From NCBI GenBank assembly GCA_902781455.1, contig CACZJF010000007.1, positions 1 to 64,000 of the forward strand: DNA of 64,000 bases, in the 5' to 3' direction. Below the pieces are notes generated by a model, which saw only the letters and a program-made list of their open reading frames with translations, had not been told where the DNA came from and did no database searches. The translations under genes were made by a program, and so were the position numbers. This document shows positions 1 through 64,000 of the stretch, piece after piece. Positions within the stretch are counted from its first letter, which is position 1. Each line of letters opens with the position of its first letter. The DNA is from an uncultured Lachnospiraceae bacterium (GTDB lineage Bacteria; Bacillota; Clostridia; Lachnospirales; Lachnospiraceae).

Positions 1-73
1 GCGCCTGGCCTCTTTCCACGTTTTTCTTAACGCGCTTTTTGGTCACTTTCCTGTTTGTGTTTTTTCCTGCCAT
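1..73 (-). CDS. rpsK: 30S ribosomal protein S11 (partial, N-terminus)
   Basis: Only the first 24 codons lie in the window; the gene runs off the left edge. The reading begins MAGKNTNRKVTKKRVKKN and continues VERGQA, which matches the basic N-terminus of bacterial uS11, a small-subunit protein of the platform near the mRNA exit. It follows rpsM by 44 bases on the same strand, the conserved order of this ribosomal operon in Bacillota (rpsM-rpsK-rpsD-rpoA). It is expected to share the promoter at 970-998. Confidence 0.93.
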   Translation of the reverse strand, partial: MAGKNTNRKVTKKRVKKNVERGQA

Positions 74-117
74 TATTCAATAACCTGCTTTCTCAATTGA
101 ATATCGATCTGGTTGAA

Positions 118-489
118 TTACTTCTTCTTATTCGCAACAGTACGGCGCGGACCCTTACGGGTACGGGCATTGGTCTTCGTCTTCTGTCCACGGACCGGAA
201 GACCCTTTCTGTGCCGGATGCCTCTGTAGCATCCAATCTCCTGCAGTCTCTTGATGTTCATCGCAACGTCTCTGCGCAGGTCACCTTCAACCATCACATC
301 AAGTTCTTCCATCGAAGCACGGATCTTGTCAACTTCCTCGTCGGTCAGATCTCTGACGCGGGTATTGCCGTCGATTCCGGCATTGTCCAGAATCTTGTTC
401 GAGGTGGTACGGCCGATTCCGAAGATGTAGGTCAGGCCGATCTCAACTCGCTTCTCTCTTGGTAAGTCTACACCAGCTATACGAGCCAT
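118..489 (-). CDS. rpsM: 30S ribosomal protein S13
   Basis: A 123-residue protein beginning [20 protein letters not shown], the standard uS13 start and length. The C-terminal tail is rich in Lys/Arg ([10 protein letters not shown]), as expected for the extension that contacts tRNA and 16S rRNA in the small-subunit head. The start is preceded by an AGGAGG ribosome site directly upstream of position 489. It sits between the rpmJ remnant and rpsK, as in most Bacillota, but the 323-base gap between rpmJ and rpsM is longer than usual for this operon. Confidence 0.97.
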
Positions 490-812
490 GTGTCATTCCT
501 CCTGATTAATGCTTTGTCTTTAAACTGGGATACGCGCGAGGCACGCATCCAGCTGCATCCCCTTTCAGAGCCTGCAGCCTTTCCGTCTCATTAAGCGGAT
601 GCCTTTTCAGCCACCGCAAATGTGTAGGCCGCGCCGCAGCGGTTGTCGGCGGGTGTTGCTGCACGAAATCCTGAGCCGGTATTAAGGACAATATTACTTT
701 GAGCCTGTCCTGCATCCGCAGGCTGTCAGCTTTTATCGTATATTGTCAGCGGCTTTGAAGCCGCATTCCGCTTCTCATTGAATAGGATTCTCATCCTGTC
801 GGCTGTCTGTGA
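490..812 (-). other. Intergenic stretch between rpmJ remnant and rpsM
   Basis: No convincing gene is seen in these 323 bases. On the minus strand there is a small hairpin with arms GCGGCTT/AAGCCGC at about 744-759 and a second weak pairing (AGCCTG/CAGGCT) just downstream. A 69-codon open frame at 506-715 has no ribosome site and no recognisable features. The stretch is transcribed as operon leader or spacer between rpmJ and rpsM; any regulatory role is unknown. Confidence 0.5.
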
Positions 813-887
813 TCAGCCCTGTCTCTGTTTGTGCTTCGGGTTCTCGCAGATAATCATGATTCTGCCTTTTCTCTTGATCACCTTGCA
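813..887 (-). pseudogene. rpmJ: Ribosomal protein L36 remnant lacking its N-terminus
   Basis: The minus strand reads CKVIKRKGRIMIICENPKHK then QRQG and stop, the last 24 residues of bacterial bL36, including one zinc-ligand Cys, a second Cys and the His. The usual first 13 residues (starting MKVRPS, with the first zinc Cys) are absent: the codon before the first Cys is TAG. An AAAGGAGG ribosome site lies only about 10 bases upstream, so the start region seems to have been removed between the ribosome site and the coding body. A GTG four bases after that site is in another frame. This is either a real deletion in a normally conserved gene or an assembly error. Confidence 0.8.
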
Positions 888-969
888 CTATTCCTCCTTT
901 CTGTCATTTATCTTCTGTCCGGCGAGCGCCAAGGGCGCACTAATCCCCCGCTTTCGCAGACACTCGTCT

Positions 970-998
970 ATTATATGTCAGCCGCTGCATGAATGCAA
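970..998 (-). promoter_or_regulatory. Sigma-A promoter of the ribosomal protein operon
   Basis: On the minus strand TTGCAT (993-998) and TATAAT (970-975) are separated by exactly 17 bases. The -10 is perfect and the -35 matches four of six positions. It lies upstream of the rpmJ remnant and rpsM, and downstream of the end of the GGDEF gene at 1108, so this ribosomal operon starts here rather than by read-through from infA or map. Confidence 0.8.
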
Positions 999-1015
999 GC
1001 AGTTTTTTTGTCTCA

Positions 1016-1069
1016 ACCGTGAACAGTTTTTTCCCCCTCAGGCCACGGACAATTCACGGTCTGAGGGGG
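1016..1069. other. Two interlocked inverted repeats after the GGDEF gene
   Basis: CCCCCTCAG (1033-1041) can pair with CTGAGGGGG (1061-1069), and ACCGTGAA (1016-1023) can pair with TTCACGGT (1053-1060). The pairs interlock, so they could form either a pseudoknot or mutually exclusive hairpins. Neither strand has a T-run after the stem, so it is not a standard terminator, although its position between the stop at 1108 and the promoter at 998 suits an operon end. Confidence 0.45.
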
Positions 1070-1107
1070 AAGTTGTCATGAGCAGTAACTCTACTCCTTA
1101 CCTGTTC

Positions 1108-2649
1108 CTAATCACGCGCATGCGCGCCCATTTCCTTCAGTTGTTTCTTCCTCTCATACATCAGATGATCAGCCCTGGTGAAGACATCCTTCACTGCACC
1201 ATCCTCCGGCGTGAAGTCTGACATACCGACAGAGATCACTACGCCATCCGTGCCGATGTTCTTCTCAACCTGCTGGTTCAGCTGTTCCAGAAGCTCTTTC
1301 CTGTGCTCATAATCCGTATTCTGCAGAACCACGACAAACTCATCTCCGCCGGTCCGGTAGACCGGGCTGTGCTGGTACTGACGGCACAGTATCATCGCTC
1401 CGGCCTTCAGATACTCGTCTCCCGCCGCATGTCCGGCGGTATCATTGATATGCTTCAGCCCGTTCAGATCTCCCACCAGGATCGCAAGGCCGGACACGGA
1501 AGCAGCCTGTATCTCCGTGTCCAGCATCTTCACCTTCTCCATGTAGGCGAGCTTGCTCTGTACCCCTGTCAGCGGATCCTTGTTCGCAAGGCCCTTATAC
1601 ACACCCAGCTCACTCTCGCTCTTTTCTGCCCGCCTGGCGATCTCCATCTTGTTCTCCTGCTCCTTCTTCAGAAGCGTCGAAGATCTCCTGTGAAGATGCC
1701 GGTACAGCAGGAGGAAATAAACCACCAGTGCCAGACCGATCAGGATGAAGAAACGCATGCCCGTCTTCAGCAATTCATCACTGATACCGCGAACCTGATC
1801 CTGGATCAGCTCCCCGGAAATCAGAACCGTCATCATCCAGCCGGTATCCCTGACCGGCAGGTAATACAGCGTATCCAGATCAGAACTGTACCGGAACACA
1901 GCTTCTCCCTGCTCTCCGGTCTCAAAGTCATTCTTCAGCGAATTCCACTCGTCCTCATTCAGCGTGTCCTTCATGGAAGACAGAAGGTTCTGTCCTGCGT
2001 CGAACGGACCGAAATCAATACTGGTCAGGTTTTCTCCTGTCCTGTAGTACAGGCCGAACCAGGTATCATTTTTCTCAGTGCCAAATGCAAGTGACTGCGC
2101 GAAGGTTCCGATGTCAATCTCGACAAAGCAGACTTTCAGGTCTTTTCCCTGAAAAGAAAGATCTTTCAGCGGTATGACAATACAGATATGTTTTGAGCCG
2201 CCATAAAGATTGATGGTGCTGATCACCGGCTCGCTGAATGAAAGATCCTGTGACAGAAAATCGTACCTGCTGCCTCCCATATAGGTAGAATATCTGCTGT
2301 ATACGACATTATCCTCGTCCGCAAGGGCAAGCACATCCAGCGCGTAAAGGGTCTGGATCTCGCCAATAAAACTGCGCAGCGAATCCACCGACTCCAGATC
2401 TTCTTTGGATATGACCTGCATCGCCCTCTGCATCTGATCCACCTTTGTATCGATCAGACTCGATATGACCTGTGCTCTTCTGTCTGCCAGCTCTCTCAGA
2501 TAGAATTCACTGACCCTCTCTACCGCCTGATCCGTGGATACGGCTGAACCCCTGAACATGCTGAAAGACATGATAATCACCAGGATCGATATGAGAATCG
2601 CACCGATCACGGTTGTCAATTGTATGGAACGATTTGTCACGTTATTCAC
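1108..2649 (-). CDS. Membrane diguanylate cyclase with extracellular sensor domain
   Basis: A 513-residue protein expected to make c-di-GMP from two GTP. A membrane segment near residues 9-31 is followed by an extracellular region of about 260 residues (Cache-like by layout), a second membrane segment near 299-316, a short coiled linker and a GGDEF domain. The active-site GGDEF is intact at 434-438. The RxxD inhibitory site normally just upstream is not seen. Start is GTG, overlapping the stop of the binding-protein gene by four bases (GTGA), which indicates translational coupling. The periplasmic binding protein encoded directly upstream is a plausible ligand-delivering partner, by analogy with TorT/TorS or LuxP/LuxQ; that pairing is inference. 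Confidence 0.9.
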   Translation of the reverse strand: MNNVTNRSIQLTTVIGAILISILVIIMSFSMFRGSAVSTDQAVERVSEFYLRELADRRAQVISSLIDTKVDQMQRAMQVISKEDLESVDSLRSFIGEIQTLYALDVLALADEDNVVYSRYSTYMGGSRYDFLSQDLSFSEPVISTINLYGGSKHICIVIPLKDLSFQGKDLKVCFVEIDIGTFAQSLAFGTEKNDTWFGLYYRTGENLTSIDFGPFDAGQNLLSSMKDTLNEDEWNSLKNDFETGEQGEAVFRYSSDLDTLYYLPVRDTGWMMTVLISGELIQDQVRGISDELLKTGMRFFILIGLALVVYFLLLYRHLHRRSSTLLKKEQENKMEIARRAEKSESELGVYKGLANKDPLTGVQSKLAYMEKVKMLDTEIQAASVSGLAILVGDLNGLKHINDTAGHAAGDEYLKAGAMILCRQYQHSPVYRTGGDEFVVVLQNTDYEHRKELLEQLNQQVEKNIGTDGVVISVGMSDFTPEDGAVKDVFTRADHLMYERKKQLKEMGAHARD

Positions 2650-3728
2650 TGTACCACTCCATATAGATTTGCCAACATTTCTTCCGCGTCATCCTGGTAG
2701 ATCAGAGTTGTGACCTCCTGCGTCTTCTCCGGGAACAGATCTCCGGGAAGCTGCCCGTCAGCGATTTTCACCGCAACCTGAATGGTATCAAATCCGATGG
2801 AAAAACAATCCTGAATCCCCAGACAGTAGATAATACCGTCTCTCAGATCCTCGAGGGCTTCCTTGTCATGGTCCATGCCAACGATCACCACATCGGCCTC
2901 CGTTTCCTTGACTGCTCTCGCGGCACCGACAGGGTTGCTCATATTGCAGCATACAATTCCTGCCAGATCATCAAAGCGTTCCAGAAACTCCTTTGTCAGC
3001 TGATATGCGTTGTCGATGGAATCCTGGTCATATGCGACGTCCACGATTTCCATATCACTGTACTTCGCAATGGTATCTTTGACTCCCTGTGCCCTCTCCT
3101 CGTGGCACGGCGCACCTTCCACTCCAACGAGAATCGCCACCTTCCCCTTGTAGCCCAGCTTTTCACACAGTGCCTCTGTAAGCTGCGCTCCGTCCTCATA
3201 ATTATGGGTATTCCCGACATACGCGATCCGCCTGCAGTCGCCCCCGGCATCTGAACTGGAGAAGGTCATTACCTTATTCCCCTTCTCTGCCAGCTCGTCC
3301 AGTACAGGAGAAATCAAAGCCTCGTCAGCGACATCTGCGCCGATGACATCATAGTCCCCTGAGGCCGCCGCCTCCCGAAGCCGCATCTCCTGATCCTGCG
3401 CGGAAGTCACCTCCGGTGCCATGTACTCATATGTCACGGTTACCCCTCTTTCGAGCAGCTGTCTCTGCGCTTCCTCAATTCCAAGCGCAACAGCGTCCCA
3501 CCAGGGGTGGACGATCTTATAGGTAAAGTAGAAATTATAATGGTTTTTCAGCGGTATGTAGGAGTCCAGGCTTCGTTCAAAGTTCACGGCAAAGCTGCTC
3601 TTCGCCTCTTTCTGTGTTTCGTCCGACGCCTCGTATTCTGTTTCGCTCTCAGCTGAGCCCTGCGCATATCCGCTCATATAGAAACAGGCACACAGGAGCA
3701 TCAGCAGCACCAGTGTTCTTTTTTTCAT
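2646..3728 (-). CDS. Periplasmic sugar-type substrate-binding protein (RbsB/TorT-like)
   Basis: 360 residues. A cleavable hydrophobic N-terminus ends in LLCACFYMSG, so it may be a lipoprotein at the second Cys (the lipobox is non-standard) or cleaved after AQG. The mature part has the type I periplasmic-binding fold seen in ribose-binding proteins: IVHPWWDAVALGIEEAQRQL at the start of lobe one, and VVIVGMDHDKEAL with GIIYCLGIQDCFSIG later. No permease or ATPase genes are adjacent. The gene overlaps metY-like upstream (ATGA) and the diguanylate cyclase downstream (GTGA). This suggests sensing, not uptake. The ligand is unknown. Confidence 0.85.
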   Translation of the reverse strand: MKKRTLVLLMLLCACFYMSGYAQGSAESETEYEASDETQKEAKSSFAVNFERSLDSYIPLKNHYNFYFTYKIVHPWWDAVALGIEEAQRQLLERGVTVTYEYMAPEVTSAQDQEMRLREAAASGDYDVIGADVADEALISPVLDELAEKGNKVMTFSSSDAGGDCRRIAYVGNTHNYEDGAQLTEALCEKLGYKGKVAILVGVEGAPCHEERAQGVKDTIAKYSDMEIVDVAYDQDSIDNAYQLTKEFLERFDDLAGIVCCNMSNPVGAARAVKETEADVVIVGMDHDKEALEDLRDGIIYCLGIQDCFSIGFDTIQVAVKIADGQLPGDLFPEKTQEVTTLIYQDDAEEMLANLYGVVQ

Positions 3729-5011
3729 TCTTCTGTCTCCAATGCCTGCTTCAGATCCGCGATAAGGTCTTCCTTATCCTCCAGCCCGCAGGACATACGG
3801 ATCAGTCCTGCCGGCACGCCGGCCTTCTCCAGCTCTTCGTCATTCATCTGTCTGTGCGTACTTGTCGCAGGATTCAGGCAGCAGGTACGCGCATCCGCTA
3901 CATGTGTCTCGATCGCCGCCAGCTTCAGGTGCTTCATGAAGCGTTCCGCCATCTTTCTCCCGCCGGAAAGCTCGAAGGATACCACACCGCAGCCGCCGTC
4001 CGGCATGTATTTCCTCGCCCGTTCGTAATACGGGCTGGAGGGAAGCCCATCGTAGTTCACCTTCGTGACGAGCGGATGCTTCTCCAGAAACTGTGCCACG
4101 GCCAGCCCGTTTTCAACGTGACGCGCCATGCGCACATGCAGGGATTCCAGGCCCAGATTCAGGTAAAATGCGCTCTGCGGAGACTGTACGCACCCAAAGT
4201 CTCTCATCAGCTGAGAGGTTGCCTTTGTGATAAATGCGCCTTCCAGCCCGAACTTTTCCGCATAGACAATCCCATGGTAAGATTCGTCCGGCGTCGTCAG
4301 GCCGGGGAACTTCTCTTTGTGTGCCATCCAGTCAAAGCGCCCGCTGTCAACGATCGCTCCACCGACAGCAGCACCGTGTCCATCCATGTATTTGGTCGTT
4401 GAATGGGTGACAATGTCCGCTCCCCACTCGATCGGCCTGAGATGAACCGGGGTCGGAAATGTATTGTCCACAATCAGCGGTACATCATGGCGGTGCGCCG
4501 CCGCTGCAAACTTCTCAATGTCAAGAACCGTAAGCGCCGGGTTGGCGATCGACTCACCGAACATCACCTTTGTATTCGGACGAAACGCGGCGTCCAGCTC
4601 CTCATCAGACGCGTCCGGTGATACGAAGGTAGAGGAAATCCCCATCTTCGCGAGGGTAACCTTGATCAGATTATAGGTTCCGCCATAGATGGTGGAAGAA
4701 GCGACGATATGATCCCCGCATTCGCAGATGTTGAAAATCGCGAAGAAATTCGCTGCCTGTCCGGACGAAGTGAGCATTCCGGCGGTGCCGCCCTCCATAG
4801 CCGCGATCTTCGCGGCAACATAGTCGCACGTCGGATTCTGCAGCCTGGAATAGAAATATCCTGATGCCTCCAGATCAAACAGCTTTCCCATGTCCTCGCT
4901 GGTATCATATTTAAAAGTCGTGGACTGAATGATCGGGATCTGGCGCGGTCCCCCGTTCTCAGGTGTATATCCTGCCTGCACGCATTTTGTTCCGATTCCC
5001 TGCTGGCTCAT
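3725..5011 (-). CDS. O-acetylhomoserine sulfhydrylase family enzyme
   Basis: 428 residues from the ATG at 5009-5011, chosen because AGGAGG lies six bases upstream; the longer frame adds eight residues without a ribosome site. It is a Cys/Met-metabolism PLP enzyme: the PLP lysine lies in HSTTKYMDGH, and the SRLQNPT and DNTFPTP motifs are typical of the O-acetylhomoserine aminocarboxypropyltransferase (MetY) group, which makes homocysteine from O-acetylhomoserine and sulfide. Related gamma-lyases share these motifs, so exact activity is not certain. It is the first gene of the operon with the binding protein and diguanylate cyclase, an odd pairing. A promoter and a structured leader lie upstream. 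Confidence 0.9.
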   Translation of the reverse strand: MSQQGIGTKCVQAGYTPENGGPRQIPIIQSTTFKYDTSEDMGKLFDLEASGYFYSRLQNPTCDYVAAKIAAMEGGTAGMLTSSGQAANFFAIFNICECGDHIVASSTIYGGTYNLIKVTLAKMGISSTFVSPDASDEELDAAFRPNTKVMFGESIANPALTVLDIEKFAAAAHRHDVPLIVDNTFPTPVHLRPIEWGADIVTHSTTKYMDGHGAAVGGAIVDSGRFDWMAHKEKFPGLTTPDESYHGIVYAEKFGLEGAFITKATSQLMRDFGCVQSPQSAFYLNLGLESLHVRMARHVENGLAVAQFLEKHPLVTKVNYDGLPSSPYYERARKYMPDGGCGVVSFELSGGRKMAERFMKHLKLAAIETHVADARTCCLNPATSTHRQMNDEELEKAGVPAGLIRMSCGLEDKEDLIADLKQALETEE

Positions 5012-5126
5012 GATTCCTCCTAACGTATCTTTCAAGTCTGCCGCCGGCAGCCCTGCGTCCGGGGTGCGGCTGTTACAGCCGTCTTACCCTGCACGAGCGT
5101 GACAGGCTGCGTCAATTCTTCCTCTG
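5012..5126 (-). promoter_or_regulatory. Structured 5' leader of the metY-like operon
   Basis: The predicted leader can fold as a three-way junction: GCAGCC (5105-5110) with GGCTGC (5047-5052); a small hairpin at 5092-5101; and an arm made of GGGT (5086-5089) with ACCC (5062-5065), capped by CGGCTG/CAGCCG at 5067-5081. A GGACGCA string follows. It does not match SAM-box, T-box or other aptamers I can recognise by eye. There is no terminator T-run. Confidence 0.35.
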
Positions 5127-5132
5127 AAAAAT

Positions 5133-5161
5133 ATGATATGACTGATCACGCCGATTTTCAA
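5133..5161 (-). promoter_or_regulatory. Promoter of the metY-like operon
   Basis: TTGAAA (5156-5161) and TATCAT (5133-5138) on the minus strand, 17 bases apart, each five of six to consensus. Predicted start of transcription is near 5126, giving a leader of about 115 bases. Confidence 0.75.
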
Positions 5162-5246
5162 GTGCAGTCTGCGCCGGACGGCCCGGTCCGCCTGAAAAAG
5201 GTGTGCTTCACGGCACATATCCAGTATGCGGTGAATTCATGAGAAG

Positions 5247-5275
5247 AAGCGCCGGAACAGAAGATCCCGGCGCTT
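5247..5275 (-). terminator. Hairpin terminator after the PPK2 gene
   Basis: Arms AAGCGCCGG and CCGGCGCTT with an 11-base loop, followed on the minus strand by a pyrimidine-rich CTTCTTCTC. It lies about 40 bases past the PPK2 stop and just upstream of the metY promoter. Confidence 0.65.
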
Positions 5276-5313
5276 TCGATGATTCTTTTTGGAATGATGT
5301 ACGGATGCCGTTC

Positions 5314-6267
5314 TCATGTCGGCTTTTCCATTTTTGCTGCTTTCTTTTTCTTTTCTTTTTTGGTCTTCTTATCCTTCTTCTCTTTCCTGTCCGGATCCTT
5401 CTCGCTCATCTCGTCCTTCAGTTCTTCCTTGTAGCTGTCGAATTCTTCAAGACGCTGCGCGGTAACTTCCGGATACTGAGGATCCATTTCCTTCAGCGTA
5501 TGAAGGATAATCTCGCTGACGACCAGACGCATATACCACTTATGATCAGCCGGAACAACATACCAGGGCGCTTCCTTCGTCGCTGTTTTGTTGATCGCGT
5601 CCTCAAAGGCATCCTGATAGGCATCCCAGTACTTGCGCTCCTCAAAATCATTGCCTGAGAACTTCCAGTTCTTCTCCGGCTCCTCGATCCGGGACAGGAA
5701 ACGGCGGGCCTGTTCTTTCTTCGATACATTCAGGAAGATCTTGACGGTCCGGACGTTGTTGTGCCACAGATACTTCTCATAATTGACAATATCTTCATAC
5801 CGGTAATCCATGATCTTGTCCGGGTCGATTCTTCTCGCGTTGGCCTGTGTGTTCCACATCTGCTTCACACGATAAACCAGTACCTCCTCATAATGGGAAC
5901 GGTTGAAAATAGCGATCTCCCCCTTCATCGGTGCCGCCTGCTCGATTCTCCACAGAAAATCGTGCGCCTGTTCCACAGCGCCCGGCGCCTTGAACGCAGT
6001 CTCGTTTACCCCGTGCGGTGACAGACAGGTCAGCACAGCTGCGATCGTACCGTCCTTACCGGCTGCGTCCATCGCCTGAAACAGGAAAATCACACCCTCT
6101 TTCTTATCCGCGTACAGCTTTCTCTGCAGTTCCTCGATCTCACCGAAATTCTGCAGCATCCGTTCCTCAGCCTTTTTGCGGTCCTTCTCGATCGACCGTT
6201 CACTGGTCGATACCTTGCTCAGCCTGAACTTCCTGCTGCCGTCGTACCTGTACTTTTTCAGCATCAT
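5314..6267 (-). CDS. PPK2-family polyphosphate kinase
   Basis: 317 residues. The Walker A region FQAMDAAGKDGTI and the lid-type motif FNRSHYEEVL identify the PPK2 family, which moves phosphate between polyphosphate and nucleoside di- or monophosphates. The core spans about residues 20-270; the last 40 residues are a Lys/Glu-rich charged tail, probably disordered. GGAGG precedes two adjacent ATG codons, so the start could be one codon later. It is the last gene of an operon with a permease and two c-di-GMP enzymes, 27 bases after the permease stop. The substrate class (AMP versus ADP) cannot be told by eye. Confidence 0.92.
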   Translation of the reverse strand: MMLKKYRYDGSRKFRLSKVSTSERSIEKDRKKAEERMLQNFGEIEELQRKLYADKKEGVIFLFQAMDAAGKDGTIAAVLTCLSPHGVNETAFKAPGAVEQAHDFLWRIEQAAPMKGEIAIFNRSHYEEVLVYRVKQMWNTQANARRIDPDKIMDYRYEDIVNYEKYLWHNNVRTVKIFLNVSKKEQARRFLSRIEEPEKNWKFSGNDFEERKYWDAYQDAFEDAINKTATKEAPWYVVPADHKWYMRLVVSEIILHTLKEMDPQYPEVTAQRLEEFDSYKEELKDEMSEKDPDRKEKKDKKTKKEKKKKAAKMEKPT

Positions 6268-6294
6268 AACACCTCCAGTTCTTACTTCTTTTTC

Positions 6295-7632
6295 TCAACG
6301 GTATTCCTTCTGTCGATTCCCCTTGTCTTGTTCCTGCGCTTCTTCTTTTTCTGCTTCCGCATTCTCATCCAGGTACACAATCTCGCCGGAAGCGCTCTTA
6401 ATATGATCCACATCGATATATTCCGCGGCAGAGGAAGGCAGGTTTTTCTTCTCCACCCTCTCCTGCGTCAGCCGGTCCACAATGTACAGGATCAGTGCCA
6501 GAGTCGGCACACCGATCAGCATACCCATAAACCCGAACAGGCTGCCGCCCACGGTTACAGCTATGATTACCCAGAACGATGTGATTCCTGTGGAATCCCC
6601 CAGGATCTTCGGTCCGATCAGGTTCCCGTCGATCTGCTGCAGGATCAGGATATAGATCAGGAACATGATCCCCTTCGGCGGATCGGTCACGAAAATCAGA
6701 ATCACCGTCGGGGTCGCGCCGATATAGGGTCCGAACACCGGAATAATGTTGGTCACCCCGATCACAAAGGAGCAGAGGATCGGATACGGCATCTGCAGGA
6801 TCAGCATGCTCAGATAACAGATCACGCCGATGATCGCCGAATCCAGGATCTTGCCGATGATGAAACCATAGAAGATTTCGTTGGCCTTCCTGGCAATCTC
6901 CAGCACCAGGTTCGCCCTGCTGATCTCAAGACGCGCATACAGCAGCCGCTTGACATGGCCTGTGTAATTTTCCTTGAAAAACAGCATATAGATCGCAAGG
7001 AACAGTCCGATCAGGAAATTGACAAAGATCATGATCACATCGGTGCCGACCGATGTTGCTGTAAAGATCAGATTCTGGCTGTCATTGATATCCACATTCA
7101 GATAATTGGTAATCCACTGTACCGCGTTGGAGATCCCGTCTTCGATCTGTCCGCTGGACTTCGCTTCCTGCATCGCCTCCGTAAACTGGTATCCGGTCAG
7201 CTCATCCGCCCAGTCGATCACACCGATGATTTTCTCATCCAGATGCGCCATCAGGTTCCGGACCGCCTCATAGAACTGTGGTGCGACAAAAGAGAAAAAC
7301 GCCGCAACCAGTCCGACCAGGATCACCGCGGACAGAACGACGCAGATAACCCGTACCGCGCGCTGTGCTCTCTTCCCCGGCATCCGCCCCCTGCGCGCTT
7401 CGGCAAAGGACAGGATATGCCGCTCCATGAATCCCATCATCGGATTCATCAGAAATGCAAACGCGCAGCCGATCAGCAGAGGCCTGAGTATACGGATCAC
7501 GGCGGAACAGGCTGCCCGCACAGCGGGAAGCTTATCCAGTACAAAATAAAAAGCGATCGCAATCAGAACAATCAGAAGGATCCTTTTCTCCCTGGACGTG
7601 AACCGAAGTGAATGTGATTCCTGACTCCTCAT
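6295..7632 (-). CDS. AI-2E (PerM/YdiK-like) family transporter
   Basis: 445 residues with the layout of the AI-2E transporter family: paired membrane segments near residues 18-60 and 90-115, a variable extracytoplasmic loop, then clustered membrane segments from about 205 to 390. The FVIGVTNIIPVFGPYIGA motif is characteristic, followed by ILILQQIDGNLIGPKILGDS. The charged C-terminal tail of about 50 residues is cytosolic. The ATG shares one base with the stop of the upstream GGDEF gene (TGATG), so the two are translationally coupled. Family members export diverse solutes; AI-2 export should not be assumed. Confidence 0.9.
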   Translation of the reverse strand: MRSQESHSLRFTSREKRILLIVLIAIAFYFVLDKLPAVRAACSAVIRILRPLLIGCAFAFLMNPMMGFMERHILSFAEARRGRMPGKRAQRAVRVICVVLSAVILVGLVAAFFSFVAPQFYEAVRNLMAHLDEKIIGVIDWADELTGYQFTEAMQEAKSSGQIEDGISNAVQWITNYLNVDINDSQNLIFTATSVGTDVIMIFVNFLIGLFLAIYMLFFKENYTGHVKRLLYARLEISRANLVLEIARKANEIFYGFIIGKILDSAIIGVICYLSMLILQMPYPILCSFVIGVTNIIPVFGPYIGATPTVILIFVTDPPKGIMFLIYILILQQIDGNLIGPKILGDSTGITSFWVIIAVTVGGSLFGFMGMLIGVPTLALILYIVDRLTQERVEKKNLPSSAAEYIDVDHIKSASGEIVYLDENAEAEKEEAQEQDKGNRQKEYR

Positions 7633-9257
7633 CAGCTGTCCTTCTCTCCCTTTCTTTTCCGCTTCCTGGCATACATATCCTTATCCGCACGGCGGATCGT
7701 GTCAAATACGGAGCGGTCCAGCCTTGGGTCATATGCTGCGATGCCCATGGTGACGTGCACCTGCTCCCATGGAGGAACCGAACCTTCACTGATCTTTTTT
7801 TCTTCCATGCCAAACAGACGGATCAACTCATTTCTGTCCCTGTAGTCTTCATTCTGAAACAGCACGGCGAACTCGTCCCCGCCGATCCGGAAGACCGGGC
7901 TGTGCTGGAACACCCTGCAGATCAGCCGGCATGAGGTCTTCAGATAGATGTCTCCTTTGTCATGACCATACTGGTCATTCACTGCCTTCAGGTCATCGCA
8001 GTCGAAGATGCCCACTGCGAATTCTGCTCCTGCACTGTTGGCGTCAACCCTCTTCTGCAGTTTCTCGACCGAATCGGTAAAAGCACCCTTGTTTCTGACA
8101 GAAGTCAGCGCGTCCACATACGCGCGCTTGTTCAGGTCATTGATATGCACCTTCATATGATTTGCCAGATGCCGGAAGGTAGCAGTCAGCCTGCCTACCT
8201 CGTCGTCCTTGTCATACTGCAGGTCAAATTCATAATTCCCCTTGTCCAGACGCTCCGCGGCTTCCGTCAGTTCCTGGAGCGGTCTTGTGATCCGTCCAGT
8301 ATAGAACAGTGTGAAGGAAGACAGGCTCAGAAGAATGACAGCAGAGATGGCAATAATCTCCCAGACCAGTCTGCGCCAGTCCCCCTCCATCTCATCAACC
8401 GGAACAGCGGCATACAGGCGCATGCCGTTATACAGCGGCATCCAGGCAGCCATCTTCTCAACCCCATCAAACGTATAACGGACAAATGTGCTGTCCACGA
8501 CAGCCTCGTCCGGAACAGCCGGTTTTTCCCCCTGCGCCATCTGAGAGACATCCATGCGGGGATGGTAAAAGAGTTCTCCTTTTTCATCACACAAAAACGC
8601 ATATCCATTGTTGTAAAGCCGAATGCCGTCCACCTGCTCCGCCAGCATGGAATAATCCATCTCGATTCCGACCACGCCGACAAACTGTCCTCTCCAGTAG
8701 ATCGGCACATTGTAGGAGATGACTCTCACATCCAGATTATCTGTGATATAGGGCGGAAGCCAGACCGGCTCCCCGGTGTGCTTCGGAACCGTGAACCAGA
8801 CCAGCTTCGAGGTATCCTCTGTGTCATAGAGGGTGATATCCGTCACTTCATGTCTGGAAAACCCTTCTCCGTAGAGATTCGTGAACCAGAATCCCTTCAC
8901 ATTGGAAGAAATCTCCGGATTAATCCGGTAGTAATAGGTCAGCACACTGCTTGTCCTGCTCACCATTTCTTCGAAGTATTCTTCTGTGAGGTCCACCTGA
9001 CGCTTCAGTACATCCTCCTCAAGCCCGGTCAGATTTTCTTCCGCATAGGCTGCAACCTTCCCGACGGAACGCTGGACGTTGTGAAAGAAGTAATCCATAT
9101 TCCGCTGCCCGGTCTCGCACAGAAGAAGCAGCATCTGCTCGGACTCACGGTGTTTGCTGGTCCGGATGAACAGCACACTGACAAGCGTAACAAGCGAGAC
9201 GGCAATCACCGTCACGCAAACAGTCAGCAGTGTAATTCTGGTACGCAATGAATGCAT
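7632..9257 (-). CDS. Cache-HAMP-GGDEF diguanylate cyclase
   Basis: 541 residues: a membrane segment near 9-30, a large extracellular double-Cache-like sensor (about 35-290, with the GVVGIEMDYSML strand typical of Cache), a second membrane segment near 299-318, HAMP (about 319-370) and a GGDEF domain with GGDEF intact at 459-463. No RxxD inhibitory site precedes it. The string QHSPVxRxGGDEF is shared with the cyclase at 1108-2649, so the two are paralogues. It sits 18 bases after the EAL gene and is coupled to the permease gene. Likely converts an extracellular signal into c-di-GMP synthesis. Confidence 0.93.
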   Translation of the reverse strand: MHSLRTRITLLTVCVTVIAVSLVTLVSVLFIRTSKHRESEQMLLLLCETGQRNMDYFFHNVQRSVGKVAAYAEENLTGLEEDVLKRQVDLTEEYFEEMVSRTSSVLTYYYRINPEISSNVKGFWFTNLYGEGFSRHEVTDITLYDTEDTSKLVWFTVPKHTGEPVWLPPYITDNLDVRVISYNVPIYWRGQFVGVVGIEMDYSMLAEQVDGIRLYNNGYAFLCDEKGELFYHPRMDVSQMAQGEKPAVPDEAVVDSTFVRYTFDGVEKMAAWMPLYNGMRLYAAVPVDEMEGDWRRLVWEIIAISAVILLSLSSFTLFYTGRITRPLQELTEAAERLDKGNYEFDLQYDKDDEVGRLTATFRHLANHMKVHINDLNKRAYVDALTSVRNKGAFTDSVEKLQKRVDANSAGAEFAVGIFDCDDLKAVNDQYGHDKGDIYLKTSCRLICRVFQHSPVFRIGGDEFAVLFQNEDYRDRNELIRLFGMEEKKISEGSVPPWEQVHVTMGIAAYDPRLDRSVFDTIRRADKDMYARKRKRKGEKDS

Positions 9258-9275
9258 CCGCTTTCCACCTTTCCG

Positions 9276-12200
9276 TCAGTCTGTATCGCTGCCGGCACTT
9301 ATCACGCTTCCCGGATCCGGCTCTTTGGGACGCTTTTCTTTCCCCCCGGCCTTCAATGGATCCTGCCCCTGCTGTACATTCCGGATAAAGGTTTCCTCAA
9401 ACACCGATGCGGGAAGCGGGCGTGAGAAATAATAACCCTGCACCAGCGGACAGCCCAGATCCTTCAGAAGCTTCACCTGCCCCTCTGTCTCCACGCCTTC
9501 GGCAACCACCGGAATCCTCAGATTCTTCGCAATATCCAGAATCAGCGCCACCAGCTGGATATCCTTCTCCTCATATTCGATATTCCTGACAAACGCACGG
9601 TCCATCTTCAGCACATCAACAGGCATGGCGGACAGCATATCCAGAGAAGAGTAACCCGTACCGAAATCATCCATCTCCACCACGTAACCCTTGCTGCGCA
9701 GTCCTTTCACAACCCTTATGACCTGGTCCGCATTCTCCGTGTAAGCAGTCTCCGTCACTTCCAGCCGGAAGGACTGATGGTCCAGATCGTGATACTGAAG
9801 AATTGTATCCAGAGCGCTTTCCAGCTCCGGATCAAACACATCCACTCTGGACAGGTTGACGGAAACGGGAACCACTGCGCCGCTCTCCTCCCGCCAGCGC
9901 ACGACCTGCCGGGCCGCTTCTCCCCAGACATACTGATCCACAAGACTGATCTGGCCATTCTTTTCCAGCAGGGGGATGAAATCATCCGGGGGAATCATTC
10001 CAAACTCCGGGTGTCTCCAGCGCACCAGCGCCTCTGCGCCCACAAGAGCGGGCGGCTCTGTCTGGATGTTGAATTTGGGCTGATAATACACTTCAAATTC
10101 ATAGGAATCCAGCGCGCGGCGGAGATCATTCATCAGCCGCTGCTCGTAGATCTCACTCTTTCGGACCTGTTCATCAAATATGATCAGATGCTCCTTGTAA
10201 TGTCCGCGCGCCATGCTGCACGCTGTCCGCGCCTGGTCAAACATCTGCACAGGTTCGAGCTTTTCCTGCCACGGCATCACTCCCATGCGAAGCCGGATGC
10301 TGGTATTGGGCGCAAGCTCACTCAGACAGTCCTGCAGGCGGTCGTATATCTCTCTGTAATCTTCCGTATGCCTGCAGTAAATATCAAACCGGTCTGCTTC
10401 GAATCTGCCTGCGATCCCGCCATGCTGATCCGAGACACTGCGAATCTCACTTCCCAGTACGCGCAGTACACGGTCGCCGAATTCTCTCCCATTGAGCGCA
10501 TTGACAGAATGGAACTGCTCGATATTCAGCACAATGGCATCCATGGGCTGATCCGGATGCTCATGGTACATGCGGTATGCGTACTGGAAGAAGAAATTAC
10601 GGTTATACAGGCCGGTCAGATCATCGGTCTCCGTGGCAAGAATCAGATTTTTCGCTTTTCTCTCCGCACGCATGCTCTTGAACATCAGGCCGAGAATCGT
10701 CAGCAGAATGACCGCTGCCACACCCGTTACCAGATAAATGTTGTCCGATATCAGATCAGCAAATGTCAGCTTCGCATCCTCCGTGATATAGAAAGAAAGT
10801 GACGCGTGGACGGCAGAAGCCGGAACCAGTCCGGTCGTCTTGGACAGAATGGAGTAAAGCTGGGCATTCCCGTTTTTGACCGCAAAGCAGTAATCCAGTC
10901 CCACGCCGGTTGACAGGGTAGTGAGGCGATACTCATCGCAGAGTCTGGAAAGATTGTTGTAACGGAAATTACTGACCAGGATGCAGTCTGCCACCCCGTT
11001 TGACACAGCCTTCAGACAGTCTTTTGTGGTTGGGTAATATACCTTTTTCCAGTGTGGGTAATGATCATCCAGGAACGAATCATAGTTCGGGTTGCCTTCA
11101 TTGACAGCCACAATCACATGTTCCTTGCCTACAAGGCTCCTCGGGTCAGAGATGCGCACCACTGCGTTGATCTCCGTATTGACCAGAGCCGGCGTCATGA
11201 TGATTCCGTTTTTTTCCTGATCGTATCCGTCCAGATTGGCAGGGAACATACAGTCCACTTCTCCCCGGTCCAGCGCTTCCATGGCGGCGGAAGCGGTCGG
11301 GAAAGAGACAGCCTCAAAGTCCAGGTGGACATTGGCCACGCAGTCAGCAGCATAATCCAGGTAGTCTTTCAGGACGCCGGTCAGCTCCCCGGTCTCCGGA
11401 TCCTGCGCGCAGAACGCAAGATAATTATCCTGATAGCCGACCCGGATGGTGCCATGCCGGGTGATCCACTCCACTTCTTCCGGAGAGAGAAATGCGTTTG
11501 CGCCGGTTCTTTTGAAGTACTTCACGAACATCTGCTCGTTATAATACCTGTTTTCGCTCTGAATCCGGCCAAGCGCATAGTCCAGATCTGCAAGCAGGTC
11601 GGAGCGGTCCTTGCTCACCGCAAAAAAGAAGTCCGACGATCCGAGCTTGAATACCGGTTCGGCAAGCTCCGGATTCGTGAAAGAATCCACCGTGACATAT
11701 GCATCAAGTTCTCCGGCGTCAAGCATCTCAAGAGACTGCGTCTCTGAACAGGTAAGCTCTGTCAGCCCGGCAGAAACGCCGTTCAGCTCTGCCCATTCCT
11801 CGTAGAGGGCGGCCTGGATACTACCCTGATTCACGCCGATCTTTTTTCCGTTCACGGAAGTGGGATCACCCGGAACAATCTCCTGATTCCCGGGCGCGAT
11901 AAACAGGTAGTATTCCTCTGTCCCCATCGGGAAGGAAGAAAAGAGCATGTGTTCCGAGCGCTCAGGCGAATAGGAGACATCGCTCAGCAGATCAATCTCT
12001 CCCTTCTCCAGCATCTGGAGAAGATCCGGCCAGCTGCCGGAGACATATTCATATGACCAGCCGGTATAAGCGGCAATCTTCAGCTGGTATTCATAGGCAT
12101 AGCCTGACTTTCTCCCCGCCTCATCCATCGTATTGAAGGAAGAATCAAACCAGCCGACACGTACGACATCCTTTGCTTCCTCTGCCTGCGCCGGTCCCGG

Positions 12201-12281
12201 AACAAGGAATATGACTGACGGCACAAACAGTAAAAGAAAAGCTGCAGTACGTATGAAGCACTTTTTCAGAGCATGCATCAT
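9276..12281 (-). CDS. Two-sensor (SBP_bac_3 x2) GGDEF-like/EAL phosphodiesterase
   Basis: 1001 residues from the ATG at 12279-12281, which has GGAGG eight bases upstream; the longer frame adds 33 unlikely residues. A signal anchor (about 5-28) is followed by two tandem amino-acid-type periplasmic binding domains, beginning VRVGWFDSSFNTMD and IRVGYQDNYLAF, then a membrane segment near 525-545. A GGDEF-like domain with the active site changed to FEADRF (inactive) precedes an EAL domain. EAL catalytic motifs are intact: EALVRW, NLSR, EVTET, DDFGTGYSS, LKMDR, EGVE. It should hydrolyse c-di-GMP in response to small ligands. First gene of an operon that also holds a diguanylate cyclase. Confidence 0.92.
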   Translation of the reverse strand: MMHALKKCFIRTAAFLLLFVPSVIFLVPGPAQAEEAKDVVRVGWFDSSFNTMDEAGRKSGYAYEYQLKIAAYTGWSYEYVSGSWPDLLQMLEKGEIDLLSDVSYSPERSEHMLFSSFPMGTEEYYLFIAPGNQEIVPGDPTSVNGKKIGVNQGSIQAALYEEWAELNGVSAGLTELTCSETQSLEMLDAGELDAYVTVDSFTNPELAEPVFKLGSSDFFFAVSKDRSDLLADLDYALGRIQSENRYYNEQMFVKYFKRTGANAFLSPEEVEWITRHGTIRVGYQDNYLAFCAQDPETGELTGVLKDYLDYAADCVANVHLDFEAVSFPTASAAMEALDRGEVDCMFPANLDGYDQEKNGIIMTPALVNTEINAVVRISDPRSLVGKEHVIVAVNEGNPNYDSFLDDHYPHWKKVYYPTTKDCLKAVSNGVADCILVSNFRYNNLSRLCDEYRLTTLSTGVGLDYCFAVKNGNAQLYSILSKTTGLVPASAVHASLSFYITEDAKLTFADLISDNIYLVTGVAAVILLTILGLMFKSMRAERKAKNLILATETDDLTGLYNRNFFFQYAYRMYHEHPDQPMDAIVLNIEQFHSVNALNGREFGDRVLRVLGSEIRSVSDQHGGIAGRFEADRFDIYCRHTEDYREIYDRLQDCLSELAPNTSIRLRMGVMPWQEKLEPVQMFDQARTACSMARGHYKEHLIIFDEQVRKSEIYEQRLMNDLRRALDSYEFEVYYQPKFNIQTEPPALVGAEALVRWRHPEFGMIPPDDFIPLLEKNGQISLVDQYVWGEAARQVVRWREESGAVVPVSVNLSRVDVFDPELESALDTILQYHDLDHQSFRLEVTETAYTENADQVIRVVKGLRSKGYVVEMDDFGTGYSSLDMLSAMPVDVLKMDRAFVRNIEYEEKDIQLVALILDIAKNLRIPVVAEGVETEGQVKLLKDLGCPLVQGYYFSRPLPASVFEETFIRNVQQGQDPLKAGGKEKRPKEPDPGSVISAGSDTD

Positions 12282-12419
12282 AGAACATTCCTCCCGGCCG
12301 CCGGAATCTGCCTTCCTGTCAATGGTTCTTTCCGGTTCTCGGTCTATATCAGAATATGACCAGAGTATCTTATCACACAATGCCGTTCCCTTCCAGTGAA
12401 GCGCCGGCCGCCGCTCCGG

Positions 12420-13364
12420 TCACAGCAGTCCTTTGTAGCAGGATTTGATTTTGCACTTTTTTGTCATAAGCCCCCAGTGGGCACCGGCTTTTCCTTCGGC
12501 GGAAGCTTTCCAGGGTTCGTCAGCGGCATCAAACCACAGGACAACGATATTGTTCGCTTTCGACCATTTCCGGATGCCGGTGAAGTACTGCCTCGCCTGT
12601 GAGGTACCTGCCACTGCATCACGCTGCCTTCCTCCGGCCGTCGGCCAGCCTGTCTCCGAGACAATCAGTTCCTTTCCCGGGAACTTCTCTCTCACCCCGG
12701 CAATTGTCCGGTCAAATGCGCTGACTGCGTCCGACACAGCAACACCGCCCCAGTATGGATATGCATTCACCATGAGAAGGTCGCAGTACTTCCCGACCTC
12801 CGGATGCGCGAGAATCTGGCTGCAGTCCTCCGCGGTAGTGACCGGTATTTTCCTGCTGATCTTCTTCCTTGCCTGTTTCAGATATCCGATCAGCTTCTCC
12901 GGTGTCAGATCCCCCCGGTACATCGTCTCGTTGCCCACGCAGGCAACATCCACATACTTCTTCTTGCACAGACGGATCAATGCGTTCAGTTCTTTTTTGT
13001 CCTGGCTTTTCCTGCCGCACAGCCATGCGGTTCCGATGATTTTGAACTTCATCTTCCTGGCAATTTTGTAAGCCTTGTTCAATTCTCCGGCAGAGCCATA
13101 GAAGCGCACAGTACCGGCAAACTTCTTCACAGCTTTCAGCTGTTTTCTGATCTGTGAGGCAGACAGCCTGCTGCCGGGAGATCCCTTTATGTAGAACCCC
13201 ACGTCAACAGCAATCTTCTTCCTGGATACACTGATCTTAGAAACCTTGCGGATGGCAGTTCTGCCCGCCCCTGTTCCCTGCGTCTTTGCCCCGGATACCG
13301 TCCGGGCCGCCAGCAGCAGCAGGACGATGAGGGCGGCAGCCAGTCTCTTTGTATTTCTCTTCAT
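12420..13364 (-). CDS. Secreted GH17-like beta-glucan hydrolase
   Basis: 314 residues from the ATG at 13362-13364 (GAGGG site upstream). An N-terminal signal peptide (basic start, LIVLLLLAARTVSG) is followed by a TIM-barrel-like domain. ACVGNETM carries the likely acid/base Glu and VSETGWPTAGG the likely nucleophile Glu of glycoside hydrolase family 17, whose members act on beta-1,3-glucans or transfer glucosyl units. KFAGTVRFYGSAGELNKA and MVNAYPYWGG also fit that fold. The mature N-terminus is Lys-rich. It stands alone, 139 bases upstream of the EAL operon. Family assignment is from motifs only, so a related clan GH-A family is possible. Confidence 0.75.
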   Translation of the reverse strand: MKRNTKRLAAALIVLLLLAARTVSGAKTQGTGAGRTAIRKVSKISVSRKKIAVDVGFYIKGSPGSRLSASQIRKQLKAVKKFAGTVRFYGSAGELNKAYKIARKMKFKIIGTAWLCGRKSQDKKELNALIRLCKKKYVDVACVGNETMYRGDLTPEKLIGYLKQARKKISRKIPVTTAEDCSQILAHPEVGKYCDLLMVNAYPYWGGVAVSDAVSAFDRTIAGVREKFPGKELIVSETGWPTAGGRQRDAVAGTSQARQYFTGIRKWSKANNIVVLWFDAADEPWKASAEGKAGAHWGLMTKKCKIKSCYKGLL

Positions 13365-13547
13365 AATCTTCCCTCTGAACACCGTTTCCTTCCCGCACAT
13401 TTATTATAGCAAACCTTTTGTCTTCAGTGTTGTACAAGGTCTCTGCTTTATGGTAAAACTTTGTTCAACTGAGTCTGTAATGACGAATCTGGTGTTTATC
13501 CCTGTTCCGGGTGCCGGTCAGGACAAGATTTGGAAAGGAGCAAAGCA

Positions 13548-13680
13548 ATGGCGGTGAAGCAGTTTCAGCAGGATGAAGTCATATTCCAGCAGGGAGATGA
13601 GGGAAGTGTCTTCTATCAGATCGCTCACTGCCAGATATTATGATATCTGCGAAAAGATCTCTGCGTTCCAGAATCAGTAA
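13548..13680 (+). pseudogene. Remnant of a cyclic-nucleotide-binding-domain protein
   Basis: After a good ribosome site (GGAAAGGAG), the frame reads MAVKQFQQDEVIFQQGDEGS then VFYQIAHCQIL and stop at 13641. This is the start of a Crp-type cNMP-binding fold (F..DEVIF.QGDEGS.FYQI). From 13636, one frame over, the sequence reads YYDICEKISAFQNQ and stops at 13680, resembling the C-terminal end of a short protein of this kind. The middle, including the phosphate-binding cassette, is missing. It therefore looks like an internally deleted gene. No function is expected. Confidence 0.6.
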
Positions 13681-13725
13681 CCCACAGCCAGCCTTCCGGG
13701 CAGGATACCCGGAGCCGGCATGAAA

Positions 13726-13751
13726 CGGGCAGGAGGATCCCCTCCTGCCCG
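13726..13751. terminator. Hairpin terminator between Hpt gene and cNMP remnant
   Basis: Perfect 11-base arms CGGGCAGGAGG/CCTCCTGCCCG with a four-base loop. On the minus strand TTTCAT follows; on the plus strand CTTCCTGTTTCC follows. It can close transcription from both convergent units; the T-runs are weak. Confidence 0.65.
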
Positions 13752-13777
13752 CTTCCTGTTTCCTGTGAAGATCTGAA

Positions 13778-14143
13778 TCAATTACCGTCCCGCCGGGAGA
13801 TGAGCTCGTCTCTCAGCTGAGTGATCCGCTCCAGGTATGCCTGACAGTCTTCTTCCCTGCCTTCCAGAGAGCCGGCTGCCGGCCGCAGGATCTCTGTCAG
13901 TTCTGCGACTGGCTCATAGATCGGTGTGAGCGCAACATTGGCCGTGATCCCCTTCAGCGCGTGGGCAGCCTCGAACGCAGCCTGCCGGTCACCGGACTGC
14001 AAAGCATCGCTCAGCCTGCCAAAGCTCTTGTCATCCAGTGTCATTTTTACCATCTCCAGGTAGAATGTCTCATCATTCATGCAGCGTTCCATACCTTCCC
14101 GGACATTCGCGCCGAACTGGCGCAGATTATCAATTGTAAGCAT
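13778..14143 (-). CDS. Hpt-domain phosphotransfer protein
   Basis: 121 residues from the ATG at 14141-14143 (GGGAGG site seven bases upstream); a 13-residue longer form would overlap the kinase gene. The single domain is a four-helix histidine phosphotransfer module, with the phospho-accepting His in AAHALKGITANV. It follows a hybrid histidine kinase with two receivers, so it likely takes phosphate from the kinase receiver and passes it on, most plausibly to the REC-GGDEF-EAL protein encoded upstream. Third gene of the phosphorelay operon. Confidence 0.88.
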   Translation of the reverse strand: MLTIDNLRQFGANVREGMERCMNDETFYLEMVKMTLDDKSFGRLSDALQSGDRQAAFEAAHALKGITANVALTPIYEPVAELTEILRPAAGSLEGREEDCQAYLERITQLRDELISRRDGN

Positions 14144-14174
14144 GCGGTTACCTCCCGTTTTTTTCCTGTCGTTG

Positions 14175-17100
14175 TCATTCACTGATCAGGCTCTCCAAAG
14201 TTTCATACATCGCATCCGGCTTGACAGGCTTGGACAGATGCGCATTCATCCCAGCCTGCAGGGAGCGCTGCACGTCCTCGTCGAACGCGTTTGCTGTCAG
14301 GGCAATGATGGGGATTGACTTTGCATCCGCCCTGTCCATCGCACGGATCCGGCGGGTCGCCTCCAGGCCGTCCATCTCCGGCATACGGATATCCATGAGA
14401 ACTGCACTGTAGTATCCTTCCGGACTGGCTGCCATTTTTTCCACTGCTACCCTGCCGTTTTCGGCAATGTCAGCCTCCATATCCCTGGCCTGCAGCACCA
14501 TCATCATGATCCTGGCGTTGACCTCCATATCCTCTGCCAGAAGAATCCGGCGTCCGGAAAGCTCTGCTTTCCTCTCCTTCTGAGCAGATACTTTCTTTCG
14601 CTGAAGGGCTGTGCTGAATTCTTCCATCACTGCCGCAGCGAAGAGCGGCTTCGGGATAAAGCTGTCAACACCTGCCTGCACTGCTTCGTCCAGAATGTCA
14701 TCCCAGTTGTATGCAGTCAGGATAATAATGGCGGACTCATCACCAGTTATGGCACGGATCCGGCGGGTCGTCTCAACACCGTCCATCTCAGGCATCTGCC
14801 AGTCCACGAGAATCAGGTTGTATGGCGCACGGCGCGCATGGCGCAGCTTCACCATCTCAATCGCCTGCTTCCCGGAATCCGCGGTTTCCGCGGCAATTCC
14901 TGCCTTCTCCAGCACCAGTCTTGCATGCTCACAGCTCAGCGGATCATCATCGATGACCAGCACGGTCATGTCACCCGGCGCAATCTCCATCTTTTCCTTG
15001 CCTTTCACACGGGATGCATCGGCAAGCGTAACGGTTACCGTGAAGACAGAGCCTTTTCCCTTCACACTTTCCACCGCGATATCGCCGTTCATCATCTCCA
15101 CGATTCTCTTCGTGATCGCCATGCCGAGGCCGGAACTGCCATACTTGCTGGTTGTAGAAGCATCCTCCTGCGCGAACGTATCGAACAGATGGGGAAGGAA
15201 TTCCTCACTGATTCCGATTCCTGTATCGGAGATTCTGAATTCAAGCGTGGTCTTTCCTTCATACTGTGCCTTCCGCCTGACCTGCAGCTCTACTTTTCCG
15301 CCTGTCGGCGTAAACTTGACTGCGTTGCCCAGTATATTGATCAGTGCCTGGCGCAGCTTCATGTTGTCGCCGATATAGTAATCATCCACCTCGCTGTTGA
15401 GACGGCACTGATACGTAAGTCCCTTGTCGCGGCACTGTGTACTGAACATCGTGTTGACCGCCTCCAGGAGTCTTGCAAAGGAAAACTCTTCATTGCGGAG
15501 GATCATACGGCCGGATTCAATGCGCGTCATATCCAGAATATCATTGATCAGATTCAGAAGATGCTCCGCAGAAGCGCCGATCTGTTCCAGATACGAGCGC
15601 GTCTTATCAGGCGTTTCAGGATCTTTCAGGGCAATGCTGTCAAGCCCTATGATCGCGTTCATCGGCGTACGGATCTCATGACTCATATTGGACAGGAAAG
15701 CGGTCTTGGCCCTGTTTGCCTCCTCCGCTGCCGCAAGGGCATCACTGAGTACCTGGCGCTGCTCCATCGCGCTTCTCATCTCGGCGTCCGCATCCATAAA
15801 GCACGCGCCGACATTGTGAACGCCTTCGTCCTCGCCATCCTCCGGTGAGCGGACACCGGCGAAGCGCACCGTCTCATAGGATTCTTTCCCATGGCGCTTC
15901 ACCAGATAGGTGAAGGAAATCACCGGGTTCTTCTCCAGTCCTTCCCTGATATGATCCGGCCGGATAAACTCCAGGAAACTTTCTCTGTATTCTTCTGTCA
16001 CATACTGATCTGCGTAAGCCGTCACGGAAGCCAGGTACGGGAACCGCTCTCCCGGCCGGAAGCCGGAACCGTCCAGATCAGCGTGCGCACGATAGCATAC
16101 TCCCTCATCTTTATCCAGTTCCAGGTAATATACACTCCAGTAATCGGAGGACAGGGCGGTGATCATCCTGTTCTGCTCTTCCCGGTGCTGCTGCTCCGCA
16201 AGAAGCTGTTCCTGCAGCTTCAGCTGCTCCTCCAGCGATTCCTGTTTCACGCGAAGCGCGGCTTCTGAAGCCGTGTGTTCTACAACCAGCTGATTGTTTT
16301 TCCTGATCTGCATGAACACAAGGCCGAACATCACGCCCATCACTACAATCGTCAGCAGAGACTGCATCAGACTTCTGCGGACAGAGTCCGCAGAGATCGA
16401 ACCGATCCTTTCACTGATGACACTCTCACGGATCAGGTATGTTAGCTGCCAGTCGGTTCCTTTGATGGGAAGATAGCTCAGGGTTTCCCGGATATCATTG
16501 TATGTGAAGGAAACAACGCCTTTTTCTCCCTGCGTAAATGTTTTCTGAAAGCTTTCAAAAGTATAAGGCTGCTCAAACGCAGCGCCCTTCATGGCACTGA
16601 TCAGATTATCCTCAGCCGCCAGTCCCCCAAGCACGGCGTCCGTCAAAGCCCAGCCCTCTGTCGTGTAGATATTGCAGAAGGTTGCGTCATTGGTGTTCGT
16701 ATCCATCGATACGCCTGCGAGCATGTCTTTCATATTGATCGCCATGAAGCAGACACACAGGGTTTTGTCCCCGAGCGCAAGGTTCACCGGAGCAGCGATA
16801 ATCACCTGTTTCTGCCCGTCTTCCGTCGTATAGATGGAGATCTCCGGCCCGGAAAGCGTCTGATAGTCGAAGGAATACTCCTCGATGTTATCCTGCAGTC
16901 CCCGCCAGGTATAGATCGTGCCCTCGGTATCCACAAAAGCGAACTTATCCAGCGAAAACAGCTGCACCATGTGCTTCTGGTACGCCGCCAGATGCTCCGC
17001 GTCACTCAGATCCTCTTCATTCATAAGATCAATAGCGACCTGAATGGTATTAATCCGGCTTTGCAGATTGTTCTCCACAACCTGTTCTCTGCGGCCGGTC

Positions 17101-17261
17101 AGTTCGTCCAGATACAGAAGGCTGACCGTGCGGACTGCATCCTCGGTATCCCGCTTCGCACTCTGCCCCATCCAGAATGTCCCTGCAATCATGAGAATTG
17201 CCAGGACGAAACTTCCGATGATCACAATCGATGTCGTACGGTTTTTTCTGACCTCTTCCAT
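14175..17261 (-). CDS. Hybrid sensor histidine kinase (Cache-PAS-HisKA-HATPase-REC-REC)
   Basis: 1028 residues from the ATG at 17259-17261 (GGTGGAGG upstream); the longer frame begins with TTG. Membrane segments near 12-33 and 305-325 flank a Cache-like extracellular sensor. A PAS-like region (about 365-490) leads to HisKA with the phospho-His in FLSNMSHEIRTPMNAI, and HATPase with DTGIGI and GSSGLGMAI boxes. Two receivers follow: VLVIDDDP with the Asp in LILVDWQMPEMDG, and ILLAEDMEVN with the Asp in AVLMDIRMPEMDG. The architecture resembles BarA/TorS-like kinases that need a separate Hpt, which is the next gene. Confidence 0.93.
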   Translation of the reverse strand: MEEVRKNRTTSIVIIGSFVLAILMIAGTFWMGQSAKRDTEDAVRTVSLLYLDELTGRREQVVENNLQSRINTIQVAIDLMNEEDLSDAEHLAAYQKHMVQLFSLDKFAFVDTEGTIYTWRGLQDNIEEYSFDYQTLSGPEISIYTTEDGQKQVIIAAPVNLALGDKTLCVCFMAINMKDMLAGVSMDTNTNDATFCNIYTTEGWALTDAVLGGLAAEDNLISAMKGAAFEQPYTFESFQKTFTQGEKGVVSFTYNDIRETLSYLPIKGTDWQLTYLIRESVISERIGSISADSVRRSLMQSLLTIVVMGVMFGLVFMQIRKNNQLVVEHTASEAALRVKQESLEEQLKLQEQLLAEQQHREEQNRMITALSSDYWSVYYLELDKDEGVCYRAHADLDGSGFRPGERFPYLASVTAYADQYVTEEYRESFLEFIRPDHIREGLEKNPVISFTYLVKRHGKESYETVRFAGVRSPEDGEDEGVHNVGACFMDADAEMRSAMEQRQVLSDALAAAEEANRAKTAFLSNMSHEIRTPMNAIIGLDSIALKDPETPDKTRSYLEQIGASAEHLLNLINDILDMTRIESGRMILRNEEFSFARLLEAVNTMFSTQCRDKGLTYQCRLNSEVDDYYIGDNMKLRQALINILGNAVKFTPTGGKVELQVRRKAQYEGKTTLEFRISDTGIGISEEFLPHLFDTFAQEDASTTSKYGSSGLGMAITKRIVEMMNGDIAVESVKGKGSVFTVTVTLADASRVKGKEKMEIAPGDMTVLVIDDDPLSCEHARLVLEKAGIAAETADSGKQAIEMVKLRHARRAPYNLILVDWQMPEMDGVETTRRIRAITGDESAIIILTAYNWDDILDEAVQAGVDSFIPKPLFAAAVMEEFSTALQRKKVSAQKERKAELSGRRILLAEDMEVNARIMMMVLQARDMEADIAENGRVAVEKMAASPEGYYSAVLMDIRMPEMDGLEATRRIRAMDRADAKSIPIIALTANAFDEDVQRSLQAGMNAHLSKPVKPDAMYETLESLISE

Positions 17262-17339
17262 CTTCTGTGCCTCCACCAAAACTTCCGGTTCTTCCGAATC
17301 AGACTCTCAGTGTTCCTTCCTCTACTGCTTCTGTCTCTG

Positions 17340-19070
17340 TCAGCAAATACAGTTCTCTATCCCGGGCGAGACAGCCTGCCGCTCCCTGACAAAGCGTACA
17401 TACTCAGGCGCAGGGAGGGGGCGTGAAAAATAATATCCCTGGATGATGTCACAGCCCATCTGCTTCAGCGCTTGTGCCTGCTCACGGGTTTCCACTCCTT
17501 CGGCGATGCAGGGAACCTCGATGGATTCTGCCAGCCGGATCATGGCTTCCAGAAGGTGCAGGGCCTTCTGGTCCTGAAACGCGCTGCGGATGAACTGCAT
17601 ATCAAGCTTCAGTACATCGATTGGCATGGCGGACAGCATATTCAGGGACGAATAACCCGACCCGAAATCATCCATCTCGATGCAGAAGCCCAGATCACGG
17701 AGCTTCCTGATCCGCTCTACGATCTGCCTGGAATCTTCTGTATAGGCGGATTCCGTCACTTCCAGAATCAGATCGCCGAAATCCAGACCGTTCTCCTCCA
17801 CGATCCCCCGCAGCTTCTCAATCAGCAGCGGGTCCTGCAGATCAATCCTGGATACATTGATGGAAACCGGCAGGCCGATTCCCTGCTCCTTCATGGTCCT
17901 AACCTGCGCGGCTGCCTGTGACCACACGTAGTAATCCAGAGACTGAATCAGGCCATTCTCCTCAAACAACGGGATAAAGACCCCCGGATTCACCATCCCC
18001 ATCCTTGGGTGATCCCATCTGGCCAGCGCCTCCGCGCTGCACAGAACAGGGGTATCCGGACGAACGTTAAACTTCGGCTGGTAAAAAACGGAAAACTGCT
18101 TCTCACGCAGAGCAGAAGGAAAATCCCCAATCAGCTGTTCGGCAAACAGTTCCGCTTCGTACATAGAATGGTCATAGACACCGATTGCATTCGTAAAACT
18201 GCCTCTGACTGTGTCGGCTGCCATCCTGGCCCGGTTGAAACGGCGCTCTATCTCCAGTCCCTTATCCGCGTCAGGGTAGACACCCATACGCAGGTGTACC
18301 CGGTTTTCAGGTTCCGTATCCTCATTGATACTGACAGACATCTTCTCGAGAATCTGGTTGTAATCCGCTCTGTGCGGACAGTAGATGAAGAAAGTATCCG
18401 CCTCGCTCCGGCATACAATTCCGCCCGAACTTCTGACCAGATCCAGCGCCTGCTGGGCGATCCGCTGGAGTACCCTGTCACCGGTACTCTTTCCGAACCG
18501 GTCATTGATGGTGTGAAAATGATTGATATCCATCACCAGTGCATCTGTCTTCAGTTCCTTATGATAATCATCCAGCTTTGCGGCATAGCGATAAAAGAAA
18601 TCTTTGTTGTACAGGCCGGTCAGTTGGTCCCGTTCCGTCCAGCGCAGCAGATCCCTGTCCTCGGAAAGCTCAACGATGCGCCGTACACGCGCGAGTACGA
18701 TCTCCTGCCTGGGGTAGGGTTTCGGTATGAAATCGATCGCTCCCAGCGTAAGGCATTCCAGCTCCGCGTCGCTGTCGGCAGTCATGACAATCACCGGCAG
18801 GCCTGCGTAAACAGGGTCCGCATTGAGCCGCCGCAGTATTTCAAGACCATGGATGTCCGGAAGGTTCAGATCCAGCAGGATCAGACTGATCGTATCGCAC
18901 TGCGTGTGAATGGCTTCCATTGCCTGCGCGCCGTCTGACGCGACGATCACTGTATATGTGCCCTCAAGATAACGAGCCAGGATCCTCTGGTTGACGATCT
19001 CATCTTCGACAATCAGAATCCGGCGCAGATTATCGGAAGGGCGGAATGCCGCCTGCATCTTTGTATTCAT
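17340..19070 (-). CDS. Response regulator: REC-GGDEF-like-EAL phosphodiesterase
   Basis: 576 residues. The receiver (about 15-135) has ILIVEDE at its start and the phospho-Asp in LILLDLNLPDIHG. The GGDEF-like domain has RSEADTF in place of the active site, so it is probably not a cyclase. The EAL domain keeps EALARW, INVSR, EVTESAY, DDFGSGYSS, KLDMQF and AEGVE, so it should degrade c-di-GMP. It is the first gene of the phosphorelay operon and the obvious output. The altered site (EADxFxIYC) is also present in the EAL protein at 9276-12281, marking a shared subfamily. Confidence 0.93.
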   Translation of the reverse strand: MNTKMQAAFRPSDNLRRILIVEDEIVNQRILARYLEGTYTVIVASDGAQAMEAIHTQCDTISLILLDLNLPDIHGLEILRRLNADPVYAGLPVIVMTADSDAELECLTLGAIDFIPKPYPRQEIVLARVRRIVELSEDRDLLRWTERDQLTGLYNKDFFYRYAAKLDDYHKELKTDALVMDINHFHTINDRFGKSTGDRVLQRIAQQALDLVRSSGGIVCRSEADTFFIYCPHRADYNQILEKMSVSINEDTEPENRVHLRMGVYPDADKGLEIERRFNRARMAADTVRGSFTNAIGVYDHSMYEAELFAEQLIGDFPSALREKQFSVFYQPKFNVRPDTPVLCSAEALARWDHPRMGMVNPGVFIPLFEENGLIQSLDYYVWSQAAAQVRTMKEQGIGLPVSINVSRIDLQDPLLIEKLRGIVEENGLDFGDLILEVTESAYTEDSRQIVERIRKLRDLGFCIEMDDFGSGYSSLNMLSAMPIDVLKLDMQFIRSAFQDQKALHLLEAMIRLAESIEVPCIAEGVETREQAQALKQMGCDIIQGYYFSRPLPAPEYVRFVRERQAVSPGIENCIC

Positions 19071-19233
19071 ATTTGCAACCTCTCATCTTGTAAACAGATC
19101 TGATTCATCTTTGAGTGCAGCTCTGTTTTTCTCATCTCATCGTATCAGCCTGACCGTAAAATGAAAAGCTTTTTTTCTGTTTCCGAAGCCGGAAATCCAT
19201 TCCCCGTCTGCAAAACACAATACTGCGGGCTGT

Positions 19234-19263
19234 TTGACAGAAGCATTTATTCAAGATTATGAT
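19234..19263 (+). promoter_or_regulatory. Promoter of copA
   Basis: TTGACA (19234-19239, perfect) and TATGAT (19258-19263) with an 18-base spacer. No recognisable CopY box (TACAnnTGTA) or GC-rich CsoR palindrome is seen around it, so the copper regulator cannot be named. Confidence 0.7.
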
Positions 19264-19323
19264 AAGCACACGGGAGACGATCGCGGATTGTCAGGAAGAA
19301 TCAACACCAGGAGGAAATGACAG

Positions 19324-21873
19324 ATGGAACAATACCAGGTTACCGGCATGAGCTGCGCTGCCTGCTCCAGCAGGGTTGAAAAAGCGGTATCGGGCGTACC
19401 AGGCGTGACTTCCTGCGCCGTGAGCCTGCTGACAAACTCCATGGGCGTGGAAGGAACAGCCTCCAGTGCCGACATCATCCGTGCTGTAGAGGCAGCCGGA
19501 TACGGCGCCTCTTTAAAAGGGGCCGAAGGAAAAGCTTCTTCCGGGGATTCTCCTTCCTGGGCAGACGCGCAGGCCCTGAAGGATCATGAGACTCCTAAAC
19601 TGAAAAAACGGCTTCTGTTCTCAGTCCCGATTCTTCTGATTCTTATGTATTTTTCCATGGGGCACGGCATGTGGGACTGGCCAGCGCCGGAAGCTTTCGA
19701 CAACCTTGTATTCCTGGGGCTGTTTGAGCTGCTTCTTGCTGCAGTTGTGATGATCATCAACCAGAAGTTCTTTACTTCCGGCTTCTCTTCCCTGCTGCAT
19801 GGCGCTCCGAATATGGACACTCTGGTGGCTCTTGGCTCCACGGCCTCTTTCGGGTATTCCCTGACAGAGCTCTTTCTGATGATCCTTGCGCTCGGAAACG
19901 GCAGACACGATGTCGTGATGAAGTACGGGATGAATCTGTACTTTGAATCAGCAGCGATGATTCCGACGCTGATCACGATCGGAAAGATGCTGGAGGCCAT
20001 GTCGAAAGGCCGTACCACAGACGCACTGAAAGGCCTGATGCAGCTGGCCCCCAAAACAGCCACCCTGCTGAGAGACGGTACAGAAACAGTGGTCGGCATC
20101 GAGGAAGTCCGGGCAGGAGATATCTTCGTTGTCCGCCCGGGAGAGCAGATCCCTGTGGACGGACTTATTGTAAAGGGAATTACAGCCGTCGATGAATCGG
20201 CGCTGACCGGTGAGAGCATTCCGGCGGATAAAGCGGAAGGCGACACTGTTTCTGCTGCTACCATGAATCAGCAGGGCTATATTGAATGCCGCGCGACACG
20301 GGTTGGGGAAGACACCACGCTGGCACAGATCATCCGGACCGTGTCTGACGCTGCCGCGACCAAGGCACCGCTGGCCCGTATTGCGGACAAGGTTTCCGGG
20401 ATTTTTGTCCCTGCCGTCATCGGCCTCGCTCTTCTGACGCTGGCCGGATGGCTGATCGCCGGCAAACCGTTCTCCTACGCCATTGCACGCGGGATCTCCG
20501 TTCTGGTCATCAGCTGTCCCTGCGCACTCGGTCTTGCGACACCGGTCGCCATCATGGTCGGCAGCGGCGTCGGCGCCAGAAACGGCATCCTGTACAAGAC
20601 TGCGGCAGCACTCGAGAGTGCCGGCAGGATCCAGATGATCGCGCTCGACAAGACCGGAACGATCACACAGGGACAGCCCCACGTAACAGATGTGATTCCG
20701 TCCGGCCGGGATCAGGAATCGCTTCTTCGTCTCGCAGCGTCGCTGGAAAAAAACAGTGAACACCCACTTGCAAAGGCTGTCACCGACGCGGCGCAAGGGC
20801 TGCCGCTTTACGAGATCAGCGGCTTTGAAGTCCTTCCCGGCCATGGACTGCACGCACAGCTGGAAGGAAAGGAACTTCTGGGCGGAAGCCTGCAGTACCT
20901 GTCTTCCATAGGGCTGGCAGACGCGGCTGTCACAGCCCGCGCCCATGCGCTTGCCGAAGAGGGGAAGACACCGCTGCTGTTCGCGTATGACAACCAGTTT
21001 GCAGGTATGATCGCAGTCGCCGATCCGATCAAGGAGGATTCCGCGCAGGCCATCCGCGAGCTTCAGGGTATGGGCATCTGCTCCGTCCTTCTCACCGGCG
21101 ACAATGCCCGGACAGCCAGGGCGATCAGTCAGCAGGCGGGGACAGACCAGGTCATCGCCCAGGTCCTGCCGGACGGCAAGGCGGATGTCATCCGCTCCAT
21201 GAAAGCACTTGGAAAGACGGCCATGGTTGGCGACGGCATCAATGACGCCCCTGCCCTTACCGTGGCGGACAACGGCATTGCGATCGGCGCAGGCACGGAC
21301 GTAGCCATCGACGCGGCGGATATCGTCGTCATGAAAAGCCGCCTGACCGACGTGACCGCGGCGATCCGCCTGAGCCGGGCGACAATCCGCAACATTCACC
21401 AGAATCTGTTCTGGGCATTTTTCTACAACGCGGTCTGCATTCCCCTTGCCATGGGACTGTACGGCATCGAAATGAAGCCCATGTACGGTGCGGCAGCCAT
21501 GGCGCTTTCCAGCTTCTTCGTGTGTATGAACGCACTGCGCCTGAACCTGGTGAAGCCGCATGACGCCGGACATGACAAAAAAGGAAAACCCGTTCCCGCG
21601 GCAGCGCTCGAACAGGCCATAGCATCAGATCTGAGACAGAATTCTGCAAAGGAGGAGACGACGATGACAAAGACACTGAAAGTAGAGGGCATGATGTGCC
21701 CGCACTGCGAAGCACGAGTAAAGAAAGCGCTTGAGGCAGTTGATGGCGTGGAAAGCGCAGTGGCGGACCACGAAAAAGGGACAGCAGTTGTAACCCTCTC
21801 GGCCCCTGTTGCGGACGAAGCACTCTGCGCTGCAGTTCAGGCACAGGATTACAAAGTACTCGGAGTGGAATGA
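19324..21873 (+). CDS. copA: Copper-exporting P1B ATPase with a C-terminal CopZ-like domain
   Basis: 849 residues. N-terminal heavy-metal domain with GMSCAAC (CxxC at 11-14), eight membrane segments, the copper-site CPC at 398-400, phosphorylation DKTGT starting at Asp442, TGES in the actuator and GDGINDAPAL in the hinge. All catalytic motifs are intact, so it should pump Cu(I) out of the cell. Residues 781-849 form a second heavy-metal domain with GMMCPHC (CxxC at 792-795), normally a separate CopZ chaperone. Met781 has its own ribosome site. The copper type rather than silver/zinc follows from CPC. Single-gene unit with its own promoter and terminator. Confidence 0.95.
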   Translation: MEQYQVTGMSCAACSSRVEKAVSGVPGVTSCAVSLLTNSMGVEGTASSADIIRAVEAAGYGASLKGAEGKASSGDSPSWADAQALKDHETPKLKKRLLFSVPILLILMYFSMGHGMWDWPAPEAFDNLVFLGLFELLLAAVVMIINQKFFTSGFSSLLHGAPNMDTLVALGSTASFGYSLTELFLMILALGNGRHDVVMKYGMNLYFESAAMIPTLITIGKMLEAMSKGRTTDALKGLMQLAPKTATLLRDGTETVVGIEEVRAGDIFVVRPGEQIPVDGLIVKGITAVDESALTGESIPADKAEGDTVSAATMNQQGYIECRATRVGEDTTLAQIIRTVSDAAATKAPLARIADKVSGIFVPAVIGLALLTLAGWLIAGKPFSYAIARGISVLVISCPCALGLATPVAIMVGSGVGARNGILYKTAAALESAGRIQMIALDKTGTITQGQPHVTDVIPSGRDQESLLRLAASLEKNSEHPLAKAVTDAAQGLPLYEISGFEVLPGHGLHAQLEGKELLGGSLQYLSSIGLADAAVTARAHALAEEGKTPLLFAYDNQFAGMIAVADPIKEDSAQAIRELQGMGICSVLLTGDNARTARAISQQAGTDQVIAQVLPDGKADVIRSMKALGKTAMVGDGINDAPALTVADNGIAIGAGTDVAIDAADIVVMKSRLTDVTAAIRLSRATIRNIHQNLFWAFFYNAVCIPLAMGLYGIEMKPMYGAAAMALSSFFVCMNALRLNLVKPHDAGHDKKGKPVPAAALEQAIASDLRQNSAKEETTMTKTLKVEGMMCPHCEARVKKALEAVDGVESAVADHEKGTAVVTLSAPVADEALCAAVQAQDYKVLGVE
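21664..21873 (+). CDS. Possible independently translated CopZ-like copper chaperone (in frame within copA)
   Basis: Inside copA, AAAGGAGG lies eight bases before ATG at 21664, in frame with copA. Translation from here would give a free 69-residue heavy-metal domain starting MTKTLKVEGMMCPHCEARVK, the size and form of bacterial CopZ. The sequence therefore appears to be a former copZ joined in frame to copA by loss of the copA stop, with the original start signal kept. Whether both products are made is unknown. Confidence 0.55.
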   Translation: MTKTLKVEGMMCPHCEARVKKALEAVDGVESAVADHEKGTAVVTLSAPVADEALCAAVQAQDYKVLGVE

Positions 21874-21884
21874 GCCTTTCCAGG

Positions 21885-21923
21885 AAAAACGCTCTGCGCC
21901 GCAAAGCAGCGCAGAGCGTTTTT
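21885..21923. terminator. Strong bidirectional terminator between copA and the S41 peptidase gene
   Basis: Fifteen-base arms (AAAAACGCTCTGCGC and its complement) with T-runs on both strands. Serves copA on the plus strand and the convergent S41 peptidase gene on the minus strand. Confidence 0.9.
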
Positions 21924-21964
21924 CCTGTTTATTCTGCGACTCAACAGCATCGGCTGTGGTTCTG

Positions 21965-23794
21965 TCAGGCTGCCAGATCCTCTGACTGGGTCTGGAAATA
22001 CTCGTTCATCAGTTTTGACAGATAAGCCTCATCAAAATATTTCCCGTAATAGGGGAGTCCCTCATCAACGCCAAAAGCGCCAAGGAATTTGTTCAGCGTT
22101 TTGCTGGACTTTGTTTCGATCGGCAGGTCAATGCTGCATCCGCCTTCCACAGACATACCGGTGGAATCGGTCAGCTGCCACTGGGCACTTGACATCATAT
22201 AGCTGAAGCCTTCTGCGTCGGTTCCAACCTGGACACAGCAGGATCCGCCGCTGCTGGGTTCGCCGATCAGCACCGCGCCGCCTTCCTGCGCAATGATCGG
22301 AAACAGATTGCCGCAGGAAAAAGCATGTCTGGTTACCAGAACACCGTAGTTGAAATCGTACCGGACTTCCTTATCCTTCTCATCATAGACTCCGTCAAAA
22401 TTCGTGTCTGCTTCAAAGGTAAATGTCATCCTTCTGTCCGTCAGCTTATGGATGCCATACAGCTGTGTCTGTCCGGTCGCAACTTCCAGAATCGCCATCA
22501 TCACGTCCGGACTTCCCCCGCCGTTGCAGCTCAGGTCAAAGATCACGTTTTCGATGTCCGGATTCTCTGACGCCTTTCTGAGTCCGGTGAGAACGATGCC
22601 GAGGCAGTCCTGCGGAAAATCGCCCTCCCCTTTGTAATAGGTTGCCCATGCGGCCTCGTCCGGCATAAAGGAATCCAGCCGCAGGATCGCTGTATTGCCG
22701 TACTCCTTGTAAGTGTCATCTCCCCAGAGCATCTTGCGCTGCAGTGTTATGGTCTCGTGCAGGGTCTGCTTCAGGTAGATGGGACTGTTGATCAGATCCG
22801 CTGTCACATCCAGGCCGAGCAGAGGGAGTCCGAATACAGATTCAAGGGATTCACTGTTATCGAGCATGACAGCCGACGCGCTGGTAAAAAGCGTATGTCC
22901 GTCCCCAAGATAAACCATCAGAACCCGGTTCAGGGCAGAAATATATTCCGTCAGATCCGCAGACTGTAATTTCTGAATCAGCGATTTCCCCTCTTTCCCG
23001 AGACCGGCAAGCGCCTGTTCCAGTCCAACTTCGGCTACCGCCTGATCCAGCGGCGCTTTTCCCGGGTGTCCGAAGAAATGGTCGATGTTAAAACACAGAT
23101 CCGCATAGCACTGCTTCGCAAGATCAGCCGGCCTCTCCTGCCCCTGCAGCTCTGCTTTCAGCCGTTCGGTCTCATACAGTCCTTCCGGCGTCGATCCGTC
23201 AATCGACATTCTCTGTACATACAGTTTTTCCCCATTGTACAGCATATGATTGGTCGCGATATCCGTCATGAGATTGCTCAGTGTGGATACCGGCAGGTAG
23301 ATGTCGGTCTCATCCGCATAAACACGGATTCCGTACCTGGCAAAGTCCAGCGTAACCGGCGCGGCTTCCTTCTCAAACACAACGTTCGAAATCCGGATGA
23401 ACCGGGTAGCCGTATCCTTCCACCCCTTTGCTTCATCTTCCTGCGGAAGAGGCAGGTCAAAGAACCGGTTCCAGTCCGCGATGGTGATCACGCAAGCCTC
23501 GGGGTCAAAGACCAGATCCTCCCCGATTTCATTTTCAAGTACGAAAGTCCCGTCTTCCTTCTCCTCAAGTGTCAGAGAGTGAAGTTTCATGAACGCCGCG
23601 TACTGACTGATTCCCATATAAGGAACGTCAGGGGTCTCATCGTAGAAGCGCAGCGGCAGTTCTCCTGCATCCTTTCCGTCCAGGAGCACCGGGACGGCTT
23701 TCTTTGTAAACCCGGTGCTGCTCTCTGTCTCATCAGCGAAAGCCGATATGCACAAACATAGAATCATCGCCAGCAGACTCACTATCTTTTTCAA
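21965..23794 (-). CDS. Secreted S41-family (tail-specific) peptidase
   Basis: 609 residues from a TTG start at 23792-23794, chosen because AAGGAGG lies eight bases upstream and the product then begins with a signal peptide (KKIVSLLAMILCLCISAFAD). The C-terminal half carries S41 features: NVIFDLSCNGGGSPDVMM, then LVTRHAFSCGNLFPIIAQ with the likely nucleophile Ser, and IGEPSSGGSC. The N-terminal half is unassigned; it includes strands like those of copper-amine-oxidase-type domains (LPVSTLSNLMTD). It is exported and probably acts on cell-surface or extracellular protein. Neighbour of the LRR protein upstream (gap 89 bases). Confidence 0.82.
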   Translation of the reverse strand: MKKIVSLLAMILCLCISAFADETESSTGFTKKAVPVLLDGKDAGELPLRFYDETPDVPYMGISQYAAFMKLHSLTLEEKEDGTFVLENEIGEDLVFDPEACVITIADWNRFFDLPLPQEDEAKGWKDTATRFIRISNVVFEKEAAPVTLDFARYGIRVYADETDIYLPVSTLSNLMTDIATNHMLYNGEKLYVQRMSIDGSTPEGLYETERLKAELQGQERPADLAKQCYADLCFNIDHFFGHPGKAPLDQAVAEVGLEQALAGLGKEGKSLIQKLQSADLTEYISALNRVLMVYLGDGHTLFTSASAVMLDNSESLESVFGLPLLGLDVTADLINSPIYLKQTLHETITLQRKMLWGDDTYKEYGNTAILRLDSFMPDEAAWATYYKGEGDFPQDCLGIVLTGLRKASENPDIENVIFDLSCNGGGSPDVMMAILEVATGQTQLYGIHKLTDRRMTFTFEADTNFDGVYDEKDKEVRYDFNYGVLVTRHAFSCGNLFPIIAQEGGAVLIGEPSSGGSCCVQVGTDAEGFSYMMSSAQWQLTDSTGMSVEGGCSIDLPIETKSSKTLNKFLGAFGVDEGLPYYGKYFDEAYLSKLMNEYFQTQSEDLAA

Positions 23795-23883
23795 TGCTTT
23801 TTCCTCCTTACAGGTGTGATAACCGTTTTTTTCATCATACCTGATCCGGCGCATTTCATCTATGCATTTTTCGTAAAAAATCA

Positions 23884-25335
23884 TCAGGCGCCCGGATAAC
23901 CCTCCGTGCTGATCCATCCTTCCAGCTCCACATCCTCGTCCGGCATGATAAAGGTATAAGTGCCCCATTCCTGCCATGTGCCGGAATCTGTTCCGTTCAC
24001 CTCAAGCTTCACCTCTCCGTCTGCCACATCTACCGTATGCACCGTCACAAGCGTTCCGGCCTTTGCTTTTGGCGGGCAGTCTGTGAAGACATCTGTTTCT
24101 CCTGCAAGCGTAATGCGATGCTCCCCGGCCTCAAGCGCTTCCGTCTCCGGCGTCCGGCCGCTTCCTCCGGTCAGAAAAGCTTCCAGGTCCGCAGAGACCA
24201 AATCCTGATCCGGCTGCTTCCAGGTGTCATATTCGCTTTCCTCAGCCCTGATCATCTGCGCGCTGTCACAGTCATAGAACGCTTTTTCCGCGACCTCCAC
24301 TTCTCCGCACAGGATCACCTGGCTGATCTTCCGGCAATACTCAAACGTGTCAGCCTCCAGCCTGCTGCCCGCACCGCAGACCACCGTCTCCAGGTCATCA
24401 CAGTAACCGAAGGCTCTGCTCTGAATCACCGCGCCCGGCTCGACCAGGACACGCTTTAAGGTATCACAGTAGCCGAAGGAGCAGATTCCTGTCGTTACAC
24501 CCGTCGGGATCGTTACCTCAGGGATTTCGCAGTATTCAAATGCCCTCTGCCCGATGCTCCTGAGACCGGCCGGAAAGGAAAGGGACTGCATCTTTATGTA
24601 GGAGAAGGCCTGCGGTCCTATGTCCGTCACCCTGTATCCGTCAATCTCTTCCGGAATATCAACGGCTCCATCCGCTCCGTTATACTCTGTGATGGTGATC
24701 GTTTCCGCGTCACTATTGACAATGTAGGTAAAATCTCCGGAAGTAATTTCCACCGGTGGTTCCTCGTCCGGAAGATAATCCGGATCCGTCGTGGAGACCG
24801 TGCCTTCCGTGGAGAGGACCGGTTCCGGTTCCTGACTCTGTGTCTGGCCGCTTCCGATCCGAATTCCGCCGATCACATCGTACACGCCGGCCCAGAGGGC
24901 ATCGTACTGCGCACGGATCGTCTGGTCTTTTTCATATCCCTGATAGTCCGTCGGCAGATCCGCATAGATATTCATACACAGTTCTTCATCAAATCCGATG
25001 TACTCTGCATGCGGAAGGTCCTGAAAGCTGCTGTTCACACACGCGCCGATCGTAAAGAGTTTCCCGCCGGTCAGGCCTTCTTTGGCGTACGCGTCATAGC
25101 TGTCCTTATGGTAGAAAGTCGCGCCGGCATCTTCTGTCATTACGAATGTGTTCTGATACCATTCCTGGTCCATCGTGACAAAAAGACCCTGGGAATCATC
25201 CGCGGTGAAATAGTAAGAGTATGTTCCGTCTTCATTCCTGTAGTCATAGTAATCGTCAAATGTGCCTGCCCATGCTGCCGCAGATACTGTCATGCTCAGG
25301 GCCAGCGCCGCCAGAACCATCATTCTCTTCTTCAT
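23884..25335 (-). CDS. Secreted BspA-like leucine-rich repeat protein
   Basis: 483 residues from the ATG at 25333-25335 (AAAGGAGG upstream). A signal peptide (MKKRMMVLAALALSMTVSAA) is followed by an unassigned N-terminal domain (about 25-185), a low-complexity Glu/Pro/Thr linker, and about five LRR_5 (BspA/TpLRR) repeats around 200-345 with the pattern IGxxAFxxCxxL. The C-terminal 80 residues form a small beta domain ending in MPDEDVELEG. No LPXTG motif or membrane anchor is seen, so it is probably released. Such proteins often bind host or microbial surfaces, but no ligand can be named. Confidence 0.85.
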   Translation of the reverse strand: MKKRMMVLAALALSMTVSAAAWAGTFDDYYDYRNEDGTYSYYFTADDSQGLFVTMDQEWYQNTFVMTEDAGATFYHKDSYDAYAKEGLTGGKLFTIGACVNSSFQDLPHAEYIGFDEELCMNIYADLPTDYQGYEKDQTIRAQYDALWAGVYDVIGGIRIGSGQTQSQEPEPVLSTEGTVSTTDPDYLPDEEPPVEITSGDFTYIVNSDAETITITEYNGADGAVDIPEEIDGYRVTDIGPQAFSYIKMQSLSFPAGLRSIGQRAFEYCEIPEVTIPTGVTTGICSFGYCDTLKRVLVEPGAVIQSRAFGYCDDLETVVCGAGSRLEADTFEYCRKISQVILCGEVEVAEKAFYDCDSAQMIRAEESEYDTWKQPDQDLVSADLEAFLTGGSGRTPETEALEAGEHRITLAGETDVFTDCPPKAKAGTLVTVHTVDVADGEVKLEVNGTDSGTWQEWGTYTFIMPDEDVELEGWISTEGYPGA

Positions 25336-25404
25336 GTCCGTTTCCTCCTTTATGTGAAACATGTTTTTCAGATTTGAAATGTTTCATTTCTTCCCCTGTT
25401 ACCC

Positions 25405-25435
25405 ATTATAACGGGAAAAAGAAAACAACGGTCAC
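25405..25435 (-). promoter_or_regulatory. Candidate promoter of the LRR protein gene
   Basis: A perfect TATAAT on the minus strand at 25405-25410, with a weak -35 (GTGACC, 25430-25435) 19 bases away. A GAAATG/CATTTC inverted repeat lies between it and the start codon. Confidence 0.45.
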
Positions 25436-25457
25436 ACACACAGGAGAATCCTTTGCC

Positions 25458-25724
25458 ATGTGCGAGTACCTGGAACAAGTCCTGCCCGGAGAGGGGATTG
25501 ACCGGATTGAATCTTACACCTTCCGGCGCTGCCACAGTCTGGAATATCTCGGGCTTCCGTCCGGGCTTCAGGCAGCCGGATATGACGCCTTTGAAGAATG
25601 CTGCAGCGTGAAAAATGCCTGGGTGGACGGCACCGAATACAGACTTCGGGACCGGAACGCACCCAGGCCGGTTGCTCTGGTACTGGAATCCATCAGCGCC
25701 TCCCGCAGGCGGTACATTCAATAG
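25458..25724 (+). pseudogene. BspA-like leucine-rich repeat fragment
   Basis: 88 codons from ATG at 25458. Residues read GIDRIESYTFRRCHSLEYLG and then LPSGLQAAGYDAFEECCSV, one and a half LRR_5 repeats, ending VKNAWVDGTEYRLRDRN and a short tail. An AGGAG lies upstream with long spacing. There is no signal peptide or head domain. It is head-to-head with the LRR gene at 23884-25335, and looks like a leftover of a second LRR gene. A short frame after it (25740-25796, MDEFEYIDYCISGDGCSY) may be another scrap. Confidence 0.5.
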
Positions 25725-25870
25725 GCCGGGAGCGGTGTCATGGACGAATTCGAGTATATTGATTATTGTATCTCGGGGGACGGCTGCAGCTATTAAGCCT
25801 CCCTCTTCCGGATCAAATGCCGGAAGCTGCACGCAGCCGGGGACGCACAGCGCCACGGCTTCCTTTTTTA

Positions 25871-26743
25871 TCAGAAACTGACTGTCTCCGGCTGTGCTGT
25901 GAAGGAGCAGAAGGTCGCCACCGAATCCTTGAGCCAGAACATCTGCATGTTGTCGTCATCCGCACTGTACATTGCCTTGAGCTCGGGCATCTTCTCCAGC
26001 ATCTTTTCCTTGACCTCGAGACTGTCATCCTCCACAAGCTGGGCGGAAATGCGGATCCAGGTCCCGTTATTCATGGAAGCACTGATCTCCACAAAGGGAT
26101 TCTCGCTGATCTGTCTGGAGACAGCTTTCACCTTCCCGGTCTGGATATACAGCTTATTGTCATGGAGGAGAATCGTTCCGAACGGTCTGACTCTCGGCTT
26201 CGTTCCGTCAACGGTCGCCAGATAGTAGGTCACCGCGTCATTCAGGTAATAGTATACCCTGTCAATTCCATTCGCGCTTGCCCTCTTCTCCGCTTCCATC
26301 AGAAGAACGGCGGCATGCAGCTTCAGATAAGCTGCCAGATCCGCCAGGGACAATCCCAGCTCTCTGTTCATGAAATCCTCTGCAACAAGCAGGTTCGCGA
26401 TCTTTACGCCAAGATTGATAAAGCCCAGCTCTACCTCTCCTCCGAAGGCGATGACTTTTCTTTCCTCTGAGTCGTCCTCCGCCAGCAGAACGGTGTCCGG
26501 GATTCCGTTGCCGTCCAGATCGTGCAGATAGAGATTGTATTCACCGTTTCCGCTCAGGTCGACCGCCATCGTATCGATCTTTCTCCCCAGTCTCTCAGCC
26601 GAAAAAGACACGTCCGCCATCCCGTCACCGTCCAGGTCAAGCGCGATCTCTTTCCAGCCGCTGCGGACCAGCATCTTGCTGAGCACCGGATCGTTCTTGA
26701 TTCTCTTCTTGGCCTCCCGAATGCTGATTCTTTTCACTTCCAT
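25871..26743 (-). CDS. Fusion of EF-hand-like Ca repeats with a pyridoxamine-oxidase-like fold
   Basis: 290 residues, with AGGAGG upstream of the ATG. Residues 35-85 hold three Asp-rich loops, DLDGDGMADVSF, DLSGNGEYNLYL and DLDGNGIPDTVL, the form of dockerin/EF-hand-like calcium loops. Residues about 150-290 resemble the flavin-binding split barrel of the pyridoxamine 5'-phosphate oxidase/NimA group: YYLATVDGTKPRVRPFGTIL, LYIQTGKVKAVSRQI, NPFVEISA. No signal peptide is seen, so it is predicted cytosolic. The gene stands between an LRR gene and an EAL gene. Function is not known; a flavin-dependent or flavin-binding role is inference from the fold. Confidence 0.7.
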   Translation of the reverse strand: MEVKRISIREAKKRIKNDPVLSKMLVRSGWKEIALDLDGDGMADVSFSAERLGRKIDTMAVDLSGNGEYNLYLHDLDGNGIPDTVLLAEDDSEERKVIAFGGEVELGFINLGVKIANLLVAEDFMNRELGLSLADLAAYLKLHAAVLLMEAEKRASANGIDRVYYYLNDAVTYYLATVDGTKPRVRPFGTILLHDNKLYIQTGKVKAVSRQISENPFVEISASMNNGTWIRISAQLVEDDSLEVKEKMLEKMPELKAMYSADDDNMQMFWLKDSVATFCSFTAQPETVSF

Positions 26744-26817
26744 GATAGTTCCTCCTGTATAAAGATATTGATCGGATCCGAATACGCAGATCCTGTTTCC
26801 GGCTCCATCACAATCGG

Positions 26818-29775
26818 TTAATCATCCAGCACATTTACACCGAAAATCAACTTCTCCCTGCCGGCTTCTACCACCTTTGCCGCGGTCAGGATGATCCGTT
26901 TCGGCTGCCCCTTGATCATCAGCCGGTAGCGGATCTGATACCTGCCCTTTTCCTCAATCTCCCGCATGACCTTCTCTTTTGTGAACTGCTCCAGGAAAAG
27001 TGAAATATCCTGAGGATCCGCATAGATCTGCGCATCGCTGCGGGCCTTCCGGAAGAAGTCATCCCCTTCTTTGTCAAAGCCCAGGCTGCTGTAGTCAGCT
27101 GAAACACTGTACTCAGAATATGCTCCTGATTCCGGGTCAGCCAGGTACAAAGCATAATATTCGCCTGTCAGTGCAGCGATTCTTTCGATGACACTGTTCT
27201 GCTGATGTACTCTTTCCACCGCCTCTTTCTGTTTCACCTGTGCATCGATGATGCTTACGCCGATGATGATGCGGTTTTTCCCGGACTTCATTCTGGTTGC
27301 TTTCAGCCCTGCGTACACAGGCGTTCCGGAATCGATCAGCCTGTACGAAGTTGTGAATACTCCATTGCTGTCCAGCGCTTCGATGATCTTTTCCCTGGAA
27401 AAAACAGAAAGGAATGGTTCCCGGTCCTCCTCATAGATACGCGTCATGGTATCCTGCTTTGCCAGCCGGAAAAAGTCCTCTCCATGCCGTTCCATGGCCA
27501 TCTCCTCCTCGCCGGCCTGGGAAGAATACTCGATGAACCGGTCCGTATCGAGGTCAACCACATAGATGTTGTAATAATCAGCGGCAAGTGCCCTGGCAAT
27601 ATCCGCGTAGCTTTCCCCGTCTTCAGGCTCGCTGACCGAAAGAATGGCTACGGCTACGGCAATCGCCCCGTTTGTCTGGTTCTTGCCGATCCTGCGGGCA
27701 AAGGAATGCACGATTGCCCCGTCAGGCATTCTCTCGTCAAAGAAGGAACGGAAATCAGGCGCAGTGCAGTTTTTCCCGATGTGCCGCAAAAAAGGTATGG
27801 TGTACCTTTCATAATCAGATTCCTGCCCCTGCAGTTCGCGGCGTACAGTCTTTTTCAGAAAATCACGATAGGCCTGGTTGCTCCGCACAAACCGCGCGTA
27901 CTCCCCTTTGATCTCGATGACTCCCATCGGCAGCATATTATAGGAATTCCGGAAAGCCTTCTCGTCCTCACTCACGATCGCCCCCAGCTCGAAGAGATTG
28001 ACACGCCCGATCGTTTCATAATAGGAGGTTTCCTCCGGGTTCTCATAGCCGATCTGGATGCCCCGGTTGTTCCTTTCCACAATCTGCTCATAAGGGACCG
28101 GTCTGCTGTAATAGAATCCCTGCAGTTTGGAACAGCCGATATCCCTCAGAAAATGCACATGCGCTTCCTTCTCCACACCCTCGCACACGGTATCGAGCCC
28201 CAGTGAGGTTGTCATCTTCATCATCTCGGCAAGAACAATCTTCGCGTCTTCTTCATCCAGTCTGCGCAGGAATCCGATGTCAAATTTGATCAGGTCAACC
28301 TTGATGCTTGACAGGAAATCCAGAGAAGAATAGCCGCTGCCGAAGTCATCCATCCACACGGCGAATCCGAGATTCCGGAAGCGTGTCACCTGCTCCTTCA
28401 TAAAATCAAAACCGCTTCCTATGACGTTCTCCGTGATCTCGATCGTAATCTTCTCTCTGCCGACCCCTGACGCGTCCACCCGCAGGCGGATCTCCTCCAC
28501 CATGTCACAGACATCAAAGTCAGATCTTGACAGGTTGATGGAATGAGGGACAACAGGAATACCGGAGGCGCTTTGCCTCTTCATCTTTTCCAGCACCTGT
28601 TCCAGCACATACAGATCCAGCTTATAGATCAGTCCGGCCTCCTCCAGCGCCGGAATAAACTCCGCGGGAGACAGGAATCCTTTCACCGGATCAATCCAGC
28701 GGGCCAGTGCCTCCTCATCACAGACCTTTCCCGTGACAGCCCGGATGATCGGCTGGTAATAAACCTGAATCCACTGCTTCTGGATTGCCTCGTCAAAATG
28801 GGAAAGAATATGCTGCCGCTGCTTGATATCCTCCCGCATGGAATCACTGTAATAGCTGAAGAAAGAAACGTCCGCCTTCGGGATCTGGTCACACGCGATC
28901 TTCGCCCGGTCATACGCGGAACTGACAGGAACGTCCTCTATGCTTGTCAGATAGATGCCTGCTCTGACCGGAAGCGAATGGCCGCCGTTCAGACGCTCTG
29001 CCTCCCGGAAAAGATGACGCAGTGTATTCTCCAGCCCATCCTCCGTTGAAAACGCGGCAAACCTGTCACCGCTGATGTGGCAGCATCGTTCCCTGCCGAA
29101 CGCACGCTCCAGAAGAGAAGCATAGGCACACAGCAGCTTATCCCCTTCGGCAAATCCATAGCTGTCATTGAAATTCTTCATACCGTTGAGGTCGATATAC
29201 AGAAGGGCCCCAACCTTTCCTTCCGCAACGATGGAATTCTTTCCTTCTTCTGCCAGCTCGATAAACCGTGTCATCCTGGGCAGGCCGGTCAGGTGATCAT
29301 AACGGGACGCCCGGAATATGCTTTCCTCATGAAGTGCCTCGTTAAATGCTCTGTTCAGAGAGGAGGCCTGTGTGTCATCGTCCCCTGTGTATTCTCCCTC
29401 ATCCATAAAGGTGACAAACGCCAGGCGCGAACCGTCTTCCCTGAAGACATGCTCCCCGATCCCATGGATGATATGATGTCCCTCTCCCTCATATTTCCTT
29501 CCCCGGAAGATTACCTCATACCTGCCGCCCTGTGTAATGAATCTCTGTACGGCATCCTTCAGGCGCTCCACATCATCCGGATGGGTATTGCACAGCACGT
29601 CTTCACTTAACAGACGGTATGTTTTCTCCCGGTCCGGCAGCCTGAACATCGCGCGATATCCGTCAGACAGGACAAGCGGATAGACTTTTCCGTCTGCATA
29701 CTGATAAACCGCAAGCGAAGTCGGCAGCTGCTCCAGATGCTTCCGCTCCGCTTCAGAAAACTGGTATATACCCAT
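26818..29775 (-). CDS. Cytosolic PAS/GGDEF-like/EAL phosphodiesterase with C-terminal repeated sensor modules
   Basis: 985 residues with AAGGAG upstream. No membrane segment. A PAS-like N-terminus (about 1-130) leads to a GGDEF-like domain whose site reads SGDRF (probably inactive as a cyclase), then an EAL domain (about 325-575) with EALARW, INLSR, EITEN, DDFGSGYSS, FDIGF and CEGVE intact. The last 260 residues contain two similar blocks, each with EYS, (E)GxDFFRxA, IYxxD and FxxEK elements followed by YRL and IxGV. They look like tandem PAS-like sensor units. Expected to hydrolyse c-di-GMP under control of intracellular signals. Confidence 0.88.
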   Translation of the reverse strand: MGIYQFSEAERKHLEQLPTSLAVYQYADGKVYPLVLSDGYRAMFRLPDREKTYRLLSEDVLCNTHPDDVERLKDAVQRFITQGGRYEVIFRGRKYEGEGHHIIHGIGEHVFREDGSRLAFVTFMDEGEYTGDDDTQASSLNRAFNEALHEESIFRASRYDHLTGLPRMTRFIELAEEGKNSIVAEGKVGALLYIDLNGMKNFNDSYGFAEGDKLLCAYASLLERAFGRERCCHISGDRFAAFSTEDGLENTLRHLFREAERLNGGHSLPVRAGIYLTSIEDVPVSSAYDRAKIACDQIPKADVSFFSYYSDSMREDIKQRQHILSHFDEAIQKQWIQVYYQPIIRAVTGKVCDEEALARWIDPVKGFLSPAEFIPALEEAGLIYKLDLYVLEQVLEKMKRQSASGIPVVPHSINLSRSDFDVCDMVEEIRLRVDASGVGREKITIEITENVIGSGFDFMKEQVTRFRNLGFAVWMDDFGSGYSSLDFLSSIKVDLIKFDIGFLRRLDEEDAKIVLAEMMKMTTSLGLDTVCEGVEKEAHVHFLRDIGCSKLQGFYYSRPVPYEQIVERNNRGIQIGYENPEETSYYETIGRVNLFELGAIVSEDEKAFRNSYNMLPMGVIEIKGEYARFVRSNQAYRDFLKKTVRRELQGQESDYERYTIPFLRHIGKNCTAPDFRSFFDERMPDGAIVHSFARRIGKNQTNGAIAVAVAILSVSEPEDGESYADIARALAADYYNIYVVDLDTDRFIEYSSQAGEEEMAMERHGEDFFRLAKQDTMTRIYEEDREPFLSVFSREKIIEALDSNGVFTTSYRLIDSGTPVYAGLKATRMKSGKNRIIIGVSIIDAQVKQKEAVERVHQQNSVIERIAALTGEYYALYLADPESGAYSEYSVSADYSSLGFDKEGDDFFRKARSDAQIYADPQDISLFLEQFTKEKVMREIEEKGRYQIRYRLMIKGQPKRIILTAAKVVEAGREKLIFGVNVLDD

Positions 29776-29789
29776 GGTCCGGCACTCCT

Positions 29790-29828
29790 TGCTCTGACGA
29801 TCCCACTACTGCCTGCTCTGACGATCCC
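29790..29828. repeat. Two-copy 24-base tandem repeat in a leader
   Basis: TGCTCTGACGATCCC occurs at 29790-29804 and again at 29814-29828, a period of 24 bases, with similar flanks (ACTACTGCC versus GCTTCTGCT). It lies just upstream of the ribosome site of the EAL gene. Confidence 0.75.
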
Positions 29829-29845
29829 GCTTCTGCTGATGGCAA

Positions 29846-29875
29846 AAGGCGGTTCCTGTATCAGAAAACCGCCTT
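29846..29875 (-). terminator. Hairpin with T-run between guanine deaminase and EAL genes
   Basis: Arms AAGGCGGTT/AACCGCCTT with a 12-base loop, running on the minus strand into TTTTGCC. It fits a terminator for the guanine deaminase gene, but it also lies downstream of the candidate EAL promoter at 29930-29958, so it could act as a leader attenuator. Confidence 0.6.
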
Positions 29876-29929
29876 CAACCAGATCTTTATGTTCTTCTGC
29901 GACCGATTTCCGGACAGCCTTCTGTCTTT

Positions 29930-29958
29930 GTTATACATGATAAATGCGTGCTGGTCTA
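29930..29958 (-). promoter_or_regulatory. Candidate promoter of the EAL gene
   Basis: TATAAC (29930-29935) with TAGACC (29953-29958) 17 bases away on the minus strand. The -10 is good and the -35 is moderate. Confidence 0.45.
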
Positions 29959-30019
29959 CACCCTCTGCAAAACAGAGCAGACCGTCAGCTGTAAACCTGA
30001 ACGGAAGGCAGCCGGATCT

Positions 30020-31270
30020 TCAGATGGCTTCCCCGTTCAGATAACGGGCTTTGATGTTTTCCTTCGTTCCGATATAGCAGAATCTTTCAATGACCTGCTC
30101 CGGTCTGAGCTTCCTGGCCGCGTCAGACAGACCGTCTATGACAAGCGCGTCAAATACCGCTCCTTCCTCCAGCGTACCGGTATTCCCAAAGAGCGGTCCG
30201 CTCTGTTTCGTCGCCATAAAGAACGCCTCCGGGAAGGTGATGGCGCGGTTTCCTTCCGGCTCATAGAATTCCTTCAGCTTGGACAGCTGGACCGCGCGGG
30301 CCGCCTGCGTGTAGACGCCGATGTGGTGGCCGCCGGAAACGTCGCTCCCAAGGCCGATCCTGACTCCACCGTCCAGCAGCACTCCCGCCTGCATGATCCC
30401 CGCGATAATGTTGGTGGTGGCGTCCGGACAGTGAACCGCATAGCTGTCATACTTCTTCAGGATGCGGATATCCTCTTCCGAAGGGAAAATGAAGTGCGCG
30501 CCCAGGACAGGTCCGTTCTCCATCAGGCCGGCTCTTTCATAAATCTCCGTATCACAGGAACACTCCGGGAACAGAACCCTTGCCTGCTCCGCCTCCCACC
30601 TGGATTCCACAAGGTGGGTCTGCATGCCGGTCTGATATTTCCTTCCCAGTCTGCCGAGCCCCTGTATGAGCTCTCTTGAGCAGGTCGGCGCAAATCTCGG
30701 CGTAATGAGCGGCCGCATGTTTCTGTTTCCGCTGTATTTTTCAAGAAAAGCATCGGTCTTTTGAAGAGAATCCATGGGATCCTCCATCAGCCCCGCAGAC
30801 GCACTCCGGTCCATATTGATCTTTCCGGTAAACCCTTTGATTCCCTTCCGGTCCATGCGCTCAAGCAGGTACGAGGTTGCCTCTTCGTGTATCGTCGCAT
30901 ACACACAGGCATGCATCGTTCCGTTCGCGATCATGTCATCGATGAAAGCATCATAGACCGCTTTGGCGAATTCCGGATCCGCGAACTTCTCCTCCATCGG
31001 GAAGGTGCACCGGTCCAGCCAGTCGGCGAGCAGAAGGTCCATCTCAAGGCCGCGGTTCAGATACTGCGGCGCATGGACATGGAGATCGGAAAAAGCAGGA
31101 ATCAGAACACCGTCACCGTAATCCGTCAGAGGAGCCCCTTTGTACTTCTCCGGAAATACCGGCCAGATTCCCTGTACCCTGCCCTGTTCCACAGCGATGT
31201 AGCTGTCAGGATACACCGCCAAATGTGCTCTGTCCTCAGAATAAACGATGTTCGCATGTATCAGCAGCAT
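30020..31270 (-). CDS. guaD: Guanine deaminase
   Basis: 416 residues from the ATG at 31268-31270 (GGGGAG just upstream); the longer frame adds 36 unlikely residues. An amidohydrolase: DLHVHAPQYLNRG holds the HxH metal ligands and the guanine-deaminase-type APQY motif, QTHLVES and HFIF carry further metal His residues, and GSDVSGGH the metal Asp. It should convert guanine to xanthine and ammonia, feeding purine salvage and nitrogen supply. It precedes a hairpin with a T-run; two unknown small genes lie upstream. Cytosolic. Confidence 0.9.
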   Translation of the reverse strand: MLLIHANIVYSEDRAHLAVYPDSYIAVEQGRVQGIWPVFPEKYKGAPLTDYGDGVLIPAFSDLHVHAPQYLNRGLEMDLLLADWLDRCTFPMEEKFADPEFAKAVYDAFIDDMIANGTMHACVYATIHEEATSYLLERMDRKGIKGFTGKINMDRSASAGLMEDPMDSLQKTDAFLEKYSGNRNMRPLITPRFAPTCSRELIQGLGRLGRKYQTGMQTHLVESRWEAEQARVLFPECSCDTEIYERAGLMENGPVLGAHFIFPSEEDIRILKKYDSYAVHCPDATTNIIAGIMQAGVLLDGGVRIGLGSDVSGGHHIGVYTQAARAVQLSKLKEFYEPEGNRAITFPEAFFMATKQSGPLFGNTGTLEEGAVFDALVIDGLSDAARKLRPEQVIERFCYIGTKENIKARYLNGEAI

Positions 31271-31364
31271 ATTCATCTCCCCTGTTTCTGTTATTCTAAT
31301 AATCGGGCAGGAAGGAATCCCTCTTCCCTGCCCGGTCCGGTGACTCTGTATCAACCTCATACGC

Positions 31365-31949
31365 TCACTGCTGCGCACGCACCTGAAGAAAGATGATCAT
31401 CTCGACTCTCCGTCCCTGAATGCTGACCTTCACATCATCCGCGATGTTTGAAACAACGGACTTTTCCAGTTCGTCCCAGGCTTCCGCCGCGCCTTCCTGC
31501 TCCTGCTCCAGTCCCTCTTTGACCATCTGCCGGTAAGCATTCATGGACCATGTACTTGCCGAATTCATCGCTTCCGGGTTCATCGGCATCGGGGCATCTG
31601 CCCAGTCCAGCGGATCAAAGAAGGCCCTGATCTTACCCATGATTCCCTTTGCTGCTTCATTCTTTCCGCTTCTGGAAGCTGCCAGCAGTTTCTCCTGCTT
31701 GTCAAAACTCATCGGCGTCTCCATCTGCAGATGAAGCTGGAACATCTTATCCTGATCCTCGATCCAGAAGTTCCCTTCCCGCTGCCCGGTAATCGACCGC
31801 ATCATGCCAAGCATTTCTTCTGTCAGCAGTCTCAGATGCATCGCGTTTCTGGGCTGCAGCCCTTTATACTGTGCCACCTTCTCAGCCTGCACAAGCGCAT
31901 CGTCCATTCCCGTGCCATCGTTCGATATTATGATCACATCACTCTTCAT
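31365..31949 (-). CDS. Uncharacterised protein, possibly HATPase-like
   Basis: 194 residues with AGAGGAAATC before the ATG. Residues 38-55 (MHLRLLTEEMLGMMRSITG) resemble the N-box helix of RsbW-like ATPases, and the C-terminal DVKVSIQGRRVEMIIFLQV could be the last strand of that fold, but the glycine-rich G boxes are not evident. A middle stretch (about 95-150) is rich in Met, Ala and Gln. No signal peptide or membrane segment. It lies 94 bases upstream of guaD. Function not assigned. Confidence 0.6.
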   Translation of the reverse strand: MKSDVIIISNDGTGMDDALVQAEKVAQYKGLQPRNAMHLRLLTEEMLGMMRSITGQREGNFWIEDQDKMFQLHLQMETPMSFDKQEKLLAASRSGKNEAAKGIMGKIRAFFDPLDWADAPMPMNPEAMNSASTWSMNAYRQMVKEGLEQEQEGAAEAWDELEKSVVSNIADDVKVSIQGRRVEMIIFLQVRAQQ

Positions 31950-32098
31950 GATTTCCTCTTTTCCCTGCTCATCTCATCGGAAACAATCGGCTGTATCCGG
32001 AAGAGCCTTCGCCTTATCCATACAGCCTGCCCTGCTGTCGTTCTGAAAAAAGCAGCCATGCAATCATACAGCACGGCTGCCTGTTCCATTCAGACTGA

Positions 32099-32740
32099 TT
32101 ACGCGTCTTCTTTCTCCTTCTTTTTGAACTTATTCCTGAAGCTTTCCCAGTCAGCGGACAGCTTCGCTTTCTTCTCCGCTCTCTTTTCCTTGCGCGCTGC
32201 CTTCTTCTCATCGCGCAGTTCCATACGCGCCTGGCGGGCCATCTCATCCGCCATCGTCTGGGCTTCCTCTACTTCCGCCGCTACAGTCGCCGCGTCGAAG
32301 CGCACAACCGCTGCCTTGAACTTTTCAAGCTTCTGATTCAGGATCTCCTCGTCCTCCTCAAACGCAAGACCGATCATCGCGACTTCACCATCTTCCATCT
32401 TGACCGCGGTCTGCTCAAGGAGAGAAACCCCCTGCATCGCGTCATCGGCATCGACGATGGAACCAACCAGCATGCCATAGCTGCCGCCAAGCAGAACACC
32501 GATCGGACCGCCAAGGACGCCGACCAGAGCGCCGACCAGTCCGCCGATCGCCATGTCATCCGTGGTATGCGCGCCTGTATCAAAGGAATCCATCGTATAC
32601 AGGGCACCGTGCTCCTTCTTTACCAGAGCAGCCGCAGTCAGGAAAGAAGACTCGGTTCCCGGATTCTGTTTCAGCTCAGTCAGTGCCTGATACGCCTCGC
32701 TCTCCACCTCAAAAAGACTTACAACGATATTCTGTGCCAT
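32099..32740 (-). CDS. DUF1269-like protein with glycine-zipper hairpin
   Basis: 213 residues from the ATG at 32738-32740 (GAAAGGAG upstream). An N-terminal alpha/beta part (MAQNIVVSLFEVESEAYQAL) is followed by a Gly-rich hydrophobic stretch, GGLVGALVGVLGGPIGVLLG, that looks like a membrane-inserting glycine zipper. The layout is that of the DUF1269/YqhG-type group of unknown function. The C-terminal 70 residues are a highly charged Ala/Glu/Lys coiled coil ending in KKKEKEDA. No enzymatic motif is present. It has an extended -10 promoter of its own. Confidence 0.75.
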   Translation of the reverse strand: MAQNIVVSLFEVESEAYQALTELKQNPGTESSFLTAAALVKKEHGALYTMDSFDTGAHTTDDMAIGGLVGALVGVLGGPIGVLLGGSYGMLVGSIVDADDAMQGVSLLEQTAVKMEDGEVAMIGLAFEEDEEILNQKLEKFKAAVVRFDAATVAAEVEEAQTMADEMARQARMELRDEKKAARKEKRAEKKAKLSADWESFRNKFKKKEKEDA

Positions 32741-32824
32741 AATAGACGACTCCTTTCTTTCATCGGTCCGAAGGACAGATGAGATCCGCATCCGATCTCT
32801 GCACAGTTATTTCTGTACCACAAC

Positions 32825-32833
32825 ACTATACCA
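32825..32833 (-). promoter_or_regulatory. Extended -10 promoter of the DUF1269-like gene
   Basis: On the minus strand TGG precedes TATAGT (32825-32830), an extended -10 (TGnTATAxT). No clear -35 is visible. It lies about 85 bases upstream of the start codon. Confidence 0.45.
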
Positions 32834-32874
32834 CAATCACACGGCACATTCTATGTGAGAAAACCAGATCCGGG

Positions 32875-33020
32875 TGCGCTTTGGTGGTTACAGGCCACAT
32901 CCTGACCTGGCTTTCCTGGCAGACACAGGGTTCCTTCGCTCCGACCCCCAAAAGTCTGCCGCTCAGGAGCCCTGTGTCTGCCGCAAAGTGGTCAGAATGT
33001 GACCTGTAACCTTTGGCGCA
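32875..33020. repeat. Long imperfect palindrome (146 bases)
   Basis: Ends TGCGC/GCGCA, then long imperfect arms: GGTTACAGGCCACA with its near complement TGTGACCTGTAACC (32998-33011), and CAGACACAGGG (32920-32930) with CCCTGTGTCTG (32970-32980). It could form one long hairpin immediately after the EamA gene. Part of one arm (GGTTACAGGTCACA) recurs at 53125-53138. Confidence 0.75.
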
Positions 33021-33026
33021 GGCAGT

Positions 33027-33893
33027 TCACCCCTCCCGGTTGATCAGCACGACTGCCGACAGCACCAGAATTACGCCGGCCAGCACCGAAGGAGTCATTC
33101 TCTCATGGTAGATCAGCACGCCTGCCAGCGTGGCGACAACCGGCTCAATCGACGCAAGAATGGATGCCCTGCTGTTCTCCAGTCCTGTCAGTCCATATGT
33201 GTACAGCATATAAGGGATAAAGCAGCTGAACACGCCGGTCGCCAGACACCAGAAGGAGGCCGCAGCGGAAGCGGTCATGGCATGAAGCAGTCCCTCCGGT
33301 CTCCAGATGAGCACCGCGCCGGCTGCTGCCAGAATGCAGGAATAGAAATTGATCGTACTGCTGCTGTACCCCAGTCTCAGCGCATACCTGGAAAAAACCG
33401 TGTACAGCGCGTATCCGAATCCTGCGCCAAGGCCATACAGGAATCCGGTCCGTGTGAGGACAGCCCCTGTCCCGATCCCCGACACAAAGCAGCACCCGGC
33501 AAATGCGCAGATGACAGCAATGATCCGGATCCGGGTGATCTTCTCATGGAACAGAACTGCCGACAGCAGCATGACGAAAGTCGGTGCAGTATAAAGAAGA
33601 ATCGCCGCAACAGACAGGCTCATCATGCTGATTGCGTGAAAATAGCAGAAGGTAAAAAACAGAAGGCTGAACAGTCCGGTCCCGATAAAACACCAGAGGT
33701 CTCTGGCACGAACACGAAACTGCTTCCGGTCCGTACACAGGATCAGGATCCCGAAACAGACTGCCGCGATTCCGCAGCGGACGATAATCGCGCTGTTGGA
33801 ACCGATCCCGTATTCTTCCAGATGCCGGGTAAAAAATCCAAGAAATCCCCAGCAGAATCCTCCGCCCATGACTGCGGCTGCATGCTTATTCAT
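33027..33893 (-). CDS. EamA/DMT-family transporter
   Basis: 288 residues with ten predicted membrane segments in two EamA halves (about 5-135 and 150-285); the second half includes LENSRASILASIEPVVATLAGVL, the typical motif before the last helices (SRAS...EPV...). The family exports amino acids, metabolites or drugs; substrate cannot be inferred. It starts 73 bases after the mgtE stop on the same strand and may be co-transcribed. The long palindrome at 32875-33020 lies just past its stop. Confidence 0.9.
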   Translation of the reverse strand: MNKHAAAVMGGGFCWGFLGFFTRHLEEYGIGSNSAIIVRCGIAAVCFGILILCTDRKQFRVRARDLWCFIGTGLFSLLFFTFCYFHAISMMSLSVAAILLYTAPTFVMLLSAVLFHEKITRIRIIAVICAFAGCCFVSGIGTGAVLTRTGFLYGLGAGFGYALYTVFSRYALRLGYSSSTINFYSCILAAAGAVLIWRPEGLLHAMTASAAASFWCLATGVFSCFIPYMLYTYGLTGLENSRASILASIEPVVATLAGVLIYHERMTPSVLAGVILVLSAVVLINREG

Positions 33894-33966
33894 ATCATGT
33901 CATACGCTTTCCAATGTGCTAAATCATGCAAACCGACCGGCAGCCTGGAAGGTCAGGGCGGTCCGG

Positions 33967-35343
33967 TTACCGGAAAAGAAGCAGGGTCGCGATCCCGAAA
34001 TACAGAAGCAGGGACACGGCATCCACGATCGTCGTAATAAAGGGGCTGGCCATGACCGCCGGATCGAATCCCAGCTTCTTGGCTATGATCGGCAGGGTAC
34101 AGCCGATCATCTCCGCCACCATGACGGTCAGTACCATGGTACAGCATACGACCAGAGCCACCGCAACCGTGACATCCGTATTATGCAGAAGCAGACGGTC
34201 GATCAGCATGATCTTTCCAAAGCATGCACACGCAAGCGCTATACCGCACATGACAGATGAACGGATCTCCTTCCAGACAACCGCTGCCAGATCCCTGAAA
34301 TCAACCTCTCCCAGGGAGATGGCACGGATGACCGTGACGGAGGACTGCGATCCAGAATTGCCTCCGGTATCCATCAGCATCGGGATGAACGCGGTCAGCA
34401 CCACCTGCGCGGCGAGCGCGTTCTCGAAATTGGTGATGATCATCCCCGTAAAAGTTGCAGACACCATCAGAAGGAGCAGCCAGGGGATACGGTGCCGGAA
34501 CAGATCCACCGGTGACGAGCGCATGTAGGTCTTGTCAGACGGTGTCATACCACCCATGATCTCGATGTCTTCCGTGACCTCTTCCTGCAGGACATCCATA
34601 GCATCATCGAATGTAACGATACCGACCATTCTCCCGTCGCTGTCCACCACGGGCATGGCGAGGAAATTGTACTTGGACAGCTTCCGGGCTGTCTCCTCCT
34701 GGTCGGTTAGCGTCGTAACGGTGATGACATTCGGATTCATCAGATCCTCGATCTTTGTCGATTTGTCCGGGCACAGCAGAAGATCCTTTACCGTCACCAG
34801 GCCGAGCAGCTGCCGTTCCTTTGTGACATAGCAGGTGTAGATCGTCTCCTTGTCCACACCGGTCCGTGTGATGCGTTCGAACGCCTGCGTGACGGTCATG
34901 TCAGGACGAAGGGAAATGTACTCCGTCGTCATGATGGAACCGGTAGAATTTTCCGGATACTGGAGGATCTCATTGATCTCCTTGCGCATGTCGGGACTTA
35001 CCTGCGCGAGGATGCGCTTCACCACATTGGCCGGCATCTCCTCTACGATATCAACCGCGTCGTCCACATACAGCTCATCCACCACCTCATGCAGCTCACT
35101 GTCTGAAAATCCGTGGATCAGCTGTTCCTGTGTCTCCGGGTCCATTTCCACGAAGGTCTCCGCAGCCAGTTCCTTGGGCAGAAGCCGGAACAGCAGCGGG
35201 CGCTGTTCTGACTGCACTTCGTTGAAAACTGCCGCAATATCCGCCGGATTCATGGTAGCCAGCACATCTCGGATCGCGGCATACCGTTTCTCCTGAAGAA
35301 GCTTACTGAGCGTATGCTCAACTGTTACAGTATGCGCAGCCAT
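33967..35343 (-). CDS. mgtE: Magnesium transporter MgtE
   Basis: 458 residues with GGAGGAG upstream of the ATG. A cytosolic MgtE N-domain (about 10-135, with TFVEMDPETQEQLIHGFS) precedes two CBS domains (about 140-260), a linker helix and five membrane segments (about 290-458) with FTGMIITNFENALAAQVVL and DTGGNSGSQSSVTVIRA, the pore motif of the family. The N and CBS domains gate the channel according to internal Mg2+. Its leader is only about 75 bases, too short for an M-box riboswitch. Confidence 0.95.
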   Translation of the reverse strand: MAAHTVTVEHTLSKLLQEKRYAAIRDVLATMNPADIAAVFNEVQSEQRPLLFRLLPKELAAETFVEMDPETQEQLIHGFSDSELHEVVDELYVDDAVDIVEEMPANVVKRILAQVSPDMRKEINEILQYPENSTGSIMTTEYISLRPDMTVTQAFERITRTGVDKETIYTCYVTKERQLLGLVTVKDLLLCPDKSTKIEDLMNPNVITVTTLTDQEETARKLSKYNFLAMPVVDSDGRMVGIVTFDDAMDVLQEEVTEDIEIMGGMTPSDKTYMRSSPVDLFRHRIPWLLLLMVSATFTGMIITNFENALAAQVVLTAFIPMLMDTGGNSGSQSSVTVIRAISLGEVDFRDLAAVVWKEIRSSVMCGIALACACFGKIMLIDRLLLHNTDVTVAVALVVCCTMVLTVMVAEMIGCTLPIIAKKLGFDPAVMASPFITTIVDAVSLLLYFGIATLLLFR

Positions 35344-35424
35344 ATGTCTCCTCCTTCTCCCATTCGGAAAACACCCTTTTCAGTCCATTTTCCTGTTCTC
35401 ATCGTCATGCTTCTTTATCATTAT

Positions 35425-35453
35425 AGTATAACAGACTGCTCCCTTTGTTTCCA
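35425..35453 (-). promoter_or_regulatory. Promoter of mgtE
   Basis: TGGAAA (35448-35453) and TATACT (35425-35430) 17 bases apart on the minus strand; a second TATAAT overlaps four bases downstream. Confidence 0.55.
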
Positions 35454-35462
35454 TGAAAAACA

Positions 35463-35491
35463 TAAAAACAGCGAGACGAGTCTCGCTGTTT
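35463..35491 (-). terminator. Terminator after the ANTAR gene
   Basis: Arms AACAGCGAGAC/GTCTCGCTGTT with a two- to four-base loop, followed on the minus strand by TTTTTATGTTTTT. About 50 bases past the ANTAR stop. Confidence 0.9.
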
Positions 35492-35540
35492 ACGGAAGAC
35501 ACAACATACAATGAGAAGTTTTCTGCCCGGTCCTCAGGGT

Positions 35541-36131
35541 TTACTCTTCATACTCTTCCAGAATCCGCTGTGCGATCCGCTTTCTGGATACGCCGTGATT
35601 CATTGCCTGCTTTCCGATCAGACGGTGCGCTTCATCCTCAGACAGGTGTCTGTGTTCGATCAGAAGGAATTTCGCTTTGTCTACCAGGCGGACCTCCTGC
35701 ACCTTCTCCTCCGCTGCAAGGATTCTTTGTTCCGCCTCTCTCAGCTTTGCCTGCTGCGCTGACAAAAAACGCATCGCGTGTGTGATGCGCGGCAGGGGGA
35801 ATGGCTTCGCGAGAACCAGGATACCGGCGTCCGTGACACGGTCCAGCGTATCTTCATAAACTCCGTCCGGTACGATCAGCAGTACGGAGGCGCCACACTC
35901 CCTTGCCGTATCAAGCGCAAGTTCTGTCCCCGCCCCGTCCGGGAGAGGTGCATTCACAACCACGATACTGTAGTACCGTTCCAGAATACACCGCCGGGCC
36001 GCTGCTGCGCTGGTCCGGTATTCTACTGACGCGGCAGACAATCCTGCCAGTGACTTTTTGATCAGCGGAAAGAATCTCTCCTCCGCGGACACTGTCAGTA
36101 TGGAATGCTGGAACTGTTCTGCTCTGGACAT
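35541..36131 (-). CDS. ANTAR-domain RNA-binding antiterminator with pseudo-receiver
   Basis: 196 residues. Residues 1-125 have a receiver fold, but the phosphorylation position reads VVVNAPLPDG, Asn instead of Asp, so normal phosphorylation is unlikely. A helix (about 122-140) leads to an ANTAR domain (about 140-195) with LLIEHRHLSEDEAHRLIGKQ and a conserved-looking C-terminal helix. ANTAR proteins (AmiR, NasR, EutV) bind paired hexaloop hairpins in leader RNA and prevent termination. It lies 73 bases after the GS-like gene. Candidate targets are the dapL and asnB leaders in this same window. Confidence 0.9.
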   Translation of the reverse strand: MSRAEQFQHSILTVSAEERFFPLIKKSLAGLSAASVEYRTSAAAARRCILERYYSIVVVNAPLPDGAGTELALDTARECGASVLLIVPDGVYEDTLDRVTDAGILVLAKPFPLPRITHAMRFLSAQQAKLREAEQRILAAEEKVQEVRLVDKAKFLLIEHRHLSEDEAHRLIGKQAMNHGVSRKRIAQRILEEYEE

Positions 36132-36204
36132 TGCTTACTTCCCCGAAACACTCGATTCCAATCCCGTCATTGGCTGCAGCTGCATACGGCACAGGGCGTT
36201 GTCT

Positions 36205-37383
36205 TCACTCCCTGCCGCAGTACACCCGGAGAATCTCCTCCGGAATGATCTGTCTGACAAATGCACTTCCCATCGCGATCTTTCCTGCCTCCCTCCTGGA
36301 CGAAGGAAGCAGGTCCGCCTGCTGTGTCATCTCTTCCGGAAGAGACAGCTTCCGCTCTATTCCGGACAGCCCTGCATAAATCAGGAGCGCGTAAACCAGA
36401 TACGGGTTTCCGGACGCATCGGGAGAGCGCAGCTCCACACGGGTCTTCCCGTTAAATGTCTCGATATACATCAGCTCCGACTTTCCTTCCCGCGACCAGT
36501 CTGCCCGGTCCGGTGCCGTGCTGCTGCCCAGTCTTGAATAGGAGTCGTCTGTCGGATTCAGGAAGATCGTAATGTCCCGGATTACTTCCATGATTCCTGC
36601 AGCCGCCTGAATCGCCACATCTTCCCCTGCCTCATTCACCGCATACAGGTTGATATGATAGCCATTTCCCGGCTGATCCGGAAGCGGCATCGGAGAAAAG
36701 TCCGCATACAGTCCGTGCCGGTCGGCAATTGTCCGGACCGCCATCTTAAACGTGGTAATCTGGTCGGCAGCCTTGAGCGGCTTCGCGTAATGAAAATCAA
36801 TCTCATTCTGCCCCGGTCCCCGTTCATGATGGGACCGTTCCGGCGTCAGGCCCATCCGCTCGATTGTCAGATTGATCTCGCGCCGGATGTTCTCACACTT
36901 GTCGGCAGGGGCGATGTCGAGATAGCCGGCACGGTCATAGGGAATCTTTGTTTCCCGGCCTTCTTCATCCATCAGGAAAAGATAGAATTCACTCTCAATG
37001 CTGAAGCGGAACTCTACGCCCGCCTCCCTTGCCCGCGCTGCTGCCTTTCGCAGAATGTCTCTCGTGTCACAGGCATACACCTCTCCGTCCGGCGTGCAGA
37101 CATCGCAGAACATGCGCAGCACCTTCCCGCTCTCCGAGCGCCAGGGCAGAATCGTCAGCGTGGCAGGATCCGGTTTCAGGTAAAGAGAAGCATACGGACT
37201 GTCCGCGAATCCTGCGATTTCCCTGGCATTGATCGGCATGCCATGGTCGAAAGCTTTCTTCACCTCACCCGGCATAACAGCAATGTTTTTCTGGACACCA
37301 AACGCATCACGAAACGCAAGACGCACAAATCTGACATCCTCTTCCTCGATCTGATTCAGCACTTCATCGGTTGTATAGCTCAT
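36205..37383 (-). CDS. Glutamine synthetase family protein, shortened
   Basis: 392 residues, about 50 fewer than usual type I enzymes. The beta-grasp N-domain (about 1-95) and catalytic domain are clear: FRFSIESEFYLFL carries metal Glu residues, GPGQNEIDFHYA and GNGYHINLY further ligands. The usual glutamate-binding motif (W-S-x-x-N-R-S) is altered to WSREGKSELMYI, and the downstream RxExR-like motif reads TRVELRSPDASGNPYL. No adenylylation loop is evident. It may be a glutamine synthetase or a gamma-glutamyl-amine ligase. GAGGG precedes the ATG. It lies between glmS and the ANTAR gene. Confidence 0.85.
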   Translation of the reverse strand: MSYTTDEVLNQIEEEDVRFVRLAFRDAFGVQKNIAVMPGEVKKAFDHGMPINAREIAGFADSPYASLYLKPDPATLTILPWRSESGKVLRMFCDVCTPDGEVYACDTRDILRKAAARAREAGVEFRFSIESEFYLFLMDEEGRETKIPYDRAGYLDIAPADKCENIRREINLTIERMGLTPERSHHERGPGQNEIDFHYAKPLKAADQITTFKMAVRTIADRHGLYADFSPMPLPDQPGNGYHINLYAVNEAGEDVAIQAAAGIMEVIRDITIFLNPTDDSYSRLGSSTAPDRADWSREGKSELMYIETFNGKTRVELRSPDASGNPYLVYALLIYAGLSGIERKLSLPEEMTQQADLLPSSRREAGKIAMGSAFVRQIIPEEILRVYCGRE

Positions 37384-37472
37384 ATCTGATGCCCTCTTAT
37401 CTTCCTGTTCCTCTTCAGGAGCGCAGTGTTGTCAGGCACCCGGAAGGCGCCGGCACTCATGACTGAGGCTGA

Positions 37473-39341
37473 TTATTCTACCGTAACACTCTTGGCCAGG
37501 TTTCTCGGCTTATCCACATCCAGGCCTTTGGCGACACTGATATAATATCCCAGCAGCTGCAGCGGAACAACCGCAAGAATCCCTGAAAAATGCTCTTCCG
37601 TGGGCGGAATCCGGATCACGAAGTCCAGGCTGCCGGAAACCGCTTCCTTCTCCGAGTCTGTGATCCCGATCAGGTACGCGCCTCTGGCCTTGCATTCCTT
37701 CATGTTACTGATGGTTTTCTCCAGGAGCCTTTTCTGCGTCAGCACGCCGATCACGGGAGTACGTTCCTCGATCAGGCTGATGGTTCCATGCTTCAGTTCC
37801 CCTGCCGCGTAGGCTTCACTGTGTATATAAGTGATCTCCTTCAGCTTCAGGCTGCCTTCCATGCTGATCGCGTAATCCGCTCCTCTGCCGATAAAGAATG
37901 CATCCTTCGCGTTCGCGTATTTCGAGGCGAACCACTGGATCCTTTCCTGTTCCAGCAAGAGTCTTCCGATCTTACCCGGAATAGATCTTAATTCCTGTAT
38001 GCAGGAGTGGTACATTTCTTCCTCCAGTCTGCCCTTGACATAGGCAAGCCTGACAGCGAACAGATACATCAGCATCAGCTGGGAGGAAAATGCCTTCGTG
38101 GTGGCAACCGCGATCTCCGGGCCTGCCTTGGTGTAGAGCACATGATCCGCCTCGCGGGCAATGCTGGATCCTTCCACATTCACGATACCAAGCGTCCGGA
38201 TCCCTTTCTCCTTCGCGATGCGCAGTGCTTCCAGACTGTCCGCGGTCTCCCCTGACTGGGAGATCACGATGGCAAGTGTATTCCGGGCAGGAAGAATCCT
38301 GCGGTAGCGGAATTCCGACGCAAGCTCTACCCTGACCGGAATCTGCGCCATATCTTCCAGCACATACTGGGCTGTCATTCCCACATGCCATGCGGAACCG
38401 CAGGCAACGATGCAGACTGATTCCGTCTTACGGAGCAGGTCATCATCAATTCCCGCATCCTGAAAACTGATCTCCCCCTCTTTCAGAACACTTTCCAAGG
38501 TGTTTTCTGCCGCCTGAGGCTGCTCATGAATCTCCTTCATCATGAAGTGCTCATAACCGTTCTTTTCCGCGCCTGCCACATCCCAGGTCACCTCAGATTG
38601 CGGAATGGTAATCTCATCTCCGTTCAGGTCAAAGAAATGAACCTCCCCCGGCAGCAGCCTTGCCGCCTGATGGTTTCCAATGTAGTACACCTTTCTGGTA
38701 TAATTCAGCATCGCTGTCACATCAGAAGCCAGGAAAGTTTCGTCCCCGGACACGCCGATGATCATCGGGCTGTCTTTCCTCGCCGCATAGATCTCTCCGG
38801 GGTAATCGCGGAACATCAGCGCGAGGGCATAGCTCCCCCGGACTCTGACCATCATACGGTTGATCGCGTCGATCGGTCCGATCTTGTACTTGTTGTAATA
38901 ATAGTCAACAATCTTGATCGCGACCTCTGTGTCCGTGTCGCTGTAGAATTCATACCCGTGCCGCAGGAGCTTTTCTTTCAGCTCCTCGTAGTTTTCGATA
39001 ATTCCATTGTGCACCCCGATCACATCGGAAGTCGAGTAATCTGACTGCTCCTCCTGAAAAGCGCCGCTGATATGCGGATGCGCGTTCCTTTCATTCGGCT
39101 CCCCGTGCGTTGCCCATCTGGTATGGCCGATCCCGCAGTGTCCGGGCAGCACGCTTCCCTGCTCTGTCCGTTCCACCAGATGATGAATCTTCCCCATCGC
39201 CTTCGCCAGCCTGACGGTGCCATCTTCATCAAGGACAGCCATCCCCGCTGAATCATATCCTCTGTACTCCAGCTTTCCGAGCCCTTCCAGCAAAAGCCCG
39301 GCTGCCTGCCTGTGTCCGGTATATCCTACGATTCCACACAT
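37473..39341 (-). CDS. glmS: Glutamine-fructose-6-phosphate aminotransferase
   Basis: 622 residues. MCGIVGYTG at the start gives the N-terminal nucleophile Cys2 of the class II amidotransferase domain (about 2-235; GHTRWATHG also present), followed by two SIS sugar-isomerase domains with VACGSAWHVG, ISQSGETADS and the C-terminal DKPRNLAKSVTVE. It makes glucosamine-6-phosphate from glutamine and fructose-6-phosphate for peptidoglycan. GGGAGA precedes the ATG. The upstream 207 bases hold no glmS ribozyme that I can recognise, only a small hairpin (GGCTGCC/GGCAGCC) before the ribosome site. Confidence 0.97.
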   Translation of the reverse strand: MCGIVGYTGHRQAAGLLLEGLGKLEYRGYDSAGMAVLDEDGTVRLAKAMGKIHHLVERTEQGSVLPGHCGIGHTRWATHGEPNERNAHPHISGAFQEEQSDYSTSDVIGVHNGIIENYEELKEKLLRHGYEFYSDTDTEVAIKIVDYYYNKYKIGPIDAINRMMVRVRGSYALALMFRDYPGEIYAARKDSPMIIGVSGDETFLASDVTAMLNYTRKVYYIGNHQAARLLPGEVHFFDLNGDEITIPQSEVTWDVAGAEKNGYEHFMMKEIHEQPQAAENTLESVLKEGEISFQDAGIDDDLLRKTESVCIVACGSAWHVGMTAQYVLEDMAQIPVRVELASEFRYRRILPARNTLAIVISQSGETADSLEALRIAKEKGIRTLGIVNVEGSSIAREADHVLYTKAGPEIAVATTKAFSSQLMLMYLFAVRLAYVKGRLEEEMYHSCIQELRSIPGKIGRLLLEQERIQWFASKYANAKDAFFIGRGADYAISMEGSLKLKEITYIHSEAYAAGELKHGTISLIEERTPVIGVLTQKRLLEKTISNMKECKARGAYLIGITDSEKEAVSGSLDFVIRIPPTEEHFSGILAVVPLQLLGYYISVAKGLDVDKPRNLAKSVTVE

Positions 39342-39548
39342 ATCTCTCCCTTTTCTCCCCTCATGATCCGGCTGCCGGCAAGGCAGCCTCTGCGTTTTTA
39401 TATCAATGACTCATCCGCCGAAAGCCGATGACGGATTGTTTCGCGCTCCGCACTCTCAACGTCCGGCCTGATCCGGTTATCAGTATAGCTCAGGTCTTAT
39501 CTGCCTGAAACAGTTTTTTCTGCCGCTTTACATCATACAGACCAGGAT

Positions 39549-42391
<2,843 letters not shown>

Positions 42392-42487
42392 ATCCACGTC
42401 CTTTCTGGATGATTCTCCGCATCGTCCTCAGGTTTCTCGTTCGTCAAAGACGGTCTGTCTTCAGGAACGGCAGCGGCCATCTTCCAA

Positions 42488-42528
42488 TAAAGAAAGGCGC
42501 TTCGGGTCAACAAATAACCCGAAGCGCC
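42488..42528 (-). terminator. Leader terminator of dapL-pyrG
   Basis: Arms GGCGCTTCGGGT (5' arm at 42517-42528) and ACCCGAAGCGCC (42496-42507) with a nine-base loop, followed on the minus strand by TTTCTTTATT. It lies between the dapL promoter and the dapL start, so it acts as an attenuator unless an alternative fold forms. It could also end gltBD transcripts. Confidence 0.88.
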
Positions 42529-42582
42529 ATTGCTTCCGTTAAAACCTGAACATAAGCTGTTTCGATATCGCCTTTGATATCG
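42521..42582 (-). promoter_or_regulatory. Candidate ANTAR-binding RNA (two hexaloop hairpins) in the dapL leader
   Basis: Hairpin P1 has stem CGATATC/GATATCG (42576-42582 with 42563-42569) and hexaloop AAAGGC (42570-42575). After a 26-base linker, P2 has stem GAAGC/GCTTC (42532-42536 with 42521-42525) and hexaloop AATGGC (42526-42531). Both loops have A at position 1 and G at position 4, as in the ANTAR target described for EutV/NasR leaders. P2 shares bases 42521-42528 with the 5' arm of the terminator, so the two structures exclude each other. Confidence 0.75.
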
Positions 42583-42587
42583 TCCCA

Positions 42588-42617
42588 ACTATAAATCAGG
42601 TTGATTTCGGATGTCAA
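42588..42617 (-). promoter_or_regulatory. Promoter of dapL-pyrG
   Basis: TTGACA (42612-42617, perfect) and TATAGT (42588-42593) with an 18-base spacer on the minus strand. The predicted transcription start falls at the 5' edge of hairpin P1. Confidence 0.8.
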
Positions 42618-42650
42618 GCCTGTGTTTTCAGTGGGCGATTCACGGCCCCG

Positions 42651-42846
42651 TCAGGCCTCCGGCAGCCGTCCCCCAGCCGGGCACCATGAGCAGGAGCGTC
42701 GACGGGATCCACTGCTTACGAAGACTTAGCAGCCGGGGTATGAAGAAATCGTTCGCTGAATACCCCGGCTGCTTAGTCGCAGTTGGCAGTTAGCCCGGCG
42801 GGAGCGGGCTTTGGTGTCTCGCGGGGGACGGGCTGCCGGAGGCTGA
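42651..42846. repeat. Nested palindromic element between gltD and dapL
   Basis: Outer arms: GCCTCCGGCAGCC followed by GTCCCCC at 42654-42674 pair with GGGGGAC followed by GGCTGCCGGAGGC at 42822-42844 (one bulge). Inner arms AGCAGCCGGGGTAT (42728-42741) and ATACCCCGGCTGCT (42760-42773) pair perfectly around an 18-base loop. No open frame of note lies inside. It contains CACCATGAGCAGGAGCGTC (42682-42700), a 19-base string that recurs exactly at 53137-53155. It may be a non-autonomous mobile element or a REP-like unit. Confidence 0.75.
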
Positions 42847-42885
42847 TCGGTGAGTCCATGAGCGTTAACGTGTTCCCGACAAACC

Positions 42886-44370
42886 TCAGAGATTCGAATA
42901 CCCCATCAGTGCTTCGTCCACCTCCCTGGCCGCGTTTCTCCCTTCCGCGATTGCCCAGACGACCAGGGACTGTCCGCGGTGCATGTCTCCCGCGGTATAG
43001 ACACCTTTCCTGTCTGTCAGGTGTTTCCCCGGCTCGGTTCTGACATTCGTTCTGGCATCTGTGGAAACCGAAAAGCTGTCCGTCACATAGCGCTCACTTC
43101 CCAGAAACCCGGCTGCGATCAGGACCAGAGAGGCCCTGACTTTCTTTTCGCTGCCTTCCACAGGAACCATCTTCAACCTTCCGGTTTTCTCATCTTTTAC
43201 CGGCTGCAGGCTAATCAGAACTGCTTCTTTCAAGCGTCCCTTCTGATCCTTCCTGAATTCCTTTACCGTTGTCTGGTAGATCCGCGGATCAGAGCCGTAT
43301 TTCCAGATGGCTTCTTCCTGGCCGTAATCCACCTTCAGGATCCTGGGCCATTCCGGCCATGGATTGGAAGCCGGCCTTTCCTTCGGCGGCTGCGGCATCA
43401 TCTCCAGCTGTGTGACGCGCTTCGCTCCCAGCCGGATGCAGGTGCCGACGCAGTCATTTCCGGTGTCCCCGCCTCCGATCACGATGACCTCTTTTCCTTT
43501 GACCAGCTCATCCGGAGATTCCTGAAAGTCCGTATCCAGCAGTCTCTTTGTGACCATTCCCAGAAAATCAACCGCGAAGAAGATCCCCTTCGCGTCCCGT
43601 CCCGGCACATTGATGTCCCTGGGATTGGAGGCGCCGCAGGCAAGAATGACACTGTCATATGCGTCTGTCAGGCTGGAGGCCGGAACATCTTTTCCAACAT
43701 CAACGCCTGTTAAGAATCGGACACCTGCCTCTTCCATCAGGCGGATCCGTCTGTCGATCACGGACTTGTCCAGCTTCATGTTCGGAATCCCGTATCGCAG
43801 CAGTCCGCCAATCCGGTCTTTTCTTTCATAGACTGTCACCTCATGTCCCCTGCGGTTCAGAAGATCCGCCGCCGCAAGTCCTGAAGGACCGCTTCCCACG
43901 ACAGCGACCCGCTTCCCGGTGCGCACAGCAGGTTTTCCACCCTGCACCAGCCCCTGCTCATAGGCGAATTCAATCACCTCTTTTTCATTTTCCTTTGTAC
44001 CAACAGGCGCGTCATGCACGCCGCAGGTGCAGGCCGCCTCACACAGCGCAGGGCATACCCGGCTGGTAAACTCCGGAAAACTGTGCGTGACGGTCAGTCT
44101 CCGGTACGCTTCCTCCAGCCTTCCCTGTGCCACTAGTCCATTGATCTCCGGAACAAGGTTGTGGAGCGGGCACCCTGAAGCCATGCCTGCAATCATCGTC
44201 CCGTTCTGGCAGAAAGGAACACCGCAGTTCATACATCTTTCGGCCTGTTCCTGCCTGGGCTTCGCAGGAAGTCTCAGATGGAATTCCTGAAAATCCTTCA
44301 GCCGCTCTTCCTCACACCGCACAGGTCCATCGACCCTCTTATATTCCAGAAAACCCGCTCTCGTACTCAT
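42886..44370 (-). CDS. gltD: Glutamate synthase small subunit
   Basis: 494 residues from the ATG at 44368-44370 (GGAGAG upstream). The N-terminal Cys motifs for Fe-S clusters are seen in CMNCGVPFCQNG and GCPLHN, with CPALCEAACTCG further on. FAD- and NADPH-binding motifs follow: VAVVGSGPSGLAAADLLNRR and VIVIGGGDTGNDC. It passes electrons from NAD(P)H to GltB for reductive formation of two glutamates from glutamine and 2-oxoglutarate. It starts 109 bases after the gltB stop. Confidence 0.96.
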   Translation of the reverse strand: MSTRAGFLEYKRVDGPVRCEEERLKDFQEFHLRLPAKPRQEQAERCMNCGVPFCQNGTMIAGMASGCPLHNLVPEINGLVAQGRLEEAYRRLTVTHSFPEFTSRVCPALCEAACTCGVHDAPVGTKENEKEVIEFAYEQGLVQGGKPAVRTGKRVAVVGSGPSGLAAADLLNRRGHEVTVYERKDRIGGLLRYGIPNMKLDKSVIDRRIRLMEEAGVRFLTGVDVGKDVPASSLTDAYDSVILACGASNPRDINVPGRDAKGIFFAVDFLGMVTKRLLDTDFQESPDELVKGKEVIVIGGGDTGNDCVGTCIRLGAKRVTQLEMMPQPPKERPASNPWPEWPRILKVDYGQEEAIWKYGSDPRIYQTTVKEFRKDQKGRLKEAVLISLQPVKDEKTGRLKMVPVEGSEKKVRASLVLIAAGFLGSERYVTDSFSVSTDARTNVRTEPGKHLTDRKGVYTAGDMHRGQSLVVWAIAEGRNAAREVDEALMGYSNL

Positions 44371-44479
44371 AGAACTCTCCATGCCTTTTCCAGTTTATTT
44401 CCGGTACCTTCACTCGTTCGCTGACAAAACACCAGATCCTGTCACACGATTTTTCGTCGTTCTCATCAGCATTCCTGTC

Positions 44480-47400
44480 TCAATCCTGCTCACCTTTCTG
44501 GCTGCCGGCGAAGATCCGGAATGCTTCCAGTTTTGCCGTCTCCGGGTCAGCCCCATGCTCCTCGCTCCTGGCGATCAGCCGCAGGATCTCCTTGTAATCG
44601 GTCGGTATGATCTTTTTGAACCGTGGAATGTACGCTTCAAACCGGTCCAGGATCTCCTGTCCTTTGCCGGATCCGGTCAGCTGCACATGGCGCTGAATCA
44701 TACGGTGAAGTTCTTCTTTTTCCGCAGCGGTTTCTACGCTTTCCATCCGGACCATCTGTTTGTTCAGGTTCCTGTACAGACGGTTTTCTTCGTCCAGCAC
44801 ATAGGCGCAGCCTCCGCTCATGCCTGCCGCGAAGTTTTTCCCTACCTTTCCGAGGATCACCACGCGGCCGCCGGTCATATATTCGCAGCCATGCTCCCCG
44901 ACGCCTTCGACCACGCAGGTCGCCCCGGAATTGCGGATGGCGAACCGCTCTCCGGCCATACCGGCGATGTAAGCCTCTCCGGACGTGGCACCGTACAGGG
45001 CAACATTCCCGATGAGGATATTCTCATGCGGATCATAGGAAGCGTTGTCCGGCGCATGGACGACAAGCTTTCCGCCTGACAGGCCTTTTCCGAAATAGTC
45101 ATTGCTGTCGCCTGTCAGACAGATCGTCAGTCCTGCCGGGATAAATGCGCCGAAGCTCTGGCCGCCGCTTCCCGTGCAGCCGATTGTAATGGTATCCTCC
45201 GGCAGGCCTTCCGGATGTCTTCTGGTGATCTCCGCGCCGAGCAGTGTGCCGAAGGTTCTGTCCGTATTATCCACCCGGACCTGGATGCCGGACTTTTTCT
45301 GCCGGCTCAGCGACTGCCGGATTCCCTGGTCTGCAAGGAGAATCTTCTCGTCTTTTGTCTCCTGCAGCCGGAAATCATACTGACGCTTCGGGTTAAATGT
45401 CATTTCCTCCCTGTCCCGTGCAGGCGGATCCGGCAGAATCGATTTCAGGTCAAGAAGCTTCTGCTTCCCGGACAGGTCATCTCTTACCTTCAGAAGGTCG
45501 CTTCTTCCTGTCAGTTCTTTCACCGTCCTGACACCGAGAGACGCCATGATCTCCCGCAGCTGTCTGGCGATAAAGCGCATGAAGTTCTCGACATACTCCG
45601 GTTTCCCGGAGAACCGCTTTCTCAGGACAGGATCCTGCGTGGCCACTCCCATGGGACAGGTATCCGACTGACATTCCCGCATCATGACGCAGCCCATTGT
45701 GATCAGAGGCGCTGTCGCGAATCCAAACTCCTCCGCTCCGAGGATCGCCGCGATAGCGACATCCCGGCCGCTCATCAGCTTTCCGTCCGTCTCGATGACA
45801 ACCTGGCTGCGCAGGCCGTTTGCCAGCAGTGTCTGATGCGTCTCCGCAAGACCGAGCTCCCAGGGAAGACCTGCGTTGTGGATCGAGGACAGCGGCGCTG
45901 CCCCGGTTCCTCCGTCGTAGCCGGAGATCAGGATTACGCCTGCGCCGGCTTTCGCCACACCGGCCGCCACGGTTCCTACCCCGGCTTCCGACACCAGCTT
46001 GACAGAGATACGGGCCTCTTTGTTCGCGTTCTTCAGGTCATAGATCAGCTGTGCCAGGTCTTCGATGGAATAGATATCGTGATGCGGCGGAGGCGAAATC
46101 AGGCTGACACCCGGTGTGGAGTGTCTTGTCTTCGCGATCCAGGGATATACCTTCTTCCCGGGCAGGTGACCCCCTTCTCCGGGCTTGGCCCCCTGTGCCA
46201 TCTTGATCTGGATCTCCTTCGCGCTGACCAGGTACCTGCTGGTCACACCGAAACGCCCGCTCGCCACCTGTTTGATGGCCGAGCTGCGGTCATTTTCGGT
46301 TCCGGCAGACAGAATCCGCTCCTCACTCTCTCCGCCTTCTCCGCTGTTCGACTTTCCGTGCAGACGGTTCATGGCAATGGCGAGTGTCTGATGGGCTTCC
46401 TCTGAAATGGATCCATAGGACATGGCACCGGTCTTAAAGCGCCTGATAATCTCCTCCTCCGGCTCTACCTCATCGAGCGGTACCCCCTCAGCCGGCATCG
46501 CAAACTCCAGCAGGCTTCTCAGATAGCCCGTCTGCTCCGCGTCCACCATCTGCGTGTACCGGCAGAACTTCTCATAGTCACCTTCCCGTGTGGCACTCTG
46601 CAGCATATGGATCGTCTGTGGCTGATACCTGTGATGTTCTCCCTGCGCCCTTCTCTTATGCCGTCCCGCGGAGGTCAGTTCCAGGTTGACATACAGCCCC
46701 AGCGGGTCAAATGCGCGGCTGTGCTGCATGTCCGCCGCTTTTCCGATGTCTTCCAGGCTGATCCCGCCGACCCGGCTGACCGTTCCCGTGAAGTAATCCC
46801 TGATGACGTCCTCTGATATACCGATCGCCTCGAAGATCTTGCTGCCCTGATACGACTGTATCGTCGAGATCCCCATCTTGGAAGCAATCTTGACAATGCC
46901 GAACAAGACCGCGCAGTCATAGTCGTCCACAGCGGCATAATAATCCTTGTCCAGCAATTCCTTTTTTACCAGTTCAGCGATCGTGGCATGCGCCAGATAC
47001 GGGTTCACCGCGGACGCACCATAACCGAGCAGGGTCGCGAAATGATGTACCTCTCTTGGCTCGGCAGATTCCAGGATCAGGGACATGGCAGTACATTTCT
47101 TCGTATCCACCAGATGCTTGTGTACCGCGGCCACCGCCAGCAGGGACGGGATTGCCACATGGTTTTCATCGACGCCTCTGTCGGACAGGATCAGGATATT
47201 GGTCCCCTGTCTGTATGCCTTGTCCACCTCCACAAACAGATGCGGGATCACACGCTGCATGGGTGTTCCCTTATAGAACAAAGTGGAGACCTTCGAAACC
47301 CGGAATCCCTCCTTTTTCAAGTCTTCAATCTTGAGAAGATCCAGATCTGACAGGATCGGATTCTCAATCTTGAGAACATGGCAGTTTTCTTCCTTTTCGT

Positions 47401-49051
47401 CCAGAAGATTGCCGTTTTTGCCCAGATATACGGTGCGGGAGGTCACAATCTCCTCCCTCTGCGCGTCGATCGGTGGATTCGTCACCTGCGCGAAGAGCTG
47501 TTTGAAATAGTAGAACAGGGGCTGATACATCCCGGACAGGACGGCCAGCGGCGTGTCCACACCCATCGAGCCGATCTGCTCTGTCCCTGTGAGCGCCATC
47601 GTACGGATGCCATCATGGCAGTTCTCCCAGGTATAGCCGAATGCTTTCTGCAGACGCGCAAGCTTCTCTCCCTGCAGGGAAGGAACCCTTCTGTTCGGAA
47701 TTTTCAGGTCGGACAGGTGCAGCAGGTTGGAATCCAACCATTCGCCGAAGGGCTGTGCCTTGGCGTACTGCTCCTTGATCTCCTCATCACTGATGATTCT
47801 GCCTTCTTTCGTATCCACCAGGAGAATCTTGCCCGGATGCAGCCGCTCCTTTCTCAGGATATGTTCCTCCGGAAGGTCAAGTACGCCGACCTCGGAAGAA
47901 AGAATCAGCCTTCCGTCATCCATTACATAATAGCGGGACGGACGCAGACCGTTCCGGTCCAGAATTGCCCCCACCACGTCACCGTCGGAAAACAGGATCG
48001 ATGCCGGACCGTCCCACGGTTCCATCATCGTCGCGTAATACTGATAGAAATCCCGCTCCTCCTGGGACAGCGTTTCGTTGTGCGTCCATGGCTCCGGCAG
48101 CAGGATCATGGCCGCAAGCGGAAGCGGCATGCCGCTCATCATCAGAAACTCCAGCGTGTTGTCCAGCATCGCAGAGTCCGATCCGTTCTCGCTGATCACC
48201 GGGAGCACTTTGGTCATGTCTTCTTCTGAAAACCTGTCTGTATAAAGCGTTTCCTCCCTGGCCAGCATCTTGTCCACATTTCCCTTGATCGTATTGATCT
48301 CACCGTTATGAACAATCAGGCGGTTGGGGTGTGCACGCATCCAGCTTGGCATGGTGTTGGTCGAAAACCTGGAGTGAACGACAGCGATTGCGGACCGGTA
48401 ATCCGGGTCGGCAAGGTCCGTGAAGAAGGTCCGGAGCTGCCCGACCAGAAACATGCCCTTATAGACGATCGTCCTGCAGGACAGGGACGGGACATAAGTC
48501 TCCACATTGCTCTGTTCGAATTCCCTGCGGACGATATACAGCTTCCGGTCAAAGTCAATGTCCTGAGGTGTGTCGTCCGGCCGGGCGATAAAAACCTGAC
48601 AAATGCGGGGCATGCATTCCCGCGCCCGGGAACCCAGCACCGACGGATCCGAGTCCACCTGGCGCCAGCCCAGAATAGACAGGCCGGCCTTCCGTGTAAT
48701 GACCTCGAACATGGACCTGGCCTGGCGCATTTTCAGCTCATCCTGCGGAAAGAAGAACATACCGACGCCATACCGGCGCTCAGCAGGAAGTTCGATCCCT
48801 CCCTGCGCCATCTTCTTTACAAAAAAGTCGTGCGGAATCTGCGTGAGGATCCCGACGCCGTCGCCGGTTTTCCCCTCCGCGTCCTTCCCCGCCCTGTGGT
48901 CCAGATGCTCCACGATCGAAAGGGCATCGCTGACAAGCTGATGGCTTTTCCGGCCCTTGATATCGATGATGGCTCCGATCCCGCAGTTGTCATGCTCGAA
49001 GGTAGGATCGTAGAGTCCCCTGTTTCTGATTGCTTCGAACCGGTCTGTCAT
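44480..49051 (-). CDS. gltB: Glutamate synthase large subunit
   Basis: 1523 residues from the ATG at 49049-49051 (GGGAGG upstream). The class II amidotransferase domain begins at the Cys in FEHDNCGIGA, after a short propeptide of about 22 residues, as in bacterial GltB. The central domain, the FMN-binding synthase domain (SAKEIQIKMAQGAKPGEGGH, ISGYDGGTGAAPLSS, with the Cys cluster in MMRECQSDTCPMGVATQ) and the C-terminal GXGXG beta-helix domain are all present. It splits glutamine and channels ammonia to 2-oxoglutarate. Lies 81 bases after the GSIII stop. Confidence 0.97.
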   Translation of the reverse strand: MTDRFEAIRNRGLYDPTFEHDNCGIGAIIDIKGRKSHQLVSDALSIVEHLDHRAGKDAEGKTGDGVGILTQIPHDFFVKKMAQGGIELPAERRYGVGMFFFPQDELKMRQARSMFEVITRKAGLSILGWRQVDSDPSVLGSRARECMPRICQVFIARPDDTPQDIDFDRKLYIVRREFEQSNVETYVPSLSCRTIVYKGMFLVGQLRTFFTDLADPDYRSAIAVVHSRFSTNTMPSWMRAHPNRLIVHNGEINTIKGNVDKMLAREETLYTDRFSEEDMTKVLPVISENGSDSAMLDNTLEFLMMSGMPLPLAAMILLPEPWTHNETLSQEERDFYQYYATMMEPWDGPASILFSDGDVVGAILDRNGLRPSRYYVMDDGRLILSSEVGVLDLPEEHILRKERLHPGKILLVDTKEGRIISDEEIKEQYAKAQPFGEWLDSNLLHLSDLKIPNRRVPSLQGEKLARLQKAFGYTWENCHDGIRTMALTGTEQIGSMGVDTPLAVLSGMYQPLFYYFKQLFAQVTNPPIDAQREEIVTSRTVYLGKNGNLLDEKEENCHVLKIENPILSDLDLLKIEDLKKEGFRVSKVSTLFYKGTPMQRVIPHLFVEVDKAYRQGTNILILSDRGVDENHVAIPSLLAVAAVHKHLVDTKKCTAMSLILESAEPREVHHFATLLGYGASAVNPYLAHATIAELVKKELLDKDYYAAVDDYDCAVLFGIVKIASKMGISTIQSYQGSKIFEAIGISEDVIRDYFTGTVSRVGGISLEDIGKAADMQHSRAFDPLGLYVNLELTSAGRHKRRAQGEHHRYQPQTIHMLQSATREGDYEKFCRYTQMVDAEQTGYLRSLLEFAMPAEGVPLDEVEPEEEIIRRFKTGAMSYGSISEEAHQTLAIAMNRLHGKSNSGEGGESEERILSAGTENDRSSAIKQVASGRFGVTSRYLVSAKEIQIKMAQGAKPGEGGHLPGKKVYPWIAKTRHSTPGVSLISPPPHHDIYSIEDLAQLIYDLKNANKEARISVKLVSEAGVGTVAAGVAKAGAGVILISGYDGGTGAAPLSSIHNAGLPWELGLAETHQTLLANGLRSQVVIETDGKLMSGRDVAIAAILGAEEFGFATAPLITMGCVMMRECQSDTCPMGVATQDPVLRKRFSGKPEYVENFMRFIARQLREIMASLGVRTVKELTGRSDLLKVRDDLSGKQKLLDLKSILPDPPARDREEMTFNPKRQYDFRLQETKDEKILLADQGIRQSLSRQKKSGIQVRVDNTDRTFGTLLGAEITRRHPEGLPEDTITIGCTGSGGQSFGAFIPAGLTICLTGDSNDYFGKGLSGGKLVVHAPDNASYDPHENILIGNVALYGATSGEAYIAGMAGERFAIRNSGATCVVEGVGEHGCEYMTGGRVVILGKVGKNFAAGMSGGCAYVLDEENRLYRNLNKQMVRMESVETAAEKEELHRMIQRHVQLTGSGKGQEILDRFEAYIPRFKKIIPTDYKEILRLIARSEEHGADPETAKLEAFRIFAGSQKGEQD

Positions 49052-49082
49052 GGCATACCTCCCAGGTGCTTTCGTCAAATCA

Positions 49083-49130
49083 AACGATACGACTGCGGAC
49101 GCAGGTCTGCCGGCGGCAGACCTGCGCGGA
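49083..49130 (-). other. Stable hairpin between glnN and gltB
   Basis: Arms GCAGGTCTGCC and GGCAGACCTGC around a one- to three-base loop (about 49102-49126). On the minus strand no T-run follows, so it is more likely a processing or stability element than a terminator. Confidence 0.55.
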
Positions 49131-49132
49131 TA

Positions 49133-51232
49133 TCAGTACACGGAAAACAGCAGCTTTCCATAACTCGGGAACGGCCAGCTCTTCTCAGGCATCAGCATCT
49201 CCGCTTCGTCAACATGCTTTCTCAGATGCTCCATCTTGGGAAGCACATCGTCCCGGATCATCTCCGACGTTTTCGGGATGTCCTCCATTCCCTTCAGATC
49301 TTCCAGTGCCTTCTCGAGATCCTTCACCCGCTCCAGTATGTAATCCGTCAGTTCCGAGAGCCGCTCCATCGTCGAAACCTCATAGTTGCACTTCACACGG
49401 TCGCTGACGGACCGCATCGCACCGATGGTATTTGCAAGACTGTACAGGTATTCCTCGATGGCCGGAAGGTAATTCTTGCGAACCATATCCACCATGGTAT
49501 GCCCTTCAATGTTGACAGTCTTGCAGTAATTCTCCAGCATAATCTCACATCTGGAGTGAAGCTCTGTTTCCGTAAAGACCTTGTGTTCCATCAGCATGGC
49601 CATGTTCTGTGGATCCAGCAGATGCGGCATGGCGTCCGCGGTGGTCTTCAGATTCGAAAGTCCTCTGACCTTCGTTGCCTCCTCGACCCACTCTTCGCCG
49701 TATCCGTTTCCGTTGAACAGGATTCTCTCATGCTTCTGAATGGTTTCGCGGATCAGTTCATGCAGCTCTCCCTCAAAATTCTTCGCACCTTCGAGCCGGT
49801 CCGCGTACTGCTTCAGGCTCTCGGCAACGGCAGCGTTCAGCATGATGTTGCAGCAGGCGATGCTGTTGGAAGAGCCCAGGGAGCGGAACTCGAACTTGTT
49901 GCCGGTAAATGCAAAGGGCGATGTGCGGTTGCGGTCCGTCGTATCCCTGGAGAACCTGGGCAGGGCGTGAACCCCCAGCTTCATGGTGACCCTCTCGGTT
50001 CCTGCATACGGGACATCGTTCTTGATTGCCTCCAGGATGGCAGTCAGCTCATCACCCAGGAACACGGATATGATGGCAGGCGGTGCTTCGTTCGCGCCCA
50101 GCCTGTGGTCATTTCCGGCGGTGGCTACGGACAGTCTCAGAAGATCCTGATAATCGTCCACTGCCTGGATCACAGCGCACAGAAACAGCAGAAACTGTGC
50201 GTTCTCATGCGGTGTATCACCGGGTGACAGAAGGTTGACGCCCTCGTCGGTTGCCATCGACCAGTTGTTGTGCTTGCCGGATCCGTTCACACCGGCGAAA
50301 GGCTTCTCGTGCAGCAGGCAGGCCAGTCCATGCTTCGCCGCTACCTTCCTCATGATCTCCATCGTCAGCTGGTTCTTGTCTGTCGCCACATTCGTAGTGG
50401 AGAAGATCGGAGCCAGCTCATGCTGCGCCGGAGCGACCTCGTTGTGCTCGGTCTTTGCCAGGATTCCCAGCTTCCACAGTTCTGTATTCAGGTCCTCCAT
50501 ATACGCGATGACCCTGGGCTTGATCGCGCCGAAATAATGATCATCCAGCTCCTGTCCCTTGGGCGGCATCGCACCGAACAGCGTCCGGCCGGTATAGACC
50601 AGGTCCGGCCTTTTCTGGAACATCTCCCGGTCGATCAGGAAGTATTCCTGCTCCGGCCCGACAGAGGTCCTCACGTTCTTTACTTCCTTGCCGAACAGCT
50701 TCAGGATCCGCTTCGCCTGCCGGTTCAGCGCCTGCATGGAGCGCAGCAGCGGCGTCTTCTTATCCAGCGCGTCTCCCGCGTAGGAACAGAACGCAGTCGG
50801 AATACACAGCGTGTGATCCTTGATAAACGCGTAGGACGTGGGATCCCACGCCGTATAGCCTCTGGCTTCAAACGTAGCCCGAAGACCGCCCGACGGGAAG
50901 GACGACGCGTCCGGCTCTCCCTTGATCAGCTCCTTGCCGCTGAACTCCATGATCACACCGCCGTCCGGAGAAGGTGTGATAAACCCATCATGCTTCTCTG
51001 CCGTCACGCCTGTCAGCGGCTGGAACCAGTGGGTAAAGTGCGTCGCGCCATTCTCTACGGCCCAGTCCCGCATCTCGCTGGCAACCGCCTGCGCGATATC
51101 CTGCTGCAGCGGCGCATTTTCATCAATCGTCTTTCTGAGAGACTGGTACACGTCCGCGGACAGTCTCGCGCGCATCACCCTGTCATCAAACACCATGGAA
51201 CCAAACAATTCCGGTACATTCATCTTTGCCAT
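49133..51232 (-). CDS. glnN: Type III glutamine synthetase
   Basis: 699 residues from the ATG at 51230-51232 (GGAGGGG upstream), the length of GSIII enzymes and far longer than types I and II. Motifs: [15 protein letters not shown] at the N-terminus, [14 protein letters not shown] and [18 protein letters not shown] with metal Glu/His ligands, [13 protein letters not shown] and [14 protein letters not shown]. It makes glutamine from glutamate, ammonia and ATP. It starts 19 bases after asnB stops and is followed by gltB, so asnB-glnN-gltB-gltD form one nitrogen-assimilation unit. Confidence 0.97.
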
Positions 51233-51251
51233 CACAATCCCCTCCTTCTTC

Positions 51252-52904
51252 TCACACACCGCTGTCGCCGTAGTTTGCCAGCACTCTCGCTGACGGATCC
51301 GTTACATTGCAGCCCTCCCAGTTCCTGTTCGGCATCCAGAAATCCACCACCATCTCCGACTGCCCCGGATAGTGTTTTTCAAAGATATCCCTGTAAAGCA
51401 GCGATTCCTTCGTAAATGGTCTCGCATGGGTGTACTGTCGGATCCGCTCTTCATACACCTCATCCGGATACAGCTGCTCCGCGTACTCCACGATGTCATC
51501 TGTCAGCGAATGTCCTACCGCGTCAGAAAAAGCTGCCTTCTCTCTCCAGAGAATGGATTCCGGGATCAGGCCATCCTGTTCAAATGCATGCCGGAGCAGA
51601 TACTTTCCTTTTCCATACCGGTTCAGCTTTTTCTCCGGATCAATGGACATACAGTATTCCACAAAGTCCAGATCCCCGAAGGGCACTCTTGCCTCCAGAG
51701 AGTTGACGCTGATGCAGCGGTCCGCACGCAGGACATCGTACATATGGATCTCCCGGATCCTTTTCTCGGCCTCCTTCTGGAATTCCTCCGCGGAGGGAGC
51801 AAAGTCGGTGTATTTGTACCCAAAGATTTCATCCGAGATCTCACCGGTCAGTATGACCCGCAGATCAGACTGTTCATGGATGGCCTTGCATACCAGATAC
51901 ATGCCGATCGAAGCGCGGATGGTGGTAATGTCATAGGTGCCAAGTGCCTCGATCACCGGATCCAGCGCGTCCAGCACATCCTGTTTTGTGATGATCACCT
52001 CATGATGGTTCGAGTGAATATAGTCTGCCACCTGCCTTGCGTACTTCAGATCGATCGCGTCCACATCCATGCCGATCGCCCAGGTCTCAAGCGGCTTGTC
52101 CAGAAGGCTTGCCGCAATTCCGCACACCAGGGAGGAATCCAGCCCGCCGGAAAGAAGAAACCCAACAGGGGTATCGGAATCCAGTCTCTTTCTGACACCC
52201 TGAAACAGAAGATCATGGATGTTCTCGTCTGTCATCAGCAGGTCATCTTCATGGTAAGCCGGAACCTCTGACATATCGCGGTATCTGACAAATGCGCCAT
52301 CCTTGAAATAATGCCCGGGCGGAAATGGTCTGATCCCGCTGACCAGTCCGACCAGATTCTTCGGCTCAGAAGCAAATACAAAGGTTCCGTCCCGGCAGAT
52401 CCCGTAATACAGCGGCCGGATCCCGATCGGGTCTCTCGCCGCGATCCATCTGTCCTGTACTCTGTCATAAAGGACCAGGGCAAATTCCGCGTCCAGCATT
52501 CGGAACATTTCCGTCCCATACTCTTTGTAGAGCGCCGGCAGGATCTCGCAGTCAGAGCCGCTGATGAACTGATATCCTTTCTGAAGCAGGTCCTCCCTGA
52601 TCTTCCGGAATCCGTAGATTTCACCGTTGCATGCAAGGACGATCTCACTGTCATCGGGAACACAGTACCCCATTTCCGTTTCCGACAGTTCAGATGCCAG
52701 ACAGGTGGTCCGGTTTCGATAGACAAAAGGCTGCATCCCTTCATCCGTGGTTCCCATGATGGACAGCCGGTTGAAACCGATCCATCCATTTCCTGTGTCC
52801 ACGGTCCTGGTGTCATCCGGTCCTCTGGAAACTGTTCTTTTCAGAGCTTCCTGCAGAGCCGGCCAGTCACCGTCTTTGCTGCAATAACCCATGATCGAAC
52901 ACAT
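51252..52904 (-). CDS. asnB: Asparagine synthetase (glutamine-hydrolysing)
   Basis: 550 residues from the ATG at 52902-52904 (AGGAGG upstream). MCSIMGYCS gives the N-terminal nucleophile Cys2 of the class II glutaminase domain (with GFNRLSIMG and ACNGEIYGF). The synthetase domain has the PP-loop [13 protein letters not shown] and [14 protein letters not shown]. It makes asparagine from aspartate, glutamine and ATP. It is the first gene of the asnB-glnN-gltBD unit, with a promoter and terminator-containing leader upstream. Confidence 0.96.
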
Positions 52905-53002
52905 AGCGCACCTCCTGTCTTCATGCTCAGGTCTGATATCCGGCAACCTTCTGCGTTCAAACCGCACCTGTGTCAGCCGCAGTCTTGAATCTGCCGGAAA
53001 AA

Positions 53003-53049
53003 CAAAAAGACAAAGGCGTCAGGGAATTGCTCCCTAGACGCCTTTGTCT
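53003..53049 (-). terminator. Leader terminator of asnB
   Basis: A long hairpin whose outer arms AGACAAAGGCGTC (53037-53049) and its complement (53008-53020) enclose a second stem AGGGA/TCCCT with one bulged base. On the minus strand it runs into TTTTTGTTTTT. It starts within a few bases of the predicted transcription start, so asnB-glnN-gltBD messages must pass it. Confidence 0.9.
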
Positions 53050-53050
53050 A
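53035..53050 (-). promoter_or_regulatory. Hexaloop hairpin overlapping the asnB leader terminator
   Basis: Stem TAGAC/GTCTA with hexaloop AAAGGC (53040-53045), the same loop as P1 in the dapL leader, with A at position 1 and G at position 4. All its bases except the outermost lie in the 5' arm of the terminator, so the two folds exclude each other. A second matching hexaloop is not seen. Confidence 0.55.
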
Positions 53051-53058
53051 TGTGATGC

Positions 53059-53087
53059 ATGATAACCAGTCTATATTCAATTGTCAA
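53059..53087 (-). promoter_or_regulatory. Promoter of asnB-glnN-gltBD
   Basis: TTGACA (53082-53087, perfect) and TATCAT (53059-53064) exactly 17 bases apart on the minus strand. Predicted start near 53052. Confidence 0.85.
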
Positions 53088-53124
53088 GCCCAAAATCATG
53101 TTACAGTTTACTGCCCCGCCGCCA

Positions 53125-53155
53125 GGTTACAGGTCACACCATGAGCAGGAGCGTC
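53125..53155. repeat. Short dispersed repeat block
   Basis: GGTTACAGGTCACA (53125-53138) matches an arm of the palindrome at 32875-33020, and CACCATGAGCAGGAGCGTC (53137-53155) matches 42682-42700 exactly. The two blocks abut here, joining pieces found separately in the other two elements. Confidence 0.7.
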
Positions 53156-53157
53156 TG

Positions 53158-55338
53158 TTACTGCTGCCTTTTCACCAGCTCCGCAAAAAAACCGCCCTGC
53201 CTGATCAGTTCATCATATGTTCCACTTTCAACAATCTTTCCCTGATCCAGCGCAATGATTCTGTCGCACGCCTGAATCGTGGACAGACGGTGAGCGATCA
53301 CGATGCGGGTGCACTTCATCGCATCCATGGAATCCGTCACGATTTTCTGGGTAAGATTGTCCAGCGCGCTGGTCGCTTCATCCAGAATCAGAACCCCCGG
53401 CCGGGGCGCGATTGCCCGCGCGATCATAATCCTCTGTTTCTGTCCGCCGGAAAGACCTTCTCCGCCTTCCCCCAGATACGTATGCATGCCCAGCGGCATC
53501 TTCCGGATATCCTCTGCGATACCGGCTTTCTCAGCCGCCTCCCACGCTTCATCCATCCCAAGCCACGGGGCGCTGATTGTGATATTGGAATAAAGATCTC
53601 CCGCGAACAGTCTGCCGTCCTGCAGAACGGTTCCGATATTCCGCCGCAGAGAATACAGGTCCAGGTCTCTCATATCATTTCCATCATAGGATATGGTTCC
53701 CCGGTCCGGCTGCTCGAATCCAAGCAGAAGCTTCACCAGGGTTGATTTCCCGCAGCCGCTTCTTCCGACAACTGCCACGTATTCCCCCGGGGAAATGAGC
53801 AGGCTCAGGTTGTCCAGAATCGCCGGCTCGTCCTTTTCGTACCGGAACGTGACATGCTTCAGTTCTATGCTTCCGTTCAGTCCAAAGACTGGTTTTCCTT
53901 CCCTCGAAGACTCAGGCACTGCCTCCAGAATCGGTTTTCCTGTGTCCAGAATCGGTTTCAGCCTGGAGATGCTTCTGCTGTGGTTTGCCACCTGGTCGAT
54001 ACAGGACAGCGCGACTCCAAACGCAGAAGTAAACGCAGCCAGCTGGGCAACAGACAGAGAATACTTCCAGGAAAGAGCAAATGCCCACAAAAGCCCCAGA
54101 AGGCGTACCGTTGTAATCAGTTCGCTCCTGACACAAAGAGGAAAACGGACCGCAAACGTGGCACCGGTCTTTCTGGAATACGTCCGCAGCCATTTTGCGT
54201 AAGCACGCTGCTCACTTCCGCTGACCCGCAGCCGCTCGATCCCGGAAATCAGCCCGTACACAAGGCCGCTGTTTTCTTCGGCACAGGTCATCTCCCTCCA
54301 GAAAAGCCTGGTCTCCTGCAGCATACTGACCAAAACCAGAGCCAGAGCCGTGAAAAGACAAACCACGGCCGGGGCAGCAAGCTGTGACGCGATGAAGAAG
54401 ATCGGTATGACACTGACAAATGAAATCAGAATATTGGTCAGCATCATCAGTATGTCACCGATGATCTTCGGCAGTTTGTTCAGGGATGAAACCTTCTGTG
54501 CAACTGCGCCTGATGTACGGTTTTTAAAGAAGGATGCCGGCAGATTAATGATACGGGCGTAGACGCTGTTTTCCAGCACCAGGTCGAGCCGGTTCTGTAT
54601 CCTGAGGTTGAGCGCAAAGCGGGAGGAACCCATCAGATAACTGCACCCTGCAGACGTCACAAGCAGAACGAACAGCGAGATCAGCATGCCGGCCTTCTGT
54701 GACGGGACAATCTGGGAAAAGGCAATCTGCGTCACATAGGTCGGAAGCGTTCCGATCACCGCCAGAAGGAACGATGAAACCACATACATGGCCAGATCAC
54801 TGGTTCTGATTCTGCGCAGCATAAACAGCAGAAAATCCTTTCCCGACAACGGCTTCGCCGGCAGAGGACGGTAGAAACAAAATGCCTCCTTTTCAAACAG
54901 TTCCTGCTCTTTTCGGGTGATCCTGATCTTCTGATTTGTCTGGCTGTCTCTGTAACAGTAGCCCCTGAAGGTATCCGGAAACAGCGCCAGAACCTGCTCC
55001 GTGTCCGTGTTCTTCCTCCTGACCAGGATCGGCGCGTCACCATCCTTCCACCAGGGCCCGTCCAGCAGGATGCTTCTTTTCATGATCCCCGTCGGATGCA
55101 GAACCAGATCAATCAATTCCGGCAGTGCCTCCCCGGAGGACTGGCAGGGAGGGACATCCAGCCCAAAATACGCCGCGATACGCTCGATCTGCCGCAGATT
55201 GTCAGACTCCGTCTGAATGGATTCATCAAAAGAGACGCTCCTGCTGCTGACTGTGTCTGCCAGTCTGCGTTCATTTTTCCGGACGGACCTAAGGTCCTGC
55301 TCCATTCGTTCTTTCAGCTGTTCTCCGTAATAACCCAT
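53158..55338 (-). CDS. NHLM-type bacteriocin export ABC transporter (no peptidase)
   Basis: 726 residues: an N-terminal cytosolic region of about 190 residues unlike C39, six membrane segments (about 205-430) and an ATPase domain with VGRSGCGKSTLVKLL, LSGGQKQRI and VLILDEATSALD. The layout and partners match the second ABC protein of NHLM (nitrile-hydratase-leader microcin) secretion systems. GGGGGAG precedes the ATG. It lies 14 bases after the partner ABC gene and is the last gene of the unit. Likely forms a complex with that protein and the HlyD-like protein. Confidence 0.85.
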   Translation of the reverse strand: MGYYGEQLKERMEQDLRSVRKNERRLADTVSSRSVSFDESIQTESDNLRQIERIAAYFGLDVPPCQSSGEALPELIDLVLHPTGIMKRSILLDGPWWKDGDAPILVRRKNTDTEQVLALFPDTFRGYCYRDSQTNQKIRITRKEQELFEKEAFCFYRPLPAKPLSGKDFLLFMLRRIRTSDLAMYVVSSFLLAVIGTLPTYVTQIAFSQIVPSQKAGMLISLFVLLVTSAGCSYLMGSSRFALNLRIQNRLDLVLENSVYARIINLPASFFKNRTSGAVAQKVSSLNKLPKIIGDILMMLTNILISFVSVIPIFFIASQLAAPAVVCLFTALALVLVSMLQETRLFWREMTCAEENSGLVYGLISGIERLRVSGSEQRAYAKWLRTYSRKTGATFAVRFPLCVRSELITTVRLLGLLWAFALSWKYSLSVAQLAAFTSAFGVALSCIDQVANHSRSISRLKPILDTGKPILEAVPESSREGKPVFGLNGSIELKHVTFRYEKDEPAILDNLSLLISPGEYVAVVGRSGCGKSTLVKLLLGFEQPDRGTISYDGNDMRDLDLYSLRRNIGTVLQDGRLFAGDLYSNITISAPWLGMDEAWEAAEKAGIAEDIRKMPLGMHTYLGEGGEGLSGGQKQRIMIARAIAPRPGVLILDEATSALDNLTQKIVTDSMDAMKCTRIVIAHRLSTIQACDRIIALDQGKIVESGTYDELIRQGGFFAELVKRQQ

Positions 55339-55352
55339 ATCACATCTCCCCC

Positions 55353-57512
55353 TTATGCTGTCTGAATCAGCTTCTTGTAAAAGCCGCCAAGAGCAATCAG
55401 AGAATCATGGGTTCCCTGTTCGACAACCTTGCCCTGGTCCAGTACGAGAATCTCGTCACAGTCCCGGACAGCGGAAAGCCGGTGCGCGACAATAATGCAT
55501 GTGATTCCGCGGGATTTCACATATTCGGAGATTTCATATTCTGTCCGGGCATCCAGCGCTGACGTCGCCTCGTCCATAATCAGGATGGAAGGATCACCGG
55601 CAAGTGCCCGGGCGATCTCCACCCGCTGTCTCTCTCCGCCGGAAAGATTCTTTCCGTTTTCCTCCAGCATCATCCGGTATCCTTCTTTTGAAGACATGAC
55701 GATATCGTGAATGCCTGCATCGTGCGCAGCCAGCTTCATTTCATAATCTGCGACCGTACTGTCCCACATCCGGATATTGTTCTCCATCGTATCATGGAAC
55801 AGCGCGATATCCTGATTCACCATATTCAGAGAGCTTTTGAATACAGCCCGCGGGATCTCACAGGCTTTCTTCCCGTCGTACAGGATCTCTCCGCTCCACG
55901 GCTGATTCAGGCCGGCGATCAGCCGGGCGATGGTCGACTTGCCGGAGCCGGATTCTCCCACCAGCGCAATCCTTTTTCCGGGAGTCAGCTTCAGACTGAA
56001 ATCTTCGATCAGTGGATCCGCGTACAGAGAATAGCCAAAAGAAACATGATTCAGTTCCACCTGACCGGAGAGTTTCTTCACCCCTTCAAAACAGATGCCG
56101 TCATAGTCCTTCGCATAATCAATTTCCTTCGGATAATCCATGACATCCCGGACGCGTTCCAGAGAAGAGCCCATCTCCTGCAGACTCTCCCCTACTTCGA
56201 GCAGGTCGTTGACCGGTGCTGTCAGAGCCTGGAGAAACTGCAGAAATGCAAGAAGAATGCCGGCAGAGAACCTGCCTTCAATAATCAGCCAGCATCCTGT
56301 GACCAGTACGACATAATCAGAGATCTTCTGGATCAGAGAAGGCAGCGTAAGAAGGTATTTCGCAGTTTCATTGAACCGCACCTGTGCCTTGACCACAGAC
56401 GCATGAAAACCGCTCCAGCGTTCAAAGTATCCCGCTTCCGAACCGGTTGCCTTGATGGTCTCAATCATATCGATTCCGGATACGGTTGCGGAGTCCAGAT
56501 TTGCCTGGCTGCGATACTGCGCTGCAGAGATCTCTCTGCGGATGGTTCCGACACGGCCGGCAACCATAAAATTCACGCAGATGGTGGCAGCACCGATTGC
56601 TGTCAGCGGGAGGCTGTACTGTACCATGATCACCAGATAAAAGAGCAGCATCAGAAGATTCATGAGCAGGGGGGCAAGCTGCCCGATCATAGTTTCTGCT
56701 ATGGTATCATTCGCATTCTGACGGTTTGCCAGATCCCCGGTCCGCCGCCTGGAGAAAAAGCCCAGCGGGAGCTGCAGCAGGTGATGCATATAGGCGGCAT
56801 TCGACTGCACTGCCAGCTTGCCGGTTGACCGGATCAGCAGCGTCCGGTGAATCACCATCGAGATCAACTGGAAGAAAATCACTGCGGCGAAGCAGTACAG
56901 GATCCCCGGATACCAGGAGACCCGCTGCCCGCTCAGGATATCATCCGTAAAAACTCTGGAAAAAACCGGTGAGACGATCCCACCGGCCGCAGCAAGGAAT
57001 CCGGTCAGAAGAACAAGAATCATCGTCCTGCCATCAGATTTCACGACAGCTTTCAGATAAGACGCCGTATCTTTTCTCTCTCCGTCGGCTGTAAATCCCT
57101 CTCCGGGCGTGCAGGCAATACAGATTCCGCCATACTTCTTTTCAAATGCGTCCGCCGTCAGCCGCATCCGCCCTTTTGCCGGATGGATCACACATACCTT
57201 CCGGGACCGGAATCCCTCCAGGATCACAAACTGATTCTTCTCCCATACCAGAATAGCCGGGCATGTGCAGGCGCCTTCCTCCAGTTCCTTGGCCGTGCAG
57301 CGTTTCTGGACGCAGTCCAGCCCATAGCCTGTGCCTGCCCGGACAATATCCTGAGGATGAATGCCGTCCCTGGAGATGCCGCATGCGTTACGCACCTGGT
57401 CCTGGCTGACCTGTTTCCGGTAGTAACCCAGAATCATCGTCAGGCAGGCTGCTCCGCCTTCCATCTCCTCCATCTGCAGGATCAGCGGCACATGAACCAT
57501 TCTTTTGTGCAT
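55353..57512 (-). CDS. NHLM-type ABC transporter with degenerate C39 domain
   Basis: 719 residues from the ATG at 57510-57512 (GGAGG upstream). The N-terminal 140 residues are C39-like, but the catalytic Cys position (normally in ECGAAS) reads MEGGAACLTM, Gly instead of Cys, and the His position (normally NHFVV) reads KNQFVILEGF, Gln instead of His. Peptidase activity is therefore unlikely. Six membrane segments (about 170-435) and an ATPase with VGESGSGKSTIARLI, LSGGERQRVEIARAL and ILIMDEATSALD are intact. It resembles the C39-like domains that bind but do not cut cargo. Confidence 0.87.
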   Translation of the reverse strand: MHKRMVHVPLILQMEEMEGGAACLTMILGYYRKQVSQDQVRNACGISRDGIHPQDIVRAGTGYGLDCVQKRCTAKELEEGACTCPAILVWEKNQFVILEGFRSRKVCVIHPAKGRMRLTADAFEKKYGGICIACTPGEGFTADGERKDTASYLKAVVKSDGRTMILVLLTGFLAAAGGIVSPVFSRVFTDDILSGQRVSWYPGILYCFAAVIFFQLISMVIHRTLLIRSTGKLAVQSNAAYMHHLLQLPLGFFSRRRTGDLANRQNANDTIAETMIGQLAPLLMNLLMLLFYLVIMVQYSLPLTAIGAATICVNFMVAGRVGTIRREISAAQYRSQANLDSATVSGIDMIETIKATGSEAGYFERWSGFHASVVKAQVRFNETAKYLLTLPSLIQKISDYVVLVTGCWLIIEGRFSAGILLAFLQFLQALTAPVNDLLEVGESLQEMGSSLERVRDVMDYPKEIDYAKDYDGICFEGVKKLSGQVELNHVSFGYSLYADPLIEDFSLKLTPGKRIALVGESGSGKSTIARLIAGLNQPWSGEILYDGKKACEIPRAVFKSSLNMVNQDIALFHDTMENNIRMWDSTVADYEMKLAAHDAGIHDIVMSSKEGYRMMLEENGKNLSGGERQRVEIARALAGDPSILIMDEATSALDARTEYEISEYVKSRGITCIIVAHRLSAVRDCDEILVLDQGKVVEQGTHDSLIALGGFYKKLIQTA

Positions 57513-57571
57513 CTGCCCTCTTCCTCCTCTGAAAAACGATTCCTTCCATCTTGCTGCATCCGGTTTCCCTG

Positions 57572-58186
57572 TCACCTCATCAAAAACCTGATCGGTGCGA
57601 CCTCCTCTGTCAGAAGTGTCACCTCAGCCAGCGTAAAGGCATACCGGGACAGATCTTCTTCCGGACGGATCACCAGAAACCAGTTGTAATCCTGGCTGAC
57701 ACACTTTTCGAGCACCCATTCATTGTCAAAGAGAATATGCTTTGCCTTCTCCATGGAGATTGGTGCCTGGTATCTCGTTTCAATCGTCCCTGAAAAGATA
57801 CTCTGGTCCGGCATCTTCAGTCTCGCCCGATCCCCGAATTCCCTGATCGCCTGCCCGTTATACCGGGAAGTGTCCACAAAACACAGTACCAGGGTCCCTT
57901 CTTTCTGGTCCGGAATCAGCTTTGCCTCCTCCGGGTTGAGCTCACCATAACGGGCTGTATCGATCACCAGTCCGGTCACGGTTTCGGTCACCGGCAGCGT
58001 TCCGACAAATCCCCAGACAATCGTCGATACAAGCAGAACCAGCAAAGACACGATCGCAACGAAGACCCCCGGGCTGGTGACACGGATATACTCGCTGAGT
58101 TCTTCCTGCCCTCCTTGCTGATCTGCCTGATCACGGAAGCGTTCATCCGCTCCGTCCCATTGATTTTTTCTGTGGTTCTTACCCAT
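57572..58186 (-). CDS. Short HlyD-like subunit of the NHLM export system
   Basis: 204 residues with GGGAGG upstream of the ATG. A cytosolic N-terminus of about 33 residues, one membrane segment (about 37-62) and a small beta-rich extracytoplasmic domain. It is much shorter than normal HlyD adaptors and lacks their long coiled coil, as in the NHLM secretion protein family of Gram-positive bacteria, where there is no outer membrane to span. First gene of the unit, followed by the two ABC genes. Confidence 0.8.
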   Translation of the reverse strand: MGKNHRKNQWDGADERFRDQADQQGGQEELSEYIRVTSPGVFVAIVSLLVLLVSTIVWGFVGTLPVTETVTGLVIDTARYGELNPEEAKLIPDQKEGTLVLCFVDTSRYNGQAIREFGDRARLKMPDQSIFSGTIETRYQAPISMEKAKHILFDNEWVLEKCVSQDYNWFLVIRPEEDLSRYAFTLAEVTLLTEEVAPIRFLMR

Positions 58187-58215
58187 CTGATTCCTCCCGA
58201 AAATGATTCCTTTGT

Positions 58216-58244
58216 GCTATACTGATCTGCAGAACAAGTGTCAT
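58216..58244 (-). promoter_or_regulatory. Promoter of the NHLM export operon
   Basis: ATGACA (58239-58244) and TATAGC (58216-58221) 17 bases apart on the minus strand. It lies in the gap between the divergent HlyD-like and moeA genes. Confidence 0.6.
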
Positions 58245-58273
58245 GCCCAGACTGTGAAGTGAGATCAACAATC

Positions 58274-59488
58274 ATGATCAGAAATATTTCGATTCCGGAT
58301 GCCGTTTCTGCACTGCTTTCGTCTGCGCCAAAGCTTTGCCCGGAAGAAGTTCCGCTCTCTGACGCACTGAGCCGTGTACTGGCTGAAGACCTGCCGGCAA
58401 AAGTGGATCTTCCGCCCTTTCACCGCAGTGCCTATGACGGCTTTGCGTTTCGAAGTGCTGAGACAGCCGGTGCATCTGACAGGTCTCCTGCCGTATTCCG
58501 GATCACGAAGACCATTACAGCCGGTGATTTCTGCCCGGATCCGCTCCAAGCAGGCTGCTGTGTCCGCATCATGACCGGCGCGCCGCTTCCTGAAGGAACG
58601 GACTGCGTCATCAACTTTGAGTGCGTGACCCAGTCAGAAGACATGCTCTTTGTGTCGCAGCCGCTTCACCCATGGCAGAATGTCGATCAGCAAGGAGATG
58701 AGCTCCGCTTTGGCGCGCCGCTTCTGAAGAAAGGAGACCGCCTGACACCGTTCCATCTTGGCTTGCTGGCATCGCAGGGGTATGGCCGGATTCCAGTATT
58801 CATAAAGCCGCGCGCAGCCATCCTTTCAACCGGGTCGGAGCTTGTATCACCAGGTCTTTCGCTCTCTCCGGGCAAGATTTATGATTCCAACCTTTCTGTA
58901 TTCCGTGCGCTGCTGGAGCAGGAAGGCTGCCATGTCACGCAATGCTGCCACGTGGCCGATGAGGAAGATACGATCCACACAAAGCTGCGCGAGCTTGCCA
59001 GCCGTCATGATCTGATTGTCACCACCGGCGGAGCCTCTGTCGGAGACAAAGATTATATCTGCAGCGCGCTGGAGCAGGCCGGTGCCGGGATCCTCTTCTA
59101 TCATGTCAATATGAAACCAGGCTCCTGCTGTTTCGGCGCCAGGCTGGGCGGCAGCCTTGTGATCAGCCTTTCCGGCAATCCGGGCGCTGCCCTGACGGCA
59201 TGGTTTCGCATAGCCCTTCCCTCTGTCAGAAAGCTTTCGGGAAGGCGCGATTATCAACTTAGGGAAACTACACTGCCTCTGGCAGAGAGCTTTCACAAGA
59301 CTTGTCCCTTCCCCCGTATCCTGAAAGGGCATCTCGAAACAGACGGCAGCGTAACACAATTTGCGGCACACGACGGTCAGAAAAACAACATGCAGACAGC
59401 CTTTCTGCATATGAATGCACTGGCTGAACTGCCCCCCACAGACGTACCATTGCCGGCCGGTACACTGGTACGCGTTCTCTTACCGTAG
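58274..59488 (+). CDS. moeA: Molybdopterin molybdotransferase
   Basis: 404 residues from the ATG at 58274 (weak ribosome site). Motifs typical of MoeA: DLPPFHRSAYDGFAFRS, RIMTGAPLPEGTDCVINFE, ILSTGSELV, GKIYDSN and TTGGASVGDKDY, with ISLSGNPGAALTAWFR. It inserts molybdate into adenylylated molybdopterin. It is on the plus strand, with the MOSC-MogA gene convergent about 360 bases downstream. Confidence 0.94.
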   Translation: MIRNISIPDAVSALLSSAPKLCPEEVPLSDALSRVLAEDLPAKVDLPPFHRSAYDGFAFRSAETAGASDRSPAVFRITKTITAGDFCPDPLQAGCCVRIMTGAPLPEGTDCVINFECVTQSEDMLFVSQPLHPWQNVDQQGDELRFGAPLLKKGDRLTPFHLGLLASQGYGRIPVFIKPRAAILSTGSELVSPGLSLSPGKIYDSNLSVFRALLEQEGCHVTQCCHVADEEDTIHTKLRELASRHDLIVTTGGASVGDKDYICSALEQAGAGILFYHVNMKPGSCCFGARLGGSLVISLSGNPGAALTAWFRIALPSVRKLSGRRDYQLRETTLPLAESFHKTCPFPRILKGHLETDGSVTQFAAHDGQKNNMQTAFLHMNALAELPPTDVPLPAGTLVRVLLP

Positions 59489-59510
59489 TGTTTTCAAAGG
59501 AGGTTGCATC

Positions 59511-59828
59511 ATGTCTGAAAAAGGCAAAAAAAACGGCATCTACAACGAAGCGGAATACGAAACCATCGCATTTCCCATGATGAAAGGGAGCAAGGCGATC
59601 ATCAAGGACCACTGTGATGAAACCAACGAAACCTACCACGCATTTCTCCGCCGTGCTGTCGTAAACCAGATTGCGCGCGACCGCGAGGCGATGCAGAATC
59701 CTGATGCTGCTGATCCGAACACCAGGTTTGAAGGCTGGCTTCATTATGAGGACAATGTCAGGAAGCAGATCGTCACCTCTTTGGAGGAGTGGATCAAGTC
59801 CGGCAAGAAGGAACCCTTCAACGGCTGA
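59511..59828 (+). CDS. Small protein, possibly ribbon-helix-helix-like
   Basis: 105 residues with a perfect AAAGGAGG before the ATG, 22 bases after moeA. Residues 17-52 (YETIAFPMMKGSKAIIKDHC and on through TYHAFLRRAV) fit a beta-strand and two helices of the kind seen in RHH (CopG/Arc) proteins. The rest is charged, ending WIKSGKKEPFNG. No toxin partner gene is adjacent. DNA binding is only a suggestion; it could also be an uncharacterised small protein of the moeA unit. Confidence 0.7.
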   Translation: MSEKGKKNGIYNEAEYETIAFPMMKGSKAIIKDHCDETNETYHAFLRRAVVNQIARDREAMQNPDAADPNTRFEGWLHYEDNVRKQIVTSLEEWIKSGKKEPFNG

Positions 59829-59844
59829 ACTTTCGCTGCGTAAA

Positions 59845-60780
59845 CTACCTTGCGCAGTCCTGTACATCCCCCCGCAGAAGTCCCATCGCGTGCGGGATCG
59901 CATCCATGAAGACATCCATGCTTTCCATACAGGCCTTCGGGCTTCCGGGCAGATTGATAATCAGCGTTTTGCCCCGGATCACGGATACCGCCCTGGAAAG
60001 CATGGCGTGTTTTGTGATCTTTAAGGACGCAGCGCGGATGGCCTCTGCGATTCCGGGAGCATTGCGCTCCGCCACAGCCATTGTCGCTTCCGGTGCCCTG
60101 TCCCGTGCAGAGAAGCCGGTTCCTCCGGTTGTCAGAATCAGATCCGGTCTTCTCTGGTCACAGAGCCGGATCAGATGATGCTTCAGCAGTTTGGGATCGT
60201 CACTGATCAAAAACTGCTCAATCACTTCATAGCCGCTCTCCCTGAGCCGGTCTGCGATTGCCGGACCGCTTTTATCCTCCCGCTCTCCTTTCGCCCCTTT
60301 GTCACTGAGTGTAATGACGGCAGCCTGCCAGGGCAGTTTTTCCTTGCGCGGCTCGATTACCATCCGGTCTCCCTCCTGGATGATTCCGCCTTCCAGCACA
60401 CGCGCAAACACCCCTTCCCTGGGCATGATACAGTCACCGACCTGATGATAGATCGCGCAGTGTGTGTGGCATTCCTTCCCAATCTGCGTCATCTCCAGCA
60501 GTACATCCCCGCACCTGAGCAGTGTTCCTACCGCAAGGGAGCGAAAATCAATCCCTTCCACGACAAGGTTCTCGCCGAACGCGCCATATGCAACGTCCGC
60601 TCCCCTGCTGCGGAATTCCTCTATCTTATCCGCGCTGATCAGGCTCACCTGCCTGTGCCAGCTGCCGGCATGCGCGTCCCCTTCCATACCGTGATTCACA
60701 ACAAAAACCGCCCGATGGACATTCGTTTTCTGAATCCCTTTTCGTTCGCTCGTGCATACGGCCAGTACGTCTCCTGTCAT
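59845..60780 (-). CDS. MOSC-MogA fusion protein
   Basis: 311 residues. The N-terminal half (about 1-145) is a MOSC domain, with the conserved Cys in IGKECHTHCAIYHQVGDCIM and GAFGENLVVEGID. The C-terminal half (about 150-311) is MogA/MoaB-like: AVITLSDKGAKGEREDKSGP, LILTTGGTGFSARDRAPEAT and INLPGSPKA. It combines molybdopterin adenylyltransferase function with a sulfur-carrier-type domain. It begins one base after moaA ends, so they are co-transcribed. Such fusions occur in Clostridia. Confidence 0.92.
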   Translation of the reverse strand: MTGDVLAVCTSERKGIQKTNVHRAVFVVNHGMEGDAHAGSWHRQVSLISADKIEEFRSRGADVAYGAFGENLVVEGIDFRSLAVGTLLRCGDVLLEMTQIGKECHTHCAIYHQVGDCIMPREGVFARVLEGGIIQEGDRMVIEPRKEKLPWQAAVITLSDKGAKGEREDKSGPAIADRLRESGYEVIEQFLISDDPKLLKHHLIRLCDQRRPDLILTTGGTGFSARDRAPEATMAVAERNAPGIAEAIRAASLKITKHAMLSRAVSVIRGKTLIINLPGSPKACMESMDVFMDAIPHAMGLLRGDVQDCAR

Positions 60781-60781
60781 C

Positions 60782-61753
60782 TCACCCTCCGATCGCGTTC
60801 ATATTACGCTCTTCGTGATCACTGATTTCTTCATAAAATGCATGCCGCCCGGGTTTATTGGCGATGGCTTTGCTGATTTCATCCATCATTTCTGTGTCAT
60901 CTGCTCCCTGCCTGAGCATGCTTCGCAGGTCCAGTCCTTCCGTATGGTTCAGGCACAGTTTCAGCCGGCCGTCTGCAGTCAGGCGGACTCTGTTGCAGGA
61001 CGCACAGAATTCATGGCTCACCGCACTGATGAATCCGACTGAACCTTTGAACCCCGGATATTTCACATAGCGGGCGGGGCCATGTCCATGTGTCTGTGAG
61101 TCTTCTGCCGGAGTACCGAAAGCCGCTTCCAGCCGTTTTGCTGTCTCAGCATAAGGAATCCTGTCAGCCTGTGTTCCGTACCCGATCGGCATCAGCTCAA
61201 TAAAACGGACACACAGAGGTGCTTCCTGCGCAAGACGCGCAATCGGTATCAGGTCTTCATCGTTAAACCCTCTGACCGGTACCGTATTTACCTTGACATT
61301 CATCCCCTCTTCCAGTGCCTGCTGCAGCGTGCACAGCGCCTGACTGACATCTCCGCCCCGTGTCAGGCGGGAGTAAACGGCAGGATTCAGTGCATCGATG
61401 CTGACGTTCAGGGAGGAAATCCCCGCAAGAAATGCCTGATGGACCTTATCCTTGAGCAGGATGCCGTTGGTGGTCATGGAGATGCTCTCTATGCCCGGTA
61501 CTGCATGAAGCTGCTGCGCAAGTTCCAGGCAGCCCCTGCGGGCCATCGGCTCCCCTCCCGTCAGCCGGATATGCTTTACGCCAAGACCGGCCATCACCCG
61601 CACAATACGAAGAATCTCCTCAAAGCGCAGGATCTGTGTATGTTCCATCTCACAGACCCCTCTTTCCGGCATGCAGTAAATGCATCGAAGATTGCACCGG
61701 TCTGTGACGGAGATGCGCAGATAATCAATACTGCGTCCATTGTTATCAATCAT
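60782..61753 (-). CDS. moaA: GTP 3',8-cyclase (radical SAM)
   Basis: 323 residues. The radical SAM CxxxCxxC is at Cys20, Cys24, Cys27 (RCNLRCIYCMPERG). The second cluster Cys residues lie in HEFCASCNRVRLTADGRLKL plus one Cys. It ends with the conserved Gly-Gly tail (AIGG) needed for catalysis. It performs the first step of molybdenum cofactor synthesis with MoaC, which is not in the window. A TATAAT (61834-61839 on the minus strand) lies upstream; no clear -35. Confidence 0.95.
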   Translation of the reverse strand: MIDNNGRSIDYLRISVTDRCNLRCIYCMPERGVCEMEHTQILRFEEILRIVRVMAGLGVKHIRLTGGEPMARRGCLELAQQLHAVPGIESISMTTNGILLKDKVHQAFLAGISSLNVSIDALNPAVYSRLTRGGDVSQALCTLQQALEEGMNVKVNTVPVRGFNDEDLIPIARLAQEAPLCVRFIELMPIGYGTQADRIPYAETAKRLEAAFGTPAEDSQTHGHGPARYVKYPGFKGSVGFISAVSHEFCASCNRVRLTADGRLKLCLNHTEGLDLRSMLRQGADDTEMMDEISKAIANKPGRHAFYEEISDHEERNMNAIGG

Positions 61754-61833
61754 ATGATCTGTCCCCGGCTATGTTTCAGTCTGTCTCCGTCCGGATTGCT
61801 CCGGATACAGGGCTTTCGCTCCTTCCTCCATCA

Positions 61834-61866
61834 ATTATAGTATTCATAAACGAAAAAGGCTATAAT
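61834..61866. promoter_or_regulatory. Divergent -10 elements between moaA and mobAB
   Basis: TATAAT occurs on the minus strand at 61834-61839 and on the plus strand at 61861-61866, facing moaA and the mobA-mobB gene respectively. The -35 regions are poor on both, suggesting activator control or weak promoters. The two -10s sit in a near-symmetric A/T-rich block. Confidence 0.45.
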
Positions 61867-61919
61867 AAACATGATGCTCAACCATTAGCCTTTCCTACCA
61901 TACAGGAGTGAAAAACAGG

Positions 61920-62978
61920 ATGAATCTTTCTGCAGCGATTCTGGCCGGAGGGCAGTCTTCACGTATGGGCCGGGATAAAGCCCTGCTTGTGCTCAACCGG
62001 CAGCGGTTGATCGACCGCCTGGTGCAGGAGTTTTCCGCCTCCTGCAGCGAAATTGTCATTTCTGCCGCGCATCAGGACGATTATAAGGAATGCGGCGTCC
62101 CGGTCGTGGCGGACGAATTCCGGGGCATCGGTCCCATAGAAGGAATCCGGCAGTCCCTTCTCTTCTGCAGTTTTGACCATGTGTTTGTCTGTGCGGTTGA
62201 TACCCCCTTCGTGCGCAGAGAGATGATGCTGTATCTGGCAGAATTCATCTCTTCAGATTATGATGCCGTTGTATTCTGTGAAAAGGACAGAATCCACCCG
62301 CTTTGCGGAATCTACAGCAAGGCAGTCCTTCCGGCCATTCAGGATCTGATCGCGGAGAGACAATACCGTCTGACAGAACTCCTCTCGCGCGTCCGGACAA
62401 AGTATGTGGATATCAGCCTCAGCTGCTTTGGCCGGGAGACACTGCGCAATATCAATACGCCGGACGACTACCGTGCCATCCGGCGTCCTATGCTCTTCTG
62501 TGTGAGCGGGGTAAAAAACAGCGGTAAGACCCATCTGGTGGAAAGGCTGATTCATGCCTTCGCAAAAAGAGGCATGTCTGTCGGTGTCATCAAGCATGAC
62601 GGTCATTCCTTTGACTGCGATATTGAGGGAACCGATTCCGACCGCTTCTACCGGGCAGGCGCCATGGCTGCGGCAGTGTTCTCTGATTCACAGTCATTTC
62701 TCCGTGTAAGACGTCAGGCGGAAATAGACGAACTGCTTTGGCTGATGGGAGATGTTGATGTGGTGATGATAGAAGGGATGAAGCATTCGCCCTACCCTAA
62801 GATCGAAGTCATCCGGGCTGAAACGCGCAGTACAGGCGTCTGTGACAGCAGGACCCTCCTTTGCATCGCAGCAGACGCACCTCTTTCCGAAAACGTTCCG
62901 TGTCCGGTCTATGACCTGAACGATACAGAGGGAATCCTTGACTGCATCCTTGAAAAACAGGATCTCTGCCGTCTGTGA
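61920..62978 (+). CDS. MobA-MobB fusion (molybdenum cofactor guanylyltransferase)
   Basis: 352 residues from the ATG at 61920 (AGGAG upstream). The first 190 residues are MobA: AAILAGGQSSRMGRDKALLV, VDTPFVRREMM and FCEKDRIHPLCGIY. From about 193 a MobB P-loop domain follows: FCVSGVKNSGKTHLVERLI, VGVIKHDGH and VDVVMIEGMKHS. It attaches GMP to molybdopterin (MobA), with a GTP-binding helper (MobB). It implies bis-MGD enzymes of the DMSO-reductase family elsewhere in the genome. Confidence 0.92.
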   Translation: MNLSAAILAGGQSSRMGRDKALLVLNRQRLIDRLVQEFSASCSEIVISAAHQDDYKECGVPVVADEFRGIGPIEGIRQSLLFCSFDHVFVCAVDTPFVRREMMLYLAEFISSDYDAVVFCEKDRIHPLCGIYSKAVLPAIQDLIAERQYRLTELLSRVRTKYVDISLSCFGRETLRNINTPDDYRAIRRPMLFCVSGVKNSGKTHLVERLIHAFAKRGMSVGVIKHDGHSFDCDIEGTDSDRFYRAGAMAAAVFSDSQSFLRVRRQAEIDELLWLMGDVDVVMIEGMKHSPYPKIEVIRAETRSTGVCDSRTLLCIAADAPLSENVPCPVYDLNDTEGILDCILEKQDLCRL

Positions 62979-63003
62979 CAGATCCCGGCCCCGCCGTCTG
63001 CAT

Positions 63004-63672
63004 TCACTTCCAGTAATCGAGTTCCTCTACATTCAGTCCGATCTCCTCCGCCCGGAACGACGGATTCTTTCCTTCTCTCTTCTGCTTTTCATAGTCCTTC
63101 AGGGCGCGGACTGCTACGTTCCCCAACGCCATGCAGGCCGGGAGATTGATCAGCGTCATGCAGCCCATCGTAATATCCGCCATCGCCCAGGCTGCGTCCA
63201 TCGGTATGATGGCACCCACGATAATAATGGCTGCGCAGATGGTCTTGCAGCCTGTCTGGAATTGCCTTGACGGCTCCTTCTTGCCATTCAGGAAGATCAG
63301 CGCATTATCAACATAATACAGATTGCCAAGCAGCGTGGTGAAAGCAAACAACAGCATGGCTGCAGTGATAAAGACCGGCCCGGCCTTACCGAAGACAGAC
63401 GATATCGCATTCTGCACATACACGGCACCGGACACATCCCAGGTATGGGGCACACCGCTTGCAAGACACATCAAAGCGGTTGCCGTACACAGCAGCAACG
63501 TGTCAATATAAACGGAAAGCGTCTGTACCAGTCCCTGTTTCACAGGGTGTGTCACATCGGCGAAAGCGGAAGCATTCGGAGCGGATCCTACACCTGCTTC
63601 ATTGGAATACAGTCCACGCTTGATGCCATTGACAAGACAGGATCCGGCAGGACAATCCTTCAGTTCCTGCAG
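63004..63672 (-). pseudogene. 5'-truncated alanine/sodium symporter (AGCS family)
   Basis: Translation on the minus strand from about 63672 reads NGIKRGLYSNEAGVGSAPNA then HPVKQGLVQTLSVYIDTL, the second half of an AGCS (AlsT/DagA) symporter, and continues to the natural end at VEELDYWK. An in-frame TAG lies at about 63688-63690, and the sequence beyond has no more AGCS homology, so the first half (about 270 residues expected) is missing. A Met at 63555 could start a 183-residue fragment but has no ribosome site. Next to it is the palindrome ATGGTACCAT (63706-63715). Confidence 0.75.
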
Positions 63673-63865
63673 CAGTCGGATGTTATACTACTTGTTCATA
63701 ACAGTATGGTACCATGAAACAACCCCCAAAACGACAATACCACAGTCAGAGAATGACGTCTCTCAGATTACATTTCCCTGCTTTCAGTGTAACCGCATAT
63801 ACCGCGGTAACGATTTTCAAATCGACAGTTCATTTCGATCGTGAGTATAATCTGCGCCCTCCGGG

Positions 63866-64000
63866 TCATACGTCCGGCTTTGGCAGGGATTCTGCGAACA
63901 GCTCTGCGAAAGGTCTGTTTTTACCGCCGGATGCCTTTTCCAGGTATCCCTCCCGGATCTCTTTCCTGGTTCGTTCGATTTCTTCGAACAGTTCTCTGGC
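63866..64000 (-). CDS. C-terminal end of an unknown protein (partial)
   Basis: 44 codons open to the right edge, reading ARELFEEIERTRKEIREGYL and then EKASGGKNRPFAELFAES, ending LPKPDV. The first part is a charged helix. It is too little to recognise. It lies 150-200 bases beyond the broken AGCS gene. Confidence 0.5.
   Translation of the reverse strand, partial: ARELFEEIERTRKEIREGYLEKASGGKNRPFAELFAESLPKPDV

Follow-up and report, generated by a model that had tools for sequence, protein, structure and literature searches.

Does the leader that precedes dapL and pyrG in a gut-type clostridial bacterium answer to an ANTAR protein, and does it tie the two genes to nitrogen? The question arises from a stretch of 64,000 nucleotides, called here the window, which belongs to a genome of 2.39 Mb (81% complete) whose nearest named relatives are mostly Lachnospiraceae. 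A preliminary description had ascribed to this leader the two-hexaloop architecture of an ANTAR antitermination target, had proposed that the ANTAR protein encoded nearby acts on it, and had regarded such control of dapL and pyrG as unusual.

The dapL leader carries two hexaloops and an overlapping terminator

The promoter, hairpin P1 with loop AAAGGC, the 26-base linker and hairpin P2 with loop AATGGC described previously are all present on the minus strand (Table 1), and the 5' arm of the terminator does include the P2 bases 42521-42528. Both loops have six bases with A1 and G4, both stems exceed the threshold of at least 3 bp, and P2 overlaps an intrinsic terminator. The terminator stem (42528-42496) comprises 14 bp, reaches -26.9 kcal/mol when folded alone (shuffle z -7.3) and takes up the loop and the 3' arm of P2. 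In the minimum-energy fold of the 95-nt leader starting at P1, P1 and the terminator are kept and the 5' arm of P2 pairs with the linker; when the leader is cut ahead of the 3' arm of the terminator, P1 and P2 fold, together with a weak linker hairpin. The pairing between the linker and the 5' arm of P2 (42532-42562) is possibly an extra element opposing P2.

The leader is followed by the run dapL-pyrG-glmS-glnA-ANTAR, which ends with the ANTAR gene. A second attenuator, with a single hexaloop (53050-53003), heads asnB-glnN-gltB-gltD, and its fold (53002-53054) reaches -31 kcal/mol (z -9.2). Only two promoter-like sites matching the consensus at 11/12 positions occur between 35.0 and 53.2 kb, each directly before a hexaloop. 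Since both promoters precede a hexaloop and a terminator, the entire nitrogen cluster probably stands behind these two attenuators, and each gene run is presumably one transcript. The name glnN (type III) for the gene at 49133..51259 is our assumption from its length and sequence, and the naming of 42886..44382 as gltD, the glutamate synthase small subunit, follows from its place after gltB.

Table 1. Positions of the leader elements and genes of the nitrogen cluster in the window.
Feature	Position	Strand	Remarks
Promoter TTGACA-18-TATAGT	42588..42617	minus	11/12 consensus matches
P1 hairpin cgatatc-AAAGGC-gatatcg	42563..42582	minus	7 bp; A1 and G4; predicted transcript start
Linker	42537..42562	minus	26 nt
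P2 antiterminator hairpin gaagc-AATGGC-gcttc	42521..42536	minus	5 bp; A1 and G4
Intrinsic terminator and T tract	42486..42528	minus	5' arm overlaps P2 at 42521-42528
dapL, LL-diaminopimelate aminotransferase	41177..42397	minus	TIGR03542, 1.9e-176
pyrG, CTP synthase (glutamine amidotransferase)	39549..41144	minus	Pfam CTP_synth_N and GATase
glmS-type protein	37473..39341	minus	glutamine amidotransferase and SIS domains (Pfam)
glnA-type glutamine synthetase	36205..37383	minus	Pfam Gln-synt_C, 7.4e-63; under NCBIfam equivalog cut-off
ANTAR regulator	35541..36131	minus	receiver-like fold; Asn60 at phospho-Asp position
Terminator-like hairpin after ANTAR gene	35466..35491	minus	likely unit end
asnB-leader promoter TTGACA-17-TATCAT	53059..53087	minus	11/12
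asnB-leader single hexaloop hairpin tagac-AAAGGC-gtcta	53035..53050	minus	
Terminator overlapping asnB-leader hexaloop	53003..53049	minus	
asnB, asparagine synthase B	51252..52967	minus	NF006949, 1.5e-174; profile match from residue 22
glnN-like large glutamine synthetase	49133..51259	minus	708 aa; weak partial NCBIfam glutamine synthetase matches
gltB, glutamate synthase large subunit	44480..49078	minus	NF008730
gltD-like oxidoreductase	42886..44382	minus	Pfam Fer4_20 and Pyr_redox_2

At the gathering score, no riboswitch, T-box or other Rfam family matches the dapL or the asnB leader, and a known family was rejected as an identity for these leaders; a search over 12 loci returned one chance-level match, away from the leader. 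The sole gathering-score Rfam match in the window is an S4-Clostridia ribosomal protein leader at 520-583 (minus strand). Two neighbouring stretches are recorded as separate observations. The interval between gltD and the dapL promoter contains a palindromic interspersed element (42655-42843) with nested inverted repeats of 31-32 nt; it resembles MITE or REP elements, and other parts of the genome hold incomplete copies with identities of 96% and 94%, alongside more diverged ones of about 80%. On the minus strand at 53158-57575 lie two adjacent ABC-exporter-like genes, one of which (55353-57575) has a peptidase-like N-terminus; these names were given by eye.

Dual and single hexaloops in related leaders

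A strict scan for two A1/G4 hexaloops, with stems of at least 4 pairs and overlapping a terminator, was run over loci L001-L133 (1.56 Mb, both strands). Its sole find was the dapL leader, in the window copy L112. The homologous leader of the same-genus genome G008 was overlooked, we believe because of one mismatch in P2. The strict scan for dapL leaders with two hexaloops gave 0 of 80 named loci, and looser scans, then the single-hexaloop class, were therefore pursued.

Three genomes of the same genus also have dual-hexaloop leaders: that of G008 precedes dapL, and those of G010 and G013 precede gltB. In the two gltB leaders P1 lies, by eye, about 5 nt past a -10-like box. The P1 loops of the three leaders are AATGGC, AAGGGC and AAAGGC. 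Across the four dual leaders, that of the window included, A1 and G4 are kept in both loops. The inner five base pairs of P1 do not vary, and the one beyond them is G-C, G-C, A-G (unpaired) and A-U. The G008 leader has lost the outermost P1 pair and carries an A-C mismatch in P2, also inside its terminator; an A-G mismatch occurs in P1 of the G013 gltB leader. Both dapL leaders with two hexaloops, from the window and from G008, contain the linker word CAGCTTAT, which is absent from the two gltB leaders.

A single hexaloop overlapping a terminator was found in the dapL leaders of G002 (L113), L034 (the same contig as G013), L037, L038, L039 and L091. The expectation that both loops are conserved in close relatives was thus borne out by G008, G010 and G013, but not by the dapL leaders of G002 and G013, which are single although they come from the same genus. 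Tandem hexaloop-terminator units were seen in L226 (1655-1846; G010) and L196 (1743-1846; G059), where they precede an ammonium-transporter-like gene and a glnN-like gene.

A class of single-hexaloop leaders in Clostridia

When single A1/G4 hexaloops that overlap a terminator were sought, many matches appeared, most of them before nitrogen genes. A covariance model, R1, was built from 31 seeds among 53 scan matches, selected with a pairing filter and partly by the downstream gene, so that the seeds lean to known nitrogen genes. The other matches were 14 that we set aside (P1 copies and leaders of odd or unrecognised genes, including dapF and ammonium transporter leaders recognised later), 7 with long spacers and 1 without a terminator in the short context. 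Searching the fetched DNA with R1 yielded 137 distinct matches, up to 31 of which are seeds or copies of seeds; they remained from 143 rows after 6 with identical first 45 bases were removed. For the relatives, a search under stricter filters, in which a part of the matches was listed, contributed 60 of the listed matches (E up to 0.00275) and 29 new loci; related genomes are counted separately, and the counts are not independent events. The loops of the 137 matches are AAAGGC in 86, AAGGGC in 24, AATGGC in 13, AACGGC in 6, AAGGGT in 4 and others in 4.

Stem covariation over 97 distinct rows scored 0.586, compared to 0.274 in shuffles, with 84.9% of cells paired. Because seeds and matches lean to pairing, a separate test, free of any pairing or terminator filter, used the window together with 100 loci that had been retrieved either through dapL or from the surroundings of ANTAR genes. 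Where the word CAANGGYG, which was learned from the same loci as those tested, lies just past a promoter, it is flanked by at least 3 further pairs in 44 of 50 cases, compared to 38 of 402 elsewhere; a T run follows in 39/50 and 67/402, respectively. R1 itself contains no promoter, and a -10 box lies 1-9 nt ahead of the model in 92 of the 137 matches (108 of 2740 random positions). This placement leaves no room for an upstream hairpin in these 92 leaders, provided that the promoter is correctly assigned.

An upstream hexaloop candidate was seen in 13 of the 137 matches. With stems of at least 4 pairs, a second hexaloop is present upstream in 14/137 (9.9 in shuffled sequences) and in the terminator region in 7 (5.2); with at least 5 pairs the counts are 9 (3.8) and 2 (1.9), and with at least 3 pairs 38 (24.9) and 21 (12.1), a mild excess. 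A hidden second hexaloop, being near chance at stems of at least 4, is not the rule and was rejected as a general explanation of the single form, though it may exist in some leaders. In most leaders found, several dapL leaders included, a single hexaloop lies at the predicted start of the transcript. The two-hexaloop architecture of the dapL leader in the window is real, but it is a minority form among the leaders found.

These findings bear on whether P1 is mere decoration, P2 and the terminator alone being what matters and the dual form not a functional unit. This is possible, though we consider it doubtful. It agrees with the prevalence of one hexaloop in related leaders, the six dapL leaders included, and with a linker longer than the range given in excerpts on the eut leaders; it fits poorly with the retention of P1 in four leaders, where A1 and G4 are fixed and one pair shows a compensatory change.

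Specificity of the motif within the genome

In the genome of the window, R1 finds the asnB leader (8.1e-5) and P2 of the dapL leader (1.6e-4), both of which are seeds of the model, and nothing else below 0.9. For a second model, R2, the window and its closest kin (L032, L034, L035) were withheld. Over the 2.39 Mb it places the dapL leader first (E 0.035) and the asnB leader (53045) second (E 0.32); these E-values are modest and the rank is the point. The first rank of the dapL leader genome-wide, together with the result of the strict scan, confirms that the observation is more than chance.

The motif precedes genes of ammonium assimilation and amidotransfer

Five of the 137 matches are not followed within 600 nt by an ORF of 90 aa. 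Among the remaining 132, the downstream gene encodes glutamine synthetase in 61, and is asnB in 13, the ammonium transporter gene amtB in 10, gltB in 8, dapL in 8, purF in 6, pyrG in 4, dapF in 3 and a GlnQ-like ABC gene in 2; 110 of the 132 precede glutamine synthetase, asnB, amtB, gltB, dapL, purF or pyrG. Two ORFs without an NCBIfam match were read by us as carrying a glutamine amidotransferase domain, and guaA, asnA, purB, carA and nifH occur once each, nifH behind a single-hexaloop motif in L237 (1801-1858; G092). Ten others do not obviously fit. These assignments rest on profile scans of ten group representatives, nine of which matched, the other members being placed by BLAST clustering alone. 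Judged from this gene list, dapL and pyrG are ordinary members of a set devoted to aminotransfer, amidotransfer and ammonium assimilation. Control of these two genes by an ANTAR protein would accordingly not be unusual within this set, contrary to what had been supposed, as the element is found in the dapL, dapF, pyrG, purF, guaA and carA leaders of relatives.

The motif tracks ANTAR genes

The presence of the motif was compared with that of ANTAR genes (PF03861) in 98 relatives, 71 of them of high quality (completeness of 90% or more, contamination of 5% or less). With R1 at E 0.01, the motif was found in 47 of the 57 high-quality relatives with an ANTAR gene and in 0 of the 14 without; at E 0.1 the figures were 51/57 and 1/14. 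In all 98 relatives at E 0.01, they were 58/72 and 4/26. The four motif-bearing relatives without an ANTAR gene (G001, G002, G014, G064) are 73-88% complete, so that its absence is uncertain. Class-wide, among 283 high-quality genomes out of 293, the motif is present in 90 of 148 with an ANTAR gene and in 10 of 135 without (Fisher p 1.8e-22); phylogeny is ignored in these statistics as in those for the relatives. This leaves 58 high-quality ANTAR genomes without the motif at E 0.01. The ten genomes with the motif (E at most 0.01) and no PF03861 match (G130, G135, G197, G270, G278, G310, G340, G342, G350, G356) may reflect chance matches, missed genes or another reader protein. The three genomes of family f2 and the two of family f22 either have both ANTAR gene and motif or have neither, and the motif is missing in 2 of 3 ANTAR genomes of family f5. 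In 58 genomes with both, they lie at most 20 kb apart in 29 and at most 10 kb apart in 24, with an expectation of about 0.7 within 10 kb if genomes are 3 Mb.

Could another factor, either an RNA-binding protein or a small ligand, bind the hairpins while ANTAR genes merely travel with nitrogen clusters? We consider this improbable. It would accommodate the 10 of 100 motif genomes in which no ANTAR gene was found, the 58 ANTAR genomes lacking the motif and, as far as their incomplete assemblies allow, the four relatives. However, high-quality relatives without an ANTAR gene are devoid of the motif at E 0.01 and carry it once at E 0.1, the two go together in f2 and f22, the leaders searched have no Rfam match, and A1/G4 hexaloops with a P2-terminator overlap are the published determinants of ANTAR targets. 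Hardly credible is the view that the element only ends transcription of the preceding gltD-like gene, its hairpins being fortuitous and nothing being regulated: such a gene does precede it on this strand, followed by a strong terminator, but an 11/12 promoter separates the gene from that terminator, the same dual layout precedes gltB in two relatives, and the motif ranks first genome-wide under a model made without it.

The ANTAR protein resembles EutV but has an altered receiver

The gene at 35541..36131 is the sole PF03861 match (4.1e-14) in its own, 81% complete genome. The model of its product (pLDDT 91.8) is closest in fold to EutV (6wsh, 2.4e-10; RNA-bound 6ww6, TM 0.75), and the best sequence match among solved structures is Rv1626 (1s8n, 9.3e-9). 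The RNA-contact residues of EutV were taken from excerpts of PMC8934654 and mapped with a chain numbering that we infer to be the paper number plus 2. In our reading of the alignment, the equivalents of E160, K147, K149, M172 and N173 are kept, R142, R168, R175 and R177 are changed, K143 is replaced by Arg and Tyr164 by His, the latter position being His in 74 of 86 aligned rows.

The phosphorylatable Asp of the receiver is missing, Asn60 being found instead. Across the 86 rows this position is G in 35, N in 21 and D in 9, five of the latter being OmpR-type outliers. As the receiver-like domain lacks this residue, input through a phosphorelay appears unlikely, and the protein more probably responds to a bound protein or ligand; from the gene neighbourhood, glutamine synthetase may be guessed as a partner. 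Combined, the dual homologues, the co-occurrence and proximity of ANTAR genes, the one ANTAR gene found in the genome, which lies downstream in the dapL gene run, and the EutV-like fold support the proposal that the dapL-pyrG leader is tied to nitrogen through an ANTAR protein.

Discussion

We conclude that the dapL leader is very probably an ANTAR-controlled transcription attenuator of a nitrogen regulon. The promoter, the hairpins and their mutually exclusive folds, the conservation, the co-occurrence with ANTAR genes and the target genes are read from sequence, and from them we infer the binding of the ANTAR protein, the direction of control, the signal and the single transcript of each gene run. 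RNA polymerase would start at P1. With nothing bound, the stronger hairpin (42528-42496) would form and transcription would stop before dapL. Upon nitrogen limitation, the presumed signal, the ANTAR protein, itself a product of this gene run, would bind the A1/G4 hexaloops as they emerge and hold P2 folded, so that the P2 loop and 3' arm would be withheld from the terminator and the polymerase would read into dapL-pyrG-glmS-glnA-ANTAR. The sister attenuator with one hexaloop would act likewise on asnB-glnN-gltB-gltD.

Beyond this locus, we lean towards the view that Clostridia possess widespread natural single-hexaloop ANTAR antiterminators, with a C-AANGGY-G hairpin at the first transcribed bases. 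Part of the hairpin would be the terminator 5' arm, the reader ANTAR proteins would have receivers mostly without the phosphorylatable Asp, and the regulon would comprise ammonium assimilation, glutamine-dependent nucleotide and asparagine synthesis and the formation of diaminopimelate, a cell-wall precursor. If this is so, the need for two hexaloops seen with EutV does not apply to all ANTAR systems, and the dual dapL leader would represent this switch in a derived or supplemented state. Current models do not expect a one-hairpin form to work. The 137 matches, mostly before clostridial nitrogen genes and tracking ANTAR, make the single-hexaloop question directly testable, and they offer many clostridia a possible route by which nucleotide, asparagine and diaminopimelate synthesis is tied to nitrogen supply.

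Comparison with known systems

Among the papers that the literature searches listed, none reports that an ANTAR protein controls dapL or pyrG, or that nitrogen genes are preceded by attenuators with a single hexaloop. The main text of a premature-terminator paper contains none of the sought terms (PMC2965389), and NmPAL, described as a photoreceptor binding small RNA hairpins (PMC11381354), was set aside.

In EutV work, deletion of P1 abolishes induction, a 14-nt linker impairs it and eut linkers span 5-12 nt (PMC3369931; PMC8934654), whereas the linker is called variable in the published general model of ANTAR targets. A single hexaloop is described as the minimal binding site and two as obligatory for antitermination, and further bioinformatic and experimental work on single hexaloops is urged (PMC8934654). 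The window system resembles EutV/eut of Enterococcus faecalis in its REC-ANTAR protein, its two A1/G4 hexaloops and the P2-terminator overlap, EutV being also the nearest solved fold. It differs by its 26-nt linker, outside the eut range although a short linker is not family-defining, by a receiver without the phospho-Asp, by several changed RNA-contact residues and by the single hexaloop of many related leaders. Its targets serve nitrogen assimilation, amidotransfer and lysine synthesis, in contrast to ethanolamine use in eut.

NitR of Clostridium saccharobutylicum, for which the source study is reportedly that of Stutz in 2007, is likely the same kind of regulator as the window ANTAR protein. 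The window has an ANTAR gene beside GS/GOGAT genes with motif leaders, as expected of a NitR-type system, NitR itself being known here by description only. In that description, it controls GS/GOGAT genes by ANTAR antitermination on nitrogen limitation (PMC6316151); the extension to dapL, pyrG and purF seen in clostridial leaders is missing from the passage on NitR. In Desulfotomaculum, predicted ANTAR regulons include several targets before glutamate synthase and other nitrogen genes (PMC3369931). They are like those of the window in being several per genome and at nitrogen genes but, unlike the single-hexaloop class, were found using a dual-hairpin model.

NasR/nasF and AmiR/amiE share ANTAR antitermination and A1/G4 hexaloops with the window system, AmiR aligning also by fold, and differ in their sensors and target genes (PMC3369931). 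Rv1626 of Mycobacterium tuberculosis combines ANTAR with a receiver-like domain as the window protein does, whose modelled fold is however nearer to EutV. Control of nitrogen genes by ANTAR proteins is already known (PMC3369931, PMC6316151); the features that appear to be new are the long linker of this leader, the class of single-hexaloop leaders around it and a regulon that extends to genes for lysine and nucleotide synthesis.
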